This document shows positions 1 to 64,000 of a stretch of DNA of 64,000 nt, piece by piece (position 1 is the stretch's first letter; every line of letters starts with the position of its first letter). The translations under genes were made by a program, and so were the position numbers. Source of the DNA: Polynucleobacter sp. UK-Gri1-W3 (GTDB lineage: Bacteria > Pseudomonadota > Gammaproteobacteria > Burkholderiales > Burkholderiaceae); assembly GCF_018881595.1 (NCBI RefSeq), contig NZ_JACVQA010000001.1, positions 309,625 through 373,624 on the forward strand, read 5' to 3'. The notes below the pieces were generated by a model. The model worked only from the letters and a program-made list of their open reading frames with translations. It did no database searches and was not told where the DNA came from.

Positions 1-1182
<1,182 letters not shown>

Positions 1183-1230
1183 CGTTTAATTTGAAGGCAG
1201 CGCAAAGGGGAGGATTATTGCTTTTTTGTC

Positions 1231-1260
1231 CACCAAACCCACCTGCGGGTGGCTTTGGTG
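1231..1260 (+). terminator. Hairpin after katG
   Basis: A 13-bp arm beginning CACCAAACCCACC, a TGC loop and a complementary arm with one bulged base lie about 50 bp after the katG stop, followed by a short T-rich stretch. Position and strength suggest an intrinsic terminator. Confidence 0.6.
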
Positions 1261-1310
1261 TTTATTGGCAGCCCAACATGAATTTGTCGAAGACTATGGG
1301 ATATCTAGCC

Positions 1311-1757
1311 CTACTTCTTAGACTTGTATTTTTTTACAGCCTCTTTTAAGTCTGAATATTCCTCACACCCAAAAGTGCAGGCTTTATCCAGTCTCGCTAA
1401 TAGCGCCTCTGCGCCTGGTAAATCGTTGTTGATTAACTTAAGCTTTCCGTAATACTCAAGAGCACCGCGATGATTAGGATCTATTTTCAATGCGGCTTGA
1501 TAATATTTCTCTGCGCCCACCAAATCAGGCGGTTGTTTTTTACGAAGACTGTAACCCAGCAAATTATTCCAATCAGCCGAGCTTGTGTCATTTGCAGATT
1601 GCAGTTGCTGTATTGCCTGATCATATTTTTCGGCTTTAATGCTTGCCCTGACCTGAGTTAGCCATATTGGATCTTGCTTGGCTGGAGCAGAATCAGCCGC
1701 ATGAGATAAACCAACGATTGAAAGTAACAACAAAAGTGCTGAGAGTATTTTTTTCAT
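1311..1757 (-). CDS. Secreted TPR-repeat protein
   Basis: The 148-residue protein begins with a clear Sec signal peptide (KK, a leucine-rich core, cleavage near SHA-AD at about residue 20). Residues 30-120 form two to three tetratricopeptide-like helical repeats (YDQAIQQLQSA, AEKYYQAALKIDP, GALEYYGKL, PGAEALLARL). Two Cys residues near the C-terminus (CTFGC) could form a disulfide. TPR proteins act as protein-binding scaffolds, so a periplasmic role is inferred. No partner is visible: the upstream neighbour on the same strand is a cation transporter, 49 bp away, and co-transcription is possible. Confidence 0.75.
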   Translation of the reverse strand: MKKILSALLLLLSIVGLSHAADSAPAKQDPIWLTQVRASIKAEKYDQAIQQLQSANDTSSADWNNLLGYSLRKKQPPDLVGAEKYYQAALKIDPNHRGALEYYGKLKLINNDLPGAEALLARLDKACTFGCEEYSDLKEAVKKYKSKK

Positions 1758-1806
1758 TTGCAGGCCTTTGGTTAAGAATTTATTAACGTCATTTAAAGCT
1801 ACATTT

Positions 1807-2703
1807 CTACACAGGGTCTATATGAGTCATAACATTTAGTACTGGTAATTTTTTCTTAATTTGATTGCCAGCGTTTAGAGCAATATCGTGTCCATGCTTA
1901 ACAGTAGCATTTGCATCAACATCAATATGAACATCGACCAAAATCATGTCGCCCATCTTGCGCGTTCTTAGGTCATGAAAGCCTCTTACGCCATCGGTAG
2001 ATTTAATAATCTCCTCTATTTGACGATGCTCTTCTTCTGATGCTGACCTATCCATTAAGTCATGTAGGGCATCCCAGCCAAACTTCCAACCCATTTTTAC
2101 CACCATTAGGCCGACTACCAAAGCACCAATGGCATCAAAAATCGGGTGGCCCATTAAGGCGCCAATAATACCAATCGAAACCACCAAAGAAGAAGCCGCA
2201 TCAGATCTGGCATGCCAAGCATTAGCTACCAGCATTGAGGAGCGAACTCGCTTAGCCACTGCCAACATGTATCTAAACAGAAGTTCTTTAAAAACTAAAG
2301 AGGTTAATGCTACATACAACGCCAGAATTTGAATTTGTCCAGGCGGAAGAGGATTAATAATTTTTTCTCCAGCTTTAAAAAGCATGCCGGCACCAACGGC
2401 CAATAAAGAAATTCCTAAAAAAAGAGAGGCGGCCGTTTCATATCTTTGATGACCATAACGATGATCTTCATCTGCATCCTTAGCACTATGGTGATTGGCA
2501 AAAAGCACGACAAAATCCGCAACCAAATCTGTGGCTGAATGGATGCCATCTGCAATCAAGCCCTGGGATCCTGACACAATGCCCGCAAATACTTGAGAAA
2601 CTGTTAGACCGATATTAACAACGACGCTGACTAGCGTGCTTTTCTTTGCAGCCTGTTGCTTGGCGGGTGTTTGTGACTCGTGATCTTCTATCGCTTTATC
2701 CAT
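1807..2703 (-). CDS. Cation diffusion facilitator transporter (FieF-like)
   Basis: The 298-residue inner-membrane protein has about six hydrophobic segments and a C-terminal cytoplasmic domain of roughly 80 residues. Transport-site motifs are present: a DxxxD pattern in TM2 (DLVAD) and HxxxD in TM5 (HARSD), as in FieF/MamM-type exporters of divalent metals such as zinc or iron. The sequence after TM2 (HHSAKDADEDHRYGH) is the usual histidine- and acid-rich loop. The C-terminal part with HDLRTR and VDVHIDVD is the dimerising metal-sensing domain. Substrate specificity cannot be fixed from sequence. Metal efflux by proton antiport is the expected role. Confidence 0.9.
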   Translation of the reverse strand: MDKAIEDHESQTPAKQQAAKKSTLVSVVVNIGLTVSQVFAGIVSGSQGLIADGIHSATDLVADFVVLFANHHSAKDADEDHRYGHQRYETAASLFLGISLLAVGAGMLFKAGEKIINPLPPGQIQILALYVALTSLVFKELLFRYMLAVAKRVRSSMLVANAWHARSDAASSLVVSIGIIGALMGHPIFDAIGALVVGLMVVKMGWKFGWDALHDLMDRSASEEEHRQIEEIIKSTDGVRGFHDLRTRKMGDMILVDVHIDVDANATVKHGHDIALNAGNQIKKKLPVLNVMTHIDPV

Positions 2704-3108
2704 TTGTCTATCTCGTCAAATACATACTCAGTGTTGATGTTGTCTTAGCTTTGTAAATTATTGAGTAGCGTGCATACCGCCTCACACACCCTACTAGTAT
2801 GTACTCATTTCGGGGCTAGGCGTAAATCCTGAAGGAATTATGTCTGCACTGGGACGCCAACTCAGCAAGAGTTGATCGAAAAACATGAAGAATGAAGATT
2901 TTGCGATTGCTAGCTGTAAGTTGGAAAGCAGAAAAACTTCTTGCTTATCGTTTCCTCTAATGTCTGCTTGACCATTCTTTGATTTACTTTATAGGCTTTA
3001 CTTCAATAGTGATGTTCTACAGCACACATAGTGACGAGCCAATTCTTGATTCATCAAGAAATCCTAAAACCAACTTCGGATGGTTTTCACTTTTGAGCCC
3101 GATAAAGT
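2704..3108. other. Intergenic, no gene seen
   Basis: About 400 bp between the cation transporter and the glycosyltransferase. Both strands are broken by stops and no tRNA, clear terminator or repeat shared with the rest of the window was seen. Confidence 0.5.
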
Positions 3109-3789
3109 CTATCCTTCATGGGTAGAGCTTATTTCTAAATCCTGAAGCTGCGAAGTTTCATGAGAATATTTCAGAAAATTTTCACGGTGTCTTCTATAAA
3201 ACAAAAGCCCCTCTTTGATGCTGGCCACCGAGGCGCCTTGCTCAAGCATCTTATCCCATAGATTCCAATCTTCTTGAGGGTGGATTCCATCTTTGAATCT
3301 TTTTTTGTAGCCAATTTTCTGACCAAAAGATGTGCGGTACATCATCGACCCATGGTGCTGTTCTTGGCGATCCCAATAAAGGTCGCCCTGATAGGGCAAA
3401 GTCTCGCCAGGTACACGGGATAATATTTCTTCTTTTAGCTCACCAGTTACAACAATGTCGTAAGTAACAATGTCGGTGTTACCGGTTGATAACAACTCAA
3501 TGGCATCTGAGCGCAACCAATTGTCGGCGCCTATGAACAACACATATTCGGTATCGATTTGAGACAGTATGTTTTGAAAATTATCTACCACTCCCAAATT
3601 TTTATGCCTCAATATATATTCAATATTAGGATATAAGCTTGGCAAATGACTGCAATCTAACCCGCCATCATCTACAAATAGAATCCTTTCGGGACGAATA
3701 GTTTGTGAGAGCAGCGACTCGATGCAATGGGCTGCAAGGTGCCCGTATCTATAGGAAGCAATAACGACAGTAATCATATTGAGTGGCAT
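3109..3789 (-). CDS. Family 2 glycosyltransferase (GT-A fold)
   Basis: The 226-residue protein starts with the GT-A nucleotide-binding strand (ITVVIASYRY), then SLLSQT, the FVDDG motif at about residues 37-41 and a GADN segment near 92 in the position of the metal-binding DxD. It lacks membrane segments, so it is probably cytoplasmic or peripheral. It should transfer a sugar from a nucleotide donor to a surface glycan or lipid. Acceptor and donor are unknown because no glycan cluster is nearby. The start used gives MPLN; an internal ATG four codons later is also possible. It lies just outside the first tRNA-Phe fragment, at the edge of the islet region. Confidence 0.8.
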   Translation of the reverse strand: MPLNMITVVIASYRYGHLAAHCIESLLSQTIRPERILFVDDGGLDCSHLPSLYPNIEYILRHKNLGVVDNFQNILSQIDTEYVLFIGADNWLRSDAIELLSTGNTDIVTYDIVVTGELKEEILSRVPGETLPYQGDLYWDRQEQHHGSMMYRTSFGQKIGYKKRFKDGIHPQEDWNLWDKMLEQGASVASIKEGLLFYRRHRENFLKYSHETSQLQDLEISSTHEG

Positions 3790-3841
3790 TAGAGCACGAA
3801 TCTATGACATTGATGCTCATAAGACTTATCTAGTCAAAAGA

Positions 3842-3864
3842 AAAAACCACCCTAAGGTGGTTTT
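3842..3864. terminator. Bidirectional hairpin beside tRNA-Phe fragment C1
   Basis: AAAACCACC, CTAA, GGTGGTTTT: a GC-rich stem with A and T tracts on each side, so it can terminate on both strands. The same hairpin recurs at 5960-5982 next to fragment C2. Confidence 0.7.
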
Positions 3865-3871
3865 GATGTTT

Positions 3872-3918
3872 CTTAGTTGCCCGGGCGGGATCGAACTAGG
3901 GCCCAGGATGCTTAATCC
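3872..3918 (-). repeat. Degenerate tRNA-Phe 3'-end fragment C1
   Basis: Resembles the plus-strand image of the tRNA-Phe 3' end (GCCCGGGCGGGATCGAAC) followed by the CAGGATGCTTAATCC arm shared with the other fragments. It is the most diverged copy. Its right edge touches the stop codon of the following minus-strand cytochrome gene. Confidence 0.7.
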
Positions 3919-4227
3919 TTATTTTCTATTGGGCCCATAAGTCTTATTTAGATAATCGACTATGACTGGAACTTCCTCATCAGTTATAGGCGCCTTAAAT
4001 ACATTTTTCATCCTTAAAACTTGGGCATTCCAATAGCCCACTCCAGTATTGGGCGGTTGATATTCTGCATAGTGTGCAGAGTGACAGGTAGAGCATTTCT
4101 GCAAAGTCAGCTGATAGCCTGGTAAATCTGATGGCCTCCACAAAACAGTATCGGCTGGCAATTCAATTGATTTGGCTTGGGCAACTTGTACAAAAGCAAG
4201 GGCAGATAGAAGAATTATTTTTTTCAT
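3919..4227 (-). CDS. sorB: Cytochrome c subunit of sulfite dehydrogenase (SorB-like)
   Basis: The start at 4227 (MKKIILL) is preferred over an upstream ATG because it has an AAGGAG site just before it and begins a signal peptide (cleavage near VAQA-KS). The mature protein of about 84 residues has one haem c motif, CSTCH, and a Met further on (LRMKN) as possible axial ligand. It lies 10 bp after the molybdoenzyme gene, the order seen for SorAB. The expected role is periplasmic electron acceptor passing electrons from sulfite to the respiratory chain. It belongs to an islet bounded by tRNA-Phe fragments. Confidence 0.85.
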   Translation of the reverse strand: MKKIILLSALAFVQVAQAKSIELPADTVLWRPSDLPGYQLTLQKCSTCHSAHYAEYQPPNTGVGYWNAQVLRMKNVFKAPITDEEVPVIVDYLNKTYGPNRK

Positions 4228-4237
4228 ATTCTTCTCC

Positions 4238-5458
4238 TTAAACCGCTGTGACTTTGACAGTCTCAACAATATTTCTCATATAGCCTGCCGGCATCCAGCT
4301 TGCAGTCATTGGCTGAACCTGGCCAGCATGGTTAAATGCTCTAACCCTCAAGTCCAATGTCCCTTTTTGTTTTGGCGTAAATTCAATGCGCCACTCTCTA
4401 AATGAGAAGCGACCCAGATCTTGACCCAATCTCGCTTCTGTCCAATTTTGTCCATTGTCCTGAGAAAACAAAACTTTCTTTATTCCATAGCCAGCATCAA
4501 AAGCAATGCCTCGGGCTTGAACCGGCTTACCAACAGTGACAACGCTATTGTCTGTGAAGTTTGTAATAAAAGAGCGAATCGTAAATTGATTAATTGGAAT
4601 CGTTTTAGAAGGGGCAGTTCCAGGCGCAACACAGTTACAGTCATTATCAGGAATGCGATAAGCAGGATTCATCCAGTAACCGTTATAGACATCATCAACC
4701 ACTTTAATTTCACTAAGGTGCTTAACCCAATATGTTCCGTAGTAGCCAGGAACAATTAACTTGATTGGATAACCATTTAAGAAAGGAATATCTGTGCCGT
4801 TCATTTGATAAGCGACCATCACATTGCCGTCCATGGCGTGATCAATATCTAGACCTTTTACAAAATCCGAATCGCTTGGGAGAACTGGCTGATCCAAGCC
4901 ATTGAATGTTACTTGCTTGGCCTCACTGCCAGGATTGGCTGCTTTCAAAATATCTTTTAAGGCAATACCAACCCAAGCGGCATTACCCATCGCACCATTA
5001 CCGAGCTGTCCACCATTCACTCTAGGCTCAAATAATCCGCGACTATTGCCAGAGCATTGATTAACAGCAACAATTCGTTGAGATGGAAAGTTTTTCTTTA
5101 AAGATTCTAAAGAAATCTCTAAAGGCTTTTCTACATTACCGCCAACTTTTAATCTATAAGTATTGGGATCTATCGATGTTGGAATGCCGGCCATGTGATA
5201 GCGCACAAAGAATTCATCATTTGGTGTAATGACATGATTGTCGTAATACTTAAATGGTGTTTCTAATTGCGGTGGCCTAGAAGTCAATACAATCATGGGC
5301 TTCTTTTCAGGAAATGCCATGAGTTCGCGTTCACCATAGGCTATAGGTAAATTTGTTTTCTCTGCGCCTATCGCCCAAGATGGCAATAATGAACTGGCTC
5401 CACCAGCCAGTGCGGCTGTAATGACTTTACGTCTATTGGTAAAGTTATCTGAATTCAT
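4238..5458 (-). CDS. sorA: Sulfite dehydrogenase, molybdenum subunit (SorA-like)
   Basis: The 406-residue protein starts at 5458, where a GGAGGAGA site sits upstream; the ATG at 5473 lies inside that site. A twin-arginine signal (NRRKVITA) directs folded export. The oxidoreductase molybdopterin domain (about 75-270) has the conserved RYH (R86, H88) and the molybdenum-ligand cysteine in VNQCSGNSRG (C135). The C-terminal Mo-cofactor dimerisation domain spans about 290-400. It oxidises sulfite to sulfate and hands electrons to the adjacent cytochrome. Sulfite could come from organosulfur use. The gene is divergent from a DUF3147 gene, and a 17-bp palindrome lies between them. Confidence 0.88.
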   Translation of the reverse strand: MNSDNFTNRRKVITAALAGGASSLLPSWAIGAEKTNLPIAYGERELMAFPEKKPMIVLTSRPPQLETPFKYYDNHVITPNDEFFVRYHMAGIPTSIDPNTYRLKVGGNVEKPLEISLESLKKNFPSQRIVAVNQCSGNSRGLFEPRVNGGQLGNGAMGNAAWVGIALKDILKAANPGSEAKQVTFNGLDQPVLPSDSDFVKGLDIDHAMDGNVMVAYQMNGTDIPFLNGYPIKLIVPGYYGTYWVKHLSEIKVVDDVYNGYWMNPAYRIPDNDCNCVAPGTAPSKTIPINQFTIRSFITNFTDNSVVTVGKPVQARGIAFDAGYGIKKVLFSQDNGQNWTEARLGQDLGRFSFREWRIEFTPKQKGTLDLRVRAFNHAGQVQPMTASWMPAGYMRNIVETVKVTAV

Positions 5459-5550
5459 GGATGTCTCCTCCATAGTATTTTTGGTTGAAGTAAGAATAGC
5501 TACTTTTGAAGAGGCATGCGTTGGTGATTACCCTCATCACGCATTAATAA

Positions 5551-5567
5551 TGTCGTTTTAAACGACA
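5551..5567. promoter_or_regulatory. 17-bp palindrome, candidate operator
   Basis: TGTCGTTTTAAACGACA lies between the divergent sorA and DUF3147 genes. A near-identical palindrome occurs at 10865-10881 and a variant at 10910-10926. A shared dimeric regulator is inferred; its identity is unknown. Confidence 0.55.
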
Positions 5568-5605
5568 TTCCTATAATGGGGCAAGCACACACAATAAAGG
5601 CTTTT

Positions 5606-5956
5606 ATGGCTTGGATCATTACAAAGTATCTATTAACAGCAGGAATGGTTGTATTCATCTCTGAGGTTGCCAAACGCAGTGATAGGTTAGGTGGTTTTAT
5701 TGCGGCATTGCCACTAATGACACTCTTAACTCTGGTATGGCTCTATGTAGAAAATCAACCTGATGAAAAAATTGCTAATCACGCCTATTACACATTTTGG
5801 TATGTGATTCCAACGCTACCAATGTTTCTATTGTTTCCTTACCTGCTACCAAGGCTAGGATTTTGGCTGACCATGGGTGCCTGTGTAGTGGCAACAGCCA
5901 TCTGCTTTGGCTTATTTGCCTTGGTGATGAAAAGCTTTGGAATAAATCTGTTGTAA
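5606..5956 (+). CDS. DUF3147-like small membrane protein
   Basis: The start at 5606 (MAWIITKY) has an AAAGG site upstream; an ATG ten codons earlier lacks one. The 116-residue protein has four predicted transmembrane segments (about 1-20, 28-48, 67-85, 90-112) and the pattern of DUF3147: KYLLTAGMVVFISEVAKR, LGGFIAALPLMTLL, then a Tyr-Trp-rich loop. The function of the family is unknown. It is divergent from sorA within the same tRNA-fragment islet, so a common regulator is possible. A bidirectional hairpin follows the stop directly. Confidence 0.75.
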   Translation: MAWIITKYLLTAGMVVFISEVAKRSDRLGGFIAALPLMTLLTLVWLYVENQPDEKIANHAYYTFWYVIPTLPMFLLFPYLLPRLGFWLTMGACVVATAICFGLFALVMKSFGINLL

Positions 5957-5959
5957 GTA

Positions 5960-5982
5960 AAAAACCACCCTAAGGTGGTTTT
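5960..5982. terminator. Bidirectional hairpin beside fragment C2
   Basis: Same AAAACCACC-CTAA-GGTGGTTTT stem as at 3842-3864, just after the DUF3147 stop and before tRNA-Phe fragment C2. The duplication of hairpin plus tRNA fragment marks it as an islet boundary. Confidence 0.7.
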
Positions 5983-5990
5983 GGTGTTTC

Positions 5991-6036
5991 TTGGTGGCCC
6001 GGAGCGGAATCGACCAGAGCCTAGGATGCTTAATTC
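5991..6036 (-). repeat. tRNA-Phe 3'-end fragment C2
   Basis: TTGGTGGCCCGGAGCGGAAT and the following bases match the plus-strand image of the tRNA-Phe acceptor and T arm with few changes, then continue with the CTAGGATGCTTAATTCC arm shared with C1. Confidence 0.8.
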
Positions 6037-6155
6037 CGTCTCTAGACTGGTGCTTTAAAAGACAATTTACTCTTGCTCAATGTTAACAAATTTGTTAACA
6101 TACACGGACGAGCTATTCCATCCTTTATTACAGCGAGCAGGTTCAAGAAGACATT

Positions 6156-6431
6156 ATGAATCTTCCCGACACGCTTCAAGCTCGCTATATTGGATTGACC
6201 ACTCGAATGATTGAGCATGGGTCGAATTTAGGCTTGCCTCATACGGATTCATTTGGCGGCGGCTTATTTGAATTAAGACTTAAAGGGGCTGAAGGTATCG
6301 CCCGAGTTTTCTTTTGTACGATGGTGGAGAAAGAAATAGTGATGCTCCATAGCTTTATTAAGAAGACTCAAAAGACGCCTGAGAAAGAATTAAAGATTGC
6401 GAAAGCACGTATGAAGGAGTGGAAAAAATGA
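6156..6431 (+). CDS. Gp49/HigB-type toxin
   Basis: The 91-residue basic protein has the RelE-superfamily pattern of phage-derived Gp49-like/HigB toxins: DSFGGGLFELRLKG, ARVFFCTM, IVMLHSFIKKTQKTP and a Lys/Arg-rich tail. Such toxins cut mRNA at the ribosome. Its stop overlaps the start of the antitoxin gene in an ATGA junction, the toxin-first order typical of HigBA. It sits alone with its antitoxin and a DUF3024 gene between fragments C2 and C3. The ribonuclease function is inferred from the family. Confidence 0.85.
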   Translation: MNLPDTLQARYIGLTTRMIEHGSNLGLPHTDSFGGGLFELRLKGAEGIARVFFCTMVEKEIVMLHSFIKKTQKTPEKELKIAKARMKEWKK

Positions 6432-6739
6432 CAACGCAGAAGAAAACAAAAATGCTTACCCATAAACAAATGATAAGCAAAATGCTTAAAAAGCCCGCTG
6501 TAAAAGCCGCAGTCAAAGAACTTGATCGCACTGAATTTGCTATTCTTGATGAGATTCTTACGGCAAGGAAAGAGGCTGGATTAACGCAAGCTCAAGTGGC
6601 AAAAAAGATGGGAACGCAAACCCCGGCTATTGCTAGATTAGAAAGCTCTCTGGCTACTGGCAAACATTCCCCAAGCCTAACTACCCTAAGAAAGTATGCG
6701 GCGGCCTTGGGCAAGAGAGTTGAGCTTCATTTAGTCTGA
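6428..6739 (+). CDS. HigA-like XRE-family antitoxin
   Basis: The start at 6428 overlaps the toxin stop and is spaced correctly from AAGGAG at 6414-6419; a GTG three codons upstream is less likely. The 103-residue protein has a basic N-terminus and a C-terminal helix-turn-helix of the XRE type (GLTQAQVAKKMGTQTPAIARLES, residues about 55-78, then LTTLRKYAAALG). It should neutralise the preceding toxin and repress the pair. In such systems the complex binds the operon promoter upstream of 6156. Confidence 0.87.
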   Translation: MTTQKKTKMLTHKQMISKMLKKPAVKAAVKELDRTEFAILDEILTARKEAGLTQAQVAKKMGTQTPAIARLESSLATGKHSPSLTTLRKYAAALGKRVELHLV

Positions 6740-6842
6740 GGACGTCTATATCCACTGTAATCATTTCACCCATAATTCATAATGGCTATGTTTGAAATAA
6801 AATTGATTGATCAGTTTTATTTTCTGGGATAACTAATCAGGT

Positions 6843-7190
6843 ATGGCATTTAGCATTGAACAGCTAGGGGATATTGACTATTTGGTCGGGCGGTGGTGTC
6901 TGCTTCTGGCTCCACTTGAAATCAAAAAAGATCTTGATTACGATTACGAAATCGATGGCCAGGCTGTAAGTGTTTTTGAAGTTCGCCCTTTGTGGCGTGG
7001 AAAACCAGGAGAGTTAACTCGACGACCGTTTGTAAAATTTCGGTATATACAGTCTGAGGCTCTGTGGCATATTTATTGGATGCGAGCCAGCGGAAAATGG
7101 CAAGCCTATGAGCCAAATCCAATCTCAAAAGATCTCAATGAGGCACTACAAGTTATTGATGCCGATCAGTATGGCTGCTTCTTTGGATAA
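6843..7190 (+). CDS. DUF3024-like protein
   Basis: The 115-residue protein ends in the pattern typical of DUF3024: FVKFRYIQSEALWHIYWMRASGKW, YEP, a helix, then DADQYGCFFG. No signal peptide, membrane segment or catalytic motif is visible. The family has no established function and is often a stand-alone gene. It lies 103 bp downstream of the HigBA-like pair on the same strand, inside the same islet, and is followed by a terminator-like hairpin before fragment C3. Confidence 0.75.
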   Translation: MAFSIEQLGDIDYLVGRWCLLLAPLEIKKDLDYDYEIDGQAVSVFEVRPLWRGKPGELTRRPFVKFRYIQSEALWHIYWMRASGKWQAYEPNPISKDLNEALQVIDADQYGCFFG

Positions 7191-7290
7191 CAAGCTTGGG
7201 TTAGTCACCCTAGTTGCATTGCCTTGACTATTAGCTACCCTGGAATAAAAAACAAGATTTATAGTGTCGATGCTAACTTTCAAATGAAAA

Positions 7291-7314
7291 AAGAGGGCTA
7301 GAAGCTCTCTTTTT
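7291..7314 (+). terminator. Hairpin before fragment C3
   Basis: GAGGGC-TAGAA-GCTCTC stem (one G-U pair) followed by TTTTT. It sits next to tRNA-Phe fragment C3, as hairpins do at the other fragments. Confidence 0.6.
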
Positions 7315-7320
7315 AAATTC

Positions 7321-7370
7321 TTGGTGGCCCGGGGCGGAATCGAACCAGGACCGAGGATGCCTGACTCTGC
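7321..7370 (-). repeat. tRNA-Phe 3'-end fragment C3
   Basis: The first 27 bases (TTGGTGGCCCGGGGCGGAAT then CGAACCA) are identical to the intact tRNA-Phe 3' end. They are followed by the CGAGGATGCCTGACTCT arm shared with C4 in place of the anticodon arm. Confidence 0.88.
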
Positions 7371-7388
7371 TTTAGGCTAATGCCCACT

Positions 7389-7655
7389 TCATTCGTAGTG
7401 AGTCCACATTCTTAGGATTCGAACCGTCTTCTCCTTGCGCAAAATTTCATAAACTAAGCGATGTTGAATATTAATTCTGCGTGAGTAAGCCCCTTTTAAA
7501 TCACCAACCAACTTCTCATAAGGTGGCGGATTTTGGAGAGGGTCTACTTCTAAAATATCCAGTAAAGTCTGGGCTTTATCTTTAAGACCTGCGGCAGATA
7601 GTTTTTTAGCATCCTTAACGGCATATTTGGAATAAGCTAAATTCCAAGTCACCAC
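7389..7655 (-). CDS. yoeB: Txe/YoeB-family toxin
   Basis: The 88-residue protein carries the YoeB pattern: WNLAYSKYAVKDAKKL at the N-terminus, NPPPYEKLVGDLKGAYSRRINIQHRLVYEI in the middle and RMWTHYE at the C-terminus. The Glu (PYEKL), Arg (QHRLVY) and C-terminal His-Tyr expected in the active site are all present. Members cleave mRNA at the ribosomal A site. Its start overlaps the antitoxin gene by 7 bp, so translation is coupled. It ends 18 bp from tRNA-Phe fragment C3. Confidence 0.92.
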   Translation of the reverse strand: MVTWNLAYSKYAVKDAKKLSAAGLKDKAQTLLDILEVDPLQNPPPYEKLVGDLKGAYSRRINIQHRLVYEILRKEKTVRILRMWTHYE

Positions 7656-7891
7656 TTCAATGCCCTTTTACTTTTAGTAATAGGCTTAGCCATTGACTCT
7701 TTAATTGACTCACGCATTCCTGGAATTGCCAATAGATAAAGCGTCTCCTGAATAGCACTCCAATCTTCTTCAGAAACTAAAACAGCATTTGCTCGCTTAC
7801 CAGAAATGACTACTGGCTTGTGTGACTCTGCCGCCTGATCAATTAAACGGTAGAGACCTGCTCGAGCTTCACTTGCGGTTAATGTGGTCAT
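7649..7891 (-). CDS. yefM: YefM/Phd-family antitoxin
   Basis: The start at 7891 (MTTLTASEARAGLYRL) is chosen because AAAAGGAG precedes it; the longer reading frame runs through the operator. The 80-residue protein has the Phd/YefM N-terminal DNA-binding fold (SEARAGLYRLIDQAAESHKPVVISGKRANAVLVSEEDW) and a disordered C-terminus that would wrap the toxin. It neutralises the downstream YoeB-like toxin and autorepresses through the palindromes just upstream. This pair is the only cargo of the islet between fragments C3 and C4. Confidence 0.92.
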   Translation of the reverse strand: MTTLTASEARAGLYRLIDQAAESHKPVVISGKRANAVLVSEEDWSAIQETLYLLAIPGMRESIKESMAKPITKSKRALKW

Positions 7892-7913
7892 GATTTCACT
7901 CCTTTTCAATATA

Positions 7914-7934
7914 GTACGCAAAAGCGTACGCTTT
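7914..7934 (-). promoter_or_regulatory. Operator palindromes of yefM-yoeB
   Basis: GTACGCAAAAGCGTAC overlaps AAAGCGTACGCTTT. Both are perfect palindromes with a GTAC core, just upstream of the antitoxin start. YefM-type repressors bind GTAC-containing hexamers, so this is the likely autoregulatory site. Confidence 0.7.
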
Positions 7935-7969
7935 GTCAAGTGGCCATCTCACCCACCCGACCAAAAGAA

Positions 7970-7994
7970 AATGCCCTGCACGAAGCAGGGCATT
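7970..7994. terminator. Hairpin before fragment C4
   Basis: AATGCCCTGC-ACGAA-GCAGGGCATT, a perfect 10-bp stem with AT-rich flanks, immediately before tRNA-Phe fragment C4. It is likely the terminator that followed this tRNA 3'-end copy. Confidence 0.65.
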
Positions 7995-8002
7995 ATTTGA
8001 GT

Positions 8003-8049
8003 TTGGTGGCCCGGGGCGGAATCGACCAGGGTCCAGGATGCCTGACTCT
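8003..8049 (-). repeat. tRNA-Phe 3'-end fragment C4
   Basis: TTGGTGGCCCGGGGCGGAAT matches the tRNA-Phe 3' end exactly; the T arm then lacks one A. The CAGGATGCCTGACTCT arm is shared with C3. Its right edge runs into the stop codon of the LysR gene. Confidence 0.87.
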
Positions 8050-8944
8050 ATTTCCAGCTTTTAGCCTGTTGAGATAGATGCTTCTTAAAGATTGTGGCTA
8101 TTGGAGATAACTTTTTGCCTTTGGGACTCACAAGGTGCCAGCTTGATTCAATAGGAAATTCTTTACATTTCAATATGGCAACCTCTTCTTGGTCAATCTT
8201 ATCACCAAGAGAATACTTGGATAGAACTGCGATACCGAGACCACCTATAACTGCCTGTTTAATTGCCTCATTGCTCCCTAGCTCTAACCTAACATCAGGC
8301 TTGAACTTTAGTCGCTTAAGGTGAGCATCCGTTGCCATTCTTGTACCAGAGCCCTTTTCTCTAAAAATAAACTTTTCACTCTTAAGCGCACTGATATCAA
8401 TATTCTTTTTTTTGGCAAAAGCATGATCTTTTGGGGCAACTAATAACAAAGGGTTGGGCATAAACACTTCATCTTCTATATCGAGATGAAGTGGTGGCTG
8501 GGACATGATGTAAAGATCATCCAAGTTTTCTTCCAATCTTTTCACTACACCATCACGATTGAGCACCTCTAGAGAAATATCGATTTGAGGATACTTCGCA
8601 CAAAAAGTTCCCAATATTCTGGGAATGAAATATTTAGCGGTACTTACCACTGCTACTTTTAACTTTCCTCGTGTTAACCCTTTGACGCTATTAACTTGCT
8701 GTTCGAAAGAATCCCACTCCCCAGAAATCGCACGAGCCGTCTTAGCCAACTCATGACCCATTTGCGTTAAATGTACTTTCCTGGCTACCACTTCGTAGAG
8801 GGGCACTCCAACAGCATCCGTAATTTCTTTTAAGCCCATAGAGGCCGTTGGTTGGGTAACATGAACCATGCGAGCGGCCGCGCTAACGCTTCCAGTCTCA
8901 GCAAGAGCGAGAAATAGTCTTAACTGCCTAAAAGTAATATTCAT
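8048..8944 (-). CDS. LysR-family regulator next to SbtA-like transporter
   Basis: The 298-residue protein has an N-terminal winged helix-turn-helix (MNITFRQLRLFLALAETGSVSAAARMVHVTQPTASMGLKE, split here as residues 1-40) and a LysR substrate-binding domain at about 90-295. An ATG two codons upstream is equally possible. It is divergent from the bicarbonate-transporter gene, the usual arrangement for a regulator and its target. By position it resembles CbbR/CmpR-type regulators that respond to inorganic carbon status; that specificity is inference. AT-rich dyad sequence with TATTAATA lies between the two starts and may hold the T-N11-A binding site. Confidence 0.88.
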   Translation of the reverse strand: MNITFRQLRLFLALAETGSVSAAARMVHVTQPTASMGLKEITDAVGVPLYEVVARKVHLTQMGHELAKTARAISGEWDSFEQQVNSVKGLTRGKLKVAVVSTAKYFIPRILGTFCAKYPQIDISLEVLNRDGVVKRLEENLDDLYIMSQPPLHLDIEDEVFMPNPLLLVAPKDHAFAKKKNIDISALKSEKFIFREKGSGTRMATDAHLKRLKFKPDVRLELGSNEAIKQAVIGGLGIAVLSKYSLGDKIDQEEVAILKCKEFPIESSWHLVSPKGKKLSPIATIFKKHLSQQAKSWK

Positions 8945-9027
8945 CAGCATTTACCTATATATAAACGTATTAATATCGATTTTACTTTACATATAAATTT
9001 CCCTAAGATCGCCTCAAAGGACAATTT

Positions 9028-9987
9028 ATGAATATCTTGCTAGATCCCACCATCCTCTTTTTCATCTTCGGCGTCTTTGCGGGCCTCGTGAAATCCAATT
9101 TAGAAATTCCACAGCCCATTTCTCGATTTCTTTCGCTATATCTACTGATGGCTCTGGGATTAAAAGGTGGATTTGCTTTAAACAAATCAGGCTTTACTCC
9201 TGAGATTGCTATTAGTCTTGGTCTGGCGATCACTTTAGCAATAGCCATTCCGCTATTGGGCTACAACTGTCTTAAATACAAACTAGATAAACTGGATGCC
9301 GCCGCGATTGCCGCTACTTACGGATCTATTAGTGCGGTTACTTTTATTACTACTACACAGGTCTTAGATCAAAGCGGTATTAGTTATGGCGGACACATGG
9401 CCGCGGCAATGGCCCTCATGGAGTCGCCCGCCATCATCATCGCCATCATTCTTGCCAACAGAATTCGTCAACAACGCTCAGGCAATGCCAGTGGCCACAC
9501 TTCATTGGGCAAGATACTTCACGAATCATTTACTGATGGTGGGCAACTACTCTTATTGGGAGCCTTAGTAGTAGGGATCATTTCAGGTGATTCGGGCCAT
9601 AAAGTCATGGCGCCCTTTTCGATTGATTTATTTAAGGGTTTATTAGCATTCTTCTTGCTCGATATGGGATTGCTTGCCGCCAAGAGTTTAGGGGAGCTCA
9701 AAGGCAAGCCTTCGGTGACTTTAGCTTATGCCTTCATCGCGCCGCCTACCCATGCGATGATTGCCTTGGGTTTATGCCATATATTTCATATCTCTCTGGG
9801 AGATACGATCCTTTTGATGATTTTGGCGGCAAGCGCTTCTTATATTGCGGTTCCAGCAGTATTGCGCCATGCAATGCCCGAGGTAAGTCCAGCCTTGTAT
9901 ATGGGCATGTCCCTTGGCATCACCTTCCCTTTAAATATTATCTTAGGCATTCCAATCTATAGCGCAGTAGCCAAATATTTTGTTTAA
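9028..9987 (+). CDS. sbtA: SbtA-like sodium-dependent bicarbonate permease
   Basis: The 319-residue protein is almost entirely hydrophobic, with about ten transmembrane segments in two halves separated by a charged loop near 148-165 (ANRIRQQRSG). Signature parts of the SbtA/DUF897 family are visible: PQPISRFLSLYLLMALGLKGG, AATYGSISAVTFITT, YGGHMAAAMALMESPAI, and the second-half repeat LLDMGLLAAKSLGEL with SASYIAVPAVLRHAMPE. Cyanobacterial SbtA imports bicarbonate with sodium. In a heterotroph it may feed anaplerotic carboxylation or act on another anion. It is followed 15 bp later by a DUF6671-like gene, so the two probably form an operon. Confidence 0.88.
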   Translation: MNILLDPTILFFIFGVFAGLVKSNLEIPQPISRFLSLYLLMALGLKGGFALNKSGFTPEIAISLGLAITLAIAIPLLGYNCLKYKLDKLDAAAIAATYGSISAVTFITTTQVLDQSGISYGGHMAAAMALMESPAIIIAIILANRIRQQRSGNASGHTSLGKILHESFTDGGQLLLLGALVVGIISGDSGHKVMAPFSIDLFKGLLAFFLLDMGLLAAKSLGELKGKPSVTLAYAFIAPPTHAMIALGLCHIFHISLGDTILLMILAASASYIAVPAVLRHAMPEVSPALYMGMSLGITFPLNIILGIPIYSAVAKYFV

Positions 9988-10002
9988 AAACATCCAAATA
10001 AA

Positions 10003-10857
10003 ATGCCAACTCATCCAAAACCCTATTCTGGACTCAAGGCGAGTTTGCTAACTCAACATGGCAAAGAGTCGGTCATTTGTCCACAACTCCTTGACTCTAA
10101 TGGCTTAGAAGTTGTCCATATCTCTGGGTATGACACAGACAAACTAGGTACCTTTACTAGAGATATTCTAAGATATGGCTCCCAACTAGATGCCGCCAGA
10201 AAAAAGGCTAGGGTTGGAATGGAATTATCAGATTCTATGCTTGGCATTGCCAGCGAAGGTGCTTTTGATAATGATCCCTATACGGGCATGCTTCCTTGGA
10301 ATTACGAGTTAGTAGTTTTAATAGATGACATACGCAAACTTGAAGTTATTGGTTTTTTTGGCGGGCACGCTCAAAGCACCAGCCGGCAAGTATCAAGTTG
10401 GGATGAATTAAATGCGCTTCTTTCAGAGGCACAATTTACTACCCATCAATTAGTCGTTCGACCTGATGATGAATATCACCCAGAGTGTCGTAAAGGAATC
10501 AAAGATCTTGAGTCTTTGAAAGAAGCGTTCGATTGGGCAACTAACCTTTCAAAAAAGGGAAATGTATTTGTAGAGAATGATTTAAGAGCACATACCAATC
10601 CCACGCGTATGTCTAACATATTGAAGGCTACACAAGATCTCTCAAGAAAGATGAATTCTGTATGCCCAGAGTGTGAGTCGCCTGGCTTCTGGATCACAGA
10701 AAGAAAGAAGGGCTTGCCATGCTCTAGCTGTGAAGCGCTAACAAATCTGCCAATAGCTAATGTATGGTCATGCGTAAAGTGTGCGTACAAAAAAGAAGAA
10801 ATGTTGCTGGATCAAATCAAGGCGGATCCATCAAAGTGCGATTACTGTAATCCCTAA
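10003..10857 (+). CDS. DUF6671-like zinc-ribbon protein
   Basis: The 284-residue soluble protein has an N-terminal domain with ARKKARVGMELSDSMLGIASEGAF and LPWNYELVVLIDD, a pattern I associate with DUF6671, and a C-terminal set of cysteine pairs (CPEC, CSSC, CVKC, CDYC) that should bind one or two zinc ions. No function is established. It lies 15 bp after the SbtA-like gene and is likely co-transcribed, which suggests a role linked to carbon uptake, though that is inference. Two palindromes follow the stop. Confidence 0.7.
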   Translation: MPTHPKPYSGLKASLLTQHGKESVICPQLLDSNGLEVVHISGYDTDKLGTFTRDILRYGSQLDAARKKARVGMELSDSMLGIASEGAFDNDPYTGMLPWNYELVVLIDDIRKLEVIGFFGGHAQSTSRQVSSWDELNALLSEAQFTTHQLVVRPDDEYHPECRKGIKDLESLKEAFDWATNLSKKGNVFVENDLRAHTNPTRMSNILKATQDLSRKMNSVCPECESPGFWITERKKGLPCSSCEALTNLPIANVWSCVKCAYKKEEMLLDQIKADPSKCDYCNP

Positions 10858-10864
10858 ATATATT

Positions 10865-10881
10865 TGTCGTTTAAAACGACA
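10865..10881. promoter_or_regulatory. 17-bp palindrome, second copy
   Basis: TGTCGTTTAAAACGACA differs from the site at 5551-5567 only in the central bases. It lies just after the DUF6671-like gene, not in an obvious promoter, so it could also be a hairpin left by a rearrangement. Confidence 0.5.
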
Positions 10882-10909
10882 TTGCCAACACAAAGATGAA
10901 TAATTGACT

Positions 10910-10926
10910 TGTCCTTTTAAAGGACA
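10910..10926. promoter_or_regulatory. 17-bp palindrome, variant copy
   Basis: TGTCCTTTTAAAGGACA has the same length and TTTTAAA centre as the TGTCGTTT palindromes, with both arms changed from CG to CC/GG, so symmetry is kept. It is 45 bp from the previous copy. Confidence 0.45.
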
Positions 10927-11052
10927 TTTGATGACCCTGATATCCCAATCTAGAGCCAGAGTGGTGGCATCCTGATTGACGGATTGACTCTATGGAAAGT
11001 GACCGACTACGCTAATAGCAAGGTAGAGGCGCCATTGAGGACTTCTAATAAA

Positions 11053-11075
11053 AATAGCCCAACAAGTGGGCTATT
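11053..11075 (-). terminator. Terminator of tRNA-Phe
   Basis: AATAGCCC-AACAAGT-GGGCTATT stem lies 8 bp beyond the 3' end of the minus-strand tRNA-Phe, with a TTTT tract on the transcribed side. Confidence 0.7.
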
Positions 11076-11083
11076 GTGAATCT

Positions 11084-11159
11084 TGGTGGCCCGGGGCGGA
11101 ATCGAACCACCGACACAAGGATTTTCAATCCTCTGCTCTACCGACTGAGCTACCAGGCC
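11084..11159 (-). tRNA. tRNA-Phe (GAA)
   Basis: A complete 76-nt tRNA on the minus strand beginning GGCCTGGTAGCTCAG and ending GGGCCACCA with encoded CCA. The acceptor stem pairs over 7 bp with one G-U. The anticodon loop TTGAAAA gives anticodon GAA, phenylalanine. The T arm contains GGTTCGATTCC. It is the only intact tRNA in the window and the hub for six partial copies: four 3' ends to its left and two 5' halves to its right. Confidence 0.97.
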
Positions 11160-11169
11160 AAGACTGAGA

Positions 11170-11175
11170 ATTATA
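11170..11175 (-). promoter_or_regulatory. -10 box of tRNA-Phe
   Basis: TATAAT on the minus strand, 10 bp before the tRNA 5' end. The same -10 and spacer accompany the two displaced 5'-half copies at 13050-13103 and 33861-33914, so integrating elements carried a replacement promoter. Confidence 0.75.
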
Positions 11176-11294
11176 GCGGAACTGTTTTTAAGCTACACAA
11201 ATGTGTGCAACTGTACTCAATCGCCTTGTATTTGCTTAATCCTACGGCAGTTAAGGATGTTTAATCCTGTTTAACGGTGTTCTGCTTTTCCTGC

Positions 11295-11471
11295 TTACGC
11301 AGATAATGCATTGCGTAAGTTTTGCTGTGCTTTCGTTACTTTTTGACGCTTTCTTTCGCTGTCTAACGCTCGGCTGACATTGTCTTTCTGCGTTTTTAAT
11401 GCATCTAAGCGTGCTTGTTGCGGTGTAAGCGGACTTGTTTTAATCCTCTGTTCTATCTCTTTAATACGCAT
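11295..11471 (-). CDS. Small basic protein, family S copy 1
   Basis: A 58-residue reading frame (MRIKEIEQRIKTSPLTPQ, then QARLDALKTQ, ERKRQKVTKAQQNL). It is clearly related to the 54-residue protein at 13605-13769 and to the fragment at 13217-13288: all share PLxPxQARL and ERxRQKxxKxQQxL. The sequence is a predicted long charged helix. I know no function. Its position, just inside the tRNA-Phe end of each island, suggests a conserved element-end gene, possibly an excision or coupling factor; that is conjecture. It is divergent from the remnant beginning at 11472. Confidence 0.65.
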   Translation of the reverse strand: MRIKEIEQRIKTSPLTPQQARLDALKTQKDNVSRALDSERKRQKVTKAQQNLRNALSA

Positions 11472-11624
11472 ATGACTGTATCCCCTAAAAGCACAGTAGA
11501 AGTTGGCACAACAACAGAGCTTGTACCTACATTAGAAATTATTAAGGGCGCTGTAGAAGCGGGTGAATTGGACACGCAGTTAGAGCAAGTTAGTGGCGCT
11601 GTAGCTGCTGCGTTTAAGCATTAA
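11472..11624 (+). pseudogene. C-terminal remnant of the 14324-14764 protein family
   Basis: Fifty residues (MTVSPKSTVEVGTTTELV, then IIKGAVEAGELDTQLEQVSGA and AAFKH) align with the last 45 residues of the 146-residue protein at 14324-14764, which reads SVEVASGPELV and IKSAVEAGELDAQIETASA. The upstream two thirds, including the WW motif region, are missing. It therefore appears to be a truncated duplicate left when the islands recombined. It could still be expressed from the ATG at 11472, which abuts the divergent start of family S copy 1. Confidence 0.6.
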
Positions 11625-11670
11625 GCGGGTAAGGGTGCTGCCGTATGCGTAGCACCCACCTCTTATTCAG

Positions 11671-11946
11671 TTATTTTTTGAATACTTCAGAGTGTGTACC
11701 AATGCGCACTAAGTACAACTCTTTTTCAATAATGCGGTAGATAAGCACACAGTCATTGGTAATGTGACAATCCCAAAAATCTTTGTATGTACCGATAAGA
11801 GAGTGGTTGGCATATTTTGCTGGTAATGCTTTGCCAGCAATGAGCAAACTCAACACCACCAAATATTCAGAGTGATTAAATTTAGGGCTTTGGACAATCC
11901 GCTTAAAGTCTTTGCCGTACTGCGTACTGGTAATAGGAACAAGCAT
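11671..11946 (-). CDS. YafQ/RelE-type toxin
   Basis: The 91-residue protein has the YafQ pattern: KDFKRIVQSPKFNHSEYLVVLSLLIAGKALPAKYANHSLIGTYKDFWDCHITNDCVLIYRI, read in parts, with His and Asp residues in the HSLIGxYKDFWDCHI segment typical of the active site. YafQ toxins are ribosome-dependent mRNA endonucleases. The antitoxin gene lies 14 bp upstream on the same strand, the DinJ-YafQ order. The pair is the main recognisable cargo of the short island between the tRNA and the first displaced 5' half. Confidence 0.87.
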   Translation of the reverse strand: MLVPITSTQYGKDFKRIVQSPKFNHSEYLVVLSLLIAGKALPAKYANHSLIGTYKDFWDCHITNDCVLIYRIIEKELYLVRIGTHSEVFKK

Positions 11947-11960
11947 TAAGGTGGCGTCTA

Positions 11961-12230
11961 TTAGCTACGAGCTAATGCTTTATTCATTTCTGCTACGGAC
12001 TTATGACGTTTTAATTTAGCACGTGTTTTTGGATTTTCAATCTCCTCCATTGCCGCAATAGTTTTTGTATTAGGCACACGCAAGTCAAACGGAATAGTGC
12101 CGTCAGTAGCCACACGCTTTAAGAATAGGCGTATAGCGTCGGAGACATTAAGTCCCATTGCTTCAATCACCTCTGCTGCGTCTGCTTTTACTTTAGCGTC
12201 AATTCGGCAACGCACGTCTGTAGTTAGCAT
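11961..12230 (-). CDS. DinJ/RelB-type antitoxin
   Basis: The 89-residue protein begins with a ribbon-helix-helix DNA-binding fold (DVRCRIDAKVKADAAEVIEAMGLNVSDAIRLFLKRVA) and the IPFDLRVPN segment typical of RelB/DinJ, followed by a charged C-terminus that would cover the toxin. A GGAGC-containing site precedes the start (AAAGGAGCAC). It neutralises the YafQ-like toxin encoded 14 bp downstream and should autorepress. Confidence 0.88.
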   Translation of the reverse strand: MLTTDVRCRIDAKVKADAAEVIEAMGLNVSDAIRLFLKRVATDGTIPFDLRVPNTKTIAAMEEIENPKTRAKLKRHKSVAEMNKALARS

Positions 12231-12310
12231 TTTGTGCTCCTTTTTTTATATGCCGCTATTGTAGCTACAAATTGTAACAACGTCAAATCTATGCCCTAAT
12301 GCGCTTTCAC

Positions 12311-12325
12311 TGTCGTTTCAACACG
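12311..12325. repeat. 15-bp direct repeat, left copy
   Basis: TGTCGTTTCAACACG, repeated exactly at 12742-12756. The two copies bracket the 12369-12740 gene. The left copy lies 44 bp before its start. Confidence 0.6.
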
Positions 12326-12368
12326 ACTACGTAAGCATTTCCAATAAATACATAAAAGGAGAGGTGCT

Positions 12369-12740
12369 ATGCGTATGAATGAATTTATGAGGGACGAGGA
12401 TAAGAATGAATTGCTACAACTGCTAAACCAATTCTTTGCCAGTAAGTTTGCTGCGCCACAAGCCCAACCCAACCAGCCCTCCCAACCCAAACTAACACCC
12501 CCGCCTAATAAAGCCATACCCTCACCAGCCTCTGCCCAACTCCCACAACAAAAAGCACCACCCCCACAAGCTAAGCCACCAACCCTTCCGCAAAAACTCC
12601 ACAACGTACAGCAACGCAAAATGAATGCGCTTGCCAATCGCTATACCCAGTCCGCCTTAAAGCAGCAAGCCCAACCAACAGAAACAGATAAAGTGCTGGC
12701 ATTGCGTAACGTAGCGCAGCAAAAGTTTGACAACAAGTAA
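12369..12740 (+). CDS. Pro/Gln-rich protein of unknown function
   Basis: A 123-residue protein preceded by AAGGAGAGG. Residues 1-30 form an acidic-basic helix (DEDKNELLQLLNQFFASKF); residues 30-80 are a disordered linker rich in Pro, Gln and Ala; residues 80-123 are again helical and charged (LPQKLHNVQQRKMNALANRY). No membrane segment or catalytic motif is visible. Such domain-linker-domain layouts occur in small adaptor or DNA-binding proteins, but no family is recognised. It is bracketed by exact 15-bp direct repeats, so it may be a separately mobile unit. Confidence 0.6.
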   Translation: MRMNEFMRDEDKNELLQLLNQFFASKFAAPQAQPNQPSQPKLTPPPNKAIPSPASAQLPQQKAPPPQAKPPTLPQKLHNVQQRKMNALANRYTQSALKQQAQPTETDKVLALRNVAQQKFDNK

Positions 12741-12741
12741 G

Positions 12742-12756
12742 TGTCGTTTCAACACG
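12742..12756. repeat. 15-bp direct repeat, right copy
   Basis: TGTCGTTTCAACACG begins 2 bp after the stop codon of the Pro/Gln-rich gene. It is identical to the left copy at 12311-12325. Confidence 0.6.
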
Positions 12757-13049
12757 TCACTTCGCTTAAGTGCGTTTATGCGTCAATATCAGCGGTATTT
12801 GTAGAAAATATATGCCGTGTAAAAAACATTGGCGATACGGAAGACAGGCATAGTAAAAATGGTTAAGCGTTGGCAACGTCATACGTTTTGAAATACGTAA
12901 TTACGTTTTGCTACGCTACTTTTTATGTGAAGAAATTTTTAACGACTGTAAAAATATTCTGTGATTTTGTTTAGCAAACTTTGTAACTTACCAAACTCTA
13001 ATCGCCCGCAAAGTATTATTCTATATGGCTCTGCCGTCTTACAGGATGC
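12757..13049. other. Intergenic, no gene seen
   Basis: AT-rich sequence leading up to the displaced tRNA-Phe 5' half. It contains a short CACTT/AAGTG dyad and direct repeats of TACGTTTTG near 12884-12920, and no credible reading frame. Confidence 0.5.
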
Positions 13050-13103
13050 TTTTCAATCCTCTACTCTACCGACTGAGCTACCAGGCCAAGACTGAGAATT
13101 ATA
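13050..13103 (-). repeat. Displaced tRNA-Phe 5' half with promoter, copy D1
   Basis: Fifty-four bases match the intact gene from the anticodon loop through the D arm, 5' end, spacer and -10 box with one mismatch (CTACTC for CTGCTC). The 3' half is absent, so no tRNA can be made. An AGGATGCT element just before it is shared with fragments C1 and C2. It marks the distal end of the 11.2-13.1 kb island. Confidence 0.9.
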
Positions 13104-13216
13104 AATGAAACTGGGAATGGGCTTGCTAAATGTGCCTACTGTGGCCAACTCTGCTGGAAACCTTGTAAATCCTGTGGCAGTGGGGATATTCAATCCTGTG
13201 GGACGGTGGCGACTCA
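13104..13216. other. Duplicated element-end sequence
   Basis: Similar in layout to 11176-11280 beside the intact tRNA: both contain spaced AATCCTG(T) motifs, GGCAGT(T/G) and a final ACGGTG. This suggests that the same element end was duplicated, possibly including integrase arm sites. No gene seen. Confidence 0.5.
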
Positions 13217-13288
13217 TCATTTATATGACTTTTGTAAGGCTTGCTGTACCTTAGCTACCTTTTGCCTCTCCTGCTCTGCTTTAAGGGC
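13217..13288 (-). pseudogene. Family S remnant (copy 2, C-terminal part)
   Basis: Twenty-three codons read ALKAEQERQKVAKVQQALQK then SYK and stop. They match the C-terminal ERxRQKxxKxQQxL block of the proteins at 11295-11471 and 13605-13769. A stop codon immediately precedes the fragment, and the N-terminal PLxPxQARL block is missing, so it is a truncated copy. Confidence 0.7.
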
Positions 13289-13301
13289 TTATGAGCAACC
13301 A

Positions 13302-13586
13302 CTAACCATCAACCCTTCCCTCAAAAGTCTCATTTGATGAATCTAAAAAGACTTCCTCTTCGCCCAAATTATTAGACGTCAAAATATCAAATAGTTCCGC
13401 ATGCAATTCCTCATTGCCAATAAAGCAGTCGATAAACTTCTTTTGGGAGCTTACATCAACATCCTCGCATCGCCCCTCCTCCTGAACGGCCTCAATTTCC
13501 GCCTTTATTCGCCTCCAATTAGAGGCATTCAGATCAATTGCAATTTCGTTGACTGAGGCGATAATTTTAGAGACTATTAATTTCAT
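13302..13586 (-). CDS. Acidic protein of unknown function
   Basis: A 94-residue, strongly acidic protein: an N-terminal segment (KLIVSKIIASVNEIAIDL), then helix-forming WRRIKAEIEAVQEEGR, a FIDCFIGNEELHAELFDIL block and an acidic tail. It contains no known domain that I recognise. It follows two small genes on the same strand (13772-13918 and 13605-13769), with an 18-bp gap, so the three likely form one transcript at the tRNA-proximal end of the large island. Confidence 0.55.
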   Translation of the reverse strand: MKLIVSKIIASVNEIAIDLNASNWRRIKAEIEAVQEEGRCEDVDVSSQKKFIDCFIGNEELHAELFDILTSNNLGEEEVFLDSSNETFEGRVDG

Positions 13587-13604
13587 ATTTTGAGCCCTTA
13601 GAAG

Positions 13605-13769
13605 TCATAGCTCAACTTTACCAAGTTCTTGCTGTCCAGCCTTAATCTTTTGCCTGGCACGCTCAGCTTTTACAGCCTCTTGATCCCGCTTAACACGATC
13701 ATTCATTGATTTAAGCCTGGCTTGCTCTGGACTTAGGGGTTTGATTGGGGCTATTTCATCGAACCTCAT
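13605..13769 (-). CDS. Small basic protein, family S copy 3
   Basis: The 54-residue protein reads MRFDEIAPIKPLSPEQARL, then SMNDRVKRDQEAVKAERARQ and KIKAGQQELG. It is related to copy 1 at 11295-11471 through PLSPEQARL and ERARQKIKAGQQ. It is predicted to be a single charged helix. Its start lies 2 bp after the stop of the 48-residue gene at 13772-13918, with no ribosome site of its own, so translational coupling is likely. Function unknown. Confidence 0.65.
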   Translation of the reverse strand: MRFDEIAPIKPLSPEQARLKSMNDRVKRDQEAVKAERARQKIKAGQQELGKVEL

Positions 13770-13771
13770 AA

Positions 13772-13918
13772 TTAACTAATGAGTAGTGGTTGGTGTGGCA
13801 CGTTATTGGCGCCGAAGATGGCTTTGAAGAGTGCGTAGGCTTGAGCTTGATTCTGTGCGTAGAGAATTGTTTCTACCCATATTCCTGCTGCATTGACTGT
13901 TGCCTTATATCGCCTCAT
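13772..13918 (-). CDS. 48-residue protein of unknown function
   Basis: A short frame reading MRRYKATVNAAGIWVETILY, then AQNQAQAYALFKAIFGANNV. The composition and amphipathic pattern (beta strand, then helix) look like a real small protein; the next gene starts 2 bp after its stop. It has no recognised family. It would be the first gene of a three-gene minus-strand operon ending at 13302. Confidence 0.5.
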   Translation of the reverse strand: MRRYKATVNAAGIWVETILYAQNQAQAYALFKAIFGANNVPHQPLLIS

Positions 13919-13985
13919 ATAGATATTTAGTGGCAAACTAATTTCACGTGTAAATTAAACAAATAACTAATAAAAGGATTAGACA

Positions 13986-14276
13986 ATGGCAACTAAACAA
14001 AGTCTTTACGATAAAGCACTAGATATTATGCAATCCAACGAATCGCTTTATGATCGCTGGGAAAATGCCATCGCAGCCCACATGGCAAAAGAGTGGGCGA
14101 ATGCCTTTGCTGTTGTCGCAAAAATATCGGGGTCAGATAGTCCCACCGTAATGGAGGTTGCAGATATGGGCTCTGATGAAATTCAAGATAACGCAAAGTT
14201 TTTAAGTGACCTACAAGAAGTTTTTAAGACGCTTGCAAAGGGGTGTCAACTTGATAATGAAGGCAATTGGATTTAG
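13986..14276 (+). CDS. Protein of unknown function upstream of hairpin R1
   Basis: The 96-residue protein begins after AAAGGATTAGACA. It has helical segments (LYDKALDIMQSNESLYDRWENAIAAHMAKEWANAF in parts), a VMEVADMGSDEIQDNAKFLSDL middle and a C-terminal LAKGCQLDNEGNWI. No domain is recognised. It is convergent with the gene at 14324-14764, and the perfect hairpin R1 begins 11 bp after its stop, where it could terminate transcription from both sides. Confidence 0.6.
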   Translation: MATKQSLYDKALDIMQSNESLYDRWENAIAAHMAKEWANAFAVVAKISGSDSPTVMEVADMGSDEIQDNAKFLSDLQEVFKTLAKGCQLDNEGNWI

Positions 14277-14286
14277 CGCACAAGGG

Positions 14287-14319
14287 CTAGCAAGCGTCTA
14301 GTTGCTAGACGCTTGCTAG
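14287..14319. repeat. Cassette-boundary hairpin R1 (+ orientation)
   Basis: Perfect 15-bp arms (CTAGCAAGCGTCTAG and its complement) around a TTG loop. The core GCGTCTAGTTGCTAGACGC is at 14294-14312. It lies between two convergent genes. First of eight related copies. Confidence 0.9.
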
Positions 14320-14323
14320 TAAA

Positions 14324-14764
14324 TCAACGTTTAAACCCACTCCTTAAGCTAGCACTTGCGGTTTCTATTTGAGCATCGAGCTCGCCAGCCTCTACCGCCG
14401 ACTTGATGGACTCTAGCGCCTTTACCAGCTCTGGACCACTTGCTACTTCAACGCTAGGTTTGCCCTTTGCCAACTCTATTGTCCAACTTCCATATTTCAC
14501 AGATACACAGACTTTGCCCTGCTCTGATTGGAACCACCAAGGCTTTAATCGCTTTGGCATTTCTACCTGCTTACGCAACCCCGTCTCTTTGTCTTTAATT
14601 GTTTTGAACTTTGTTACAACAAAGGGCGTGCCATCCATCTGACTCTTAGCTAGCTGGATCTGCTCCCATAGCTTGCTAGAAAGCTTATTTCTGCGAATCA
14701 CGATTGCAGGCATATGGGTTGGTTTTTTAACTGCTACTAACTTTAAGTTACTTAATGCGCTCAT
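14324..14764 (-). CDS. DUF6641-like element-borne protein
   Basis: A 146-residue basic protein: N-terminal SALSNLKLVAVKKP and RRNKLSSKLWEQIQLAKSQM, a central PKRLKPWWFQSEQGKVCVSVKYGSWTIELAKGK block, and C-terminal SVEVASGPELV, AVEAGELDAQIETASA. The pattern fits what I recall of DUF6641, found on betaproteobacterial mobile elements; that assignment is from memory. A truncated copy of its C-terminus lies at 11472-11624. A function has not been established; basic charge and the WW core suggest nucleic-acid contact. It ends 5 bp from hairpin R1. Confidence 0.6.
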   Translation of the reverse strand: MSALSNLKLVAVKKPTHMPAIVIRRNKLSSKLWEQIQLAKSQMDGTPFVVTKFKTIKDKETGLRKQVEMPKRLKPWWFQSEQGKVCVSVKYGSWTIELAKGKPSVEVASGPELVKALESIKSAVEAGELDAQIETASASLRSGFKR

Positions 14765-15149
14765 TGTTTTCTCCTATGTAGTTAATGGGCATAAGCAGTT
14801 TGTTTTCGATCTGTTTATTTGGTCGACCTATTTTTGTCAATCCACTTCTTTTGCCGCATTTTGGACAAGAAATTAATGGTTTTTCTTTAAGAGAGATAAA
14901 TATTTTTGCGAGTTGCTTGGTTACAAAGTAGATGTCGCAAGAAGAAAAAGAAGTCGCAAAGTTGAGTTTGAGTAGTTGCTAGTAAGTTACTCGTAGTAGC
15001 AAATGAGTAACTCTGACCAAGCAACACAACTTCGTAACTTCTCTTTTGAGATCTGCGACTTTTACTGCAACTGATCTCTTCTGATCTCTCTTGTAACCAA
15101 CAAAGCAACTAGCAACGAGAACTCAATTTAGAACACAAGGAGAATAAAA
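14765..15149. other. 385-bp intergenic region dense in dyads
   Basis: No gene. Contains AGTTACTC/GAGTAACT and TTGCTTGGT/ACCAAGCAA inverted repeats nested within about 130 bp (14913-15030), two GTCGCAA repeats, repeated TGATCTCT, and AGTTGCTAG/CTAGCAAC segments resembling the R1 core. It lies between divergent genes and could be a regulatory region, a replication or transfer origin, or recombinase sites. Confidence 0.5.
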
Positions 15150-15608
15150 ATGAGAGAAATAGCAATCAGAGGCTTTATCAACGAGAAGTACAACACGCCA
15201 TTTGGCAAAGGATTATTCAGACGAGCCATCTATAACGGCTCAGTGGAACTTCATAATCCAAACCAAAAGTATCTAGTTGACTTTTATGAATATGAACAAT
15301 TTCAACATACTGCTAAAACAGATGATCAAATAAGAACACTTAAGAAATTAGACGCCTGCGGCATAGGCAGTACGCCAGATTTAGTGATGTCGTGGATTGT
15401 GCATTACGAACCGTTAACCAAATCAAAGGAACTTGTTGATGGCTATTGCATCTACCTACAAACAACAGGCGAGGTTCATATTGAAATTGACGATGTTCTA
15501 AATGGAACAAAAGATGAGTGGGACTTAAAAGCACATCATTGCAAAGCTGTAGGTGCAAATAAGCCCGTATTTGTTGCGACAAATGTAGATTTAAGCGCCA
15601 AGCAGTAA
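15150..15608 (+). CDS. Protein of unknown function in cassette R1-R2
   Basis: The 152-residue soluble protein follows a good site (AAGGAG). Parts: MREIAIRGFINEKYNTPFGKG, VDFYEYEQFQH, a central TPDLVMSWIVHYEPLTKSKELVDGYCIYLQT and a C-terminal acid-rich GEVHIEIDDVLNGTKDEWDLKAHHC. No motif identifies an activity. It shares a hairpin-bounded interval with the DUF6641-like gene transcribed away from it. Its stop is followed by a large terminator-like structure that encloses R2. Confidence 0.55.
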   Translation: MREIAIRGFINEKYNTPFGKGLFRRAIYNGSVELHNPNQKYLVDFYEYEQFQHTAKTDDQIRTLKKLDACGIGSTPDLVMSWIVHYEPLTKSKELVDGYCIYLQTTGEVHIEIDDVLNGTKDEWDLKAHHCKAVGANKPVFVATNVDLSAKQ

Positions 15609-15631
15609 TTTGCTAAGAACACCTCAAAAAT

Positions 15632-15708
15632 GCCCTACAAGCAACGATCTTCAAGCATCACAGCGTCTAGTTGCTGGACGCCAATCAAACAGCGTGTAGG
15701 GCTTTTTT
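15632..15708 (+). terminator. Terminator arms enclosing hairpin R2
   Basis: GCCCTACA at 15632-15639 pairs with TGTAGGGC at 15695-15702, followed by TTTTTT. The 55-nt loop contains R2. It looks like an intrinsic terminator whose loop carries the boundary repeat. Confidence 0.65.
15663..15681. repeat. Cassette-boundary hairpin R2 (+ orientation)
   Basis: GCGTCTAGTTGCTGGACGC, one change from the R1 core. It is 55 bp after the stop of the preceding gene and sits in the loop of the terminator-like structure at 15632-15708. Confidence 0.88.
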
Positions 15709-15922
15709 GACCCCAAAACCTAATTTGTCGTCTAAATCCCACGAATTAAGCGCAATTAGAGCTAAATACTTAAGAGCAAATTTGGTTAAGAAAATATACA
15801 TTTTCTTATGCGGCGCGTAAGCCATTGATTCTTGGAAGAATTATTTTGGCAAATTTCGGTCGACCATTTGGCAATAAGAAAACACACTAATAGTGCTTTT
15901 TTATTTATGAAAGGTTTTACAA
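15709..15922. other. Upstream region of the 188-aa recombinase gene
   Basis: No gene. Contains a short CACTAATAGTG dyad followed by TTTTTT at 15885-15903, just before the ribosome site GAAAGG; it might act as an attenuator. GGTCGACC near 15859 is a palindrome also found near 14819. Confidence 0.4.
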
Positions 15923-16489
15923 ATGGCTCAAGCAAAAACTTTAACCCAAGCAGAACTAGATCAAGTGCTGCGTTATGTATCTACCAAAAAATATCCCGAA
16001 CGCGATAGGGCATTACTAATGACAAGCTTTCTTGCAGGGCTTCGTGTTGCAGAGATCGCATCCTTAACAATGGGTGATGTTTTAAATACAGATGGCACAG
16101 TCAAGGCGGAAGTTCGTTTATCTGCCGAACAAACCAAAGGTAAATATCCGAGGACAGTTTTCTTATCCACTAAATTACGTGCTGAACTGGAGGAATATTT
16201 AAAAACTCGTCACGCAAAATATCCTGACATTCCACTCTTCCACACCAATACACGCCTAAGATTTACTGCTAATTCACTATGTCAGTGGTTCTATCACACC
16301 TATCGCAATGCGGGCATTAGTGGCGCAAGCAGCCATAGCGGAAGAAGAAACTTTCTTACCTCGCTTGCCTCAAAGGGCGTAGGTGTTCGTGTACTTGCAG
16401 CGCTAGCAGGACACCGCAATATTGCTGTAACGATGAAATACATTGACGCTTCAGACGATATGAAACGCAATGCGGTGGAATTAATTTAA
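15923..16489 (+). CDS. Stand-alone tyrosine recombinase catalytic domain
   Basis: At 188 residues it is the catalytic domain of a XerC/D-like phage-integrase-family protein without the N-terminal core-binding domain. The full active set is visible: R41 (GLRVAEI), a Lys near 72-74 (TKGK), H138 and R141 (HSGRR), H164 (AGHRN) and nucleophile Y173 (MKYID). It cuts and rejoins DNA through a 3'-phosphotyrosine link. Minimal recombinases of this size are known from integrative elements and phase-variation systems. It converges with, and overlaps by 4 bp, a helix-turn-helix gene that could supply DNA-binding. It is encoded inside the hairpin-delimited array, so it is the prime candidate to act on those repeats. 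Confidence 0.88.
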   Translation: MAQAKTLTQAELDQVLRYVSTKKYPERDRALLMTSFLAGLRVAEIASLTMGDVLNTDGTVKAEVRLSAEQTKGKYPRTVFLSTKLRAELEEYLKTRHAKYPDIPLFHTNTRLRFTANSLCQWFYHTYRNAGISGASSHSGRRNFLTSLASKGVGVRVLAALAGHRNIAVTMKYIDASDDMKRNAVELI

Positions 16490-16944
16490 TCAATCCAACC
16501 GAGGCGCTGCCATTTAGCGAATCTCGCCTCGTCTTCAATATTAGGCTTCTCGCAAGAAAAGCCTAATTCCTTTAATAAACGCATTGCCTGGGTTCTGCTA
16601 AGTTTGCAATGAAAAGGCCATATTTCCAATAGCTCAACAACCATTGCTAGCGACCATTTATCTTTATCAAAACCATTGCGTAGTCCGCCTTTGCGCAACA
16701 TTCTTTGTAACTTGTAATTTTCTTCCTTCTCTAAAGAACTAGGCCTACCTAGCGGAGTAGAGCGCCAACCCATCTTATTAACTTCATCCACTTTTGCCCA
16801 AGCAAATACGCTTTGCCTAGACACCTCCAAACGCCTGGCAACCTCTGATTGCGAAATTCCACGGCGCAGCATTCGTACGCCTTGCATGCGGCGCCCTTCC
16901 ATGGCTTTGATTTTTCTCTTTGGCTTTTTAGAAATTTCTATCAT
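16486..16944 (-). CDS. Helix-turn-helix protein (IS630/homeodomain-like)
   Basis: A 152-residue basic protein with a first helix-turn-helix at about 15-52 (GVRMLRRGISQSEVARRLEVSRQSVFAWAK), a GRPSSLEKEEN linker, and a second winged helix-turn-helix at about 95-135 (WSLAMVVELLEIWPFHCKLSRTQAMRLLKELG). This paired arrangement is that of the N-terminal DNA-binding half of IS630-type transposases; no DDE catalytic domain follows. It is therefore either a domesticated DNA-binding protein or a regulator. Its stop overlaps that of the 188-aa recombinase, suggesting a functional pair. Confidence 0.75.
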   Translation of the reverse strand: MIEISKKPKRKIKAMEGRRMQGVRMLRRGISQSEVARRLEVSRQSVFAWAKVDEVNKMGWRSTPLGRPSSLEKEENYKLQRMLRKGGLRNGFDKDKWSLAMVVELLEIWPFHCKLSRTQAMRLLKELGFSCEKPNIEDEARFAKWQRLGWID

Positions 16945-17207
16945 TTTTCATTGAAAAATAGAGCTTGGCACAAAACAATTGATCAATTTTTTGTCAGTTA
17001 TTAATGTAACACATAAAAGACATGATAGACAGCAAAGTCATTATTTATATGGCTTGAATTTTCGTATTTACTGTCAATAAAAATCATTCTCTAACCAACA
17101 TGTCACAAAAAAATCGCAAAAATCTATAGTTCATACATCAACTCAGCAAGCAGTACGGCACCTTCGCCACAACCCGCTGAGCTGGTTCCTAAATGGAGGT
17201 ATTACAA

Positions 17208-18023
17208 ATGGCTAATACAGCTAATGCAGTAAAAGCAGCATTTCAACCAACAGCAGAAAACCTCGCCTTTTCAGGTGGACTTGTAACGCAACTAGATGGT
17301 TTAGTTGTAAAGCGTAAGCAGTGGGAAGCTACTGATTACAAAAAAGCTAATGAGGGTTTATATAGCTTATTAGCAAGCTGTCTAGACGTCTTCAACAGCA
17401 AGTTTGTTAATGCTAGCGATGACGACAAGAAAACCTTGCGCGGCGAATTAAAAAATCGCCTGATAGCAGATGGGGTTCGGGTACAACGCAATACAACCAC
17501 CTTAACCATGTTCGTACGCTTTGTTTTTGGTTCTGATCGCAAACGTGCACACGGCTACACCTACGTGCTTAAAGCAGCAATTTCATATGACGTTACAGCA
17601 GCTAGCCTGCCAAGCTGGATTGTTGAGCAAGGCGGCATCGAAGAAGTTCGCAAGCGCATGATTGTTTCGGAGAAAGCTTTAGCAAACCGAACAGCTCTTG
17701 AAAGCGCAAAAGCCCAGGTTGTAGCCAATGTTGAACAAGCTTCTGTAACACCACTAGCGAAATTCAGTATGTCTGGTGTAAGCGGGGAATATGCCTTACT
17801 CCTTGCAAAGCCTTCACCTGATGGGACTGTCTCTATCGTCGGCGCAATATCTGACATCAACGAAGCTTTCTATAACGCATGTCTGCTAAAGATGGCTCGC
17901 GTTAAAGCAGCAGATAACGCTGAATCGCTAGCTCTTAGCAAAGAGGGCACAGATTTGTTAGCCGGTAGCAGTTCTATCGCCGCCAACGATTCTGTAACTC
18001 AAAAAGAACTGCTTGCAGCCTAA
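17208..18023 (+). CDS. Protein of unknown function paired with AAA+ ATPase
   Basis: The start at 17208 (MANTANAVKAAF) has GGAGGT eight bases upstream; an earlier ATG lies within that site. The 271-residue soluble protein is rich in Ala, with helices at 25-90 (LVVKRKQWEATDYKKANEGLYSLLASC), a basic strand-rich middle (TTTLTMFVRFVFGSDRKRAHGYTYVLKAAI) and a helical C-terminal third. It has no recognised domain. It is followed 68 bp later by an AAA+ ATPase gene on the same strand, and the two probably form a functional unit within cassette R2-R3. Confidence 0.6.
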   Translation: MANTANAVKAAFQPTAENLAFSGGLVTQLDGLVVKRKQWEATDYKKANEGLYSLLASCLDVFNSKFVNASDDDKKTLRGELKNRLIADGVRVQRNTTTLTMFVRFVFGSDRKRAHGYTYVLKAAISYDVTAASLPSWIVEQGGIEEVRKRMIVSEKALANRTALESAKAQVVANVEQASVTPLAKFSMSGVSGEYALLLAKPSPDGTVSIVGAISDINEAFYNACLLKMARVKAADNAESLALSKEGTDLLAGSSSIAANDSVTQKELLAA

Positions 18024-18091
18024 GCAGTAATTCAAGGGGGCGGGACATTCCCGTCACCCTTTTTAACTTCACTTACACATAGGAGGACATA

Positions 18092-18784
18092 GTGAAAACA
18101 TCAGTCAAATATGCGCCAAAGATTTTGGGCGATGTGATTTACCCTAATTCAGCCGTCAGAACACGCATACAAGCATATATGTCAGGTCAATTAGAAGGCA
18201 ACATCTTGTTATGGGGACCGAACGGTACTGGCAAAACTACCGTAGCCGATTTGCTCCCTTCATATATTAGTGGCGACGCTGCTTTTATTGAGACTCAAAG
18301 TTTTGACGAGATTCTCAAAAAAGATGATTTGCGCGGCTATATAGCAAATTCATGCAGCATTGCTAGCTTTTCAAACTCTAAGTACTTCATGGTCTTTCAT
18401 GAGTTTGATAACGCAAAAGCCAATGTAAGCAAGTTCTGGACTGTTATCGAAGAGTACGCAGATCAGTTAATGCTCATCATCACCAGCAATGATCCGATGA
18501 ACATTCACAAAAGTCTGCGTTCGCGTTGCGATGAAATACATTTCCCAGCTCTAACTGCTCGTCAAGTATTGCCTCGTGCGCTAAAGATTCTTGCGGCAGA
18601 GGGTGTCGATGTCCCTGAAAAACAAGTTCTGCATTACTTAACGCAGATCGAGCACTTTGGGGACTTGCGCAAGTATTTCGCTAAGTTAGACGAGATCATC
18701 TATCTCTTTAAAACAGGTGGGACATTTCCACCAGCGCCCAATGTCATTCTTAACAGCAACAAAATCAAGCTGTCTCTTGTTTAA
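18092..18784 (+). CDS. AAA+ ATPase, clamp-loader/RuvB-like
   Basis: A 230-residue protein starting at GTG after AGGAGG. Walker A is GPNGTGKTT (residues 42-50); a Walker B-like strand is YFMVFHEFDNA; sensor 1 is in LMLIITSNDP (Asn); an arginine-finger-like element is SLRSRCDEIHF. This is the compact AAA+ fold of replication factor C small subunits, RuvB and related remodelers, without extra domains. It probably forms a ring acting on DNA or on the upstream partner protein. It ends 5 bp before perfect hairpin R3. The combination with the 271-residue protein is not one I can name. Confidence 0.82.
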   Translation: MKTSVKYAPKILGDVIYPNSAVRTRIQAYMSGQLEGNILLWGPNGTGKTTVADLLPSYISGDAAFIETQSFDEILKKDDLRGYIANSCSIASFSNSKYFMVFHEFDNAKANVSKFWTVIEEYADQLMLIITSNDPMNIHKSLRSRCDEIHFPALTARQVLPRALKILAAEGVDVPEKQVLHYLTQIEHFGDLRKYFAKLDEIIYLFKTGGTFPPAPNVILNSNKIKLSLV

Positions 18785-18788
18785 CTAA

Positions 18789-18821
18789 TTATCAAGCGTC
18801 TAGTGACTAGACGCTTGATAA
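18789..18821. repeat. Cassette-boundary hairpin R3 (+ orientation)
   Basis: Perfect 15-bp arms (TTATCAAGCGTCTAG and its complement) around a TGA loop. The core GCGTCTAGTGACTAGACGC is at 18796-18814. Begins 4 bp after the AAA+ gene stop. Confidence 0.9.
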
Positions 18822-18862
18822 ACCAATCTCATACTCAATTAATTTAATAAAGGACTTAAAAA

Positions 18863-19177
18863 ATGAATAATCTCTCAAACAACACTATTCCTCACACGTC
18901 ATCTAAAGCTCAAGTAAGCAAATTACAGCGAGTTCAAGATGTCTTTGCAATTGAAGTTAAAAATGCCATGTACCGTGGGGCCAAATTTAGCGGCGTATTA
19001 GAACTTGTAAACGGCACAGACAGTATTTGCAAACACAAAGGTACATATCGCGCTAACGCTAAATTAGCTTGGTTCGGACAAGAACTTAAAAAGCGCAATC
19101 CATTTATCGATCTTGCTAACGCAGAAGTCACCCTATTACCTTGCTATACAGGCGATGTCATTGCCTCTTTAGGTTAA
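18863..19177 (+). CDS. Protein of unknown function after R3
   Basis: A 104-residue protein preceded by AAAGGACTT. The middle reads FAIEVKNAMYRGAKFSGVLELVNGTDSICKHKGTYRANAKLAWFGQELKKRN in parts, basic and mixed alpha/beta, with a hydrophobic C-terminus (LLPCYTGDVIASLG). No family is recognised. It is the first of three closely spaced plus-strand genes (9-bp gap to the next, then a 4-bp overlap), so an operon is likely. Confidence 0.55.
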   Translation: MNNLSNNTIPHTSSKAQVSKLQRVQDVFAIEVKNAMYRGAKFSGVLELVNGTDSICKHKGTYRANAKLAWFGQELKKRNPFIDLANAEVTLLPCYTGDVIASLG

Positions 19178-19186
19178 GGAGGACTT

Positions 19187-19729
19187 ATGTATCCAAAAGC
19201 ATACTTATTTCACGATGCAGACTTGGAAGGGCTAGATCATTTAATTTCAAGTCCAATTACCTTAACTTTTGGTGTTAATCAGCTTTGTAGGAATAAAAAG
19301 TCGCATATAGATTTAGCCTGCGCACTAAATCTATATAACGCTTGTAACAAGCCGATTTACCCAAATTATGTCACCTGCATCTACGACTCTAAGCCGCAAG
19401 AAATTTTGGCAACCATTTTAAAATTTAATATCTCGGAGTACTGCTATATCAAGTCAGATAAGCACTTTACTCTAGCGAAATCTCTAGTCAACATTAACAG
19501 AAAGCTTGAAGGCACAATGCAAAATATCAGCGGGCTTGAAAGCAATATGCGAACTTGTTACAAGATCCTAGAAACCTTTAATCTTCAAATGGCATCGCCT
19601 TTGGATTATCAGGAGATTGAAAGCATGTCTCATGTGCTATCGGTTAGAAAAGTTGCTCGATTAAAACTAAATGATTTAATTCGCAAAGAATTTATTGATA
19701 ATATTTGCCAATATATGGAGGATGTATGA
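19187..19729 (+). CDS. Protein of unknown function
   Basis: A 180-residue protein with AGGAGGACTT before its start. It has a Cys-containing N-terminal half (CRNKKSHIDLACALNLYNACNKPIYPNYVTCIYDSK in parts) and a helical C-terminal half (SVLSVRKVARLKLNDLIRKEFIDNICQYM in part). No motif identifies an activity. Its stop overlaps the next start in an ATGA junction, so the two products are probably made together. Confidence 0.55.
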   Translation: MYPKAYLFHDADLEGLDHLISSPITLTFGVNQLCRNKKSHIDLACALNLYNACNKPIYPNYVTCIYDSKPQEILATILKFNISEYCYIKSDKHFTLAKSLVNINRKLEGTMQNISGLESNMRTCYKILETFNLQMASPLDYQEIESMSHVLSVRKVARLKLNDLIRKEFIDNICQYMEDV

Positions 19730-20052
19730 ATAACTACTCTGATGTTGAGCTCGAAACGGCTCACAAGCATAGCCTTGCTAATCGCAAGACCATTCAAAAA
19801 AGCGAGCAATGTAGTTGCTTCTATTGCTGTTGTGTGTTTCCAGCAACTATGGTTGAGCAATGGTTAAGCGAGGCTAATGGACAAGGTGATACGGGATGGT
19901 GCCCAAGATGTGGGGTGGATAGTCTAATTGGTGATGCATCTGGCATTCCACTGACGCCATCGTTTTTAGCAGCTATGAATGGGAAGTATTTCGATGCAGA
20001 TTGTGCAATTGAAGCAGATGAACTCAAGCCAACTTCGCTGCATTCATCATAG
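19726..20052 (+). CDS. Zinc-ribbon cytoplasmic protein
   Basis: The start at 19726 overlaps the preceding stop and has GGAGG upstream. The 108-residue protein matches a widespread small family that I recognise by pattern: AHKHSLANRKTIQKSEQCSCFYC, FPATMVEQW, GWCPRCGVDSLIGDASGIPLT, then FLAAMN. The two Cys pairs (CFYC and CPRC) should bind zinc. Its function is unknown. The last 29 bases overlap the convergent integrase gene. Confidence 0.72.
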   Translation: MNNYSDVELETAHKHSLANRKTIQKSEQCSCFYCCCVFPATMVEQWLSEANGQGDTGWCPRCGVDSLIGDASGIPLTPSFLAAMNGKYFDADCAIEADELKPTSLHSS

Positions 20053-21238
20053 GAGTTAGCTTCGAATAATGTCGCTCAATCATGCCAACACTAGTGCCCA
20101 TTTGCCTAGCGAGAGTGTGGATATCAACCCCTCTCGCTAAGGCGAATGTGGCATATGTATGACGCAGGCTATATAAGGTTCTATTCTGCCCACCTCCATC
20201 GACTCTCATATTGCTACGAACCATTAAGTTGCGAAAAATGTTTTCCATATTGCTGATTTGCTCACCTGTTGGCAATCTAAATATCACAGCATCAACCTTA
20301 GCCTCAATCACTGCATTGAGTCCCGAGTAAGGCAGCTTCTGCCACTTCATTACTCGTTCTAACACCTTCACCACAGCAGTTCTTGCTATCAAATATCTGG
20401 GTCCCGTCTTACCTGAGACCCATATCCTTAAGTATTTCTTTTCCCCAATCCAATGCCATTGCAAATGCTTCCACTTCAGTGGCAAAGCCTCTGTTCCATG
20501 ACGAACGCCTGTATTGACCAAAAACTCTATGTAATATACGCACAGCGTTCTCATTAATGCCGTTCTATCTGTATAGCTACTCTTTTGCCACGTCTCTGTA
20601 TAGCTGAGCAACTCTTTAATTTCTTCCGCTGAAAAAGCAGGGCGGGGTTGGCTCTTTTTACCTTTGCTATCCAATAATGGGACCGCTTGATTAAGTCCAA
20701 TATAGCCACGATCACGGGCTAGATTAATCACACGAATATAAGCACTGGCGTGATTACGCTTGGTGCTCGCCATGGGAGTCTTGCCCATCTCGGCGATTCG
20801 CCAAGCCTCAAAATCTCCCAGCAATTCATTTGTAATTTTGCTGATCTCATATTGCCCAAAAAAGGGAACGAGATATTTGTTAATGGCGAAGGCATAGTCA
20901 CGATAAGTTCGTTTGCCTGTTTTGTTATCGGTAGCTTGTGCCATATTGGCAATCTCATCTAAAGCTACTTGCCTGAAGGTCTTGGTTGTAACAGCAAGGC
21001 CAGCCCCAATCTTAACTTTGACGGTTTCATATATTGAGATAGCTTGGGTTTGAGCAATATCAAGATCTTCTGTAGCAGTAGAAGCGGCATGCCATTGCCC
21101 ATTGGGCAACTTAAAGCGGCATTGCCATTGCCGACTTTTAGGTCGCTTGAATAGAGTTAGCTCACCCCGTAACAATTTAATTCTTTTTGGTGAGCCTAGG
21201 TTTGTATTTGCAGGAAATAGATATTGAAAGTTTTGCAA
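20024..21238 (-). CDS. Phage-type tyrosine integrase
   Basis: A 404-residue integrase with an N-terminal arm-binding region (about 20-60), a core-binding domain (about 95-200) and a catalytic domain (about 205-404). Catalytic residues: Arg in NTGVRHGTEALPL, the YSLRHTYATFAL block (Arg and His) and Tyr in IERHYSK. The usual first box His is Tyr and the second is Thr (MGTSVG), as in several genomic-island integrases. The start used is TTG; the true start is uncertain. It probably drove integration at tRNA-Phe, yet it lies 7 kb from the nearest displaced tRNA half and 4 bp from repeat R4. Confidence 0.88.
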   Translation of the reverse strand: MQNFQYLFPANTNLGSPKRIKLLRGELTLFKRPKSRQWQCRFKLPNGQWHAASTATEDLDIAQTQAISIYETVKVKIGAGLAVTTKTFRQVALDEIANMAQATDNKTGKRTYRDYAFAINKYLVPFFGQYEISKITNELLGDFEAWRIAEMGKTPMASTKRNHASAYIRVINLARDRGYIGLNQAVPLLDSKGKKSQPRPAFSAEEIKELLSYTETWQKSSYTDRTALMRTLCVYYIEFLVNTGVRHGTEALPLKWKHLQWHWIGEKKYLRIWVSGKTGPRYLIARTAVVKVLERVMKWQKLPYSGLNAVIEAKVDAVIFRLPTGEQISNMENIFRNLMVRSNMRVDGGGQNRTLYSLRHTYATFALARGVDIHTLARQMGTSVGMIERHYSKLTPMMNAAKLA

Positions 21239-21243
21239 GTTGA

Positions 21244-21262
21244 GCGTCTAGTTAAGGGACGC
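21244..21262. repeat. Cassette-boundary repeat R4 (+ orientation)
   Basis: GCGTCTAGTTAAGGGACGC, upstream of the integrase start and about 100 bp before the MazG-like gene. Only the outer 5-bp arms pair. Last copy in the plus orientation. Confidence 0.82.
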
Positions 21263-21345
21263 TAGTTAGCTTAATTTCAGATTAGGGTTTGGACGACCTT
21301 TAAGACCCTTGAAAATGCTTCTTTGAACTGTAGTAGCATTGTCTT

Positions 21346-21681
21346 ATGTCTGACATATCTGATTTAACTAAAAAACTAATCGAATTTAGAGATGCCCGGG
21401 ATTGGAAACAGTTTCATAATCCCAAGGATCTTGCTGTTGCGCTATCTATTGAATCAGGCGAACTTCTAGAGGCGTTTCTTTGGAAATCATCCGAACAGGC
21501 ATCGCAAGAAAAAATCAAAGAGGAGTTAGCTGATGTCCTTGCTTACGCCCTTTTACTTGCCAACGAATGTGGACTAGATGTTGCTGAAATAGTAACTGCG
21601 AAGATTGAGGCAAATAATCTTAAATATCCAGCCGATAAAGTCAAAGGTAGCGCCAAGAAGTACAACGAGTCTAACTTCTAG
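21346..21681 (+). CDS. MazG-like nucleotide pyrophosphohydrolase
   Basis: A 111-residue all-helical protein of the RS21-C6/dCTPase type: RDARDWKQFHNPKDLAVALSIESGELLEAFLW, then EELADVLAYALLLANECGLD. The ESGELLE (ExxE) and EELADV (ExxD) motifs bind magnesium. It hydrolyses nucleoside triphosphates to monophosphate and pyrophosphate, cleaning or depleting the dNTP pool. It is convergent with, and overlaps by 11 bp, the operon of two nuclease-helicase proteins. Pairing of MazG-like enzymes with DUF2075 helicases is seen elsewhere, so a joint antiviral role is a reasonable inference. Confidence 0.88.
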   Translation: MSDISDLTKKLIEFRDARDWKQFHNPKDLAVALSIESGELLEAFLWKSSEQASQEKIKEELADVLAYALLLANECGLDVAEIVTAKIEANNLKYPADKVKGSAKKYNESNF

Positions 21682-23545
21682 CTCTCAGTCTCTCTTCAAA
21701 GTAGGCCTGGGTTTCTGGGTCGGTGCAGAAGATATAGCAACCTTTCATTCCTCGGGTCATTAAAGTTCTGTAAGTATTTCTGATGATGCCGTCGACTTTC
21801 TTATTGGCCGCCTCTGGATTTATTTTTAACAGCTTCTTATATCCGCTGATCGATTTATCGGTCTTAGCCCGAGCTTTTGGGTTTGTTATGACATTACCGT
21901 CGCGAACTATTAAATCATCCCCAATGATCACGCCCACGTAGTCAACCTCAAGTCCTTGGCATGTGTGAATGCAACCAACCTCTGATACTGAGTCTGGAGC
22001 TTGAATCCAGAGCGAGCCATCTGTATCTAAATTCCACTGCATTCCAAAATCATATTCAGGAAGACTAATATCAAAAGCAGACTTATCGCCTCGACTAATC
22101 CAATTCCAGCAGTAGCCAGCAACCATCCTGGCTTTATTGTTAATTTTGTTTTTCTCAAAGATTAATTCCTTGAGCTCATTGGGTGTTGATAGAACCTGAA
22201 AGTCATATTCAAGTTCATCTAGCGTCTTGTTGGCCGTTTCTCTAATTGCCAAAACATCATCTAGCCAAGCCAAATAACCGTCAGAGCCATTGCATCTAAA
22301 TTGAGACTCCAGCGCCAAATGATGAACCTTGGCACCTTCAAGTTTTGCCCATCTCTCAATTTCTTCTTTGCTGCCAATATCACTAAAGGTTACTTTCTGG
22401 TCTTCATCTATAAAAAAGATTGAGAGCTTGCTGGAGTGAATAATTTCCTTAACCTGGTTCTCGCCAATATTTTTAAACATTCCAGATTTTTCATTGAGGC
22501 GATGCGCCTCATCCACAATCAACACATCAAATGCATTTTTCTCTAGCGAATGAAATGATCCTGACCCAGAAAATAAATTAGATATGGCCGACTTTCTCAT
22601 TGAGCCAGTCAACTTAGCCTCATATACCGCCCGAGGTGCCGCATTCTTAGTGATGTATTGAGCCACCAAACGTAACTGCTGAATGATATTAACCAATAGG
22701 TTTACGGCTACTACTGACTTTCCGGTTCCGGGGCCACCTTGAACAATCAATACATTCTTGTTTGTTGGAGAAGATTCTTTTGCTAATTTTATAGCGGTTT
22801 CATATACCAGCTTCTGCTCATCTAGCATGATGAATTCAGGGTTGCCAGCAATCATTTTTGCTAAGCTATCGGCAAGACTCTTCGAGGGCTTAATCTTGCC
22901 GTTTTCAATCCGGAACATTAAATCGGACTTATCCCCATACTTTACAAAGCCCTTGATGAATGCCTTGAGCCTTTCTTTCTCTGACTTGCCTTTGAGAAAT
23001 ACTGGGGCTTTTTCAAGGTAAGGCTGATAAAAGCTATTTGTTATAACGCTATCTTCAATGTAGTTATGAAGATAAGCACAAGGAGAGAGGTGAATATTGT
23101 CGGTGTAGACAGTTTCATTGAGCTGGTTTAATAGCTCGCTATAAGACCATGCCTGATATGAGGGGTGACTTGTTTCAGCTACCCCATGCTGAAACCTTGT
23201 TTTAACAATGGCATCTTTGTCCGTTAGCTCTGCCGCCTCCCATTGCTTTAACTCAATAATAACTACTTGATCTTTTTTTTCGTGATTCTGCCCGGTCAAT
23301 ATGAAATCAATTCTTTTGGATGTCTGTGGGATTGAATATTCAATGCTTACCCCCGCATCATTAGGTATTTCAACGTCATCTAAAACTGCGCCCATATACC
23401 TCATGGATTCTTGCCAAGACCTAAGCTCATTCTTAGCTACACGATGCCCAGTCTTTGCTTGATATGTTGCCTCAATGATTTCGTGAATTTCATTTGAGAG
23501 CAAATGCTTTATGAAGCGTTCTTTGTTGGATTGATAGATGATCAT
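21671..23545 (-). CDS. Nuclease-helicase, DUF2075 family (second of pair)
   Basis: The start at 23545 (MIIYQSNKERF) lies 1 bp after the stop of the upstream paralogue. The 624-residue protein has an N-terminal PD-(D/E)xK-like nuclease region (RIDFILTG ... VVIIELKQWE, about 75-105) and a superfamily 1-like helicase core from about 255: Walker A QGGPGTGKS, Walker B VLIVDEAHRL, a FFIDEDQ motif III-like step, CIHTCQGLEVDYVGVII and TYRTLMTRGMKGCYIF near the end. It should couple ATP-driven movement to DNA or RNA cleavage. It forms a two-gene operon with its paralogue, convergent with MazG-like. Confidence 0.85.
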   Translation of the reverse strand: MIIYQSNKERFIKHLLSNEIHEIIEATYQAKTGHRVAKNELRSWQESMRYMGAVLDDVEIPNDAGVSIEYSIPQTSKRIDFILTGQNHEKKDQVVIIELKQWEAAELTDKDAIVKTRFQHGVAETSHPSYQAWSYSELLNQLNETVYTDNIHLSPCAYLHNYIEDSVITNSFYQPYLEKAPVFLKGKSEKERLKAFIKGFVKYGDKSDLMFRIENGKIKPSKSLADSLAKMIAGNPEFIMLDEQKLVYETAIKLAKESSPTNKNVLIVQGGPGTGKSVVAVNLLVNIIQQLRLVAQYITKNAAPRAVYEAKLTGSMRKSAISNLFSGSGSFHSLEKNAFDVLIVDEAHRLNEKSGMFKNIGENQVKEIIHSSKLSIFFIDEDQKVTFSDIGSKEEIERWAKLEGAKVHHLALESQFRCNGSDGYLAWLDDVLAIRETANKTLDELEYDFQVLSTPNELKELIFEKNKINNKARMVAGYCWNWISRGDKSAFDISLPEYDFGMQWNLDTDGSLWIQAPDSVSEVGCIHTCQGLEVDYVGVIIGDDLIVRDGNVITNPKARAKTDKSISGYKKLLKINPEAANKKVDGIIRNTYRTLMTRGMKGCYIFCTDPETQAYFEERLRARS

Positions 23546-23546
23546 C

Positions 23547-25532
23547 TTATATTTCACCCATCCCACAACTCTTTAAGAAATCATAAGTTTGGTCGTAGTA
23601 AGATTTTTGTCTTGTTGGATCCAAGTCATCTCCTTCCGGAACAAAGATCACCATCCCTTGTCTGCCACGAGTAAGCAATACACGATAAGAGTTTGTAATG
23701 TACTTTTGTTTTTCCAGATCATGAACCGACTGCCACTTAGACCCAGAGAAGTTATAGGTTGCCCACCTCCCGTCTTCGATTCTAAAGTTGGCGTCCCAAC
23801 AGACACCAACCCAATCTATCTCCAGGCCTTGAATATCAAATTCAGTGGCAACATCTTCAAGATAATGGGAAGAGCGTATGTCAGTCTTGCCCTTAAGAAA
23901 CCAGTGAATTGGATCTATTTCGCCCTTAACAAAAATTCCAGACGGCTTTAAACGTATAGCATTTGATGAGGCAACTAAACCTATGCGCTCACTTCCTCTA
24001 GCCCAGCCCCTCAGAGCACTTCTAGCCACCTCCAAATTACGAGTCAAATAAATTGGGTAGCGAGTTAAATGTCCCTTTATCTCCCTTGCCTTGATTGAGT
24101 CACCCGAAATGACGGCGCTTACAAATGCAGATAATTTCTCAGCCCTAAATGATCTTAATGAGACGGACAAATTTAAGTCGGGTTCAAGATGCAATTTAAG
24201 GGGGCCTTGATCTTCGAGCCACTCCCTACTTAGCGCGTAATCAGATTTGAAAATTTCATTAGAAAAATGGATTTCCCAATCTTTATAGCTTTCTTTTAAT
24301 GCGGAAATCCACTCGATGATTCCGCCTTCACCAGTATTGATCTCTTGACCACCGCCAATTAAACAAACCACCACACACCAATCCTTATGGCGATTCATCA
24401 CGGACAATAAAAAATCAGGCTCAGACATGGAAAAGTTATCCTGCCCACGCTTACGCTTCATAAAAGAGGATGCCTGCTCCTCATTCCAAGCTCTCTGGGC
24501 TTCATCAAATATCACAACCTTTTCAATGGGCGGCTCATTAGAGGCTAGATTGTCGTCACGAAAATGATGAATATTTTGAATAAATGCAGATGCCTTTTGC
24601 TCCGCAGGCTTTCGTTTGATTCTTTCGTCTTTTGGCAAAGAATCATTCTCAGCCAATTGATCTTGTACTAATGCCTCTCGCAATACGGCAACTAATGGGC
24701 CATTGCCGGATAAAAAAACGGCATGCTCGTTTTCTAAATAGTGCATACGCTCTATAGCAATATTCAATCCAGCCAAACTTTTACCCGCGCCCGGTGCGCC
24801 CGTAATTAAACAAATTACTTTCTTATTGTTTGCCTTTGCATCATCAATCACCCTTGAAACTTGGGCGCAAGTCTTTGTAAGATTTATTGCGCCAGCATCA
24901 GACCGTGATATTTCTTCAACCTTATGTCCTTTATATAAGGCCTGAGCAGCCTCAACTATCGTTGGAGTTGGGTGATAGGCTGAACTTATCCATGACTCAG
25001 CATCTAGAACTGACTTTGGCAATGAATTTGAAACAAACGACAAAATACTCAATAAGTTCTCTGAGTTAGCCAATATTGGAGTTGCAATCCCATCGGCCCC
25101 AATCTCTAGCTTAGGGCTTTTATTAGGGGCATCCGTAGCAATCAGTATCGGAACAATGTTTAGATTATGACTGGCTTTATGAAAGTTTTTTAAGTCCAGA
25201 GCATAGTCATAGGCTTGATCGATTGAAGTAGAGTCATATGACTTAGCGCCTACTTTGTATTCCATTACCAAGATTGCGCCATTTAATATCAGAATGGCGT
25301 CTACGCGCCTACCAATCCTGGGTATTTCAAACTCAAGCAGCAGGGTTACACCTGGGAAGCCTGCCAATACCTGCTTTAAGTCTTTAATCTGCCTAAGCCA
25401 GGCATTAATCTGCTGCTGCTCTAATTGCCTAAACTTATGTTGATTGATTAATTGCCCCAGAACCTCGTCTTCTGAAGTTTGTATAAATTGACAAGCTTCT
25501 GCCTTATATGCAAAGCGATTAGATAAATTCAT
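23547..25532 (-). CDS. Nuclease-helicase, DUF2075 family (first of pair)
   Basis: A 661-residue protein with the same layout as its downstream neighbour but low identity to it. The PD-(D/E)xK-like region reads RRVDAILILNGAILVMEYKVG (about 74-95, Asp and the ExK pair present; split here). The helicase core has Walker A TGAPGAGKS near 245, Walker B VVIFDEAQRAW, and C-terminal LEIDWVGVCW and SYRVLLTRGRQGMVIF. Two tandem diverged paralogues suggest a heteromeric complex. They occupy the R4-R5 interval with MazG-like and a gp32-like protein. A phage-defence role is inference. Confidence 0.85.
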   Translation of the reverse strand: MNLSNRFAYKAEACQFIQTSEDEVLGQLINQHKFRQLEQQQINAWLRQIKDLKQVLAGFPGVTLLLEFEIPRIGRRVDAILILNGAILVMEYKVGAKSYDSTSIDQAYDYALDLKNFHKASHNLNIVPILIATDAPNKSPKLEIGADGIATPILANSENLLSILSFVSNSLPKSVLDAESWISSAYHPTPTIVEAAQALYKGHKVEEISRSDAGAINLTKTCAQVSRVIDDAKANNKKVICLITGAPGAGKSLAGLNIAIERMHYLENEHAVFLSGNGPLVAVLREALVQDQLAENDSLPKDERIKRKPAEQKASAFIQNIHHFRDDNLASNEPPIEKVVIFDEAQRAWNEEQASSFMKRKRGQDNFSMSEPDFLLSVMNRHKDWCVVVCLIGGGQEINTGEGGIIEWISALKESYKDWEIHFSNEIFKSDYALSREWLEDQGPLKLHLEPDLNLSVSLRSFRAEKLSAFVSAVISGDSIKAREIKGHLTRYPIYLTRNLEVARSALRGWARGSERIGLVASSNAIRLKPSGIFVKGEIDPIHWFLKGKTDIRSSHYLEDVATEFDIQGLEIDWVGVCWDANFRIEDGRWATYNFSGSKWQSVHDLEKQKYITNSYRVLLTRGRQGMVIFVPEGDDLDPTRQKSYYDQTYDFLKSCGMGEI

Positions 25533-25660
25533 TTCTATTATTTTTAATGATTAGTTCATTTTATGCACATTTGCCCTTGCAATGAGAATTTCTTGGCTGG
25601 TTGTCCTATTAAGGCTTTGGGCTTACTGTTGCAGCGATAGTTTTACTGTCAGTTTTTTTG

Positions 25661-26449
25661 ATGACAATTTCCAAACTTCGCAATAGATTGCTCGCCCAAC
25701 TAGGCTCCACACAAAAAACCCCATCAAGACCGGCGAGTCACCCACCCATCTTTTCTCACTGGGATCTCCCAGACCAAGGGACAGCAACAGTTCGCTTTCT
25801 GCCAGATGGCAATCCTGACAATCCATTCTTTTGGGTGGAAAGGGCAATGATTAGACTTCCCTTTAACGGCGTTCGGGGACAAAACGAATCTAAGCCATCG
25901 GTGGTTTACGTCCCCTGCATGGAAATGTGGAATGAGACTTGCCCCATTCTTGCCGAAGTCAGGGCTTGGCTTAAAGAACCCCAATTAGAGGAAATGGGGC
26001 GCAAATATTGGAAAAAGCGCACCTATCTCTTCCATGGTTTTGTCTGCCAAAGTGATCTCATAGAACCTGAAAAACCAGCAAATCCTATTCGCCGTTTTGT
26101 AGTCAGTCCCCAACTTTTCAACCCAATTCGAGCTGGGCTCCTAAATCCTAATATTGATGAATTACCTACCGACTACGTAAAAGGGCTGGACTTCAAGATA
26201 GTTAAAACCCATCTTAACGGCTTCGCAGATTACAGCAAAAGTGACTGGATTTACAGGGAATCGGCTTTAAATGAAAAAGAGAAGCAAGTGCTCACATCCT
26301 TTGAAATCCATAATATAGATAGACATCTTCCAAAGAAGCCCAACGAGCAAGAGCAAAGGGTTATTTGGGAGATGTTTGAGGCAAGCATTGATGGAGAAAC
26401 TTACAACCCAGAAAAATGGGGTGAATTCTACAAACCCAGGGGCTTCTGA
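25661..26449 (+). CDS. Phage T4 gp32-like ssDNA-binding protein
   Basis: A 262-residue protein. Features match gp32-like ssDNA-binding proteins of T4-type phages: an N-terminal basic helix (SKLRNRLLAQL) for cooperative binding, GTATVRFLPDGNPDNPFFWVER at the OB-fold entry, a metal-site-like VPCMEMWNETCP, GRKYWKKRTYLFHGFV, NPIRRFVVSPQLF and LPTDYVKGLDFKIVKT. No acidic tail of gp32 length follows. It would coat single-stranded DNA. It is an orphan: no other phage replication or virion gene lies in the window. It is divergent from the nuclease-helicase operon, and its stop lies 59 bp before R5. Confidence 0.78.
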   Translation: MTISKLRNRLLAQLGSTQKTPSRPASHPPIFSHWDLPDQGTATVRFLPDGNPDNPFFWVERAMIRLPFNGVRGQNESKPSVVYVPCMEMWNETCPILAEVRAWLKEPQLEEMGRKYWKKRTYLFHGFVCQSDLIEPEKPANPIRRFVVSPQLFNPIRAGLLNPNIDELPTDYVKGLDFKIVKTHLNGFADYSKSDWIYRESALNEKEKQVLTSFEIHNIDRHLPKKPNEQEQRVIWEMFEASIDGETYNPEKWGEFYKPRGF

Positions 26450-26450
26450 T

Positions 26451-26469
26451 TTGTCGTGCTTCCCGACAA
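26451..26469 (+). terminator. Hairpin after gp32-like gene
   Basis: TTGTCG-TGCTTCC-CGACAA, a 6-bp stem starting 2 bp after the stop. There is no T tract, so termination is uncertain. Confidence 0.4.
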
Positions 26470-26507
26470 GGGAGCTGAACAGAGGATAAGAAATCTTCTT
26501 TCGGTAG

Positions 26508-26526
26508 GGGTCTCGTAACTAGACGC
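26508..26526. repeat. Cassette-boundary repeat R5 (- orientation)
   Basis: GGGTCTCGTAACTAGACGC; on the minus strand GCGTCTAGTTACGAGACCC. The outer arm has one mismatch. The TAG inside it is the stop codon of the minus-strand cupin gene. First copy in the reversed orientation. Confidence 0.78.
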
Positions 26527-26833
26527 TCAGCTCTTCTTGATTCAAAAGGGATTTTCTACTGGCAAGGTATTTGACGCCTTTGGCTCCATAGTTTTCAGTA
26601 TGGATTTGATTTGGCAACAGATGAAATACATCGCCCGCCAAGAAAGTGCTTTTTATACCGCCGATGATGATATCAATTTGACCTTCAAGTACCAGGGCTT
26701 GAACTTCGTATGGATGTGAATGTAGATCCAAAAAACCACCTACTTCACGCTCTACAAATACTGGCTCGGGAAACCCCTCTTTTACTAACTTATCTAAAAA
26801 TACTTCTTGCTTCATTTGTTTGGTAACCATCAT
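26519..26833 (-). CDS. Small cupin-domain protein
   Basis: A 104-residue single-cupin protein: GGFLDLHSHPYEVQALVLEGQIDIIIGG carries cupin motif 1 (HSHP ... E ... G), and FLAGDVFHLLPNQIHTENYG carries motif 2 (G-D ... P ... H). Three His and one Glu are placed to bind a metal. It resembles the N-terminal sensing domain of AraC regulators or small stand-alone cupins of unknown substrate. The stop codon lies within repeat R5, so the repeat has become part of the gene. Confidence 0.8.
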   Translation of the reverse strand: MMVTKQMKQEVFLDKLVKEGFPEPVFVEREVGGFLDLHSHPYEVQALVLEGQIDIIIGGIKSTFLAGDVFHLLPNQIHTENYGAKGVKYLASRKSLLNQEELSV

Positions 26834-26942
26834 TTATCAATCTTTATTGTAGTTACTTTGCTGCTTTGCAAAAATGATCCAGGTCACACTAAACCATCGA
26901 AACCCCTTTGATTCTTAAGCGCCTCGTAAATAGACTCCTGGC

Positions 26943-27227
26943 TTAATTGCAATTGAAGCCGCCATATCCATTCGGCATACATGTTTTGGACATTGGCGCT
27001 ACTGTTTGAGGTCTATTGGGATCAGGCATTCCTTGCAGCTGAATTTGCTGGCGAGGCTGTTGATTTACGTTTCCTTGTTGTTGAATTGGCGCTGGAGTCT
27101 GCTGCCAGGCGGGGACGCCTTGCATACATTGCTGGGGATTTTGCTGATACTGGCAACTATTCCAATCGGGGGCTTGAGCCCACGCTGGCGCACTCAATAA
27201 TAAAAAGGTAAGAAGTAGCTTATTCAT
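26943..27227 (-). CDS. Small secreted Gln/Pro-rich protein
   Basis: The start at 27227 (MNKLLLTFLLLSAPAWA) is preferred: GGGAGC lies upstream and it begins the signal peptide. The mature part of about 77 residues is rich in Gln and Pro, with four Cys in pairs (NSCQYQQNPQQCMQG and KTCMPNGYGGFNC) that could form disulfides. Function unknown. It is one of four consecutive small exported proteins in the R5-R6 interval and is divergent from the other three. Confidence 0.65.
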   Translation of the reverse strand: MNKLLLTFLLLSAPAWAQAPDWNSCQYQQNPQQCMQGVPAWQQTPAPIQQQGNVNQQPRQQIQLQGMPDPNRPQTVAPMSKTCMPNGYGGFNCN

Positions 27228-27339
27228 ATGGGCTCCCATTTGTTAATTTCTCATACTTAGAAAATAATTACAGAATTCATTATCGTTTAAGTACGTCAGG
27301 GTAGAATAATTTCAACACTCATCATTAATTGGACGCACC

Positions 27340-27663
27340 ATGAAATATCTATTTTTTGCCCTAGCAGTCCTCATGTGCAATTTTGCTGTGCCCGCATATT
27401 CCCAGCCCCAAACTCAGCCTTACAGTCAGAGTGAGCCAACTGGTAAGCCATTATTGGATCTCGGAACCGCACATTCAGACACCAACTCAAGCCCGCCAAT
27501 TAATCCAAATCTAAAACCTGCTTCAAAAGGCGACATTACAGATAACATTTCAGCCTTTTTTGCCGATAAAAATGTGCGTCGTGTTGGTCTTCTTCTAGCC
27601 ATCATTGCGCTTGGTTACAACAGATTCAAAAGAAAAAAGTTGGCAGAACGGTCAAAGCCGTGA
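27340..27663 (+). CDS. Small exported protein with C-terminal membrane anchor
   Basis: A 107-residue protein with a signal peptide (KYLFFALAVLMCNFAVPAYS), a disordered Pro/Ser/Gln-rich middle and a C-terminal hydrophobic segment (RRVGLLLAIIALGYNRF) followed by basic residues. The shape suggests an envelope-anchored linker protein. No family is recognised. Its stop overlaps the GTG start of the next gene, so the two are translationally coupled. Confidence 0.62.
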   Translation: MKYLFFALAVLMCNFAVPAYSQPQTQPYSQSEPTGKPLLDLGTAHSDTNSSPPINPNLKPASKGDITDNISAFFADKNVRRVGLLLAIIALGYNRFKRKKLAERSKP

Positions 27664-28058
27664 AATGCTTTGTTGCTGCCATTCTTCTATTGGTAGCGAT
27701 AAACGCCAATGCAGAGTTGTGGAATGCGGCCGTTACATCAGAAACCGGCACAACCTTCTTCTATGATCCAACCAACATTATTAGAGATGGGAATATGGTG
27801 AGGTATTGGGAATTGGAAAACTACTCCAAACCATTGATAGCTGGCAATATCATCCTGCTCTCATCAAAAATTCAAATGCTTGTGGATTGTCAAAATAAGA
27901 AATATAAGAACCTTAATATTTTTGATTACAACAAATCTTTTGCTACTGGTGATTTAGTACATATTGATTTGACTGGAAACCACCCCTGGAATCTAATTAC
28001 ACCGGGCTCAGTTGATAACGCATTATTTGATTTTGTTTGCAAAGCTTCGCCTAATTAA
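27660..28058 (+). CDS. Surface-adhesin protein E-like secreted protein
   Basis: Starts at GTG in a GTGA overlap with the previous stop. The 132-residue protein has a signal peptide (VAAILLLVAINANA) and a mature part with WNAAVTSETGTTFFYDPTNI, MVRYWELENY, a single conserved-looking CQNKKYKNLNIFDYN and a final FVCKASPN. The arrangement fits the small 'surface-adhesin protein E' family seen in many proteobacteria, where two Cys form a disulfide. The binding partner is unknown. Confidence 0.62.
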   Translation: MKCFVAAILLLVAINANAELWNAAVTSETGTTFFYDPTNIIRDGNMVRYWELENYSKPLIAGNIILLSSKIQMLVDCQNKKYKNLNIFDYNKSFATGDLVHIDLTGNHPWNLITPGSVDNALFDFVCKASPN

Positions 28059-28069
28059 GGGGTATGACC

Positions 28070-28498
28070 ATGAAAAAACTATTAGCCGTGATTTTGGTAT
28101 TCATTGTCACAAATTCCTATGCTGGCAACACCTCTTACTCTTGTGTAGTTAAGTATGCAGGCGAAGTAACAAATGCAGGGGATATGGACTATGCCACCAA
28201 TGTTAATAAAGGAAAAAATGGCATGCTCTCTTCATATATTGGCACCAAATTTACAGTTGATAAAATTACTGGCACAGTAATTGGAGAGATAGTTAGCAAT
28301 CAAAGCGCCAATGCAATCAAGACTGAAATTTTGAGCAACGGTAACGGAGGAAATGCTTTTAGACTAATTACTAGATTCGGGCCAAACCCATCAATCTTGT
28401 ATTTGCAAATCAATGACTATCCTGCATATAAGAATGGGGATGAAAGCCCTTTTATAGGATTCAGATGGGGTGAGTCGATCTCGGGCAGCTGCAAATGA
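28070..28498 (+). CDS. Small secreted protein of unknown function
   Basis: The start at 28070 (MKKLLAVILVF) begins a signal peptide ending near SYA-GN and has AAGGGG upstream. The mature 125-residue protein is strand-rich, with YSCVVKYAG near its start and ESISGSCK at its end, so a disulfide between N- and C-terminal Cys is likely. It is 11 bp after the adhesin-like gene and probably the last gene of the three-gene operon. R6 follows 24 bp after its stop. Confidence 0.6.
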   Translation: MKKLLAVILVFIVTNSYAGNTSYSCVVKYAGEVTNAGDMDYATNVNKGKNGMLSSYIGTKFTVDKITGTVIGEIVSNQSANAIKTEILSNGNGGNAFRLITRFGPNPSILYLQINDYPAYKNGDESPFIGFRWGESISGSCK

Positions 28499-28521
28499 TC
28501 CACAAGCTCAAATTTACTAAA

Positions 28522-28598
28522 TAGGCGTCCCGTAACTAGACGCCTAATAAATTTGTTCTATTTGGAACAGACAATAACTAATCCTCTATCTATCGAGG
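28522..28598. repeat. Cassette-boundary element R6 (- orientation)
   Basis: Core GCGTCCCGTAACTAGACGC at 28525-28543, extended to 8-bp arms TAGGCGTC/GACGCCTA. Two more dyads follow in order: TTGTTC/GAACAG (28553-28570) and CCTC/GAGG (28583-28598). The whole order is repeated at R7. Confidence 0.88.
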
Positions 28599-28651
28599 CT
28601 TGATGGAATGAGGATGAAAGCTGATTGTTTGGTTATTCGACTACAACAGTT

Positions 28652-29719
28652 TTAATCTTCGCCATCCACTAAGGTCCAGATTCTCTTTAATGGCAATTCT
28701 GATTTGATTGTTTGATCTAGATTTTCGTAATTCTCTAAAATTTGCTCAATCAGATCGTTTGCATCCCATAGCCTTACCTTAAAGAATTGGGATGGGACCT
28801 CCCGATATACAGAAGACTTAAAACCTGACCACGATACAAACAATCCTTTTTCGGCTTGTGAATTCTGAATCGCTCCAATGAGTTGAGTGAGCTCTGGCCT
28901 ATCTGATGGGACATCGCCAGACTTAACCTGTACACAAATCTTTGGGCTTTCAAAACCTAATGATCCTTTGGCGGCAAGAATATCAATTCCCTTGTCAGGG
29001 CCTTCGGGGCTTAAGTAGGTTGTATAGCCCTGCGCTTTCAATACCGCATCTACCAATCTTGCTAAACCATGGCCCTTAAATTTTTGAATAATGAATTTGG
29101 CAATTAAGTCTCTTGTGTATTGCTCAATGTCGAAATTGCCAGTCTCTTCCACCTCTTCTACTGCTTCATTCTGAGCTTGCTTACCAGTTGTCGGCGGTGC
29201 TTGAGTAATTGTTATGTTTGCAATTGGGTTATCAAAACCATTCTTAAACATTGCCCTGATCCTTGCCTCGGCATTATTTCTCTTAATTTCGCATACAGTC
29301 AGAAACGCCCCCATGGAATAGAGCAAATCTTGATCAAAAGCCCCCCTAGGTACATCTTGATTTAACCAACGAACCTCGCGGAAGTGTCGATAGTCATAAT
29401 CAGCTGATTGATCGTACTTATAAGGAGATTGGATTTCCGCAAGCGCGATTGTGCCTTTACCTTTTTTGGGCATCACAACCCAATCCTTATCTTTCATTGC
29501 CAAGGTAAATGCCCAAATTTGGCCAGACCAATTACCTATCTTTCTTGATGGCTCGCCTTGATAGTTGGCTTGAATGATTTCTTTAACCTGTTCGTAATCT
29601 TTAGCTACAGCTAAATCGATGGCTTCCAAACCACCCCAAGTTAGGTATATACGGTTGTCATTAAGGAATCTATCCTCATGTTCTCCATACTTGCCTGCTC
29701 GAATTAGCCAAATTGCCAT
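28652..29719 (-). CDS. Mrr-like restriction endonuclease
   Basis: A 355-residue protein. The N-terminal half (IWLIRAGKYGEHEDRFL, WAFTLAMKDKDWVVMPKKGKGTIALAEI) resembles the DNA-recognition/EVE-like domain found before Mrr catalytic domains. The C-terminal half (about 195-320) is the Mrr-type PD-(D/E)xK domain: GHGLARLVDAVLKAQGY, the catalytic DKGIDILA and ICVQVKSG (Asp, then Q-x-K). Enzymes of this type cut modified or foreign DNA without a partner methylase. None is nearby. It lies between the paired boundary elements R6 and R7. Confidence 0.85.
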   Translation of the reverse strand: MAIWLIRAGKYGEHEDRFLNDNRIYLTWGGLEAIDLAVAKDYEQVKEIIQANYQGEPSRKIGNWSGQIWAFTLAMKDKDWVVMPKKGKGTIALAEIQSPYKYDQSADYDYRHFREVRWLNQDVPRGAFDQDLLYSMGAFLTVCEIKRNNAEARIRAMFKNGFDNPIANITITQAPPTTGKQAQNEAVEEVEETGNFDIEQYTRDLIAKFIIQKFKGHGLARLVDAVLKAQGYTTYLSPEGPDKGIDILAAKGSLGFESPKICVQVKSGDVPSDRPELTQLIGAIQNSQAEKGLFVSWSGFKSSVYREVPSQFFKVRLWDANDLIEQILENYENLDQTIKSELPLKRIWTLVDGED

Positions 29720-29832
29720 TTTGTTACCTCGTTATTATTTTTATCAGTTTATACCTTAACCCATTCTTAATGCATAGGGTTGCCCAGCACACCTAAAGGT
29801 GGGAAGATTAACGAAACACATGGGGAGTCTTT

Positions 29833-30258
29833 ATGCTTTCGGCTGCAGCAATCATCATTGGGATAATCACCTTCTACATAAAACTAAATAAAGACTCTGA
29901 AGTAGCTGCCTATAGAGAAACGATTGCTTACATGGATAGGCATGCTGACGTCTTAAGGGAGCAGTGGGAGCTAATTCAAGCAAATGATGCCGATCAAAAG
30001 GTAATTAAATTATTCTTGAATAGACTTGAGCAAATGGCCTTGCTAGTGAACAAGAAGGCCTTTGATAATGAACTTGTTTATAGCTCTTATTGGGAACTAT
30101 ATTGCAAGCCGCTCGAACAGAAATGTGTAGAAGATTTTTTTATAGCCTCAAGAATTAAAGATAGGCATATCTATTCTGAATATAAAAAACTTTCAGAAAC
30201 TTGGGGGACAAGAATTCAAGAAGAACAGAGCGGTGATACTTTATCGAGCGTCCCGTAA
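29833..30258 (+). CDS. Membrane-anchored protein of unknown function
   Basis: A 141-residue protein with one N-terminal transmembrane helix (MLSAAAIIIGIITFYIKL) followed by a soluble, helical, charged domain (AYRETIAYMDRHADVLREQWELIQAND in parts). No domain is recognised; it looks like small helical proteins sometimes found beside restriction or abortive-infection genes. The last codons (SSVP, stop) lie inside boundary repeat R7, so the repeat supplies the stop codon. Confidence 0.6.
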   Translation: MLSAAAIIIGIITFYIKLNKDSEVAAYRETIAYMDRHADVLREQWELIQANDADQKVIKLFLNRLEQMALLVNKKAFDNELVYSSYWELYCKPLEQKCVEDFFIASRIKDRHIYSEYKKLSETWGTRIQEEQSGDTLSSVP

Positions 30259-30320
30259 CTAGACGCCGACTTAATTTGTTCCGTTTGGAACAAGCAATTA
30301 ACCATCCTCTATCTATAGAG
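30248..30320. repeat. Cassette-boundary element R7 (- orientation)
   Basis: Core GCGTCCCGTAACTAGACGC at 30248-30266, identical to the R6 core, then TTGTTCC-GTTT-GGAACAA (30276-30293) and CTCTA-TCTA-TAGAG (30307-30320). Stop codons of the flanking convergent genes lie in the first and third dyads. Confidence 0.88.
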
Positions 30321-31100
30321 ACCTTTATCACGGCCATCAGAAGCCAAATCTAGTTTTCTGGAATTTGGTGGAATCCATATTTCTTGATAGTACAGAGGTT
30401 GATTCTGGCCAATATATGCAAACACTTGCAAAAATTGACACATGATGCCTGTTTTAATTTTTAATCTTTGCTGAATATCTTTAGATGGCAACTTTATTTC
30501 AAGATGCTGAATAAGCCTGCCTACTGGTTGATGGGTGTTATTCCATATGATTTCTTTAAAATTTTCACCTGATAACTTTTTAAGTGATAACTTTTTGAAC
30601 TCCGTAAATTTGTGAACATTAATCCAGAAAGAACTGTAAGCAAAGAATTCATTTCCAATATCAAGAATGCGATCTATCTTGTAGGTATCTTTTTTGCCCA
30701 CATGTTCAGTCCACACTCCTTCACCGTGAGCCAGCTCTCTAGATATCACTGTGGAATAAACGGGTAAATATGAACGACCAGAGTCGTCAATAAACCTACA
30801 ATGCAATGGAGCATGCATCCTGCCCAAATCACCACTGGCCAAGAATGATCCCGCCCCCTGGCGACGTAGGATTACGCCATCTTCAACCAACATCCTAAAT
30901 GCACGCTGAATTGTTCCAAGTGAAATAGGTAACTCTTGGGCCCACCGCGCTTCAGTCATTAGGCGCATTCCAGATGGCCATACACCACTTGATGCCATGT
31001 CGATAATCGCATCCCGCAGCGCAATATATTTGGGCACTCCTGGGCGTGAATGCTTATTTAAAACTGCTAAGAACTCTTTTAGATCAGGTGATTTACTCAT
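30309..31100 (-). CDS. GntR/HutC-family regulator of the sulfatase gene
   Basis: A 263-residue regulator: an N-terminal GntR winged helix (about 20-90; ALRDAIIDMASSGVWPSGMRL, LGTIQRAFRMLVEDGVILRRQGAGSFLA in part) and a C-terminal UTRA ligand-binding domain (about 110-250). HutC-type members release DNA on binding a small effector. It is divergent from the sulfatase gene, with a perfect palindrome between them, so it probably represses sulfatase and the binding protein until substrate arrives. Its stop codon lies in the third dyad of R7. Confidence 0.87.
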   Translation of the reverse strand: MSKSPDLKEFLAVLNKHSRPGVPKYIALRDAIIDMASSGVWPSGMRLMTEARWAQELPISLGTIQRAFRMLVEDGVILRRQGAGSFLASGDLGRMHAPLHCRFIDDSGRSYLPVYSTVISRELAHGEGVWTEHVGKKDTYKIDRILDIGNEFFAYSSFWINVHKFTEFKKLSLKKLSGENFKEIIWNNTHQPVGRLIQHLEIKLPSKDIQQRLKIKTGIMCQFLQVFAYIGQNQPLYYQEIWIPPNSRKLDLASDGRDKGLYR

Positions 31101-31134
31101 CAGACTATTTTAGCCATCATTGGCTCATTTAACT

Positions 31135-31150
31135 ATTACTATATAGTAAT
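31135..31150. promoter_or_regulatory. GntR operator candidate
   Basis: ATTACTATATAGTAAT, a perfect 16-bp palindrome between the divergent regulator and sulfatase genes, followed by a further ATAGTAT half site. It fits a GntR-type dimer site overlapping the sulfatase promoter. Confidence 0.68.
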
Positions 31151-31193
31151 ATAGTATTTAATAGAATTTCAACTGGTTAAAGATAGGAGTTGT

Positions 31194-32651
31194 ATGGCAA
31201 ATAATTTTCTCGTCATCATGTCGGACGAACACAATCCAAAGGTTCTTGGAAAATCTGGCCACCCAATCATACAAACCCCAAATCTAGATGCTCTTGCAAA
31301 GACGGGGACCGTTTTTGAGCACACTTACACAACTAGTCCTGTTTGCATACCTGCTCGAGCAGGATTTGCAACTGGAAAATACATCAATCAAATTGGATTT
31401 TGGGATAACGCTGATGCATACGATGGCTCAATTCCCTCCTGGCATCACATTATCAGAGACCAGGGGTTTAACGTAACCTCAATTGGAAAACTACATTTTC
31501 GTGAATACGAAGAAGATCATGGCTTTACTGAAGAACAAATTCCTATGCATATTCTCAAGGGAAAAGGGGACTTGCTCGGACTTGTGCGCGACGATCTGCC
31601 TAAGCGTGGCGGCTCAAAAAAAATGGCAGCGTTAGCTGGGCCAGGAGAATCACAATACACGTTCTACGATAAAGAAATTTGCTCCAAAGCCCAAATCTGG
31701 TTACATGAGCAGGCAACCAAAGAGCGGGCTGTAGATAAGCCCTGGGTTCTTTTTGTTTCGTTTGTAGCGCCACACTTTCCACTAACAGCGCCCCCAGAAC
31801 ATTATTACAAATACTGGGGCAAAGAATTACCAATGCCATTAATGTATGCGCGGGAAGAGCGCCCCAATCATCCTTATTTAGAGGATTACAGGAATTCATT
31901 TTGTTATGACGACTACTTTGAAAATGAAGACCAAGTCAAGCGCGCTCTATGCGGCTACTTTGGTTTAGTTTCCTATCTAGATGAGAATGTGGGAAAGATC
32001 CTGACTACCTTGCAAGATCTTGGCTTTGCAGACAATACCAACATAATTTACACAAGTGATCACGGAGACAACTTAGGTGCTCGCGGTCTGTGGGGCAAAT
32101 CAACGATGTTTGAAGAAATTGCAGGTGTGCCCTTAATTATGGCTGGCCCAGATGTTCCAAAAGGGCTTCGTATTGAAACGCCGGTAAGTCACGTAGATTG
32201 CTTCCCAACCATTCTTGAAGGGGTTGGAATTAATTTTAATTCCGTTAAAGATGGTCATCTAGGGGTATCACTGTTTGATATTGCAAATGGTTACAAGCCC
32301 GACAGAACTGTACTTTCCGAATATCACGGTATGGGCTCTACAACTGGGGCCTATGCCATTAGAAATGGCAAATGGAAATATGTATATTACGCAAAGTACC
32401 CAGCTCAATTGTTTGATCTTGAAAGCGATCCAAATGAAACAACGGATCTTGGGCAGAACCCAGATTACAAACATATTCTTAGTGAGTGTCACTTAAAACT
32501 TCTGAGTGTTTGCGATCCTGATGAGACTGACAGAAGGGCCAAAGCAAGACAGGCTGAAAATTTAGCAGCAAATGGCGGGCGAGAGGCTGTGATTGCCCGT
32601 GGGGATATTGGATTTACTCCAGCACCTGGCGCTGCAGCAGACTTCCTTTAA
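31194..32651 (+). CDS. Sulfatase-family hydrolase
   Basis: A 485-residue enzyme of the alkaline-phosphatase superfamily with a type I sulfatase signature: SPVCIPARAGFATG (C51, CxPxR), the Cys being converted to formylglycine. Metal ligands include D11 in IMSDEHNP and the TSDHGDNLG block. No signal peptide is seen, so it acts in the cytoplasm, as choline sulfatase does. It releases sulfate from an organosulfate ester. A transporter binding protein follows 23 bp downstream, suggesting uptake and cleavage of one substrate. No formylglycine-generating enzyme gene is in the window. Confidence 0.87.
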   Translation: MANNFLVIMSDEHNPKVLGKSGHPIIQTPNLDALAKTGTVFEHTYTTSPVCIPARAGFATGKYINQIGFWDNADAYDGSIPSWHHIIRDQGFNVTSIGKLHFREYEEDHGFTEEQIPMHILKGKGDLLGLVRDDLPKRGGSKKMAALAGPGESQYTFYDKEICSKAQIWLHEQATKERAVDKPWVLFVSFVAPHFPLTAPPEHYYKYWGKELPMPLMYAREERPNHPYLEDYRNSFCYDDYFENEDQVKRALCGYFGLVSYLDENVGKILTTLQDLGFADNTNIIYTSDHGDNLGARGLWGKSTMFEEIAGVPLIMAGPDVPKGLRIETPVSHVDCFPTILEGVGINFNSVKDGHLGVSLFDIANGYKPDRTVLSEYHGMGSTTGAYAIRNGKWKYVYYAKYPAQLFDLESDPNETTDLGQNPDYKHILSECHLKLLSVCDPDETDRRAKARQAENLAANGGREAVIARGDIGFTPAPGAAADFL

Positions 32652-32674
32652 TACGAAAATTGATTGGAGAAGAG

Positions 32675-33658
32675 ATGCAAACGAATCTGGTATTGAAATT
32701 TACTACCTCGCTATTGACTAGCTTTTTACTAATTACTCCTGCGTTGGGCGCCCCATGGCCCGAAAGGCCAATAAAAATTATTGTCCCTTATCCTCCTGGA
32801 GGCGGAGTGGATGGTGTAGCGAGAACGTATGCACAAAGACTCGGTGAAATTCTCAACACCACCGTCTTAGTAGAAAATAAAGCAGGCGCCTCAGGCGCTA
32901 TTGGGGCCGATCTAGTTGCTAAAAGTGCGCCTGATGGATATACCCTTTTAATAGCGTCACCTGCAGAAGTTGTGGTTGGACCTAGTGCAGGTCAAAAAGT
33001 ACCCTATGATTCAAAAGTTGATTTAATTCCTATCTCCTTAATCGGGGAAACGCCTCTAGTAATTGCAGCGCACCCAAGCGTTCCCGCCAAAAATCTAAAC
33101 GAGTTTATTGTTTTAGCAAAAGCTAACCCTGGAAAGTATTCTTATGGAACACCGGGCAATGGCAGTTCAATGCAATTTGCTGGTGAATCATTAAATGCTA
33201 TTGCTGGAATTGATATTTTGCATATCCCTTACAAAGGGGCTGCTCCAGCAACAGCAGATGTGCTAGGTGGGCAAATTCCAATAGCGATCGTAGGAATGCC
33301 GCCAACAATTGCTCACGCAAAAAATGGGAAAATTACAATCCTTGCGGTCACAAGTGAAAAAAGGTCTGCTGCAATGCCTGACGTTCTGACGGTAGCTGAA
33401 CAGCCTGGTATGAAGGGGTATAGGTTTACTAATTGGATGGGACTTTTTGTTCCTGCCAAAACGCCTAATGAAATTACAAATAAACTAGCTTCGGCAACCG
33501 CTAAGATTGTTAAAGAACCTGCAATTCGGGATAAGTTACTCTCGCAGGGTGTAGAGCCGATTGGCAGCTCGCCTAAAGAATTTTCTGAATTTTTGAAGCA
33601 GGAATATACGACCTATTCCAAGATTGCCACCGATCGTAATATCAAGATGAACGAATAA
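32675..33658 (+). CDS. Bug-type tripartite tricarboxylate transporter binding protein
   Basis: The start at 32675 has GGAGAAGAG upstream. The 327-residue protein has a signal peptide (cleavage near LGA-PW), then the Bug signature: WPERPIKIIVPYPPGGGVDGVAR, VENKAGASGAIGADLVAKSAPDGYTLL, with later IPYKGAAPATADVLGGQI. Bug proteins bind carboxylates or other small anions in the periplasm for TctAB-type permeases. It shares an operon with the sulfatase, so an organosulfate or its product may be the ligand. The TctAB membrane subunits are not here and must be encoded elsewhere. R8 follows. Confidence 0.9.
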   Translation: MQTNLVLKFTTSLLTSFLLITPALGAPWPERPIKIIVPYPPGGGVDGVARTYAQRLGEILNTTVLVENKAGASGAIGADLVAKSAPDGYTLLIASPAEVVVGPSAGQKVPYDSKVDLIPISLIGETPLVIAAHPSVPAKNLNEFIVLAKANPGKYSYGTPGNGSSMQFAGESLNAIAGIDILHIPYKGAAPATADVLGGQIPIAIVGMPPTIAHAKNGKITILAVTSEKRSAAMPDVLTVAEQPGMKGYRFTNWMGLFVPAKTPNEITNKLASATAKIVKEPAIRDKLLSQGVEPIGSSPKEFSEFLKQEYTTYSKIATDRNIKMNE

Positions 33659-33665
33659 AAATTTA

Positions 33666-33690
33666 TCAGCGTCCCGCAACTAGACGCTGA
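33666..33690. repeat. Cassette-boundary element R8 (- orientation)
   Basis: Core GCGTCCCGCAACTAGACGC at 33669-33687 with 8-bp arms TCAGCGTC/GACGCTGA, starting 7 bp after the Bug gene stop. A weak TGTT/AACA dyad follows. Last copy before the tRNA-Phe half at the island end. Confidence 0.87.
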
Positions 33691-33860
33691 ATTTTATTGT
33701 TATGAATCGAACATAAATTAATTGGCCAAAACGACGCTGCGGATGCCAACTCGGGGATATAGGAAACCGCTCAGAGCCAATGAATTCGGTGCTTGTAGGG
33801 CGGTAGGTCGCAACCAGCTTAGACCCAATGTGCAGAACTGTTTTAGTCCTCTATCCTACG
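33691..33860. other. Right end of the large island
   Basis: No gene. Sequence between R8 and the displaced tRNA half; it holds a TCCTCTATCCTA segment resembling the third dyad region of R6/R7 just before the tRNA match. Confidence 0.45.
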
Positions 33861-33914
33861 TTTTCAATCCTCTGCTCTACCGACTGAGCTACCAAGCCAA
33901 GACTGAGGATTATA
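33861..33914 (-). repeat. Displaced tRNA-Phe 5' half with promoter, copy D2
   Basis: Fifty-four bases match the intact tRNA-Phe from the anticodon loop through the D arm, 5' end and -10 box with two changes (ACCAAGCC and GAGGAT). It is followed by core chromosomal genes, so it probably is the original chromosomal 5' half and marks the outer end of the 13.1-33.9 kb island. Confidence 0.9.
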
Positions 33915-34012
33915 ACGAATTGGCTTAGGGTTTCATCAAATTTCCCTAAGGGGTCCCTATATAGCTGATTTTTCTGAAACCTTCGGACCGGCTACCCCTA
34001 TTAAATGGGCTT

Positions 34013-34696
34013 TTAGCTTTCGCCCTTATTGCGGGAAGTATCAATTCCTAGGGCCTTTAGCTTGCGATACAAGTGTGTTCTTTCTAAGCCGGTGTACTCT
34101 GAAATCTTGGTCATGCTGCCGCCCATGATTTGCATTTGGTGTTCAAAATACGCTTTCTCAAACAAATCTCTTGCCTCTCTTAGAGGGAGATCGTAATAGG
34201 TTTTTGCAATTCCACTGATGAACTCGCCTTCAGTTTGTGTGTGCGCAGGTTCTACAGCAACATGCTTTGGTGCGGCCATTGCGCTTGAGCTTGACTGCAC
34301 GGCGCGCTCTTGTTCTGGCTCCACATACTTAGGGGAACTCTCTAAAGCCTTACTGACCGTCTTCAAAAGTTTTTGTAAGGCGATTGGCTTTTCTAAAAAG
34401 TTGAGTGCGCCAATACGCGTAGCCTCAACAGCAGTATCAATTGTTGCGTGGCCAGACATCATCACTACAGGCATCGTGAGCTGGCCCGTGTTCGACCACT
34501 CTTTTAATAAAGTAATGCCATCAGTGTCGGGCATCCAAATATCTAGCAAGACAAGGTCAGGGCGCATTTGCTCACGAATAGTACGTGCCTGAATGGCGCT
34601 CTCTGCAGAGTAGACGGTATGACCTTCATCAGTGAGGATCTCATTGAGAAGCTCACGAATTCCCATCTCGTCATCAACAACCAAAATACTAGCCAT
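34013..34696 (-). CDS. NtrX-like response regulator without AAA+ domain
   Basis: A 227-residue protein: a receiver domain (about 1-120) with DDE at the N-terminus, the phosphorylated Asp in LVLLDIWMPD and Lys in FLEKPI, a 50-residue linker, and a Fis-type helix-turn-helix (about 175-220; MTKISEYTGLERTHLYRKLKALGI in part). NtrX proteins usually have a sigma-54-activating AAA+ domain between these; it is absent, so this protein cannot act as a classical enhancer-binding protein. It is 2 bp downstream of the sensor kinase gene, forming a two-component pair. Confidence 0.87.
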   Translation of the reverse strand: MASILVVDDEMGIRELLNEILTDEGHTVYSAESAIQARTIREQMRPDLVLLDIWMPDTDGITLLKEWSNTGQLTMPVVMMSGHATIDTAVEATRIGALNFLEKPIALQKLLKTVSKALESSPKYVEPEQERAVQSSSSAMAAPKHVAVEPAHTQTEGEFISGIAKTYYDLPLREARDLFEKAYFEHQMQIMGGSMTKISEYTGLERTHLYRKLKALGIDTSRNKGES

Positions 34697-34698
34697 TA

Positions 34699-36987
34699 TT
34701 AGGCCGCCTCTTTTGCTAGATTCATAAACAATATCGACACTTGCGCACCAACCACTTCTTCGCCCTGCATGCGGTTCCGGATTTCAATTCTTGCAGCATG
34801 GTCATCAATGATTTTCTTGACCACCGCCAAACCCAATCCCGTACCTTTGCTCTTTGTAGTGACATAAGGTTCAAATGCTCTTGCCAATATCTTAGCTGGA
34901 AATCCAATACCACTATCACTTATTGTTAATCGCACAGCGTTTTGAACTACGCCATTGTGCTCACCATACGGCACTAACTCCGTTTTAACCTCTACAGGAC
35001 TGCTGGGACGGGGCCCTTCTAGCGTGGCATCTTGGGCATTTTGTAATAAGTTATGAATAACTTGTCTTAGCTGCGTAGGGTCGCCCATGATTTCTGGACA
35101 ATTTGGATCTAACCGTGTTTTCAAGGGGCTACCCTCGTAAAGACCCAAAATTTCTGTAGTCAGGGTATTAATCGAGACTGGTTTTAGTTGCGGCGTTGGC
35201 GTCTTGGCAAAATCTCTAAAATCATTAACCATTTCTTTCATGGCCTGCACCTGTCCAATAATGGTTTCAGTGCTGCGATTGATCATTTCTTCTTGTTCTG
35301 GGCTCAATTTGCCTGCAAGTTTATGTTGCAATCTTTCGGCTGAGAGCTGAATTGGGGTTAAAGGGTTCTTAATTTCATGCGCAAGGCGTCTTGCTACTTC
35401 ACTCCACGCAATCGATCTTTGCGCGCTCACCACGTCGGTAATGTCGTCAAAGACCACCATACGCAAATCACCGGTAAGCTCCGTGCCGCGCACAAATAAA
35501 GTAACGCCCAGTTCATTTTCAAATTCATTTGTACTGTGCAATTGAATTTGTTTTTGCCACACCGGCGCATTGTTTTGTGTAGATTTTTGCTCGCCCTCTC
35601 CAACTACTGCGAGCTTCATAGTTGCAAAGCCCTCTCTAATAGCCGCCTCAAATTCCTGCAAAGCAGGATTGCTACTAAGGGGTTTGCCATCAAGGTGAGT
35701 AAGGTCTTGCTTAAAGATTCTGTCTGCACCTGCATTGCTAGAAACAACGTTGTAATTTTTATCAAAAATACATACGCCCGCAGTAAGACTTCCCAATACA
35801 CGCTCTAAGAATGCCTTGGACTCCTGTAGAGATGTACGCGTATCTGCCAACTGCCTGGTCATGACATTAAATTGCCGCGTAAGCATGCCAAGCTCATCGC
35901 CAGTATCAAGCTCTGGCTTGGGAGACAAATCGCCTTGTGCAACAGCCTGGGTGCCCCTTAAAAGCATCAACAGAGGTCGAGCGAGCTGTCTACCCAACAT
36001 GAGAGCCAAAGTAATCGCTACAAATACCGCAAAGAAAAGAGTCAACGTTAATGTGCCGACAAACATCTTACGCAGACCGGTGCGCCCCAAAGACTTCTCT
36101 TGATATTCGCTGTATGCAGATTCAACTGCATAAATATTCTTAGCGAGCGGGACTGGAATATAGCGAACTAACTGCAAGAAATATTTATCTTCTGCATCTT
36201 TGCTGTTGTTAGACTTTTTACGAACAATTGGAACAATGGCTCTGACTCGATAGCCCCGCTGTCCACCATCCATCTCCACTTGATCCAGAAAGGTAAGCCC
36301 TTTCTTCCTGAACGCTTCTGCAACTACATCAGCACTAGGGGCAGGGAAATATTTTTTTGGCTTTACCTCGCTCGTAAAGATCAAATTACGCTGGATGTTA
36401 AAGAGGCTAACCTCCTGAATACCAAATTGATTGCGAATTTTCATAACAGTGACGGCAACCTGCTCAGACGTTGTGCCCGAAGGGATTTGCACAATCTGTT
36501 CAGCTATGAAGTTTCCCTCACCCAAAATTTCTTCTTGGGCCACTCGTAATGTAACGCGCCCCAACTCCAAGCCGGAGTTAAGCGCCGTTTCTACCTTTAC
36601 GTCAAACCAAGACTCAATACTGCGAGACACGAACTGCAAAGAAACCCCATACAAAATTAAACCAGGGACAATGCCAACCAAAGCAAAAATCATGGCCAAC
36701 TTTGCAATCAATCGAGTGCCAAAGTGCCCTCGATACCATCGCACGGCAATTACAGCCACCAAAATCAAGATAACTAAAGTTAGGCAAATTCCAATCACCA
36801 CATTAGCGGCGTATAGCCAAATAAAGTAGTTATCAAAAAATTCTGTGTTGGATGAGGCAATGGCCAATAGAACCAAAAGCAGTAAGGCAAAGGCGCCAAT
36901 AATTCCAATCGTGACCGGAATTATTTTTTTGCTCCAAGCTTTAGATGTAAAAAAGCCTGGGTCTAGCATGGCCGCTATCGATCTCAT
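34699..36987 (-). CDS. NtrY-like sensor histidine kinase
   Basis: A 762-residue inner-membrane kinase: N-terminal transmembrane helices (about 25-50, 60-85, 98-120), a periplasmic-type region, another helix near 310-335, a HAMP domain (about 335-385), a PAS domain (about 400-500), HisKA with the phosphorylated His in RRLAHEIKNPLTPIQLSAERL (split) and a HATPase_c domain (DSGIGFPAKIL, TKSKGTGLGLAVV). It should phosphorylate the adjacent short NtrX-like regulator. It overlaps the upstream DUF4390 gene by 4 bp. The input signal is unknown; nitrogen or redox status is known for relatives. Confidence 0.9.
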   Translation of the reverse strand: MRSIAAMLDPGFFTSKAWSKKIIPVTIGIIGAFALLLLVLLAIASSNTEFFDNYFIWLYAANVVIGICLTLVILILVAVIAVRWYRGHFGTRLIAKLAMIFALVGIVPGLILYGVSLQFVSRSIESWFDVKVETALNSGLELGRVTLRVAQEEILGEGNFIAEQIVQIPSGTTSEQVAVTVMKIRNQFGIQEVSLFNIQRNLIFTSEVKPKKYFPAPSADVVAEAFRKKGLTFLDQVEMDGGQRGYRVRAIVPIVRKKSNNSKDAEDKYFLQLVRYIPVPLAKNIYAVESAYSEYQEKSLGRTGLRKMFVGTLTLTLFFAVFVAITLALMLGRQLARPLLMLLRGTQAVAQGDLSPKPELDTGDELGMLTRQFNVMTRQLADTRTSLQESKAFLERVLGSLTAGVCIFDKNYNVVSSNAGADRIFKQDLTHLDGKPLSSNPALQEFEAAIREGFATMKLAVVGEGEQKSTQNNAPVWQKQIQLHSTNEFENELGVTLFVRGTELTGDLRMVVFDDITDVVSAQRSIAWSEVARRLAHEIKNPLTPIQLSAERLQHKLAGKLSPEQEEMINRSTETIIGQVQAMKEMVNDFRDFAKTPTPQLKPVSINTLTTEILGLYEGSPLKTRLDPNCPEIMGDPTQLRQVIHNLLQNAQDATLEGPRPSSPVEVKTELVPYGEHNGVVQNAVRLTISDSGIGFPAKILARAFEPYVTTKSKGTGLGLAVVKKIIDDHAARIEIRNRMQGEEVVGAQVSILFMNLAKEAA

Positions 36988-37565
36988 CGCTTAATTAGAT
37001 TGGGACCGGTCGAAGAGAATGGAAAACGATACCAATCGCTTGATACATTCCAATCGCGATTGTTCAGCGCGTTTACCTGGAATGGTTTTGGTAGCTTACT
37101 AAGATCCAAACTCATGCGCATGCTAGCTGTATATAATTTGCTGGGATCTAACTGAGAGCCTTCCATCACCCTCCACCCACCAATACTACCTACCGCTTGC
37201 AATGCTTCAGACATCGTTTTGGCAGAAAAGGTAAAGCCTTCTGAGGCAATTCGATACTGCTGTGTCAGCGGCTGATAAGACAAGCGTGTTTGCCTTTGTA
37301 CTAGTGCGGGTTTTTCATCAAACCAATACCAACGCGATCTTATTAAATCAAACTCTGTTTGGAAATATAAAACCACGCCTTTTTGAACGGCATCCTCTAA
37401 TCCTGGGGATAGCTCAATCTGAAAAGAAGCATTAAGAAGCCAGTCGTTATCCGCCTTCTCTAACTCAAAGGATTTAAGCTTGATGCCTTCTGCATTAACG
37501 GTTGTTGAAAAAATACCCAACACCATCAAGAACAAAAAGAGGAATTGTTTAACGCTTCGGCTCAT
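36984..37565 (-). CDS. DUF4390 exported protein
   Basis: A 193-residue protein with a signal peptide (QFLFLFLMVLGIFSTTVNA) and the DUF4390 pattern: DNDWLLNASFQIELSPGLEDAVQKGVVLYFQTEF, SRWYWFDEKPALVQRQTRLSYQPLTQQYRI, and a C-terminal FQVNALNNRDWNVSSDWYRF, read in parts. The family is found in betaproteobacteria directly before ntrY-like genes, as here, and is of unknown function; a periplasmic accessory to the kinase is a fair inference. It is 3 bp after rsmB and overlaps the kinase start. Confidence 0.85.
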   Translation of the reverse strand: MSRSVKQFLFLFLMVLGIFSTTVNAEGIKLKSFELEKADNDWLLNASFQIELSPGLEDAVQKGVVLYFQTEFDLIRSRWYWFDEKPALVQRQTRLSYQPLTQQYRIASEGFTFSAKTMSEALQAVGSIGGWRVMEGSQLDPSKLYTASMRMSLDLSKLPKPFQVNALNNRDWNVSSDWYRFPFSSTGPNLIKR

Positions 37566-37568
37566 AGC

Positions 37569-38879
37569 CTATTTTTTCTTAAACAAAGCATAGTAAAAAC
37601 CATCATTTAACTCTCCAGGCAAAAGCTGGCCTGGAGCGCCTAATCGTACTGCATCGGGATATTGCTCAGCAAACCAAATTGCCTGCTCCTCCCCTTCTTC
37701 GGGAAATATTGAGCAAGTGACGTATAAGAGATCGCCTCCAGCTTTGAGCATTTTCCATGCTTGCTGCAAAATCGCTCGCTGCCTTTCTTGAAGAGCCCTG
37801 ATGTCTGCTTCGCGCCTAAGGAACGGAATGTCGGGATGGCGAGAGACTATTCCAGACGCTGAACAGGGGGCATCCAGCAGAATTTTGTCAAAAAGAACAC
37901 CATCCCACCACGCACCTTTTGAAGCATCCCCACGTAAAACCTGCACCTTTTCAGAGTGCAAACGCAAGCGATCTAAGTTCCCACCAATTTTCCCGATTCG
38001 CTCTCCATCTAACTCTAGGGCCCTCATTGAACAATCTGCAAGCTCCAATAGATGCGCTGTTTTTCCGCCAGGAGCGGCGCAAGCATCAAGCACCAAGTCT
38101 CCCTCCTGAGGGTTTAATAAGACAGCAGCTACTTGCGCGCCTGCGTCCTGAACAGATAAGGCGCCGCTATAAAAACCAGGTAGGTCAGACACGGGTACTG
38201 CTTCAGGCAATAAGAGAGCGGAATTTAATTGAATGCCTGCCAGCTCATCTATTGGCTTAGATGAAATTCCATTCTCAGACAATAGAGTTTGGTATTGCTC
38301 ACGCGTGTATTGCTTTTGGTTAACGCGCAAAATTAATGGCGCACGCTTGGCCTGTTGAAACAAAATGGATTGCCACGCCTTGGAATAATTACGCTTAAGA
38401 TTTGCTCGCCACCATGCGGGTACGTACATTGGAATTGGATCGGGTGGAAAGCGTTTCTCACCCTCTGGCGGCTGAACCAATAGACTTACCTTACGCAGAA
38501 CTGCATTCACCAAACCTTTGGCATACATAGTAGGGTCATATTCACCGCATGCCTTTACTGACTGATCAACGATCGTGTGGGCCGGATAGCCTTTACCCTC
38601 AGTTGTATCTTGTAAAAATAAAGCAATTGCAACGCTCAATAGATGATCAACTTCAGGAGGGGGCGTCTTTGGGATAAATTGCTTAATCAATTCATGTGAG
38701 CGCACCCATTTACGAAGAGCATCGAATGTCAAACTCTGGACAATCGGCCTCTCGTGAGCCTCTAATTGGTCCAAAACTTCCGTAAGCGATCTTCCGCTCA
38801 TCACCTCGCTAATCGCTTGTGCAGCAATCGTGATTGCTTCAGAAAGCGGGAGACTGCGTGGTGTTTTTTGATCAGTCAA
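37569..38879 (-). CDS. rsmB: 16S rRNA m5C967 methyltransferase RsmB
   Basis: A 436-residue protein. The N-terminal NusB-like RNA-binding domain spans about 1-145, and the C-terminal SAM-dependent Rossmann methyltransferase about 160-436. SAM-binding motif: LDACAAPGGKTAHLLEL. Catalytic cysteines are in DAPCSASG (motif IV) and YVTCSIFPEEGE (motif VI). It methylates C967 of 16S rRNA. It is placed between htpX and the DUF4390/ntrYX-like genes, the order common in betaproteobacteria next to fmt/def. Confidence 0.95.
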   Translation of the reverse strand: MTDQKTPRSLPLSEAITIAAQAISEVMSGRSLTEVLDQLEAHERPIVQSLTFDALRKWVRSHELIKQFIPKTPPPEVDHLLSVAIALFLQDTTEGKGYPAHTIVDQSVKACGEYDPTMYAKGLVNAVLRKVSLLVQPPEGEKRFPPDPIPMYVPAWWRANLKRNYSKAWQSILFQQAKRAPLILRVNQKQYTREQYQTLLSENGISSKPIDELAGIQLNSALLLPEAVPVSDLPGFYSGALSVQDAGAQVAAVLLNPQEGDLVLDACAAPGGKTAHLLELADCSMRALELDGERIGKIGGNLDRLRLHSEKVQVLRGDASKGAWWDGVLFDKILLDAPCSASGIVSRHPDIPFLRREADIRALQERQRAILQQAWKMLKAGGDLLYVTCSIFPEEGEEQAIWFAEQYPDAVRLGAPGQLLPGELNDGFYYALFKKK

Positions 38880-38880
38880 A

Positions 38881-39747
38881 TTAATTTGCTCCGGGATAAG
38901 TCCCGTTTTTGGCCATACTCATTAAGCGTGCAACACGCTCTTCAGTAGGCGGGTGAGTAGAAAAAAGTTGCGCAAGACCGCTGCCACTTAAAGGATTAAG
39001 AATCATCATCTGCGCTGTTTCAGGATGTTGTTCAACGGCTTGAAACGGGATGCCTTGCGCATAGTTATGAATCTTCTCTAATGCGTGCGCAAGCGCTTCG
39101 GGATCAGAGCTAATTTCTGCACCACCTCGATCAGCCTCATACTCCCTTGCACGCGAAATACTCATTTGAATCAAGCTTGCGGCTATCGGTGCCAAAATTG
39201 CCACCATCAAGCTAGCAATTGGATTGTTGGGACGCCCCTCTGAGTCGCGTCCGCCAAAGAACATAGCAAAATTGGCCAATGCCGAAATGGCTCCGGCCAT
39301 AGTAGCGGCAATAGTCGAAATCAAAATATCACGATGACGAACATGCGCCAACTCATGCGCCATTACGCCACGCAATTCACGATTAGAGAGAATTTTCAGG
39401 ATGCCTGTGGTTGCGGCAACAGAAGCATTGTCTGGGTTGCGACCAGTTGCAAAGGCATTAGGAGCGTCCTCGTCAATCAAGAATACTTTGGGCATTGGCA
39501 GGCCAGCCTTTTCCGATAACTCTTTAACTAGGCCATAAAACTGGGGCGCTGATCTTTCGTCAACCTGCTGCGCATTGGTCATTTTCAAGACCATGGTGTC
39601 AGAAAACCAATAGCTAAAAAAGTTCATACCAACAGCCATGAGCAATGCTAGCAACATGCCCTGCTCACCACCTAACATTCCGCCAACCACAATAAATAGA
39701 GCAGTAATTGCCGCCATCAAAACTGCAGTCTTTGCAAAATTAAACAT
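38881..39747 (-). CDS. htpX: Membrane protease HtpX
   Basis: A 288-residue inner-membrane zinc metalloprotease: two N-terminal transmembrane helices (about 5-50), the zinc-binding HELAH ([12 protein letters not shown]), two more hydrophobic segments and the third zinc-ligand Glu in [13 protein letters not shown]. It degrades damaged membrane proteins. It is 2 bp after fmt and 1 bp before rsmB, so part of one operon. Confidence 0.95.
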
Positions 39748-39749
39748 TT

Positions 39750-40748
39750 CTACTCCTTTGCTTCAAAGCGCAACAATTTTTCACCACTGCCTATCGACTG
39801 CAGGCATGTTTTGGCGTCTATTTTTTTTCCACCAGGTTTTTGCATTTCAAAAACCTCGAGAACACCTTCACCACACTGAATATATACGCTATCACCGCTA
39901 ACCCCCAGGACATCGCCTGCATTACCGGATGAGCCTACATCTTGATTTTCTGCAACCCCGGAATTCCAAAACTTTATTGCAGTCCCATTGCAATTGCTGC
40001 TTGCCCCTGGAAAGGGATTAAAGGCCCGAATACGTAGATCAATTTCTTTGGCGCTCAGCGTCCAATCAATCTCAGCCTCGCTCTTCAGTATTTTTTCTGC
40101 ATAAGTAATACCGTTTGTTTCTTGTGGCACTCGGGTTAATTTTTTGCCTTGCTGTAACTCATTTAAAACATCAACAATGAGCTTAGAGCCGAGGTGCGCT
40201 AATCGATCATGCAAGCTTGCACTATTTTCATCTTTAGCAATTTCAAGTTCTGCAACTAAAACGGTATCCCCAGTATCTAAGCCAGCGTCCATTTGCATAA
40301 TGCAAACACCCGTTTTTGAGTCGCCTGATTCAATGGCTCGCTGAATTGGTGCGGCGCCTCGCCAACGAGGAAGCAATGATGCGTGAATATTAAAGCTACC
40401 GTGTCTGCCGGCCCTCTCGCTAATGTCCAAAATTTCTTGAGGCAAGATCAAGCCGTAAGCAACTACTACCATAGCGTCAAACTCGATGGAGGATAGACGC
40501 TCATAAGCAGCCTGTGCCTGAGCTTGTTTTTGCGGATCGCTGCTGTTACGCCTCAATGTTTCTGGCTGTAACACCGGAATGCTATTTTGTAAGGCAAACT
40601 CTTTAACAGGGCTAGCTTGCAAGTGCATACCTCTGCCAGCTCGACGATCAGGCTGCGTTAAGGCCAATACAACTTCATGACCAGCATCAAAGATAGCGCG
40701 CATTGCTTGCGCAGCAAACTCAGGAGTTCCAGCAAAGACAATCTTCAT
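39750..40748 (-). CDS. fmt: Methionyl-tRNA formyltransferase
   Basis: A 332-residue protein: an N-terminal formyltransferase domain ([37 protein letters not shown] with the catalytic Asn/His, then [11 protein letters not shown]) and a C-terminal tRNA-binding barrel from about 210. It formylates initiator Met-tRNA. It is 8 bp downstream of def, the usual pairing. Confidence 0.96.
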
Positions 40749-40756
40749 TGGTGCGC

Positions 40757-41287
40757 TTAGCGCTGACTCTCTAACTCTTTAGCGCGCTTCTTCATTTTTT
40801 GTGAGATACGAGTGCGCTTGAGGATTGATAGGTACTCAACAAATACTTTTCCCTGCAAATGATCTAACTCATGCTGCAGACAAACGGCTAACAAACCATC
40901 GGCGTCAATCTCAAATTCTTTGCCGTTAACATCCAAGGCTTTCACTCGGATCTCTGCAGGCCTTTCTACTTCATCATAAAACTCGGGAACGGATAAACAG
41001 CCTTCGCGCCAGGATTTAGTTTCAGTGCTTGCCCAAATAATTTCTGGGTTGATGAAAACCATCAATTCATTTTGTTCGTCAGATACATCAATCACCACAA
41101 TGCGCTCATGAACATCTACCTGGGTTGCTGCTAGCCCAACGCCAGGTGCTTCATACATAGTCTCTGCCATGTCGGCAACAATTTTCTGAATACGCGTATC
41201 AACCTGCGCAACAGGTTTGGCAACCTTATGCAAGCGGGGGTCTGGATAACAAAGGACGGTTAATAAAGCCATATAAGAATTATCCAA
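40757..41287 (-). CDS. def: Peptide deformylase
   Basis: A 176-residue metalloenzyme with the three deformylase motifs: [17 protein letters not shown] (metal Cys) and HELDHLQG (two metal His and catalytic Glu). It removes the formyl group from new proteins and opens the def-fmt-htpX-rsmB operon. An ATG four codons in gives MALLTVL and may be the true start. Confidence 0.95.
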
Positions 41288-41343
41288 CAGAGCTATCAGT
41301 CTGTCCTGATTGATCTAATTTCCCCACAAGACAAAATTGTTTT

Positions 41344-42018
41344 ATGCAAATACCACCTACGCCAAAACCCATTACCCAAATCGATCGTGGAAGCCCTCAA
41401 TACCCACTCCGCCTCCAGGATTTATACGACCCACCAGCCTCACTCTATATATATGGCGATATTGGCCTTTTAAAAATGCCAATGATTGCCATCGTAGGCT
41501 CTAGAAGCGCCAGCCTAGAGGGTCTGAAAAATGCCCGCCTGTTTGCTCAAGCGCTCTCAAAAACAGGTGTGATGATCGTTTCTGGCCTTGCAAAAGGCAT
41601 TGATAGTGCTGCCCACCTAGCCACTATTGAGAACGGGCCCAACCACTACACCGCAGCCATACTGGGCACGGGCTTGGATGTTGTTTACCCACGCCAAAAC
41701 TTTGCCCTATTCAAGGCCATTAGTCAGCAGGGCCTTTTGATATCAGAATTTCCCCTGGGGGTGGGGCCAAAACCCTGGCATTTTCCCAGGCGCAATCGCA
41801 TCATTGCTGCGCTTGCGGCGGGTGTGGTGGTGGTAGAGGCAGCAGAAAAATCGGGGTCCTTAATCACTGCTCGCTTAGCGGCAGATCTTGGCAGGGAGGT
41901 ATTTGCGCTTCCAGGGCCTATCCATAGCGTCAATTCTGCTGGCTGCCATCTGCTTATTCAGCAAGGGGCAAAGCTAGCCTTTAGGCCTAGCGATGTTCTT
42001 GAGGAGCTTTGTTTTTAA
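41344..42018 (+). CDS. dprA: DprA-like DNA-processing protein (short form)
   Basis: A 224-residue protein containing only the Rossmann-like DprA core: MIAIVGSRSAS, SGLAKGIDSAAHLATI, AILGTGLDVVYPRQN, ISEFPLGVGPKPWHFPRRNRIIAALAAGVVVVEAAEKSGSLITARLAADLGREVFALPG in parts. DprA loads RecA on incoming ssDNA during natural transformation. Most family members are over 300 residues, with an N-terminal SAM-like domain and a C-terminal winged helix; both are essentially missing. The core is intact, so it may still work. No competence gene is nearby. Confidence 0.85.
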   Translation: MQIPPTPKPITQIDRGSPQYPLRLQDLYDPPASLYIYGDIGLLKMPMIAIVGSRSASLEGLKNARLFAQALSKTGVMIVSGLAKGIDSAAHLATIENGPNHYTAAILGTGLDVVYPRQNFALFKAISQQGLLISEFPLGVGPKPWHFPRRNRIIAALAAGVVVVEAAEKSGSLITARLAADLGREVFALPGPIHSVNSAGCHLLIQQGAKLAFRPSDVLEELCF

Positions 42019-42242
42019 GCAAAAACTGCATTTAAATGGCCTAAAAGAGGGTTTTATGCCGAAAAATCGTGATATCAACCTGCCCAAAAATAGCAAAAAA
42101 TAGGGGTTTTTGGACTTTTCTTAATTTATCGGTTAATAATAAAAAAGGGGTAAGTCGTTGGTCAGGCCTGATTTTGGTTTAAATTGGCCATCCGTTTTAT
42201 CCAAAAAAAACATCATTTCTAGCTCAAATTTAGGCAAAACGC
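42019..42242. other. dprA-topB intergenic region
   Basis: AT-rich, about 220 bp, without a gene. It should hold the topB promoter; no convincing hairpin or regulator site was identified. Confidence 0.4.
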
Positions 42243-44915
42243 GTGGCAACTAAAGCAACTACCAAAAAAAGCAGCTCAAAGACTACCGCCGGGGATCACC
42301 CCAAGACGCTCATCATTGCAGAGAAGCCTTCTGTAGCCAATGACATTGCCAAGGCTTTGGGCGGATTTACGAAATATGAAGATTATTTTGAGAGCGATGA
42401 ATTCCTAATCTCTTCTGCGGTGGGTCATTTATTAGAAATTGCCGCCCCTGAAGAGTTTGATGTAAAGCGCGGCAAATGGTCGTTTGCTAATTTGCCTGTA
42501 GTGCCCCCTTATTTTGATTTGCGTCCAATCGCAAAAACTGAGTCGCGCCTCAAGGTCTTACAAAAACTTATTAAGCGTAAAGATGTTACCGGCCTCATTA
42601 ATGCCTGCGACGCGGGGCGTGAGGGTGAGTTAATTTTCCGCTTAATTGCGCAACATGCAAAAGCATCGCAATCTATTAAACGCCTATGGCTGCAATCAAT
42701 GACGCCAGCAGCAATTCGCGAAGGCTTTACGAGCTTGCGCTCCGATGAAGACATGAAGCCACTTGCTGATGCTGCACGTTGCCGGTCAGAGGCAGACTGG
42801 TTGGTCGGCATCAATGGTACGCGTGCCATGACGGCTTTTAATAGCAAGAGCGGCGGCTTCTTCTTAACGACAGTGGGCCGCGTACAAACTCCAACACTTT
42901 CTATTGTGGTGGAACGTGAAGAGCTGATTCGTAAGTTTGTCTCTAAAGATTATTGGGAAGTAAAAGCTGAATTTATCGCTGCTGCCGGTATCTACGAAGG
43001 CCGCTGGTTTGACCCCAAATTTAAAAAAGATGTTACCGAACCCGACGCACGTGAGAACCGATTGTGGAGCGAGGCAGCAGCGCAAAGCATTGTGGCTGCA
43101 TGTCGCGGCAAAAAAGCAAACGTCACCGAAGAAGCTAAGCCCGCCACACAGCTTGCTCCTCAGTTATTTGATTTAACAAGCTTGCAGCGCGAGGCAAATG
43201 CTCGCTTTGGCTTCTCTGCAAAAAATACATTAGGTCTTGCGCAAGCTTTATATGAGCGTCATAAAGTATTAACTTATCCGCGTACCGATGCAAAAGCACT
43301 GCCGGAAGACTACCTCGATACCGTCAAGCAAACCATGGAGAATCTTGCCGAGAATTCGCAAGACTATCGTGCTTTTGCTAAGCAAATTCTTAAAGGCGAT
43401 CCAAAAGATCCAAAAGCTAAAACAGGCTATGGCTGGGTCAAACCAAACAAACGAATTTTTGATAACTCTAAAATTTCTGATCACTTTGCGATCATTCCAA
43501 CATTAGAAACGCCGAAAACCTTAAGTGAGCCTGAAGCAAAGCTGTATGACTTGGTTGTACGTCGCTTTTTAGCGGTGTTTTATCCTGCCGCAGAATTTCG
43601 TGTCACAACGCGTATTGGCGAGGTTTCTGGACACCACTTCAAAACTGAAGGCCGAGTCCTTGTAAACCCTGGTTGGTTAACCGTATACGGCAAATCCAAT
43701 CAAGCAGATGATGAGCTAGTCCCAGTTCAAGAGGGCGAGTTAGTACAAGCCGAATCTATTGTCGCCGTGCCTTTAAAAACTAAGCCTCCTGCACGCTATA
43801 CGGAAGCAACCTTGCTCTCTGCGATGGAGAGTGCCGGAAAATGGGTTGATGACGATGAGATGCGCGAAGCTATGGCTGAAAAAGGCTTGGGCACACCTGC
43901 AACACGTGCTGCAATCATCGAAGGTCTGCTTGCTGAAAAATACATGGTGCGCGAAGCCCGTGAGTTGATTCCAACTGCAAAAGCATTTCAGTTGATGACA
44001 TTATTGCGAGGCCTTGATGTTGAAGAATTAACGCGTCCCGACCTAACCGGTAGTTGGGAGAATAAGTTGTCACTCATCGAGCAGGGCAAGATGAATCGCG
44101 ACACCTTCATGCAAGAGATTGCGCAAATGACTCAGCGCATCGTCAAGCGTGCCAAAGAATACGATAGCGATACTATTCCCGGCGACTACGCCACAATGAC
44201 CACGCCATGCCCACACTGCAAGGGCCCAGTTAAAGAGAACTATCGCCGCTTTGCTTGTGAAAAGTGTGGCTTTACCATCAGCAAGACCCCTGGCGGACGT
44301 GCCTTTGAATATCCCGAGGTTGAAGAGTTATTGCGTGAAAAAACCATTGGACCCTTACAAGGATTCCGTAGCAAAATGGGGCGCCCATTCGCTGCCATTA
44401 TTAAGTTAAGCGAAATCCCGGAGGACGATAAAGATTATCCGAATGCTGGGTTTAAGCTTGAGTTTGATTTTGGCAATACACAAGATGACGAAACGGAAGC
44501 TGTTGATTTCACAGGACGTCTGGCATTGGGTGTTTGTCCAAAGTGCTCTGGTGCAGTGTATGAAGATGGTATGCGCTATGTTTGCGAAAACAATACTGGC
44601 CCTAGTAAATCATGTGATTTCAAAACTGGAAAAGTTGTTTTACAGCAAGAGGTTTCAGCAGAGCAGGTTCAAAAGTTATTGAAAGAAGGTAAAACAGATC
44701 TTCTAACCAACTTTAAGTCAAACCGTACTGGGCGTGGCTTTAAGGCCTATTTAGCCTTAGATTCTGCTGGAAAAATTGGTTTTGAATTTGAAGCCAAAGC
44801 CCCTAAAGCTGAAGGTGCGGCCCCCGCAAAGAAACGTGCTGGCGCTAGCGCAGCGACCAAGTCTGCAGCAAAGCCAAAGCGCGCAAGCAAAGCAAAATCA
44901 TCCTCTAGCAGTTGA
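42243..44915 (+). CDS. topB: DNA topoisomerase III
   Basis: An 890-residue type IA topoisomerase starting at GTG. The Toprim domain (about 20-160) has IIAEKPSVA and NACDAGREGELIFRLI with the acidic triad. The catalytic Tyr is in VLTYPRTDAKAL (about residue 343). C-terminal zinc-ribbon repeats follow: CPHC ... CEKC, then CPKC ... C. A Lys/Ala/Ser-rich tail (KKRAGASAATKSAAKPKRASKAKSSSSS in part) probably binds DNA. It decatenates and relaxes DNA during replication and repair. Its last 169 bp overlap a convergent gene. Confidence 0.95.
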   Translation: MATKATTKKSSSKTTAGDHPKTLIIAEKPSVANDIAKALGGFTKYEDYFESDEFLISSAVGHLLEIAAPEEFDVKRGKWSFANLPVVPPYFDLRPIAKTESRLKVLQKLIKRKDVTGLINACDAGREGELIFRLIAQHAKASQSIKRLWLQSMTPAAIREGFTSLRSDEDMKPLADAARCRSEADWLVGINGTRAMTAFNSKSGGFFLTTVGRVQTPTLSIVVEREELIRKFVSKDYWEVKAEFIAAAGIYEGRWFDPKFKKDVTEPDARENRLWSEAAAQSIVAACRGKKANVTEEAKPATQLAPQLFDLTSLQREANARFGFSAKNTLGLAQALYERHKVLTYPRTDAKALPEDYLDTVKQTMENLAENSQDYRAFAKQILKGDPKDPKAKTGYGWVKPNKRIFDNSKISDHFAIIPTLETPKTLSEPEAKLYDLVVRRFLAVFYPAAEFRVTTRIGEVSGHHFKTEGRVLVNPGWLTVYGKSNQADDELVPVQEGELVQAESIVAVPLKTKPPARYTEATLLSAMESAGKWVDDDEMREAMAEKGLGTPATRAAIIEGLLAEKYMVREARELIPTAKAFQLMTLLRGLDVEELTRPDLTGSWENKLSLIEQGKMNRDTFMQEIAQMTQRIVKRAKEYDSDTIPGDYATMTTPCPHCKGPVKENYRRFACEKCGFTISKTPGGRAFEYPEVEELLREKTIGPLQGFRSKMGRPFAAIIKLSEIPEDDKDYPNAGFKLEFDFGNTQDDETEAVDFTGRLALGVCPKCSGAVYEDGMRYVCENNTGPSKSCDFKTGKVVLQQEVSAEQVQKLLKEGKTDLLTNFKSNRTGRGFKAYLALDSAGKIGFEFEAKAPKAEGAAPAKKRAGASAATKSAAKPKRASKAKSSSSS

Positions 44916-45985
44916 GCTGCAATCAGCTTTGCCGCTAGAGCGGACCACAAAATTCCTCGCGACCCCAGGGCTGTGGCTAAAAATATTCCTGGGCGCTGAG
45001 TAAGTGCACCAATGATTGGTAAACGATCTCCGGCAACACAGCGAACGCCAACAAACTCTCCAGCCTTTGTTAGTGAGCGAAGATTGCCTTCTGGATAATT
45101 CAATAAACTCCTCGCTTGATCGCGATTGAAATCATCACTCGCCTCTCTTGGGGCAAGATCATCCTCACCTTCATCAAAGCTTGAGCCAACAATCCATTGA
45201 TAGCTAACGTCATCAAGCCGTTCAGCAGGCAGGCAATACCCATCACCGGAGATGCCAACTTTGGGTAGCTTTTCAATCCAAGGGCTACCTTCTGAATCTT
45301 CTTTGATCTTAAAAATACTCAGTTGGCCGCGGACCGGCCTTAAGGGCAAACGAATACCGATAGTGCCCATTAAGGCTTTGGCCTCCATGGCGCAAGCCAC
45401 CACAACCTTATTTGCAGTAGCGATCATTTGGCCTGAAGCGTTGAGTAAATGCCATCGATTGCCGTGAGTCTCTAGACGCTCAACTCGCGTACTCCACAGA
45501 CAGGTTAGACGCTCATGATCTTGTAACAAGCGCTTGCTTGCTTCAGGCAAATTTAAGCCGGCGCCGCGCGGCAACCAAACTCCGCTTTGCTTAATTCCAC
45601 AAACTTTTACTGCCTCTTGAGCGTCCATAGCAATAGCCATGTCCTGATCAAGCCCCAATGAACGAAGATGATTAGTTACTTCTGCATGATCGAAAGCTTT
45701 GTCTTTTTTGGTCGGCTGAAAGATTCCATGCTGTTGCCAAACATCTTGCCAGCGCGCTTCGGCTAGTAGAAATGCAATGCGCGTTAAACGCAATAAGCGG
45801 GGTGCGCCTTTGCCGATATGGGGATGCGCAATAGCGTATGCATGGCTTGAGCAGGCGGTAGCTGGAGAAGAGGCGGCATCAATAATGCAAACATCTTTGC
45901 CGCGCTCGAGTAATTCATTTGTGATGGCTGCACCACAAATGCCTGCCCCAATCACCACTATGTCATGGTGTTGGGGTTCGGTCAT
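44747..45985 (-). CDS. FAD-dependent oxidoreductase, MnmC C-domain-like
   Basis: A 412-residue protein with an N-terminal FAD-binding GxGxxG (IVVIGAGICGAAITNELLERGKDV in part), SSHAYAIAHPHI near 50-60 and later RPVRGQL, GDGYCLPAE, WIVGSSFDEGE and LATALGSRGILWSALAAKLI. This is the pattern of the oxidase half of MnmC, which matures 5-carboxymethylaminomethyl-uridine at tRNA wobble positions. The methyltransferase half is absent. Its final 56 codons are antisense to the topB tail (LVAALAPARFFAGAAPSALG), so the real conserved domain ends near residue 355. Confidence 0.82.
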   Translation of the reverse strand: MTEPQHHDIVVIGAGICGAAITNELLERGKDVCIIDAASSPATACSSHAYAIAHPHIGKGAPRLLRLTRIAFLLAEARWQDVWQQHGIFQPTKKDKAFDHAEVTNHLRSLGLDQDMAIAMDAQEAVKVCGIKQSGVWLPRGAGLNLPEASKRLLQDHERLTCLWSTRVERLETHGNRWHLLNASGQMIATANKVVVACAMEAKALMGTIGIRLPLRPVRGQLSIFKIKEDSEGSPWIEKLPKVGISGDGYCLPAERLDDVSYQWIVGSSFDEGEDDLAPREASDDFNRDQARSLLNYPEGNLRSLTKAGEFVGVRCVAGDRLPIIGALTQRPGIFLATALGSRGILWSALAAKLIAAQLLEDDFALLARFGFAADLVAALAPARFFAGAAPSALGALASNSKPIFPAESKAK

Positions 45986-46033
45986 TGAATAAATCTAGAT
46001 AAAACGTTGGTTGCTACAAAAGGCTTTAATGGC

Positions 46034-47899
46034 TTATGCATTCAAGCGTTGTTCAATCTTGGAACGAGTTTCTTTCATCTCTTTTGGCAAGCGATCACCA
46101 AGGTGTTCGAACAATTCTGTATGCAACTTAAGCTCATTCTTCCAATCATCAATTCCAACAGTGATGGCTTTAGTAAACTTTTCTGCAGAATAGTCGAGAC
46201 CACCCCAATGCATATCGCTGTACTCTGGGGTAATACCAAACGGAGTTTCTTTGCCGCTTGCCTTACCTTCTGCGCGACCCAAAATCCAAGAAAGCACGCG
46301 CATGTTTTCACCGAAACCAGGCCATACGAATTTGCCGTTCTCATCTTTGCGGAACCAGTTCACACAGTAGATCTTCGGCAATACTGCGCCTTCGGCCTCA
46401 AGCTTTTTACCAATGTTAAGCCAATGCTGGAAGTAGTCGCTCATGTTGTAACCAGCAAATGCAATCATTGCAAATGGGTCACGACGTACAACGCCAATTT
46501 GTCCTGTAATCGCTGCAGTAGTTTCTGAACCCAATGTTGCGGCCATGTAAACGCCTTCAACCCAATCGCGCGCCTCGCTAACCAAAGGCACGGTATTTGA
46601 ACGGCGACCGCCAAACAAGAATGCATCGATTGGAACGCCTGCAGGATCATCCCAGTTCGGATCAACCGCTGGGTTGTTAGTTGCAGCAACTGTAAAGCGT
46701 GAGTTTGGATGTGCAGCCTTACGACCAGCGGCTCCATCAGCAGGAGTCCAGTCTTTGCCTTGCCAATCAATCAAATGTGCTGGAGGCGTTTCAGTCAAGC
46801 CTTCCCACCAAACATCACCATCATCAGTTAAACCAACGTTAGTGAAAATTACATCTTGATTGAGAGAGTCAATACAGTTTTGGTTTGTTTGACGGTTTGT
46901 TCCAGGAGCTACGCCAAAGTAACCAGACTCTGGGTTGATTGCAAACAAACGGGTTTTACCTGTAACGGGATCTTTGCGTGGCTTGATCCATGCAATGTCA
47001 TCACCAATGGTGGTTACTTTCCAACCTTCAAATCCTGCTGGAGGAATCATCATGGAGAAGTTTGTTTTGCCACATGCAGATGGGAATGCAGCTGCGATGT
47101 GATATTTCTTGCCCTCGGGTGAAGTAACGCCCAAGATCAACATATGCTCAGCCAACCAGCCCTGCTCGCGACCCATATTGGATGCGATACGCAATGCAAA
47201 ACATTTTTTACCCAACAATGCGTTGCCGCCGTAGCCTGAACCAAAAGACCAAATCTCGCGGGTTTCTGGGTAGTGAACAATATATTTGTTCTTATTGTTA
47301 GGCCACGCAACATCTTTTTCGCCAGCAGCTAAAGGCTTACCAACCGTGTGAATACAAGGAACAAACTCGCCATCAGCACCAAGCTGATCAATCACCGCTT
47401 TACCCATACGAGTCATGAGGCGCATATTGATAGCAACGTAAGGACTGTCAGACAATTCAACGCCAATGTGAGCGATTGGTGAGCCAATTGGACCCATTGA
47501 AAACGGCACGACATACATTGTTCTACCGCGCATGCAACCATCGAACAATGGGTTCAATGTTGCACGCATTTCGCTTGGCTCAACCCAGTTGTTTGTTGGG
47601 CCAGCATCTTCTTTCTTTGCCGAACAAATAAATGTGCGATCTTCAACACGCGCTACATCCTCAGGATCAGATAGCGCTAAAAATGAATTTTTACGTTTAG
47701 CAGAGTTAAGACGCTTAAATACGCCCGCTTTAACCAACAACTCGCATAGCTCGTCGTACTCGGCTTGCGAACCATCACACCAGTGAATAGCATCTGGCTT
47801 GGTAAGGGTGGCCACTTCGCCAACCCACTCAATTAAACGCTTATTTTTTACGTAAGCTGGCGCATTTACATTAATCTGGCCGCCGGTAGTTGAAGTCAT
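46034..47899 (-). CDS. pckG: GTP-dependent phosphoenolpyruvate carboxykinase
   Basis: A 621-residue enzyme of the usual length. P-loop-like [16 protein letters not shown], the R-loop and metal-binding regions ([45 protein letters not shown] in parts) and the GTP-binding [11 protein letters not shown] block are all visible. It converts oxaloacetate and GTP to phosphoenolpyruvate, CO2 and GDP for gluconeogenesis from organic acids, which fits a carboxylate-using freshwater heterotroph. Monocistronic by spacing. Confidence 0.97.
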
Positions 47900-47990
47900 A
47901 TGTTTCCCTATAAAGATTGAATTTTTTAATCCAATAATTTTATCATTTTGGGTGATTTTTTACCCCCGGAACCTGCACAACCCAAACCCT

Positions 47991-49355
47991 TTACTTACCA
48001 ATACAGAATTGGCTGAAGATTTTGCCTAAAAGATCGTCTGGAAGGAGTTTTCCGGTAATTTCACCGAGGTGTTTTTGAGCCAAAGAGAGCTCTTCTGCGA
48101 ATAATTCAAGTGAATTGTTGCCATTTGCTGCAAATTGCTCTGATTTTTCAATGTGCTCGGCTGCTCGCTCAATACAGTCTAGATGCCTTCTGCGAGCCAA
48201 AATTGCACCCTCCTGAGGTCCGGCCCAGCCCACAAGCTCCAAAATCCTTCGCTTTAATTCCTCAACTCCAGCCCCGGTTTTAGCTGAAATGAATAAAGCC
48301 TCCTCTTTTGCTTTTTTTGACGACTCCTGCAGCAAATCTACCTTATTAATAACCTCGAGTACTGCGCATTTTGGGGGTAATTGTTTCAAAATCTGGTTTT
48401 TTAGGTCATCTTGTTGCGCGCCCGCCCGAGAATCAGTCAAAAAAATCACTAAATCCGCCAAACGAATTGCATCCCAAGACCTCTCTATGCCCTTTGCCTC
48501 TACAACATCCGTTGTATCGCGCAAGCCCGCCGTATCAATAATGTGCATAGGTACACCTTCGATGGTGATGCTTTCTTTAACGCGATCTCGGGTTGTTCCC
48601 GCAATAGGAGTGACGATAGCCACATCCTCACCGGCCAAACGATTCAGTAAGGAGCTTTTTCCAACATTAGGCGCCCCAGCAAGCACAAGCTGTATACCAT
48701 CGCGCAAAATTTTTCCCTGCTTAGCGCCTGCGCGCAAGGCCTGTAATTTTTCTTTGACCGCAGTTAGGCGCTGACGTGCTTGCGCGTTTTCTAGAAATTC
48801 GATTTCTTCTTCGGGGAAGTCTAGGGTTGACTCAACCAGTATCCTAAGTTGGGTGATTTCTTCGACCAAATTATTGATGTCATCAGAAAAGGCGCCCTGT
48901 AAAGAACGCGCCGCGCCGCGCACAGCAGCCTCGCTTTGTGCATCAATTAAATCGGCAATTGCCTCTGCCTGAGTTAAGTCAATCTTGTTGTTTAGATAAG
49001 CGCGCAGGGTAAATTCGCCTGGCTCTGCAATAACTAACCCCTCATCTTTGCCTAGCTCGAGGCAACGTTTCATCACCAACTCAAGAAGCTGGGGGCCGCC
49101 ATGACACTGAAGCTCCAAAATATCTTCGCCCGTAAAAGAGGCTGGACCAACAAAATAAATTGCAATGAGTTGATCAATGGCTTGACCATGTTCATCAGAT
49201 AAGGTTAAAAGATTCGCCTGTCTCGGGGAAAGATTTTTTTGAAAGAGGGCGCTTGCAAGGCCTCTCAAACTTTGTCCGCTAATACGAACGATGCCAACGC
49301 CAGCCTTGCCAGGTGCGGTAGCGACAGCAATGATTGGCAATTTTCTCGTCATCAT
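47991..49355 (-). CDS. mnmE: tRNA modification GTPase MnmE
   Basis: A 454-residue protein: N-terminal formyl-folate-binding domain (about 1-120), helical domain, inserted G domain with GAPNVGKSSLLN (G1), IAGTTRD (G2), DTAGL (G3) and NKVD (G4), ending in the conserved FCIGK with the essential Cys. With MnmG, whose gene starts at the end of this window, it makes the cmnm5U34 tRNA modification. It lies 39 bp downstream of yidC, the conserved rpmH-rnpA-yidD-yidC-mnmE order. Confidence 0.97.
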   Translation of the reverse strand: MMTRKLPIIAVATAPGKAGVGIVRISGQSLRGLASALFQKNLSPRQANLLTLSDEHGQAIDQLIAIYFVGPASFTGEDILELQCHGGPQLLELVMKRCLELGKDEGLVIAEPGEFTLRAYLNNKIDLTQAEAIADLIDAQSEAAVRGAARSLQGAFSDDINNLVEEITQLRILVESTLDFPEEEIEFLENAQARQRLTAVKEKLQALRAGAKQGKILRDGIQLVLAGAPNVGKSSLLNRLAGEDVAIVTPIAGTTRDRVKESITIEGVPMHIIDTAGLRDTTDVVEAKGIERSWDAIRLADLVIFLTDSRAGAQQDDLKNQILKQLPPKCAVLEVINKVDLLQESSKKAKEEALFISAKTGAGVEELKRRILELVGWAGPQEGAILARRRHLDCIERAAEHIEKSEQFAANGNNSLELFAEELSLAQKHLGEITGKLLPDDLLGKIFSQFCIGK

Positions 49356-49394
49356 TGCTGTCTATTTATTACAAGCTTTTATGCGGCACGCAAA

Positions 49395-51062
49395 TTACTT
49401 GGCGGGCTTTTTTCCAAACATCTGATTAATCTGCCACTGTTGCGCAATAGACAGAAGGTTATTAGTAACCCAATATAAAACCAAGCCAGCAGGAAAGAAA
49501 AAGAACATGATTGAAAAGACAATCGGCATGTACATCATTACTTTTGCCTGAATTGGATCTGGAGGCGTTGGGTTTAGTTTAGTTTGTACAAACATTGAGA
49601 CGGCCATAATGACTGGCAGAATATAGTACGGATCAGGGACTGAGAGGTCATGAATCCACAAAATCCATGGTGCACCACGCATCTCAACCGATGACAACAA
49701 AACCCAATATAGCGAAATAAACACCGGAATCTGAATCACAACCGGTAAGCACCCACCCAACGGGTTTATCTTTTCTTTGCGATACATCTCCATCATGGCT
49801 TGATTGAGCTTTTGTGGTTCGCCCTTGTACTGCTCCTTCATGGCTGCCAAGCGTGGCTGCACTTCCTTCATGCGAGCCATTGATTTGTAGCTAGCAGCGG
49901 ATAGGGGGAAGAAAACCAATTTGATTAAGATGGTCAACAAAATAATAGACCAACCCCAGTTGCCAGCAATATTGTGAATGTGCTCTAGTAACCAAAAAAT
50001 AGGTTTGGCAAGAATAGTTAAATAGCCATAGTCTTTAAGCAGCTCAAGTCCAGGGGCTATGGTTTCCAACATGCGCTCTTCTTGTGGGCCAACAAATAAC
50101 TGCGCATTGGCAATTAATGTAGTTCCCGTTGGAATTGAGCCTAACTGTGTCTGCATTCCAACTCGGTACAAATCACTATCGATTCTTCCTGAGTAGATGT
50201 CTCGCGGTAATTTGTCATCCGGAATCCATGCACTAGCGAAGTAGTGTTGAACCATAGCAATCCAGCCAGGCTGTCCAGCCGATATCTGTGCGGGTGCAGT
50301 AAATTTATTTTTCTCTATATCTGTAAATGGGATCTTTTTAAACTTATCCCCATCGGTATAAATTGCTGGACCAGTAAAAGTGCTTGCAGAAAAAGCGCCT
50401 CCAAAAGGTCCAATTTTTTGCTCCTGGGAGCCATCTCGCACAATCTCTGTATACAAACTCAGTGGGGCGCCATTTGCCGCCACCTGTGTAACCCGATGTC
50501 CAACATAAACATCGTAACTTTGGGGATTAAGGAGAAATGTTTTTTCTAATTTCACACCGTTGCGCTCGGCGGAAAGAACCAAAAACGGCCTACCAGATCC
50601 ATCTTTACCTGAGCGATCAAGCTTAAATGTGCTGGTATGGTTTGGCAAATCCGCATTGCCAACAGCCACCAAACCTGAACGAGCTACATAGGTGTGGGTG
50701 GGTGTGTGTTGAAAAATTTCTACAGGTTTTTGATCTGCGGTTAGTTCTTTTAATAATTTCGCACCAACAACGTTTGCGCCCGCAGAGCTGATCTCCAATG
50801 AAAGAAGGTCGTTTGACAAAACAAATTTTTCAGCACTCTCATTTGTTATTGCTTTAGAGTTGGGCGCCTGAGCAATGGGTGTGCCTGCTATTGCCGCAGG
50901 GGTGTCAACCTTAGGTGGGGTCGCTTTATCGTTTGATGAAGCAACAACGGCTGGAGCCCCACCAAACAAGGATGGCTTGCCCTCATGAACCTGCCAATTG
51001 TTGTAGAGCATGAGACCCGACATCGAGAATACTGCCCAAAGAATTGTTTTTTTAAAGTCCAT
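49395..51062 (-). CDS. yidC: Membrane protein insertase YidC
   Basis: A 555-residue inner-membrane insertase of the Gram-negative type: an N-terminal signal anchor (LWAVFSMSGLMLYNNW), a large periplasmic beta-domain (about 55-345) and five conserved C-terminal transmembrane segments (from GNWGWSIILLTILIKLVFFPLS to VLYWVTNNLLSIAQQW). The cytoplasmic hairpin with MKEVQPRLAAMKEQY and the PVVIQIPVFISLYWVL segment are present. It inserts membrane proteins with SecYEG or alone. It is 6 bp after yidD. Confidence 0.96.
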   Translation of the reverse strand: MDFKKTILWAVFSMSGLMLYNNWQVHEGKPSLFGGAPAVVASSNDKATPPKVDTPAAIAGTPIAQAPNSKAITNESAEKFVLSNDLLSLEISSAGANVVGAKLLKELTADQKPVEIFQHTPTHTYVARSGLVAVGNADLPNHTSTFKLDRSGKDGSGRPFLVLSAERNGVKLEKTFLLNPQSYDVYVGHRVTQVAANGAPLSLYTEIVRDGSQEQKIGPFGGAFSASTFTGPAIYTDGDKFKKIPFTDIEKNKFTAPAQISAGQPGWIAMVQHYFASAWIPDDKLPRDIYSGRIDSDLYRVGMQTQLGSIPTGTTLIANAQLFVGPQEERMLETIAPGLELLKDYGYLTILAKPIFWLLEHIHNIAGNWGWSIILLTILIKLVFFPLSAASYKSMARMKEVQPRLAAMKEQYKGEPQKLNQAMMEMYRKEKINPLGGCLPVVIQIPVFISLYWVLLSSVEMRGAPWILWIHDLSVPDPYYILPVIMAVSMFVQTKLNPTPPDPIQAKVMMYMPIVFSIMFFFFPAGLVLYWVTNNLLSIAQQWQINQMFGKKPAK

Positions 51063-51068
51063 TTACAT

Positions 51069-51311
51069 TCACTTAAGTTGGTGTTTTGTATCTTTTACAG
51101 CAGGATCATAACCGCCGTGTGACCATGGGTTACAGCGCAAAATGCGCCACACCATCAGCCTAAAGCTTTTAATGAATCCGTAGTGACTAAAGCAGTCACA
51201 GGCATATTGCGAACAACTGGGTACGTATTTGCAGTGCATCCCCAAATAAGGGCTTAAGGCTAGTTGATATATCTTTACCAGCCTTATTGCCGCATTATTT
51301 AAGGCGCGCAC
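51069..51311 (-). CDS. yidD: Membrane protein insertion efficiency factor YidD
   Basis: An 80-residue protein with the YidD pattern: IRLVKIYQLALSPYLGMHCKYVPSCSQYACDCFSHYGFIKSFRLMVWRILRCNPWSHGGYDPAV, read in parts, with its four conserved Cys. It is a peripheral membrane helper of YidC. It follows rnpA by 1 bp. The start is set by the coupling. Confidence 0.94.
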   Translation of the reverse strand: MRALNNAAIRLVKIYQLALSPYLGMHCKYVPSCSQYACDCFSHYGFIKSFRLMVWRILRCNPWSHGGYDPAVKDTKHQLK

Positions 51312-51312
51312 C

Positions 51313-51630
51313 TTAAATTAGCTCCGAAATTTGAGAGCGCAAAATTTCTTTTTCTTTTTTTCTGAGTCTGCCTCGAGTCTCACGGCCAATTGGTTTTTTA
51401 AGCTTAACCACAACATCTTTACTTAATGTGTTGGCTTGAGCCGTCCAAACCAACTCACGGATCATCCGCTTTAGTCGATTTCGATCAACCGCTCTTTTGG
51501 CTAACTTCTTTGCTACTGCAACACCCAGGTCAGGCTTAACGCCCTCTTGCGTGGAGGCAACATACATACCCCAATACAAACTTGTCTTGGGGCGTGCTTT
51601 TAGTAATTCAGAAATCCTTGCGCTATTCAA
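51313..51630 (-). CDS. rnpA: Ribonuclease P protein component
   Basis: A 105-residue basic protein with the RnpA core: LGVAVAKKLAKRAVDRNRLKRMIREL, which includes the RNR box that binds the P RNA. The start is taken as TTG at 51630, 8 bp after the rpmH stop; the usual N-terminal FxRxxRL motif is poorly kept (ARISELLKARPKTSLYWG). It is the protein cofactor for tRNA 5' end maturation. Confidence 0.92.
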   Translation of the reverse strand: MNSARISELLKARPKTSLYWGMYVASTQEGVKPDLGVAVAKKLAKRAVDRNRLKRMIRELVWTAQANTLSKDVVVKLKKPIGRETRGRLRKKEKEILRSQISELI

Positions 51631-51638
51631 TGGCTAAA

Positions 51639-51773
51639 TTAAACAGCCAAACGCTTGCGGCCTTTTGCGCGACGTGCATTTAAAACTGCGCGTCCACTCT
51701 TGGTTTTCATACGAATACGGAAACCGTGTGTGCGTTTACGACGGGTTACTGAGGGTTGGTAAGTTCTTTTCAT
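51639..51773 (-). CDS. rpmH: 50S ribosomal protein L34
   Basis: A 44-residue basic protein reading [18 protein letters not shown], then [20 protein letters not shown] and RKRLAV. It matches L34 from end to end. It heads the rpmH-rnpA-yidD-yidC-mnmE run, divergent from dnaA. It is shorter than most genes called here but unambiguous. Confidence 0.97.
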
Positions 51774-51909
51774 GTTCGATCCCTGGAAAACCAAGTATTT
51801 TCCTTGTTGCAGAGCAAAAGGTCAATCCATCTTGATGAATATGTAGGTGTTTTTCTCTATTTTTTGTTGATTTTCTCTTAAATCGTTAATTTAAATAGAG
51901 TTTTTTACA

Positions 51910-51960
51910 TTATTCACAACTTATCCACAGCTTTTCCACGTTTTTGTTGCTTGTGGATAA
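51910..51960. promoter_or_regulatory. DnaA boxes in rpmH-dnaA intergenic region
   Basis: TTATCCACA (51921-51929, consensus R box), TTTTCCACG (51932-51940) and TGTGGATAA (51952-51960), with a weaker TATTCACAA at 51910. They are likely dnaA autoregulation sites and may form a second part of the origin. Confidence 0.8.
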
Positions 51961-51995
51961 CTTTGGAGCATCGCTACAATGGATCCTCCAAAAAT

Positions 51996-53423
51996 ATGAG
52001 CAACTTACACAATCCCCCCGCCTTGAATTCAATTAGCCCACTGGGGTTTTGGGATGATGCCATCGGCATTCTATCCCGCGAACTGTCACCCCAACAGTTT
52101 AAAACATGGATTCAGCCCCTTACGCTATTGTCTTTTATTGAAAGTGATGACTTACTAACAATAGGGGCCCCCAATCGCTTTAAGTTAGATTGGACCAAAA
52201 AAACGTTTGCTGATCGTTTCCAAGAGTTGGCCTCCCAGTACTTTGGACGCCCCATTAATGTCGGTTTTACTCTGGCTGTTGAGGGTGGGGCTACGAGCCC
52301 AACACCTCCCGCAGATGTGGTTGAGCCTCTACAAAAAATGGTTTCGGTCGAGTCTGTAGAGCCCAACATCTCGGTTGAAGAAAACGCCTTTGAGATTGAA
52401 GACCACTCCAAACTCAACCCAAACCTTACTTTTGATACCTTTGTAACTGGTAAAGCCAACCAATTAGCTAGGGCGGCATCGATTCAGGTGGCGCACAACC
52501 CCGGCACATCCTATAACCCCATGTTTTTGTATGGGGGTGTTGGATTAGGCAAAACACATTTGATTCACGCCATTGGCAATCACCTCTTAAAAGAAAAGCC
52601 AAACGCCCGAATTCGCTATATTCATGCCGAACAATATGTTTCTGACGTAGTTAGGGCATATCAACAAAAGGCTTTTGACCGCTTTAAGCGCTACTACCAC
52701 TCACTAGATTTGTTATTAATTGACGATATTCAGTTCTTTAGCGGCAAATCTAGAACTCAAGAAGAGTTTTTCTACGCCTTTGAGGCGCTACTAAGCAACA
52801 AAGCCCAGGTCATCATCACTAGCGATACCTATCCTAAAGAGATGGCGGGAATTGATGATCGTCTCATTTCACGCTTTGACTCCGGATTAACTGTTGCAAT
52901 TGAGCCGCCTGAGCTGGAGATGCGTGTGGCTATTTTGATGAAAAAAGCTATTAGTGAGGGGATCCCCATGAGCGAGGATGTCGCATTCTTTGTGGCCAAG
53001 CACCTGCGTTCAAACGTTCGCGAGCTAGAGGGGGCCTTGAGAAAGATTTTGGCTTTTGTGCGTTTTCATGGTCGTGAGGTAACGATTGATGTTGCCAGGA
53101 CAGCCCTAAAAGATTTGCTATCTATACAAAATCGGCAGATTTCGGTAGATAACATTCAAAAAGCGGTTGCTGATTTTTACAGCATCAAGGTGGCAGATAT
53201 GTACTCTAAAAAGCGTCCAGCAAACATTGCCAGGCCACGCCAGATCGCCATGTTTATGGCCAAGGAGCTCACACAAAAGAGCCTTCCTGAGATCGGTGAG
53301 TTGTTTGGCGGAAGAGACCACACAACGGTTTTACATGCTGTTCGTAAGATTGCGGATGAGCGAGCTCACGATGGACAACTGAATCATGAAATTCACGTGA
53401 TCGAGCAAACCTTAAAAGCGTAA
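51996..53423 (+). CDS. dnaA: Chromosomal replication initiator DnaA
   Basis: The start at 51996 ([11 protein letters not shown]) is preferred; the frame is open from 51951, but that stretch contains a DnaA box and has no ATG. The 475-residue protein has domain I (about 15-85; [25 protein letters not shown]), an acidic linker, the AAA+ domain III with Walker [10 protein letters not shown] and Walker [11 protein letters not shown], and domain IV ending in [17 protein letters not shown], the DnaA-box reading motif. It melts oriC and loads the helicase. Confidence 0.97.
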
Positions 53424-53431
53424 ATTTTGCC

Positions 53432-53663
53432 TGTGGATAAGCTTGTGGACAACCCTAGGGATAAGTTTGGGGATTAGATGTGGATAAATTGTGGAAAGAC
53501 TCGGCTTCATGCAAAAATAGGGTGTTGATGAAAAGTTATCCCCTTTTTATGCAGCGCTTATACAAAAGTTTTCCACAGGTTTTTTAGTCTTCAATGCGTT
53601 GTTTTATAAGGGGTTTTTGACTTATCCACGGAATTTCAGACCCTTATTACTATTACTACTAAG
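53432..53663. other. Replication origin oriC (dnaA-dnaN intergenic)
   Basis: DnaA boxes: TGTGGATAA 53432 and 53479, TGTGGACAA 53444, TGTGGAAAG 53490, TTATCCCCT 53536, TTTTCCACA 53569, TTATCCACG 53622. The last is followed 13 bp later by TTATTACTATTACTACTAAG (53644-53663), a run of TTA/CTA triplets of the DnaA-trio type, then AT-rich sequence. Box, spacer, trios, unwinding region: the basal unwinding order known from Bacillus subtilis. Confidence 0.85.
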
Positions 53664-53686
53664 ATATATACAAGGATTTAAAAGCA

Positions 53687-54802
53687 ATGCAACTCGTTAA
53701 CACTTCTCGCGATAGCCTACTAAAACCGCTTCAGGTTGTAAGTGGAATTGTTGAACGTAGACATACACTGCCAATTTTGGCAAACCTACTATTTAAAAAA
53801 GTTGGAGAGAAGGTTTCATTCATCTCCACTGATATTGAAATTCAAATAACAACCAATGCCAATTTTGGTGTAGGTACCGAAGATGTCACAACTACTGTTG
53901 CTGCAAGAAAATTATTAGATATCTTGCGTGCTTTACCAGAGGGTCCAGTATCTTTAAATCTTAAAGATAACAAGATGGTTGTTCAAAGCGGTAAGAGCCG
54001 CTTCTCTTTGCAAACATTGTCGGCGACTGAGTTTCCCGTGATGCAGAGTGTTGGCGAGGTTACTGCTGCCTGGAAGATGTCACAAAAAAGTTTCCGTCAA
54101 TTAATTAGCCAAGTACATTTTTCAATGGCTCAGCAAGATATCCGTTATTACTTAAACGGCATGCTGTTGGTGATTGAAGGTAAAGAGGTAGTTGCTGTAG
54201 CAACTGATGGTCATCGCCTTGCTTACTCACAAGTTGAGTTGGCTGAAGCGCCGTCTGGCGCTGGCCAAAAACAAGAAATTATTATTCCTCGCAAAACGAT
54301 TCTGGAGTGTCAACATTTACTCGAAGACTCTGAGGAGCCTTTAGAGATTAGTTTGACTGCAAATCAAGTGAAATTTACATTTGGTGATATCGAATTAATC
54401 TCAAAATTAGTAGAAGGTAAATTTCCAGACTTCCAACGGGTAATTCCTAAAGGGCAAAAAAATTCGCTAGTGGTTGGGCGCGACGCGCTGCAATCTGCAC
54501 TTCAACGTGCTGCCATTTTGACGACAGACAAATTTAAGGGCGTACGTTTTTCTTTATCTCCTAATCGCATCACAATTCAATCAACCAATGCTGAGCAAGA
54601 AGAGGCACAGGAAGAGATTGAAACTGAATATGCGGGTGACTCTGTAGAGATTGGATTTAACGTTAGTTATTTATTAGATGTTTTATCAAATCTTAAGAAT
54701 GAAAAAATTCAAATTAGTTTGGGTGATGCAAATAGCAGTGCTGTAATTACTCTGCCTGGCTCAGAGAGCTTTAAGTATGTTGTGATGCCAATGCGTATTT
54801 AA
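53687..54802 (+). CDS. dnaN: DNA polymerase III beta clamp
   Basis: A 371-residue protein made of three clamp domains (about 1-125, 130-250, 255-371). N-terminal MQLVNTSRDSLLKPLQVVSGIVERRHTLPILANLLF and C-terminal SFKYVVMPMRI (ending in the hydrophobic-Arg-hydrophobic motif) are typical. It forms the dimeric ring that tethers polymerase. It is placed directly after the origin. Confidence 0.97.
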   Translation: MQLVNTSRDSLLKPLQVVSGIVERRHTLPILANLLFKKVGEKVSFISTDIEIQITTNANFGVGTEDVTTTVAARKLLDILRALPEGPVSLNLKDNKMVVQSGKSRFSLQTLSATEFPVMQSVGEVTAAWKMSQKSFRQLISQVHFSMAQQDIRYYLNGMLLVIEGKEVVAVATDGHRLAYSQVELAEAPSGAGQKQEIIIPRKTILECQHLLEDSEEPLEISLTANQVKFTFGDIELISKLVEGKFPDFQRVIPKGQKNSLVVGRDALQSALQRAAILTTDKFKGVRFSLSPNRITIQSTNAEQEEAQEEIETEYAGDSVEIGFNVSYLLDVLSNLKNEKIQISLGDANSSAVITLPGSESFKYVVMPMRI

Positions 54803-54807
54803 CTTAG

Positions 54808-57312
<2,505 letters not shown>

Positions 57313-57315
57313 TTT

Positions 57316-57810
57316 ATGGCCTCCAAAAAATTGAAACCCCCCAAGGTTGACCGATCCTCTATTGTTGTAAAGACATCGCCCATTCATGGGAAGGGTGTTT
57401 TTGTTGCCAAGCCCATCAAAAAAGGCCAAGCAATTATTGAATACAAAGGCGAGCGCATTAGTTGGAAGCTAGCTGAGAAGCGCCATCCACACGATCCTAA
57501 AGACCCTAATCACACCTTCTATTTTTCACTGGAAGATGGTCGCGTAATCGATGCCAAATACGGTGGCAATGCCGCGCGCTGGATTAACCATTCTTGTAAG
57601 CCAAGTTGCGAAACTCGCGAAGACAGCTTTGATGAAGAGCCAAGAGTCTTTGTCTACGCAAAGCGTGCTCTCAAGGTCGGAGAAGAATTGTTCTATGACT
57701 ACTCGCTCGACATTGAGGGGAAAGTTACGAAGCAAATGAAAAAAGATTACGAATGTCGTTGTGGTGCAAAAAAATGTCGTAGCACCATGCTTGCAACCAA
57801 AGATAAGTAA
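57316..57810 (+). CDS. SET-domain protein-lysine methyltransferase
   Basis: A 164-residue protein consisting mostly of one SET domain. SPIHGKGVFVAKPIKKGQAIIEYKGE is the first SAM-binding strand (GKG), NAARWINHSCKPSCE holds the NHSC motif, and GEELFYDYSL holds the catalytic Tyr. A post-SET-like Cys cluster (YECRCGAKKCR) may bind zinc. It should methylate a lysine in a bacterial protein; its target is unknown. It starts 3 bp after gyrB, so it is probably co-transcribed, which is a recurring arrangement in relatives as far as I recall. Confidence 0.87.
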   Translation: MASKKLKPPKVDRSSIVVKTSPIHGKGVFVAKPIKKGQAIIEYKGERISWKLAEKRHPHDPKDPNHTFYFSLEDGRVIDAKYGGNAARWINHSCKPSCETREDSFDEEPRVFVYAKRALKVGEELFYDYSLDIEGKVTKQMKKDYECRCGAKKCRSTMLATKDK

Positions 57811-57821
57811 AAACAATTTTC

Positions 57822-58038
57822 ATGTTGTTTGTAACAATTCAAGAGTTAGAGGCCGCCATCAACTACTGGCGAAGCCAGTCCCCATCAGAGGGTGACGAGT
57901 TGCGCCCTTTGCCCAGAAGCCTCCGCGCTAGCTAAGCCATATGCGCTGATGATCGTCCAGGGGGCCCAGAGGGTTCCAGTAGATGTTCTGGACGAGTTGG
58001 CGCGCTCGGCAATTCAAAAGTTCCAAAAAATCCCCTAA
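57822..58038 (+). pseudogene. DUF3717-like gene with a frameshift
   Basis: Frame one reads MLFVTIQELEAAINYWRSQS, then PSEGDELRPLPRS and soon stops. Shifted by one base it continues CPEASALAKPYALMIVQGAQ, then RVPVDVLDELARSAIQ to a stop at 58036. The two halves together match the compact DUF3717 family, about 70 residues long. The break lies at a CCCTTTGCCC run near 57902-57911, consistent with one extra C. It is either a recent pseudogene or a sequencing error. The function of the family is unknown. Confidence 0.78.
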
Positions 58039-58145
58039 CTAATTTTTATTCGCGCACACCTTTGTCGTTTAGGGTTATTGCTATATAAAGCTAGGCTATC
58101 TTGGGGTATTCTCATATTCTTGCTCCCAGGTAGGGGGTAGAGGGC

Positions 58146-58913
58146 ATGAGATTGCAAGAAACAATATTAAAAACAATAGGACTGGGGAAATCTTTTAAGG
58201 GATTTTCTGCGGTTACTGACGTAAATCTGGATGTTGCGCGGGGAACCATCCACGCGTTAATCGGACCCAATGGCGCCGGTAAGACTACCTGCTTTAATTT
58301 ACTAACTAAGTTTTTGGAGCCAAGTAGTGGCCAAATCTTATTTAACGGTTTTGATATCACCAATGAGGCCCCTGCACAAATCGCACGCCGGGGCATTATT
58401 CGCTCTTTTCAGATTTCAGCGGTTTTTCCACACTTAACTGTGATCGAAAATGTTCGTGTTGCACTCCAACGTGGATTGGGTACGGAATTTCATTTTTGGA
58501 AGTCCGGAGACTCCTTAAATGTCTTGAATGAGCGCGCCCTAGAGCTTCTTCATGAGGTTGGATTAGAAGACTTTGCTCATGAAGAGACCTTAAATTTGGC
58601 TTATGGCCGAAAAAGGGCCCTTGAAATTGCAACGACCTTGGCTATGGAGCCCGAGCTGATGCTTTTGGATGAGCCCACACAAGGTATGGGGCATGAGGAT
58701 GTGGAGCGCGTAACTGAGTTAATTGATCGAGTGGCTAAAGGCCGCACTATTTTGATGGTTGAGCACAACATGAAGGTGGTTTCTTCGATTGCTGATCGTA
58801 TTACAGTTTTGCAGCGAGGCTCAGTCCTGGCTGAGGGCTCTTATCACGAGGTCTCCAACAATCCATTGGTTGTTGAGGCTTATATGGGAAGTCATGGGGG
58901 AGACATCCTATGA
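58146..58913 (+). CDS. livG: ABC transporter ATPase LivG-like
   Basis: A 255-residue ATPase of the branched-chain amino-acid type. Walker A is GPNGAGKTT (about 35-43); the signature is LNLAYGRKRALEIATTLA (unusual YGRKR in place of SGGQ, typical of some LivG-like subunits); Walker B is LMLLDEPTQGM. It opens a five-gene operon livG-F-K-H-M with 4-bp overlap to the next gene. Substrate may be amino acids, urea or short amides. Confidence 0.92.
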   Translation: MRLQETILKTIGLGKSFKGFSAVTDVNLDVARGTIHALIGPNGAGKTTCFNLLTKFLEPSSGQILFNGFDITNEAPAQIARRGIIRSFQISAVFPHLTVIENVRVALQRGLGTEFHFWKSGDSLNVLNERALELLHEVGLEDFAHEETLNLAYGRKRALEIATTLAMEPELMLLDEPTQGMGHEDVERVTELIDRVAKGRTILMVEHNMKVVSSIADRITVLQRGSVLAEGSYHEVSNNPLVVEAYMGSHGGDIL

Positions 58914-59614
58914 GCACCATGGCGCTAGAGGTTAAAAACTTAGAGTCTTGGTACGGCGAGTCCCACATTTTGCACGGCGTTAATTTTGCCGTACGCGATG
59001 GCGAAGTGGTTACTTTGCTTGGTAGAAATGGGGCTGGCCGAAGCACCATCCTGAAAACAATTCTAGGACTAACCAGCAAAAGAGCTGGTTCGGTTGAGGT
59101 TTATGGAACACAAACCATCGCCATGCCGACCTACAAAATTGCGCGCCTCGGGGTTGGTTTTTGTCCAGAAGAGCGCGGAATTTTTGCAAGCTTAAGTGCT
59201 GAAGAAAATTTATTGCTTTTGCCGGAGATTGCTCCTGGCGGCATGGGTTTGGATGAGATTTATGAAATGTTTCCAAACCTTTATGAGAGAAGAAACAGTC
59301 CTGGCACCCGCCTATCAGGTGGCGAGCAGCAAATGTTGGCAATGGCGCGCATCTTAAGAACCGGTGCAAAGCTGTTGCTATTGGATGAGATTACCGAGGG
59401 GTTGGCACCTGTAATTGTGCAAAAGCTTGGCGAAGTGGTAACTAGCTTGCGCAATAAGGGCTTCACTATTGTGTTGGTTGAACAAAACTTCCGCTTTGCT
59501 GCACCTTTGGCAGATCGCCATTATGTGGTTGAGCACGGAAACGTGGTTGAGGTTGTAAATCAGAATGAGCTTGCCGAAAAAGCAACTCTATTAAATGAGT
59601 ATCTTGGTGTTTAG
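58910..59614 (+). CDS. livF: ABC transporter ATPase LivF-like
   Basis: A 234-residue second ATPase. Walker A is GRNGAGRST, with Arg in place of the usual catalytic Lys (GxxGxGK is expected). The signature LSGGEQQMLAMARIL and Walker B LLLLDEITEGLAP (Ile for Pro after Glu) follow. The Lys-to-Arg change is seen in a few LivF-like proteins and could lower ATPase activity. It overlaps livG by 4 bp and precedes the binding-protein gene by 22 bp. Confidence 0.92.
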   Translation: MSTMALEVKNLESWYGESHILHGVNFAVRDGEVVTLLGRNGAGRSTILKTILGLTSKRAGSVEVYGTQTIAMPTYKIARLGVGFCPEERGIFASLSAEENLLLLPEIAPGGMGLDEIYEMFPNLYERRNSPGTRLSGGEQQMLAMARILRTGAKLLLLDEITEGLAPVIVQKLGEVVTSLRNKGFTIVLVEQNFRFAAPLADRHYVVEHGNVVEVVNQNELAEKATLLNEYLGV

Positions 59615-59636
59615 TGCATTTCTATAGGAGACGGTA

Positions 59637-60860
59637 ATGAAGTTAAAGCAAATAACCGCGTGTCTGGTTGCGGCGACCATGTTTGGTTCAAACCCAGTGT
59701 TTGCGCAAAGCGCACCAAAGGTCAGTGGCGACGTAGTGAAGATTGGCGTGTTAACAGATCTTTCTTCTACCTATTCTGACTTGGCTGGCCCTGGTGCAGT
59801 GATTGCAGCGAAGATGGCAATTGCTGATTTTTCTAAAGATGGCACTGTTATTGGCAAGAAGATTGAGCTTGTTAGCGCCGATCACCAAAACAAGGCTGAT
59901 ATCGCGGCAAATAAAGCGCGCGAATGGTACGACAAAGACGGTGTAGACGTTATTGTTGAATTGGTTTCAACCAACGTGGCTTTAGCTGTGATGGAAGTGG
60001 CAGAGCAAAAAAATAAAATTACGCTCGTTTCAGGCGCAGGGTCTTTAACTATTACCAACGAAAAATGCACACCAAACAATGTGCATTGGGCTTATGACAC
60101 CTATGCATTATCAAATGGCACAGGCAAGGCAGTTGTGAAGCAGGGTAAAAAGAATTGGTACTTTATTACCGCTGACTACGCTTTCGGTGCGGCTCTTGAG
60201 AAAGATGCTACAGCTGTTGTGACTGCTAATGGCGGTAAAGTTTTGGGTACCAGCAAGCACCCGTTCCCTAACAGCGATTTTTCTTCCTACTTGCTGAAGG
60301 CACAAGCTAGTGGCGCAGATGTGGTTGCGTTGGCTAATGCCGGTCAAGACACCATTAATACCGTAAAGCAGGCTTCCGAGTTTGGCATCAATAAAAAGCA
60401 AACCGTTGTGCCATTGTTGATGTTTATTTCAGATGTGCACTCTTTGGGCCTCCCTGCTGCACAAGGCATGTACCTCACAGAAGGCTTCTACTGGGACAAA
60501 GATGATAAAACTCGCGCATTTGCTAAGCGCTTTATCTTGCAACACAAGCGCATGCCAACCATGGTGCAGGCAGGCGTTTATTCCTCGGTTTTGGCTTATT
60601 TAAATGCGGTGCAAAAGGCTGGTACCGATGACACGCAGGCTGTGATGAAGGCTCTTAAATCTACCAACATTGATGACGGTCTCTTCAAGGGCAAAATTCG
60701 TGCTGACGGCAAATTTGAGCATGACATGTACTTGCTTGAAGTTAAGAAACCAGCTGACTCCAAGAGTCCTTGGGATTACTACAATGTTCGCGCTGTAATT
60801 CCTGCTGCGGAAGCCACTTTGCCTCTTTCACAATCGAAGTGCAAGTTAGTTAATAAGTAA
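59637..60860 (+). CDS. livK: ABC transporter substrate-binding protein LivK-like
   Basis: A 407-residue periplasmic protein with GGAGACGG before the start and a signal peptide (cleavage near VFA-QS). The type I binding fold begins VVKIGVLTDLSSTYSDLAGPG; VDVIVELVSTNVALAVMEVAEQ and WYFITADYAFGAALEKD follow. Length and pattern match the amide/urea/branched-chain amino-acid receptors. It delivers substrate to the LivHM-like permeases encoded just downstream. Confidence 0.92.
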   Translation: MKLKQITACLVAATMFGSNPVFAQSAPKVSGDVVKIGVLTDLSSTYSDLAGPGAVIAAKMAIADFSKDGTVIGKKIELVSADHQNKADIAANKAREWYDKDGVDVIVELVSTNVALAVMEVAEQKNKITLVSGAGSLTITNEKCTPNNVHWAYDTYALSNGTGKAVVKQGKKNWYFITADYAFGAALEKDATAVVTANGGKVLGTSKHPFPNSDFSSYLLKAQASGADVVALANAGQDTINTVKQASEFGINKKQTVVPLLMFISDVHSLGLPAAQGMYLTEGFYWDKDDKTRAFAKRFILQHKRMPTMVQAGVYSSVLAYLNAVQKAGTDDTQAVMKALKSTNIDDGLFKGKIRADGKFEHDMYLLEVKKPADSKSPWDYYNVRAVIPAAEATLPLSQSKCKLVNK

Positions 60861-60878
60861 GAAACTTAGAAATCAAGA

Positions 60879-61799
60879 ATGTTTGAACTTCTCGGAATTA
60901 CCCCTCAAGGGCTGGTAGCCCAGCTCTTGGTGGGGCTGATTAATGGCTCGTTTTATGCCATTTTGAGTTTGGGATTGGCCATTATTTTTGGCCTTCTCAA
61001 CATCATTAATTTTGCGCATGGGGCTCAGTACACCATGGGTGCTTTTATTGCCTGGATTGGTTTAACTCAAATTAGCCAATGGCTTGGCTTTCCGGACTTA
61101 TCTATCAATTATTGGTTTGCACTGATTGTTGTGCCGCTGGTGTTGGCGGGATTTGGTTTAATTCTTGAGCGCACGATGTTGCGCCGCTTGTATCACCTTG
61201 ATCACTTGTATGGTTTGTTGTTGACTTTTGGTTTGGCTCTCATAATTGAGGGTATGTTCCGTCATTGGTACGGCATCTCTGGTGAGAGTTATCCAGCCCC
61301 GGAGTTGTTACAGGGAGCAATCCCCTTAGAATCGCTGGGCATCATCCTGCCTAAGTATCGTGTATGGGTTGTAGTGATTTCCATGACGGTATGCTTTTCA
61401 ACTTGGTATGTCATTGAGCGTACCAAGTTGGGCGCCTATTTACGCGCTGGAACTGAAAATCCTAAACTGCTGCAAGCATTTGGCATCAATGTTCCGTTGA
61501 TGATTTCTTTGGCCTACGCATACGGCGTTGGTTTGGCTGGTTTTGCTGGTGTTTTGGCAGCCCCAATTTTCCAGGTAAATCCTTTAATGGGTTCTAACCT
61601 CATCATTGTTGTTTTTGCCGTGGTGGTGATTGGTGGCATGGGCTCCATCATGGGCGCCATATTGACTGGCTTAGGGTTGGGTCTTGTTGAGGGCCTCACC
61701 AAAGTCTTTTATCCAGAGGCGTCTGGCGTTGTGATTTTTGTGATCATGGCAATTGTTTTGTTGATTCGTCCTGCTGGTCTGTTTGGGCGGGAGAAATAA
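60879..61799 (+). CDS. livH: ABC transporter permease LivH-like
   Basis: A 306-residue inner-membrane permease with about eight transmembrane segments. GLINGSFYAILSLGLAIIFGLLNIINFAHGAQYTMGAF is the classic LivH start; the coupling loop is near LRAGTENPKLLQAFGINV; GGMGSIMGAILTGLGLGLVEG follows. It pairs with LivM encoded 2 bp downstream. Confidence 0.94.
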   Translation: MFELLGITPQGLVAQLLVGLINGSFYAILSLGLAIIFGLLNIINFAHGAQYTMGAFIAWIGLTQISQWLGFPDLSINYWFALIVVPLVLAGFGLILERTMLRRLYHLDHLYGLLLTFGLALIIEGMFRHWYGISGESYPAPELLQGAIPLESLGIILPKYRVWVVVISMTVCFSTWYVIERTKLGAYLRAGTENPKLLQAFGINVPLMISLAYAYGVGLAGFAGVLAAPIFQVNPLMGSNLIIVVFAVVVIGGMGSIMGAILTGLGLGLVEGLTKVFYPEASGVVIFVIMAIVLLIRPAGLFGREK

Positions 61800-61801
61800 A
61801 T

Positions 61802-62731
61802 ATGAATCCAAAAACAAAACTGCTATACGGCATCTTGATTCTGATTGCGCTGTTATTGCCATTCCAGGATTTTATTTATCTTGTGTTTGCAATGAAGGTT
61901 TTGTGCTTTGCTCTTTTTGCCTGCGCATTTAACTTGTTGCTTGGTTTTACCGGGCTGCTGTCTTTTGGTCATGCCGCCTTCTTTGGAACCGCGGCTTACA
62001 TTACGGCCTATTTTTGTAAAGAGGCTGGCTTATCCCCTGAGCTTGGCATTGTGCTCGGCATGCTTGGGTCTGGAGCTCTTGGGTTCTTGATCGGCGCACT
62101 CGCCATTCGTAGGCAAGGTATTTATTTTGCAATGGTGACCTTAGCCCTGTCGCAAATGGTTTACTTCCTGGCGGTTCAACTTCCCTTCACTGGCGGTGAA
62201 GATGGAATTCAGGGTGTTCCTCGCGGCATGTTGTTTGGCCTGATCGACTTGAAAAATGATGTGGCGATGTATTACTTTGTTCTGGCTGTTTTCTTATTTG
62301 GTTTTGCTGTGATCATGCGCGCAGTACACTCTCCATTTGGTCAGGTGCTGAAGGCAATCCGTGAAAACGAGCCTCGTGCAATTTCTCTTGGTTACGATGT
62401 TGATCGCTTTAAATTAATGTCCTTTGTAATCTCCGCCGCTCTTTCCGGGTTGGCTGGGTCAATGAAGTCCCTGGTGTTCCAGTTGGCCACATTGACTGAT
62501 GTTCATTGGCACATGTCAGGCGAGGTTGTATTGATGACCTTGCTTGGTGGCATGGGAACTATTCTCGGCCCTGTGGTTGGCGCCGGGATTGTTGTCGGTC
62601 TGCAGAACTATTTAGCAAACATCGGTTCTTGGAGCACGATTGCTACGGGATTTATTTTTGTAATTTGCGTTTTAGCATTCCGTCGCGGTGTAGTTGGAGA
62701 AATTGCTGCGCACTATAAAAACAAAAACTAA
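61802..62731 (+). CDS. livM: ABC transporter permease LivM-like
   Basis: A 309-residue permease with about eight to nine transmembrane segments. LLLGFTGLLSFGHAAFFGTAAY is the LivM signature, the coupling loop is IRENEPRAISLGYDVDRFKL, and LLGGMGTILGPVVGAGIVVGLQNYL follows. It is the last gene of the operon; a strong hairpin lies 33 bp after its stop. Confidence 0.94.
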   Translation: MNPKTKLLYGILILIALLLPFQDFIYLVFAMKVLCFALFACAFNLLLGFTGLLSFGHAAFFGTAAYITAYFCKEAGLSPELGIVLGMLGSGALGFLIGALAIRRQGIYFAMVTLALSQMVYFLAVQLPFTGGEDGIQGVPRGMLFGLIDLKNDVAMYYFVLAVFLFGFAVIMRAVHSPFGQVLKAIRENEPRAISLGYDVDRFKLMSFVISAALSGLAGSMKSLVFQLATLTDVHWHMSGEVVLMTLLGGMGTILGPVVGAGIVVGLQNYLANIGSWSTIATGFIFVICVLAFRRGVVGEIAAHYKNKN

Positions 62732-62763
62732 GTTTTTGTTTTTCCTTTTATTATTTGATTTTT

Positions 62764-62789
62764 AGTATGGCGCCATAAAGCGCCATACT
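62764..62789 (+). terminator. Hairpin after livM
   Basis: AGTATGGCGC-CATAAA-GCGCCATACT, a perfect 10-bp stem. AT-rich sequence but no real T tract follows, so termination strength is uncertain. Confidence 0.6.
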
Positions 62790-62844
62790 CATTTAATTAA
62801 AAGAGACTCTCATCGAATTTTCAATTTATATTTGGCCGCTGCTT

Positions 62845-63588
62845 TTGGCTACCGCTTTTTTTGCAGGGCTTGTTGATGCTGTTGCCGGAGGGGGCGGCTT
62901 AATTCAGGTCCCTGCTTTGTTTGCAGCCTATCCAGACGCACCCCCAGCAACATTGCTTGCAACCAATAAGCTTGCTTCGGTTGGGGGGACGGTTAATGCT
63001 GCGCGCAAATTTCTGCGCCATGTTTCTTTGCCTTGGGCAGTTGTAGGTGTAGCAATTGTTGCAGCTTTTGTGGGCTCGCTTATGGGTGCAAACGCTGTAA
63101 GCCACATTCCTGCAGAGCCTTTGCGGAAGGCCCTTCCCTTTGTTTTAGTTTTTTTATTAATCTACACCTGGTTTCAGCCCTCACTTGGTGAGGCTCACGC
63201 CCCAAAGGGCGTGACAACATATCAGCAATTTAAAGCTTTACTCCTTGGCCTCATTATTGGTTTTTATGATGGGTTCTTTGGCCCTGGAACCGGGAGCTTT
63301 TTACTGTTTGGTTTTGTGCGCTTCTTTGGCTTTGACTTCTTGCATGCATCTGCAGCAACAAAACTAGTAAACGCGGCCACCAACTTGGCGGCTATTTTGA
63401 TGTTAGCTAGTCTTGGACAAATTAATTGGGCCTTGGGATTTGTGATGATGATTGCCAATATTGCGGGGAGTCAATTCGGTAGTCGCCTGGCAATTAAGCA
63501 TGGTAGCGGTTTTGTAAGAAAAGCTTTTTTACTTATTGTGAGCGCACTGATATTGAAGTCAGCTTGGAATGCTTATTTCTCCAATTAA
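62845..63588 (+). CDS. TSUP (TauE/SafE) family permease, 5' end uncertain
   Basis: At least 247 residues with about eight transmembrane segments. FFAGLVDAVAGGGGLIQVPALFAAYP is the TSUP signature, repeated in weaker form as GLIIGFYDGFFGPGTGSFL. The family exports or imports sulfite, organosulfonates and similar anions. The frame is open upstream to 62797 and encodes the rest of TM1 (IEFSIYIWPLLLATAFF), but that stretch has no ATG or GTG. The TTG at 62845 would cut TM1, so the real start is probably a rare codon such as ATC at 62812 or ATT. Alternatively an ATG has been lost. Confidence 0.85.
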   Translation: MATAFFAGLVDAVAGGGGLIQVPALFAAYPDAPPATLLATNKLASVGGTVNAARKFLRHVSLPWAVVGVAIVAAFVGSLMGANAVSHIPAEPLRKALPFVLVFLLIYTWFQPSLGEAHAPKGVTTYQQFKALLLGLIIGFYDGFFGPGTGSFLLFGFVRFFGFDFLHASAATKLVNAATNLAAILMLASLGQINWALGFVMMIANIAGSQFGSRLAIKHGSGFVRKAFLLIVSALILKSAWNAYFSN

Positions 63589-63639
63589 ATCAATCACTTA
63601 GAAATAGTACTCTTATTATCTGGTTACTTTGATAGTTTT

Positions 63640-63655
63640 TGTTTCACGTGAAACA
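63640..63655. promoter_or_regulatory. parS centromere site
   Basis: TGTTTCACGTGAAACA, a perfect 16-bp palindrome identical to the consensus ParB-binding parS. It lies 40 bp before mnmG and about 10 kb from oriC, as expected for chromosome segregation sites. Confidence 0.93.
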
Positions 63656-63694
63656 AACAAAATGCTATGATCATCGCCCTATCTGAGGCAAATC

Positions 63695-64000
63695 ATGCGT
63701 TATTCCAAAAGTTTCGATGTCATCGTAGTTGGCGGCGGCCACGCTGGGACTGAGGCCGCCCTTGCATCTGCCCGCATGGGTTGCGAAACCCTATTAATTA
63801 CTCACAGCATTGAAAGCCTCGGCGCTATGAGCTGCAATCCCTCTATTGGCGGGATTGGCAAAGGACATTTAGTTAAAGAAATTGACGCCATGGGTGGCGC
63901 AATGGCGGCCGCTACGGATGAGGCTGGTATTCAGTTCAGAATCCTCAATTCCAGCAAGGGCCCGGCTGTTAGGGCTACGCGCGCCCAAGGCGACCGCATT
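63695..64000 (+). CDS. mnmG: tRNA modification enzyme MnmG, N-terminal part
   Basis: The gene starts at 63695 ([20 protein letters not shown]) and runs off the window. The FAD-binding [17 protein letters not shown], the [20 protein letters not shown] block (split) and [18 protein letters not shown] with its Arg residues are typical of MnmG/GidA. It forms with MnmE the complex that makes the cmnm5U modification. Neighbouring rsmG-parA-parB would be expected beyond the window. Confidence 0.96.

Follow-up and report, generated by a model that had tools for sequence, protein, structure and literature searches.

Palindromic repeats at module borders of a tRNA-Phe island in Polynucleobacter: a possible non-integron cassette array with a large integrase as candidate enzyme

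A gene for a small tyrosine recombinase (F4) lies among a series of 19-bp palindromes in the 64,000-nt stretch of Polynucleobacter sp. UK-Gri1-W3 analysed here (the window), and the question raised by this locus is what the palindromes do and which protein acts on them. A sequence-only reading had proposed that F4 and a helix-turn-helix protein encoded beside it recognise the repeats, and that a larger integrase (F5) serves integration at tRNA-Phe. The explanation favoured here, tentatively, is a cassette array unlike that of integrons, built on a composite element, R-M-X, in which modules are joined at X and F5 rather than F4 is the candidate enzyme.

The palindrome GCGTC-N9-GACGC (R) occurs exactly seven times in the window, compared with a mean of 0.01 in 100 dinucleotide shuffles, so the repeats first described from the sequence are far in excess of expectation. 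When up to two mismatches are allowed there are 23 matches in the window against 12.4 expected: beyond the exact copies, the one at 26508 (one mismatch) suits the series, the one at 26919 (two mismatches) is doubtful, and the remaining 14, with two mismatches each, are no more than chance would give. All seven exact copies, and the one at 26508, lie within the island (Table 1). Over the organism's whole genome, a more stringent 19-mer pattern that allowed up to two mismatches returned the same eight places and one weak place elsewhere. Their orientation, assigned by inner asymmetry, is forward from 14294 to 21244 and reverse from 26508 to 33669, four copies each. R2 sits in a longer inverted repeat at 15632-15709 (GCCCTACA...TGTAGGGC) followed by a T run, as is the case in several relatives; R2 as a conserved recombinase site upstream of F4 was rejected, since it is not kept in all F4 relatives. 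Outside the R set, two GTCGTTTTAAACGAC palindromes lie near gene ends at 5552-5566 and 10866-10880 and are the sole two exact copies in the genome.

Table 1. Coordinates of repeats, core genes and tRNA features in the window
Feature	Position	Strand	Evidence
Intact tRNA-Phe, left edge of island region	11084-11159	-	
tRNA-Phe 5'-half copy, 92% over 63 nt	13041-13103	-	
R1 palindrome, inside 14-bp perfect stem (14288-14318), 3' of F2	14294-14312	+	exact match
F2, DUF6641 core protein	14324-14764	-	PF20346, 3e-13
F3, 152-aa protein, family not found	15150-15608	+	AlphaFold2 model pLDDT 88
R2 palindrome, between F3 and F4	15663-15681	+	exact match
F4, 188-aa tyrosine recombinase, catalytic domain only, full RKHRHY set	15923-16489	+	ORF, PF00589, NCBIfam, cluster alignment
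152-aa helix-turn-helix protein, N-terminal part of IS630-type transposase, catalytic part missing	16486-16944	-	ORF, Pfam, NF033545
F8N, 276-aa core protein, no family found	17193-18023	+	Pfam, PHROGs
Clamp-loader-like AAA+ core protein	18092-18784	+	phrog_168, 6.8e-30
R3 palindrome, inside 14-bp perfect stem (18790-18820), 3' of clamp-loader gene	18796-18814	+	exact match
F5, 404-aa integrase, tRNA-Phe clade; candidate cassette-junction enzyme	20024-21238	-	
R4 palindrome, directly upstream of F5 ORF start	21244-21262	+	exact match
R5 palindrome, one mismatch; ORF 26519-26833 (-) terminates inside R5	26508-26526	-	mismatch scan
Doubtful degenerate copy, two arm mismatches	26919-26937	-	mismatch scan
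R7-M-X composite: R 28525-28543, M ~28554-28569, X 28581-28598	28525-28598	-	
R8-M-X composite: R 30248-30266, M ~30277-30292, X 30304-30321; comparison with G048 shows the join to the next module at X	30248-30321	-	
R9 palindrome, island right end, 164 bp before tRNA-Phe fragment; flank M-like, without X	33669-33687	-	exact match
tRNA-Phe 5'-half copy, 84% over 63 nt, island right end	33852-33914	-	

Islands from 151 sampled genomes of the genus share a core in the order F2, F3, F4, F8 or F8N with a clamp-loader-like protein, and then F5, and relatives of F2, F3 and F4 with related palindromes are also present in Methylophilaceae and Zwartia. F4 belongs to the conserved core of tRNA-anchored cargo islands found in Polynucleobacter and in other betaproteobacteria of fresh water. 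F3 matched no family in Pfam or PHROGs and no fold in PDB or BFVD at E≤0.001. F5 splits into three clades associated with different tRNAs: Phe in six islands (G000, G087, G079, G076, G056, G121), Arg, with tRNA-Pro beside tRNA-Arg, in four (G016, G011, H071, H007), and Lys in three (H020, H040, H146). The clade of F5 tracks the adjacent tRNA in these 13 islands, where both were seen, which supports the earlier assignment of the larger integrase to tRNA-Phe; tRNA fragments at island ends were found for Phe only, the Arg and Lys tRNAs being just nearby. F5 from G032 sits outside the Phe, Arg and Lys clades and has a tRNA-Arg near it. In six stretches (G000, G087, G079, G076, G056, G032) an R4-type palindrome lies 4-5 bp from the F5 ORF start and is followed by cargo that is mostly palindrome-separated. 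Among F5-cluster genes as a whole, a palindrome is present within 120 bp upstream in 19 of 31 by the strict scan, and in 23 of 31 when 19-mer scans for G000, G076, G032 and G149b are counted. Homology of the core with relatives stops up to ~46 bp past the R4 centre.

The island in the window also encodes two large proteins side by side (21671-25532) in which PF09848, the Schlafen group 3 helicase domain, is matched at 4e-104 and 3.5e-79 and which are possibly a defence module, and, between R7 and R8, an Mrr-type restriction endonuclease (28652-29719; PF04471, 7e-23). A relative of single-strand DNA binding protein is encoded at 25658-26449 (phrog_1192, 9e-46), and this gene and the clamp-loader-like gene, both T4-like replisome pieces, raise a possible link to a phage-satellite lifestyle.

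F4 possesses the R-K-H-R-H-Y set of tyrosine recombinases in its PF00589 domain, and R41, K72, H138, R141, H164 and Y173 are invariant in 36 of 36 cluster members in fetched islands (the window's own copy included, members above 245 aa left out). The Pfam match covers residues 6-178 (E 4e-25) and, because it begins at residue 6 of 188, F4 lacks a core-binding domain, in line with the original description of a 188-aa recombinase with a complete catalytic set and no such domain. Simple tyrosine recombinases are defined, in the section cited, by core-binding plus catalytic domains (PMC8138268), and F4, without a core-binding domain before the catalytic one, is not a canonical simple (Xer-like) enzyme. 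Compared by sequence with solved structures, F4 comes nearest to Xer-type enzymes (4a8e, 1.7e-12); the NCBIfam models that it matches include those of Xer and FimB/FimE-type enzymes, each scoring far short of its cutoff. The FimB/FimE-type invertase model PRK09870 aligns residues 5-175 with profile positions 11-178 of 200 (1.8e-9) and scores 37.5 bits against a cutoff of 221, placing F4 outside that family; the integron integrase model TIGR02249 scores 32.9 bits for F4 and 15.9 bits for F5 against a cutoff of 265, and neither is an IntI by this measure.

The gene convergent with F4, overlapping it by 4 bp, encodes a 152-aa protein that matches HTH_23 (6.5e-7) and, weakly and under cutoff, HTH_33 (0.0039) in Pfam, which agrees with the helix-turn-helix gene without a catalytic domain that was first noted there. 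The IS630 transposase model NF033545 matches residues 18-137 (5.6e-13) over profile positions 1-118 of 299, and because the match stops at position 118, near the ORF end, the catalytic (DDE) part is absent and only the N-terminal helix-turn-helix region is that of an IS630 transposase. The slot is variable, being occupied by other genes in relatives, and the gene is absent from the other tRNA-Phe islands seen. Judged by its sequence, the protein is a passenger transposase remnant, and the proposal that it partners F4 on the repeats was abandoned.

To relate the palindromes to the core genes, co-occurrence was scored across the 151 genomes, with sites taken as distinct 19-mer matches with up to two mismatches, F4 at ≥66% identity and Phe-type F5 at ≥76% identity. 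F4 is present in 11 of 12 genomes with at least three sites and in 26 of 139 others; F3 in 11 of 12 and 29 of 139; and Phe-type F5 in 6 of 12 and 1 of 139. The first of these counts favours F4 as the enzyme, and the six multi-site genomes without Phe-type F5 count against F5. The sequence-only reading held that repeats common without the recombinase, or the recombinase common without repeats, would speak against recognition by F4. A repeat match of any kind is found in 39 genomes, 20 of them without such an F4, and 18 of the 37 F4 carriers have no repeat, so both patterns exist in part; however, some of the single matches are chance, given that a reversed-pattern control matches 22 of 151 genomes and that 7 of the 20 F4-lacking repeat genomes have two-mismatch matches only.

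The type of palindrome, or flavour, follows the island. Within 12 kb of F5, excluding sites up to 120 bp from the F5 start and leaving out 12 unclassed sites, the share of GCGTC among classed sites is 20 of 22 in islands of the Phe type, 7 of 22 in those of the Arg type and 1 of 18 in those of the Lys type (chi-square p 2e-6, an optimistic value since related islands are treated as independent). Many islands with F4 at 70-73% identity have, at module ends and upstream of F5, other GTC-N9-GAC palindromes, TGTCGGTTTAACCGACA and GTGTCTCGAAACACGACAC among them. The view that each integrase clade has its own palindrome was rejected, because GTCGG-class sites predominate away from F5 in both Arg (11 of 22) and Lys (11 of 18), which are not separated, and Phe alone is distinct. 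The Phe type (G000, G087, G079, G076, G056) contains two F4 alleles that are 70-72% alike and equally far from the F4 of other types, together with F2, F3 and F5 that are 82-100% alike. Since one flavour spans two F4 alleles, it is the island (F3 together with F5), not the F4 allele, that flavour follows. F3 identity is 85% or more across GCGTC islands (G000, G087, G129a, G079, G076, G056, G016, G011), and as island type is common to F3 and F5, flavour points to F3 as much as to F5; G016 and G011, with Phe-like F3 and Arg-like F5, have mixed flavours. Methylophilaceae stretches with GCGTC palindromes contain no F5 relative above 36% identity. F3 as sole determinant of the palindromes was also rejected, given that M153a-c are among the palindrome-richest loci and no F3 was found there on the fetched stretches.

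The repeats were also predicted to be borders of exchangeable modules, and homology ends, synteny breaks and recent joins all agree with this. A ~290 bp module containing a small cysteine-rich ORF, termed CWC, lies between two R sites in G076, G087 (twice), G146 (twice) and G159. In 11 of 13 pairs between genomes, its homology runs out at both R sites or within them, and in the other two it carries on into shared neighbours. Four of the six copies have the CWC stop codon within R; of the other two, one from G087 reads through R and one from G146 is frameshifted. In G079 the native stop of the F10 ORF is gone and the ORF terminates inside R; the G087, G076 and G129b copies retain the native end. 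Across all islands, a GTC-N9-GAC palindrome is found no more than 40 bp from 106 of 862 synteny-break clusters, where uniform positions give 16.5 (sd 3.7); among near-intergenic breaks the count is 92 of 599, where matched intergenic positions give 42.0 (sd 6.2). These figures are optimistic, as end clusters of related islands are counted separately. The enrichment over the matched control is about two-fold, and most breaks therefore lie elsewhere.

At cargo junctions R is one part of a composite. In 27 selected copies from Polynucleobacter arrays that were aligned, R is followed by M, a TGTTC-N6-GAACA dyad, and then by X, ATCCTCTATCTATCGAGG. The X pattern with up to two mismatches occurs in 24 of 151 genomes, compared with 3 for a reversed control. 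The fetched stretches contain 41 X rows (two places, fetched twice, make up four of them): 26 with R 30-90 bp away and 15 without R. Measured between centres, R and X are 54-56 bp apart in 23 of the 26 rows (22 of 24 distinct places) and 68-71 bp apart in three, although this spacing is not independent evidence because the R-M-X copies share descent. R1-R3 stand at core-gene ends without X. No X match is present beside R4 in Phe islands, so the role of R4 as a platform site is suggested by its position alone.

Two recent joins locate the junction at X, ~45 bp from R. G000 and G048 have 3.6 kb in common at 97% starting from X, and G040 and G079 at least 2.9 kb at 98% starting from X, ending with the stretch; neither pair has continuous similarity before X, and just one partner of each has R-M in front of X. 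There is also a third join, an older one, that of the CWC module in G079, and it is at a variant X. When the partner lacks R, gene-side homology stops at -10 to -23 from the R centre, the outer edge of R, in 20 of 24 ends from five R sites, with three of the remaining ends at -45 and one at +4. On the X side, 5 of 16 homology ends, from five R sites and two partner places, fall at +41 to +49, whereas the other 11 lie further out, at +60 to +103, and count against a join at X.

X resembles tRNA-Phe. A 30-nt X query scores 22 against tRNA-Phe, a value reached by 28 of 5000 shuffles, and six other tRNAs score 12-18; for a 17-nt query the figure is 5 of 5000, both shorter queries having been picked after the breaks were seen. 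The whole 82-nt element is not significant against tRNA-Phe (230 of 5000 shuffles). Of the X copies without R, six of 15 lie 180, 180, 187, 337, 337 and 639 bp from a tRNA-Phe 5' half, and nine have no tRNA-Phe copy within 700 bp.

Taken together, these observations present R as an island-type-specific site at module ends and, at cargo junctions of tRNA-Phe islands, as one part of R-M-X. Cargo modules would be joined at X, ~45 bp from R, in the arrangement F5-R4-...-[X-module-R-M]-[X-module-R-M]-...-tRNA fragment; the joining enzyme would be the large integrase F5, tied to the tRNA-Phe target that X resembles; and R would act as an accessory, arm-like site. The composite, its spacing, where the breaks fall and the dependence on island type are observed; that joining is site-specific, that F5 performs it and that R is accessory are all points that we infer. 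Because flavour fits F3 as well as it fits F5, the argument for F5 is built on the tRNA link, the likeness of X to tRNA-Phe and the palindromes upstream of F5. A role for F4 and a role for R as gene-end hairpins are both serious rivals to this explanation.

The next most probable explanation, possible if doubtful, is that the palindromes are gene-end hairpins or protein-binding signals, serving 3' punctuation or regulation, and that modules are shuffled by homologous or illegitimate recombination at shared ends. In T4-type phages, stem-loop cassettes (PeSLs), for which such shuffling has been proposed, have small hairpins repeated at the module borders of a hypervariable region; the repeats described here are likewise small hairpins at module borders, but the array site adds a constant second motif, X, at which joins are made, and the arrays lie in a tRNA-anchored bacterial island with its own integrase. 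Consistent with hairpins, GCGTC sites are convergent in 45 cases, tandem in 54, divergent in 12 and inside ORFs in 7, compared with background gaps of 129, 375 and 169 respectively, and 56 of 99 lie within 60 bp of a gene 3' end (related copies counted). Past the core, the stem continues for a mean of 1.9 pairs at the 77 distinct GCGTC sites and for 0.41 at the 17 control palindromes, several palindromes provide the stop codon of the neighbouring ORF, the palindrome 3' of a shared F24 module varies by island type, and the inverted repeat around R2 precedes its T run. The extended stems and the preference for gene 3' ends fit a hairpin or a dyad-binding protein equally with an accessory recombination site. 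A listing of intrinsic terminators over 13000-32900 contained none of the eight R copies there (26919 included), and R as an intrinsic terminator is not supported, with the proviso that the longer inverted repeat of R2 falls outside the loop limit of the scan. The constant R-X spacing suits a recombination site, and homology at R cannot yield the recent joins because these are at X, with a partner that has no R-M.

Less probable, and unlikely, is that F4 itself recognises the palindromes and exchanges cassettes there, as FimB/FimE do at short inverted repeats, with F5 confined to tRNA integration. FimB/FimE invert a promoter segment between short inverted repeats, and F4 is similar to such invertases in its length (~190-200 aa), in having a catalytic domain only and in its NCBIfam match along nearly the full length; it differs in a score far under the family cutoff and in its neighbours. 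Apart from the full catalytic set, the PRK09870 match and the F4 clade in multi-site genomes, F4 relatives accompany GCGTC palindromes in Methylophilaceae and Zwartia, a palindrome begins 5-8 bp 3' of the F4 stop in M151, M152, M153a-c and M154, and M153a-c are without F2 or F3 on the fetched stretches. Against F4, the GCGTC flavour is shared by the alleles of G000/G087 and of G079/G076/G056, and F4 proteins that are 96-97% alike occur with different palindromes next to F5 (GCGTC class in H012; GTGTC class in H013, H020 and H146), although these sites are F5-linked. The recent joins, moreover, are 45 bp away from R. In the wider F4 family, GTC-type palindromes are at background density at 40 loci of distant relatives with 49-62% identity (0.078 per kb against 0.074 in controls), and one lies within 150 bp 3' in 2 of 40, compared with 6 of 284 other genes, so that palindromes were rejected as a general companion of the family. 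Viral contigs contained no exact 19-mer and a single F4 relative, at 26% identity. Of the first proposal that the recombinase recognises the repeats, the association in multi-site genomes thus stands, whereas the flavour tracks island type and the distant family shows no enrichment.

A more far-reaching reading, rather unlikely, is a capture system unrelated to integrons in tRNA-anchored islands of freshwater betaproteobacteria, in which F5 and a platform at R4 would take up cassettes at R-M-X with a tRNA-mimicking core and island-type palindromes, and F4 with F3 would form a second dedicated unit acting on the palindromes. Recognition of the palindromes by another core protein (F2, F3 or F8N), with the recombinases irrelevant to them, is improbable: F3 is nearly co-extensive with F4 (35 of 37 F4-clade genomes), its identity tracks the GCGTC flavour as well as that of F5 does, and at least two palindromes are present at 16 of 32 F3-positive loci against 10 of 44 (Fisher p 0.016; the M151 row is misclassified as F3-negative, its F3 having been missed by the profile and found by clustering), but F3 has neither family nor fold match and is missing from the palindrome-rich M153a-c stretches.

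The preferred explanation, a cassette array with F5 as candidate enzyme, resembles integrons in that a recombinase gene stands beside a site (R4) and is followed by a row of small one- or two-gene modules, every one delimited by a structured gene-end site, with stop codons within some sites. Unlike integrons, F4 and F5 score far below the IntI model, the arrays are in tRNA islands, and X resembles a tRNA. Integron attC sites fold as one long imperfect hairpin, whereas R-M-X, in consensus and single folds, forms short separate dyads and small hairpins; none of the 11 consensus pairs is changed on both sides, and hence the aligned set gives no covariation support. Tycheposons and the flexible islands of Methylophilaceae are similar, being cargo islands anchored at tRNAs that carry tyrosine recombinases and occur in freshwater and marine bacteria; in the part cited, none of the Methylophilaceae insertions are bona fide integrons and an integrase most often borders them (PMC10872708). 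The words palindrome, hairpin and attC do not occur in the main text of that paper. Among open-licence papers, searches found none on Polynucleobacter genomic islands with tRNA-Phe, which is no proof of absence, no such sites in the titles or abstract openings of Polynucleobacter papers on integrons, gene cassettes, islands or integrases, and no title matching non-integron cassette or attachment-site arrays.

Should the arrays prove to be site-specific, defence, toxin-antitoxin and metabolic modules would be collected by abundant freshwater bacteria in an integron-like manner, the core of the recombination site would mimic a tRNA, and searches based on integron integrases or attC would miss such arrays. 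With R-M-X and a fixed join point, which enzyme acts becomes directly testable.

Additional F3-, F4- and F5-type genes are present in the organism's own genome at C8 ~311-333 kb and C1 ~112-117 kb, and the F4 and F5 copies on C1 each contain one internal TAG stop. In the Methylophilaceae L115, L116 and L120, three to four different GTC-N9-GAC palindromes lie within ~140 bp directly 3' of F4 relatives, and one of the three has a two-gene module between such palindrome clusters that is 95% identical between two genomes.
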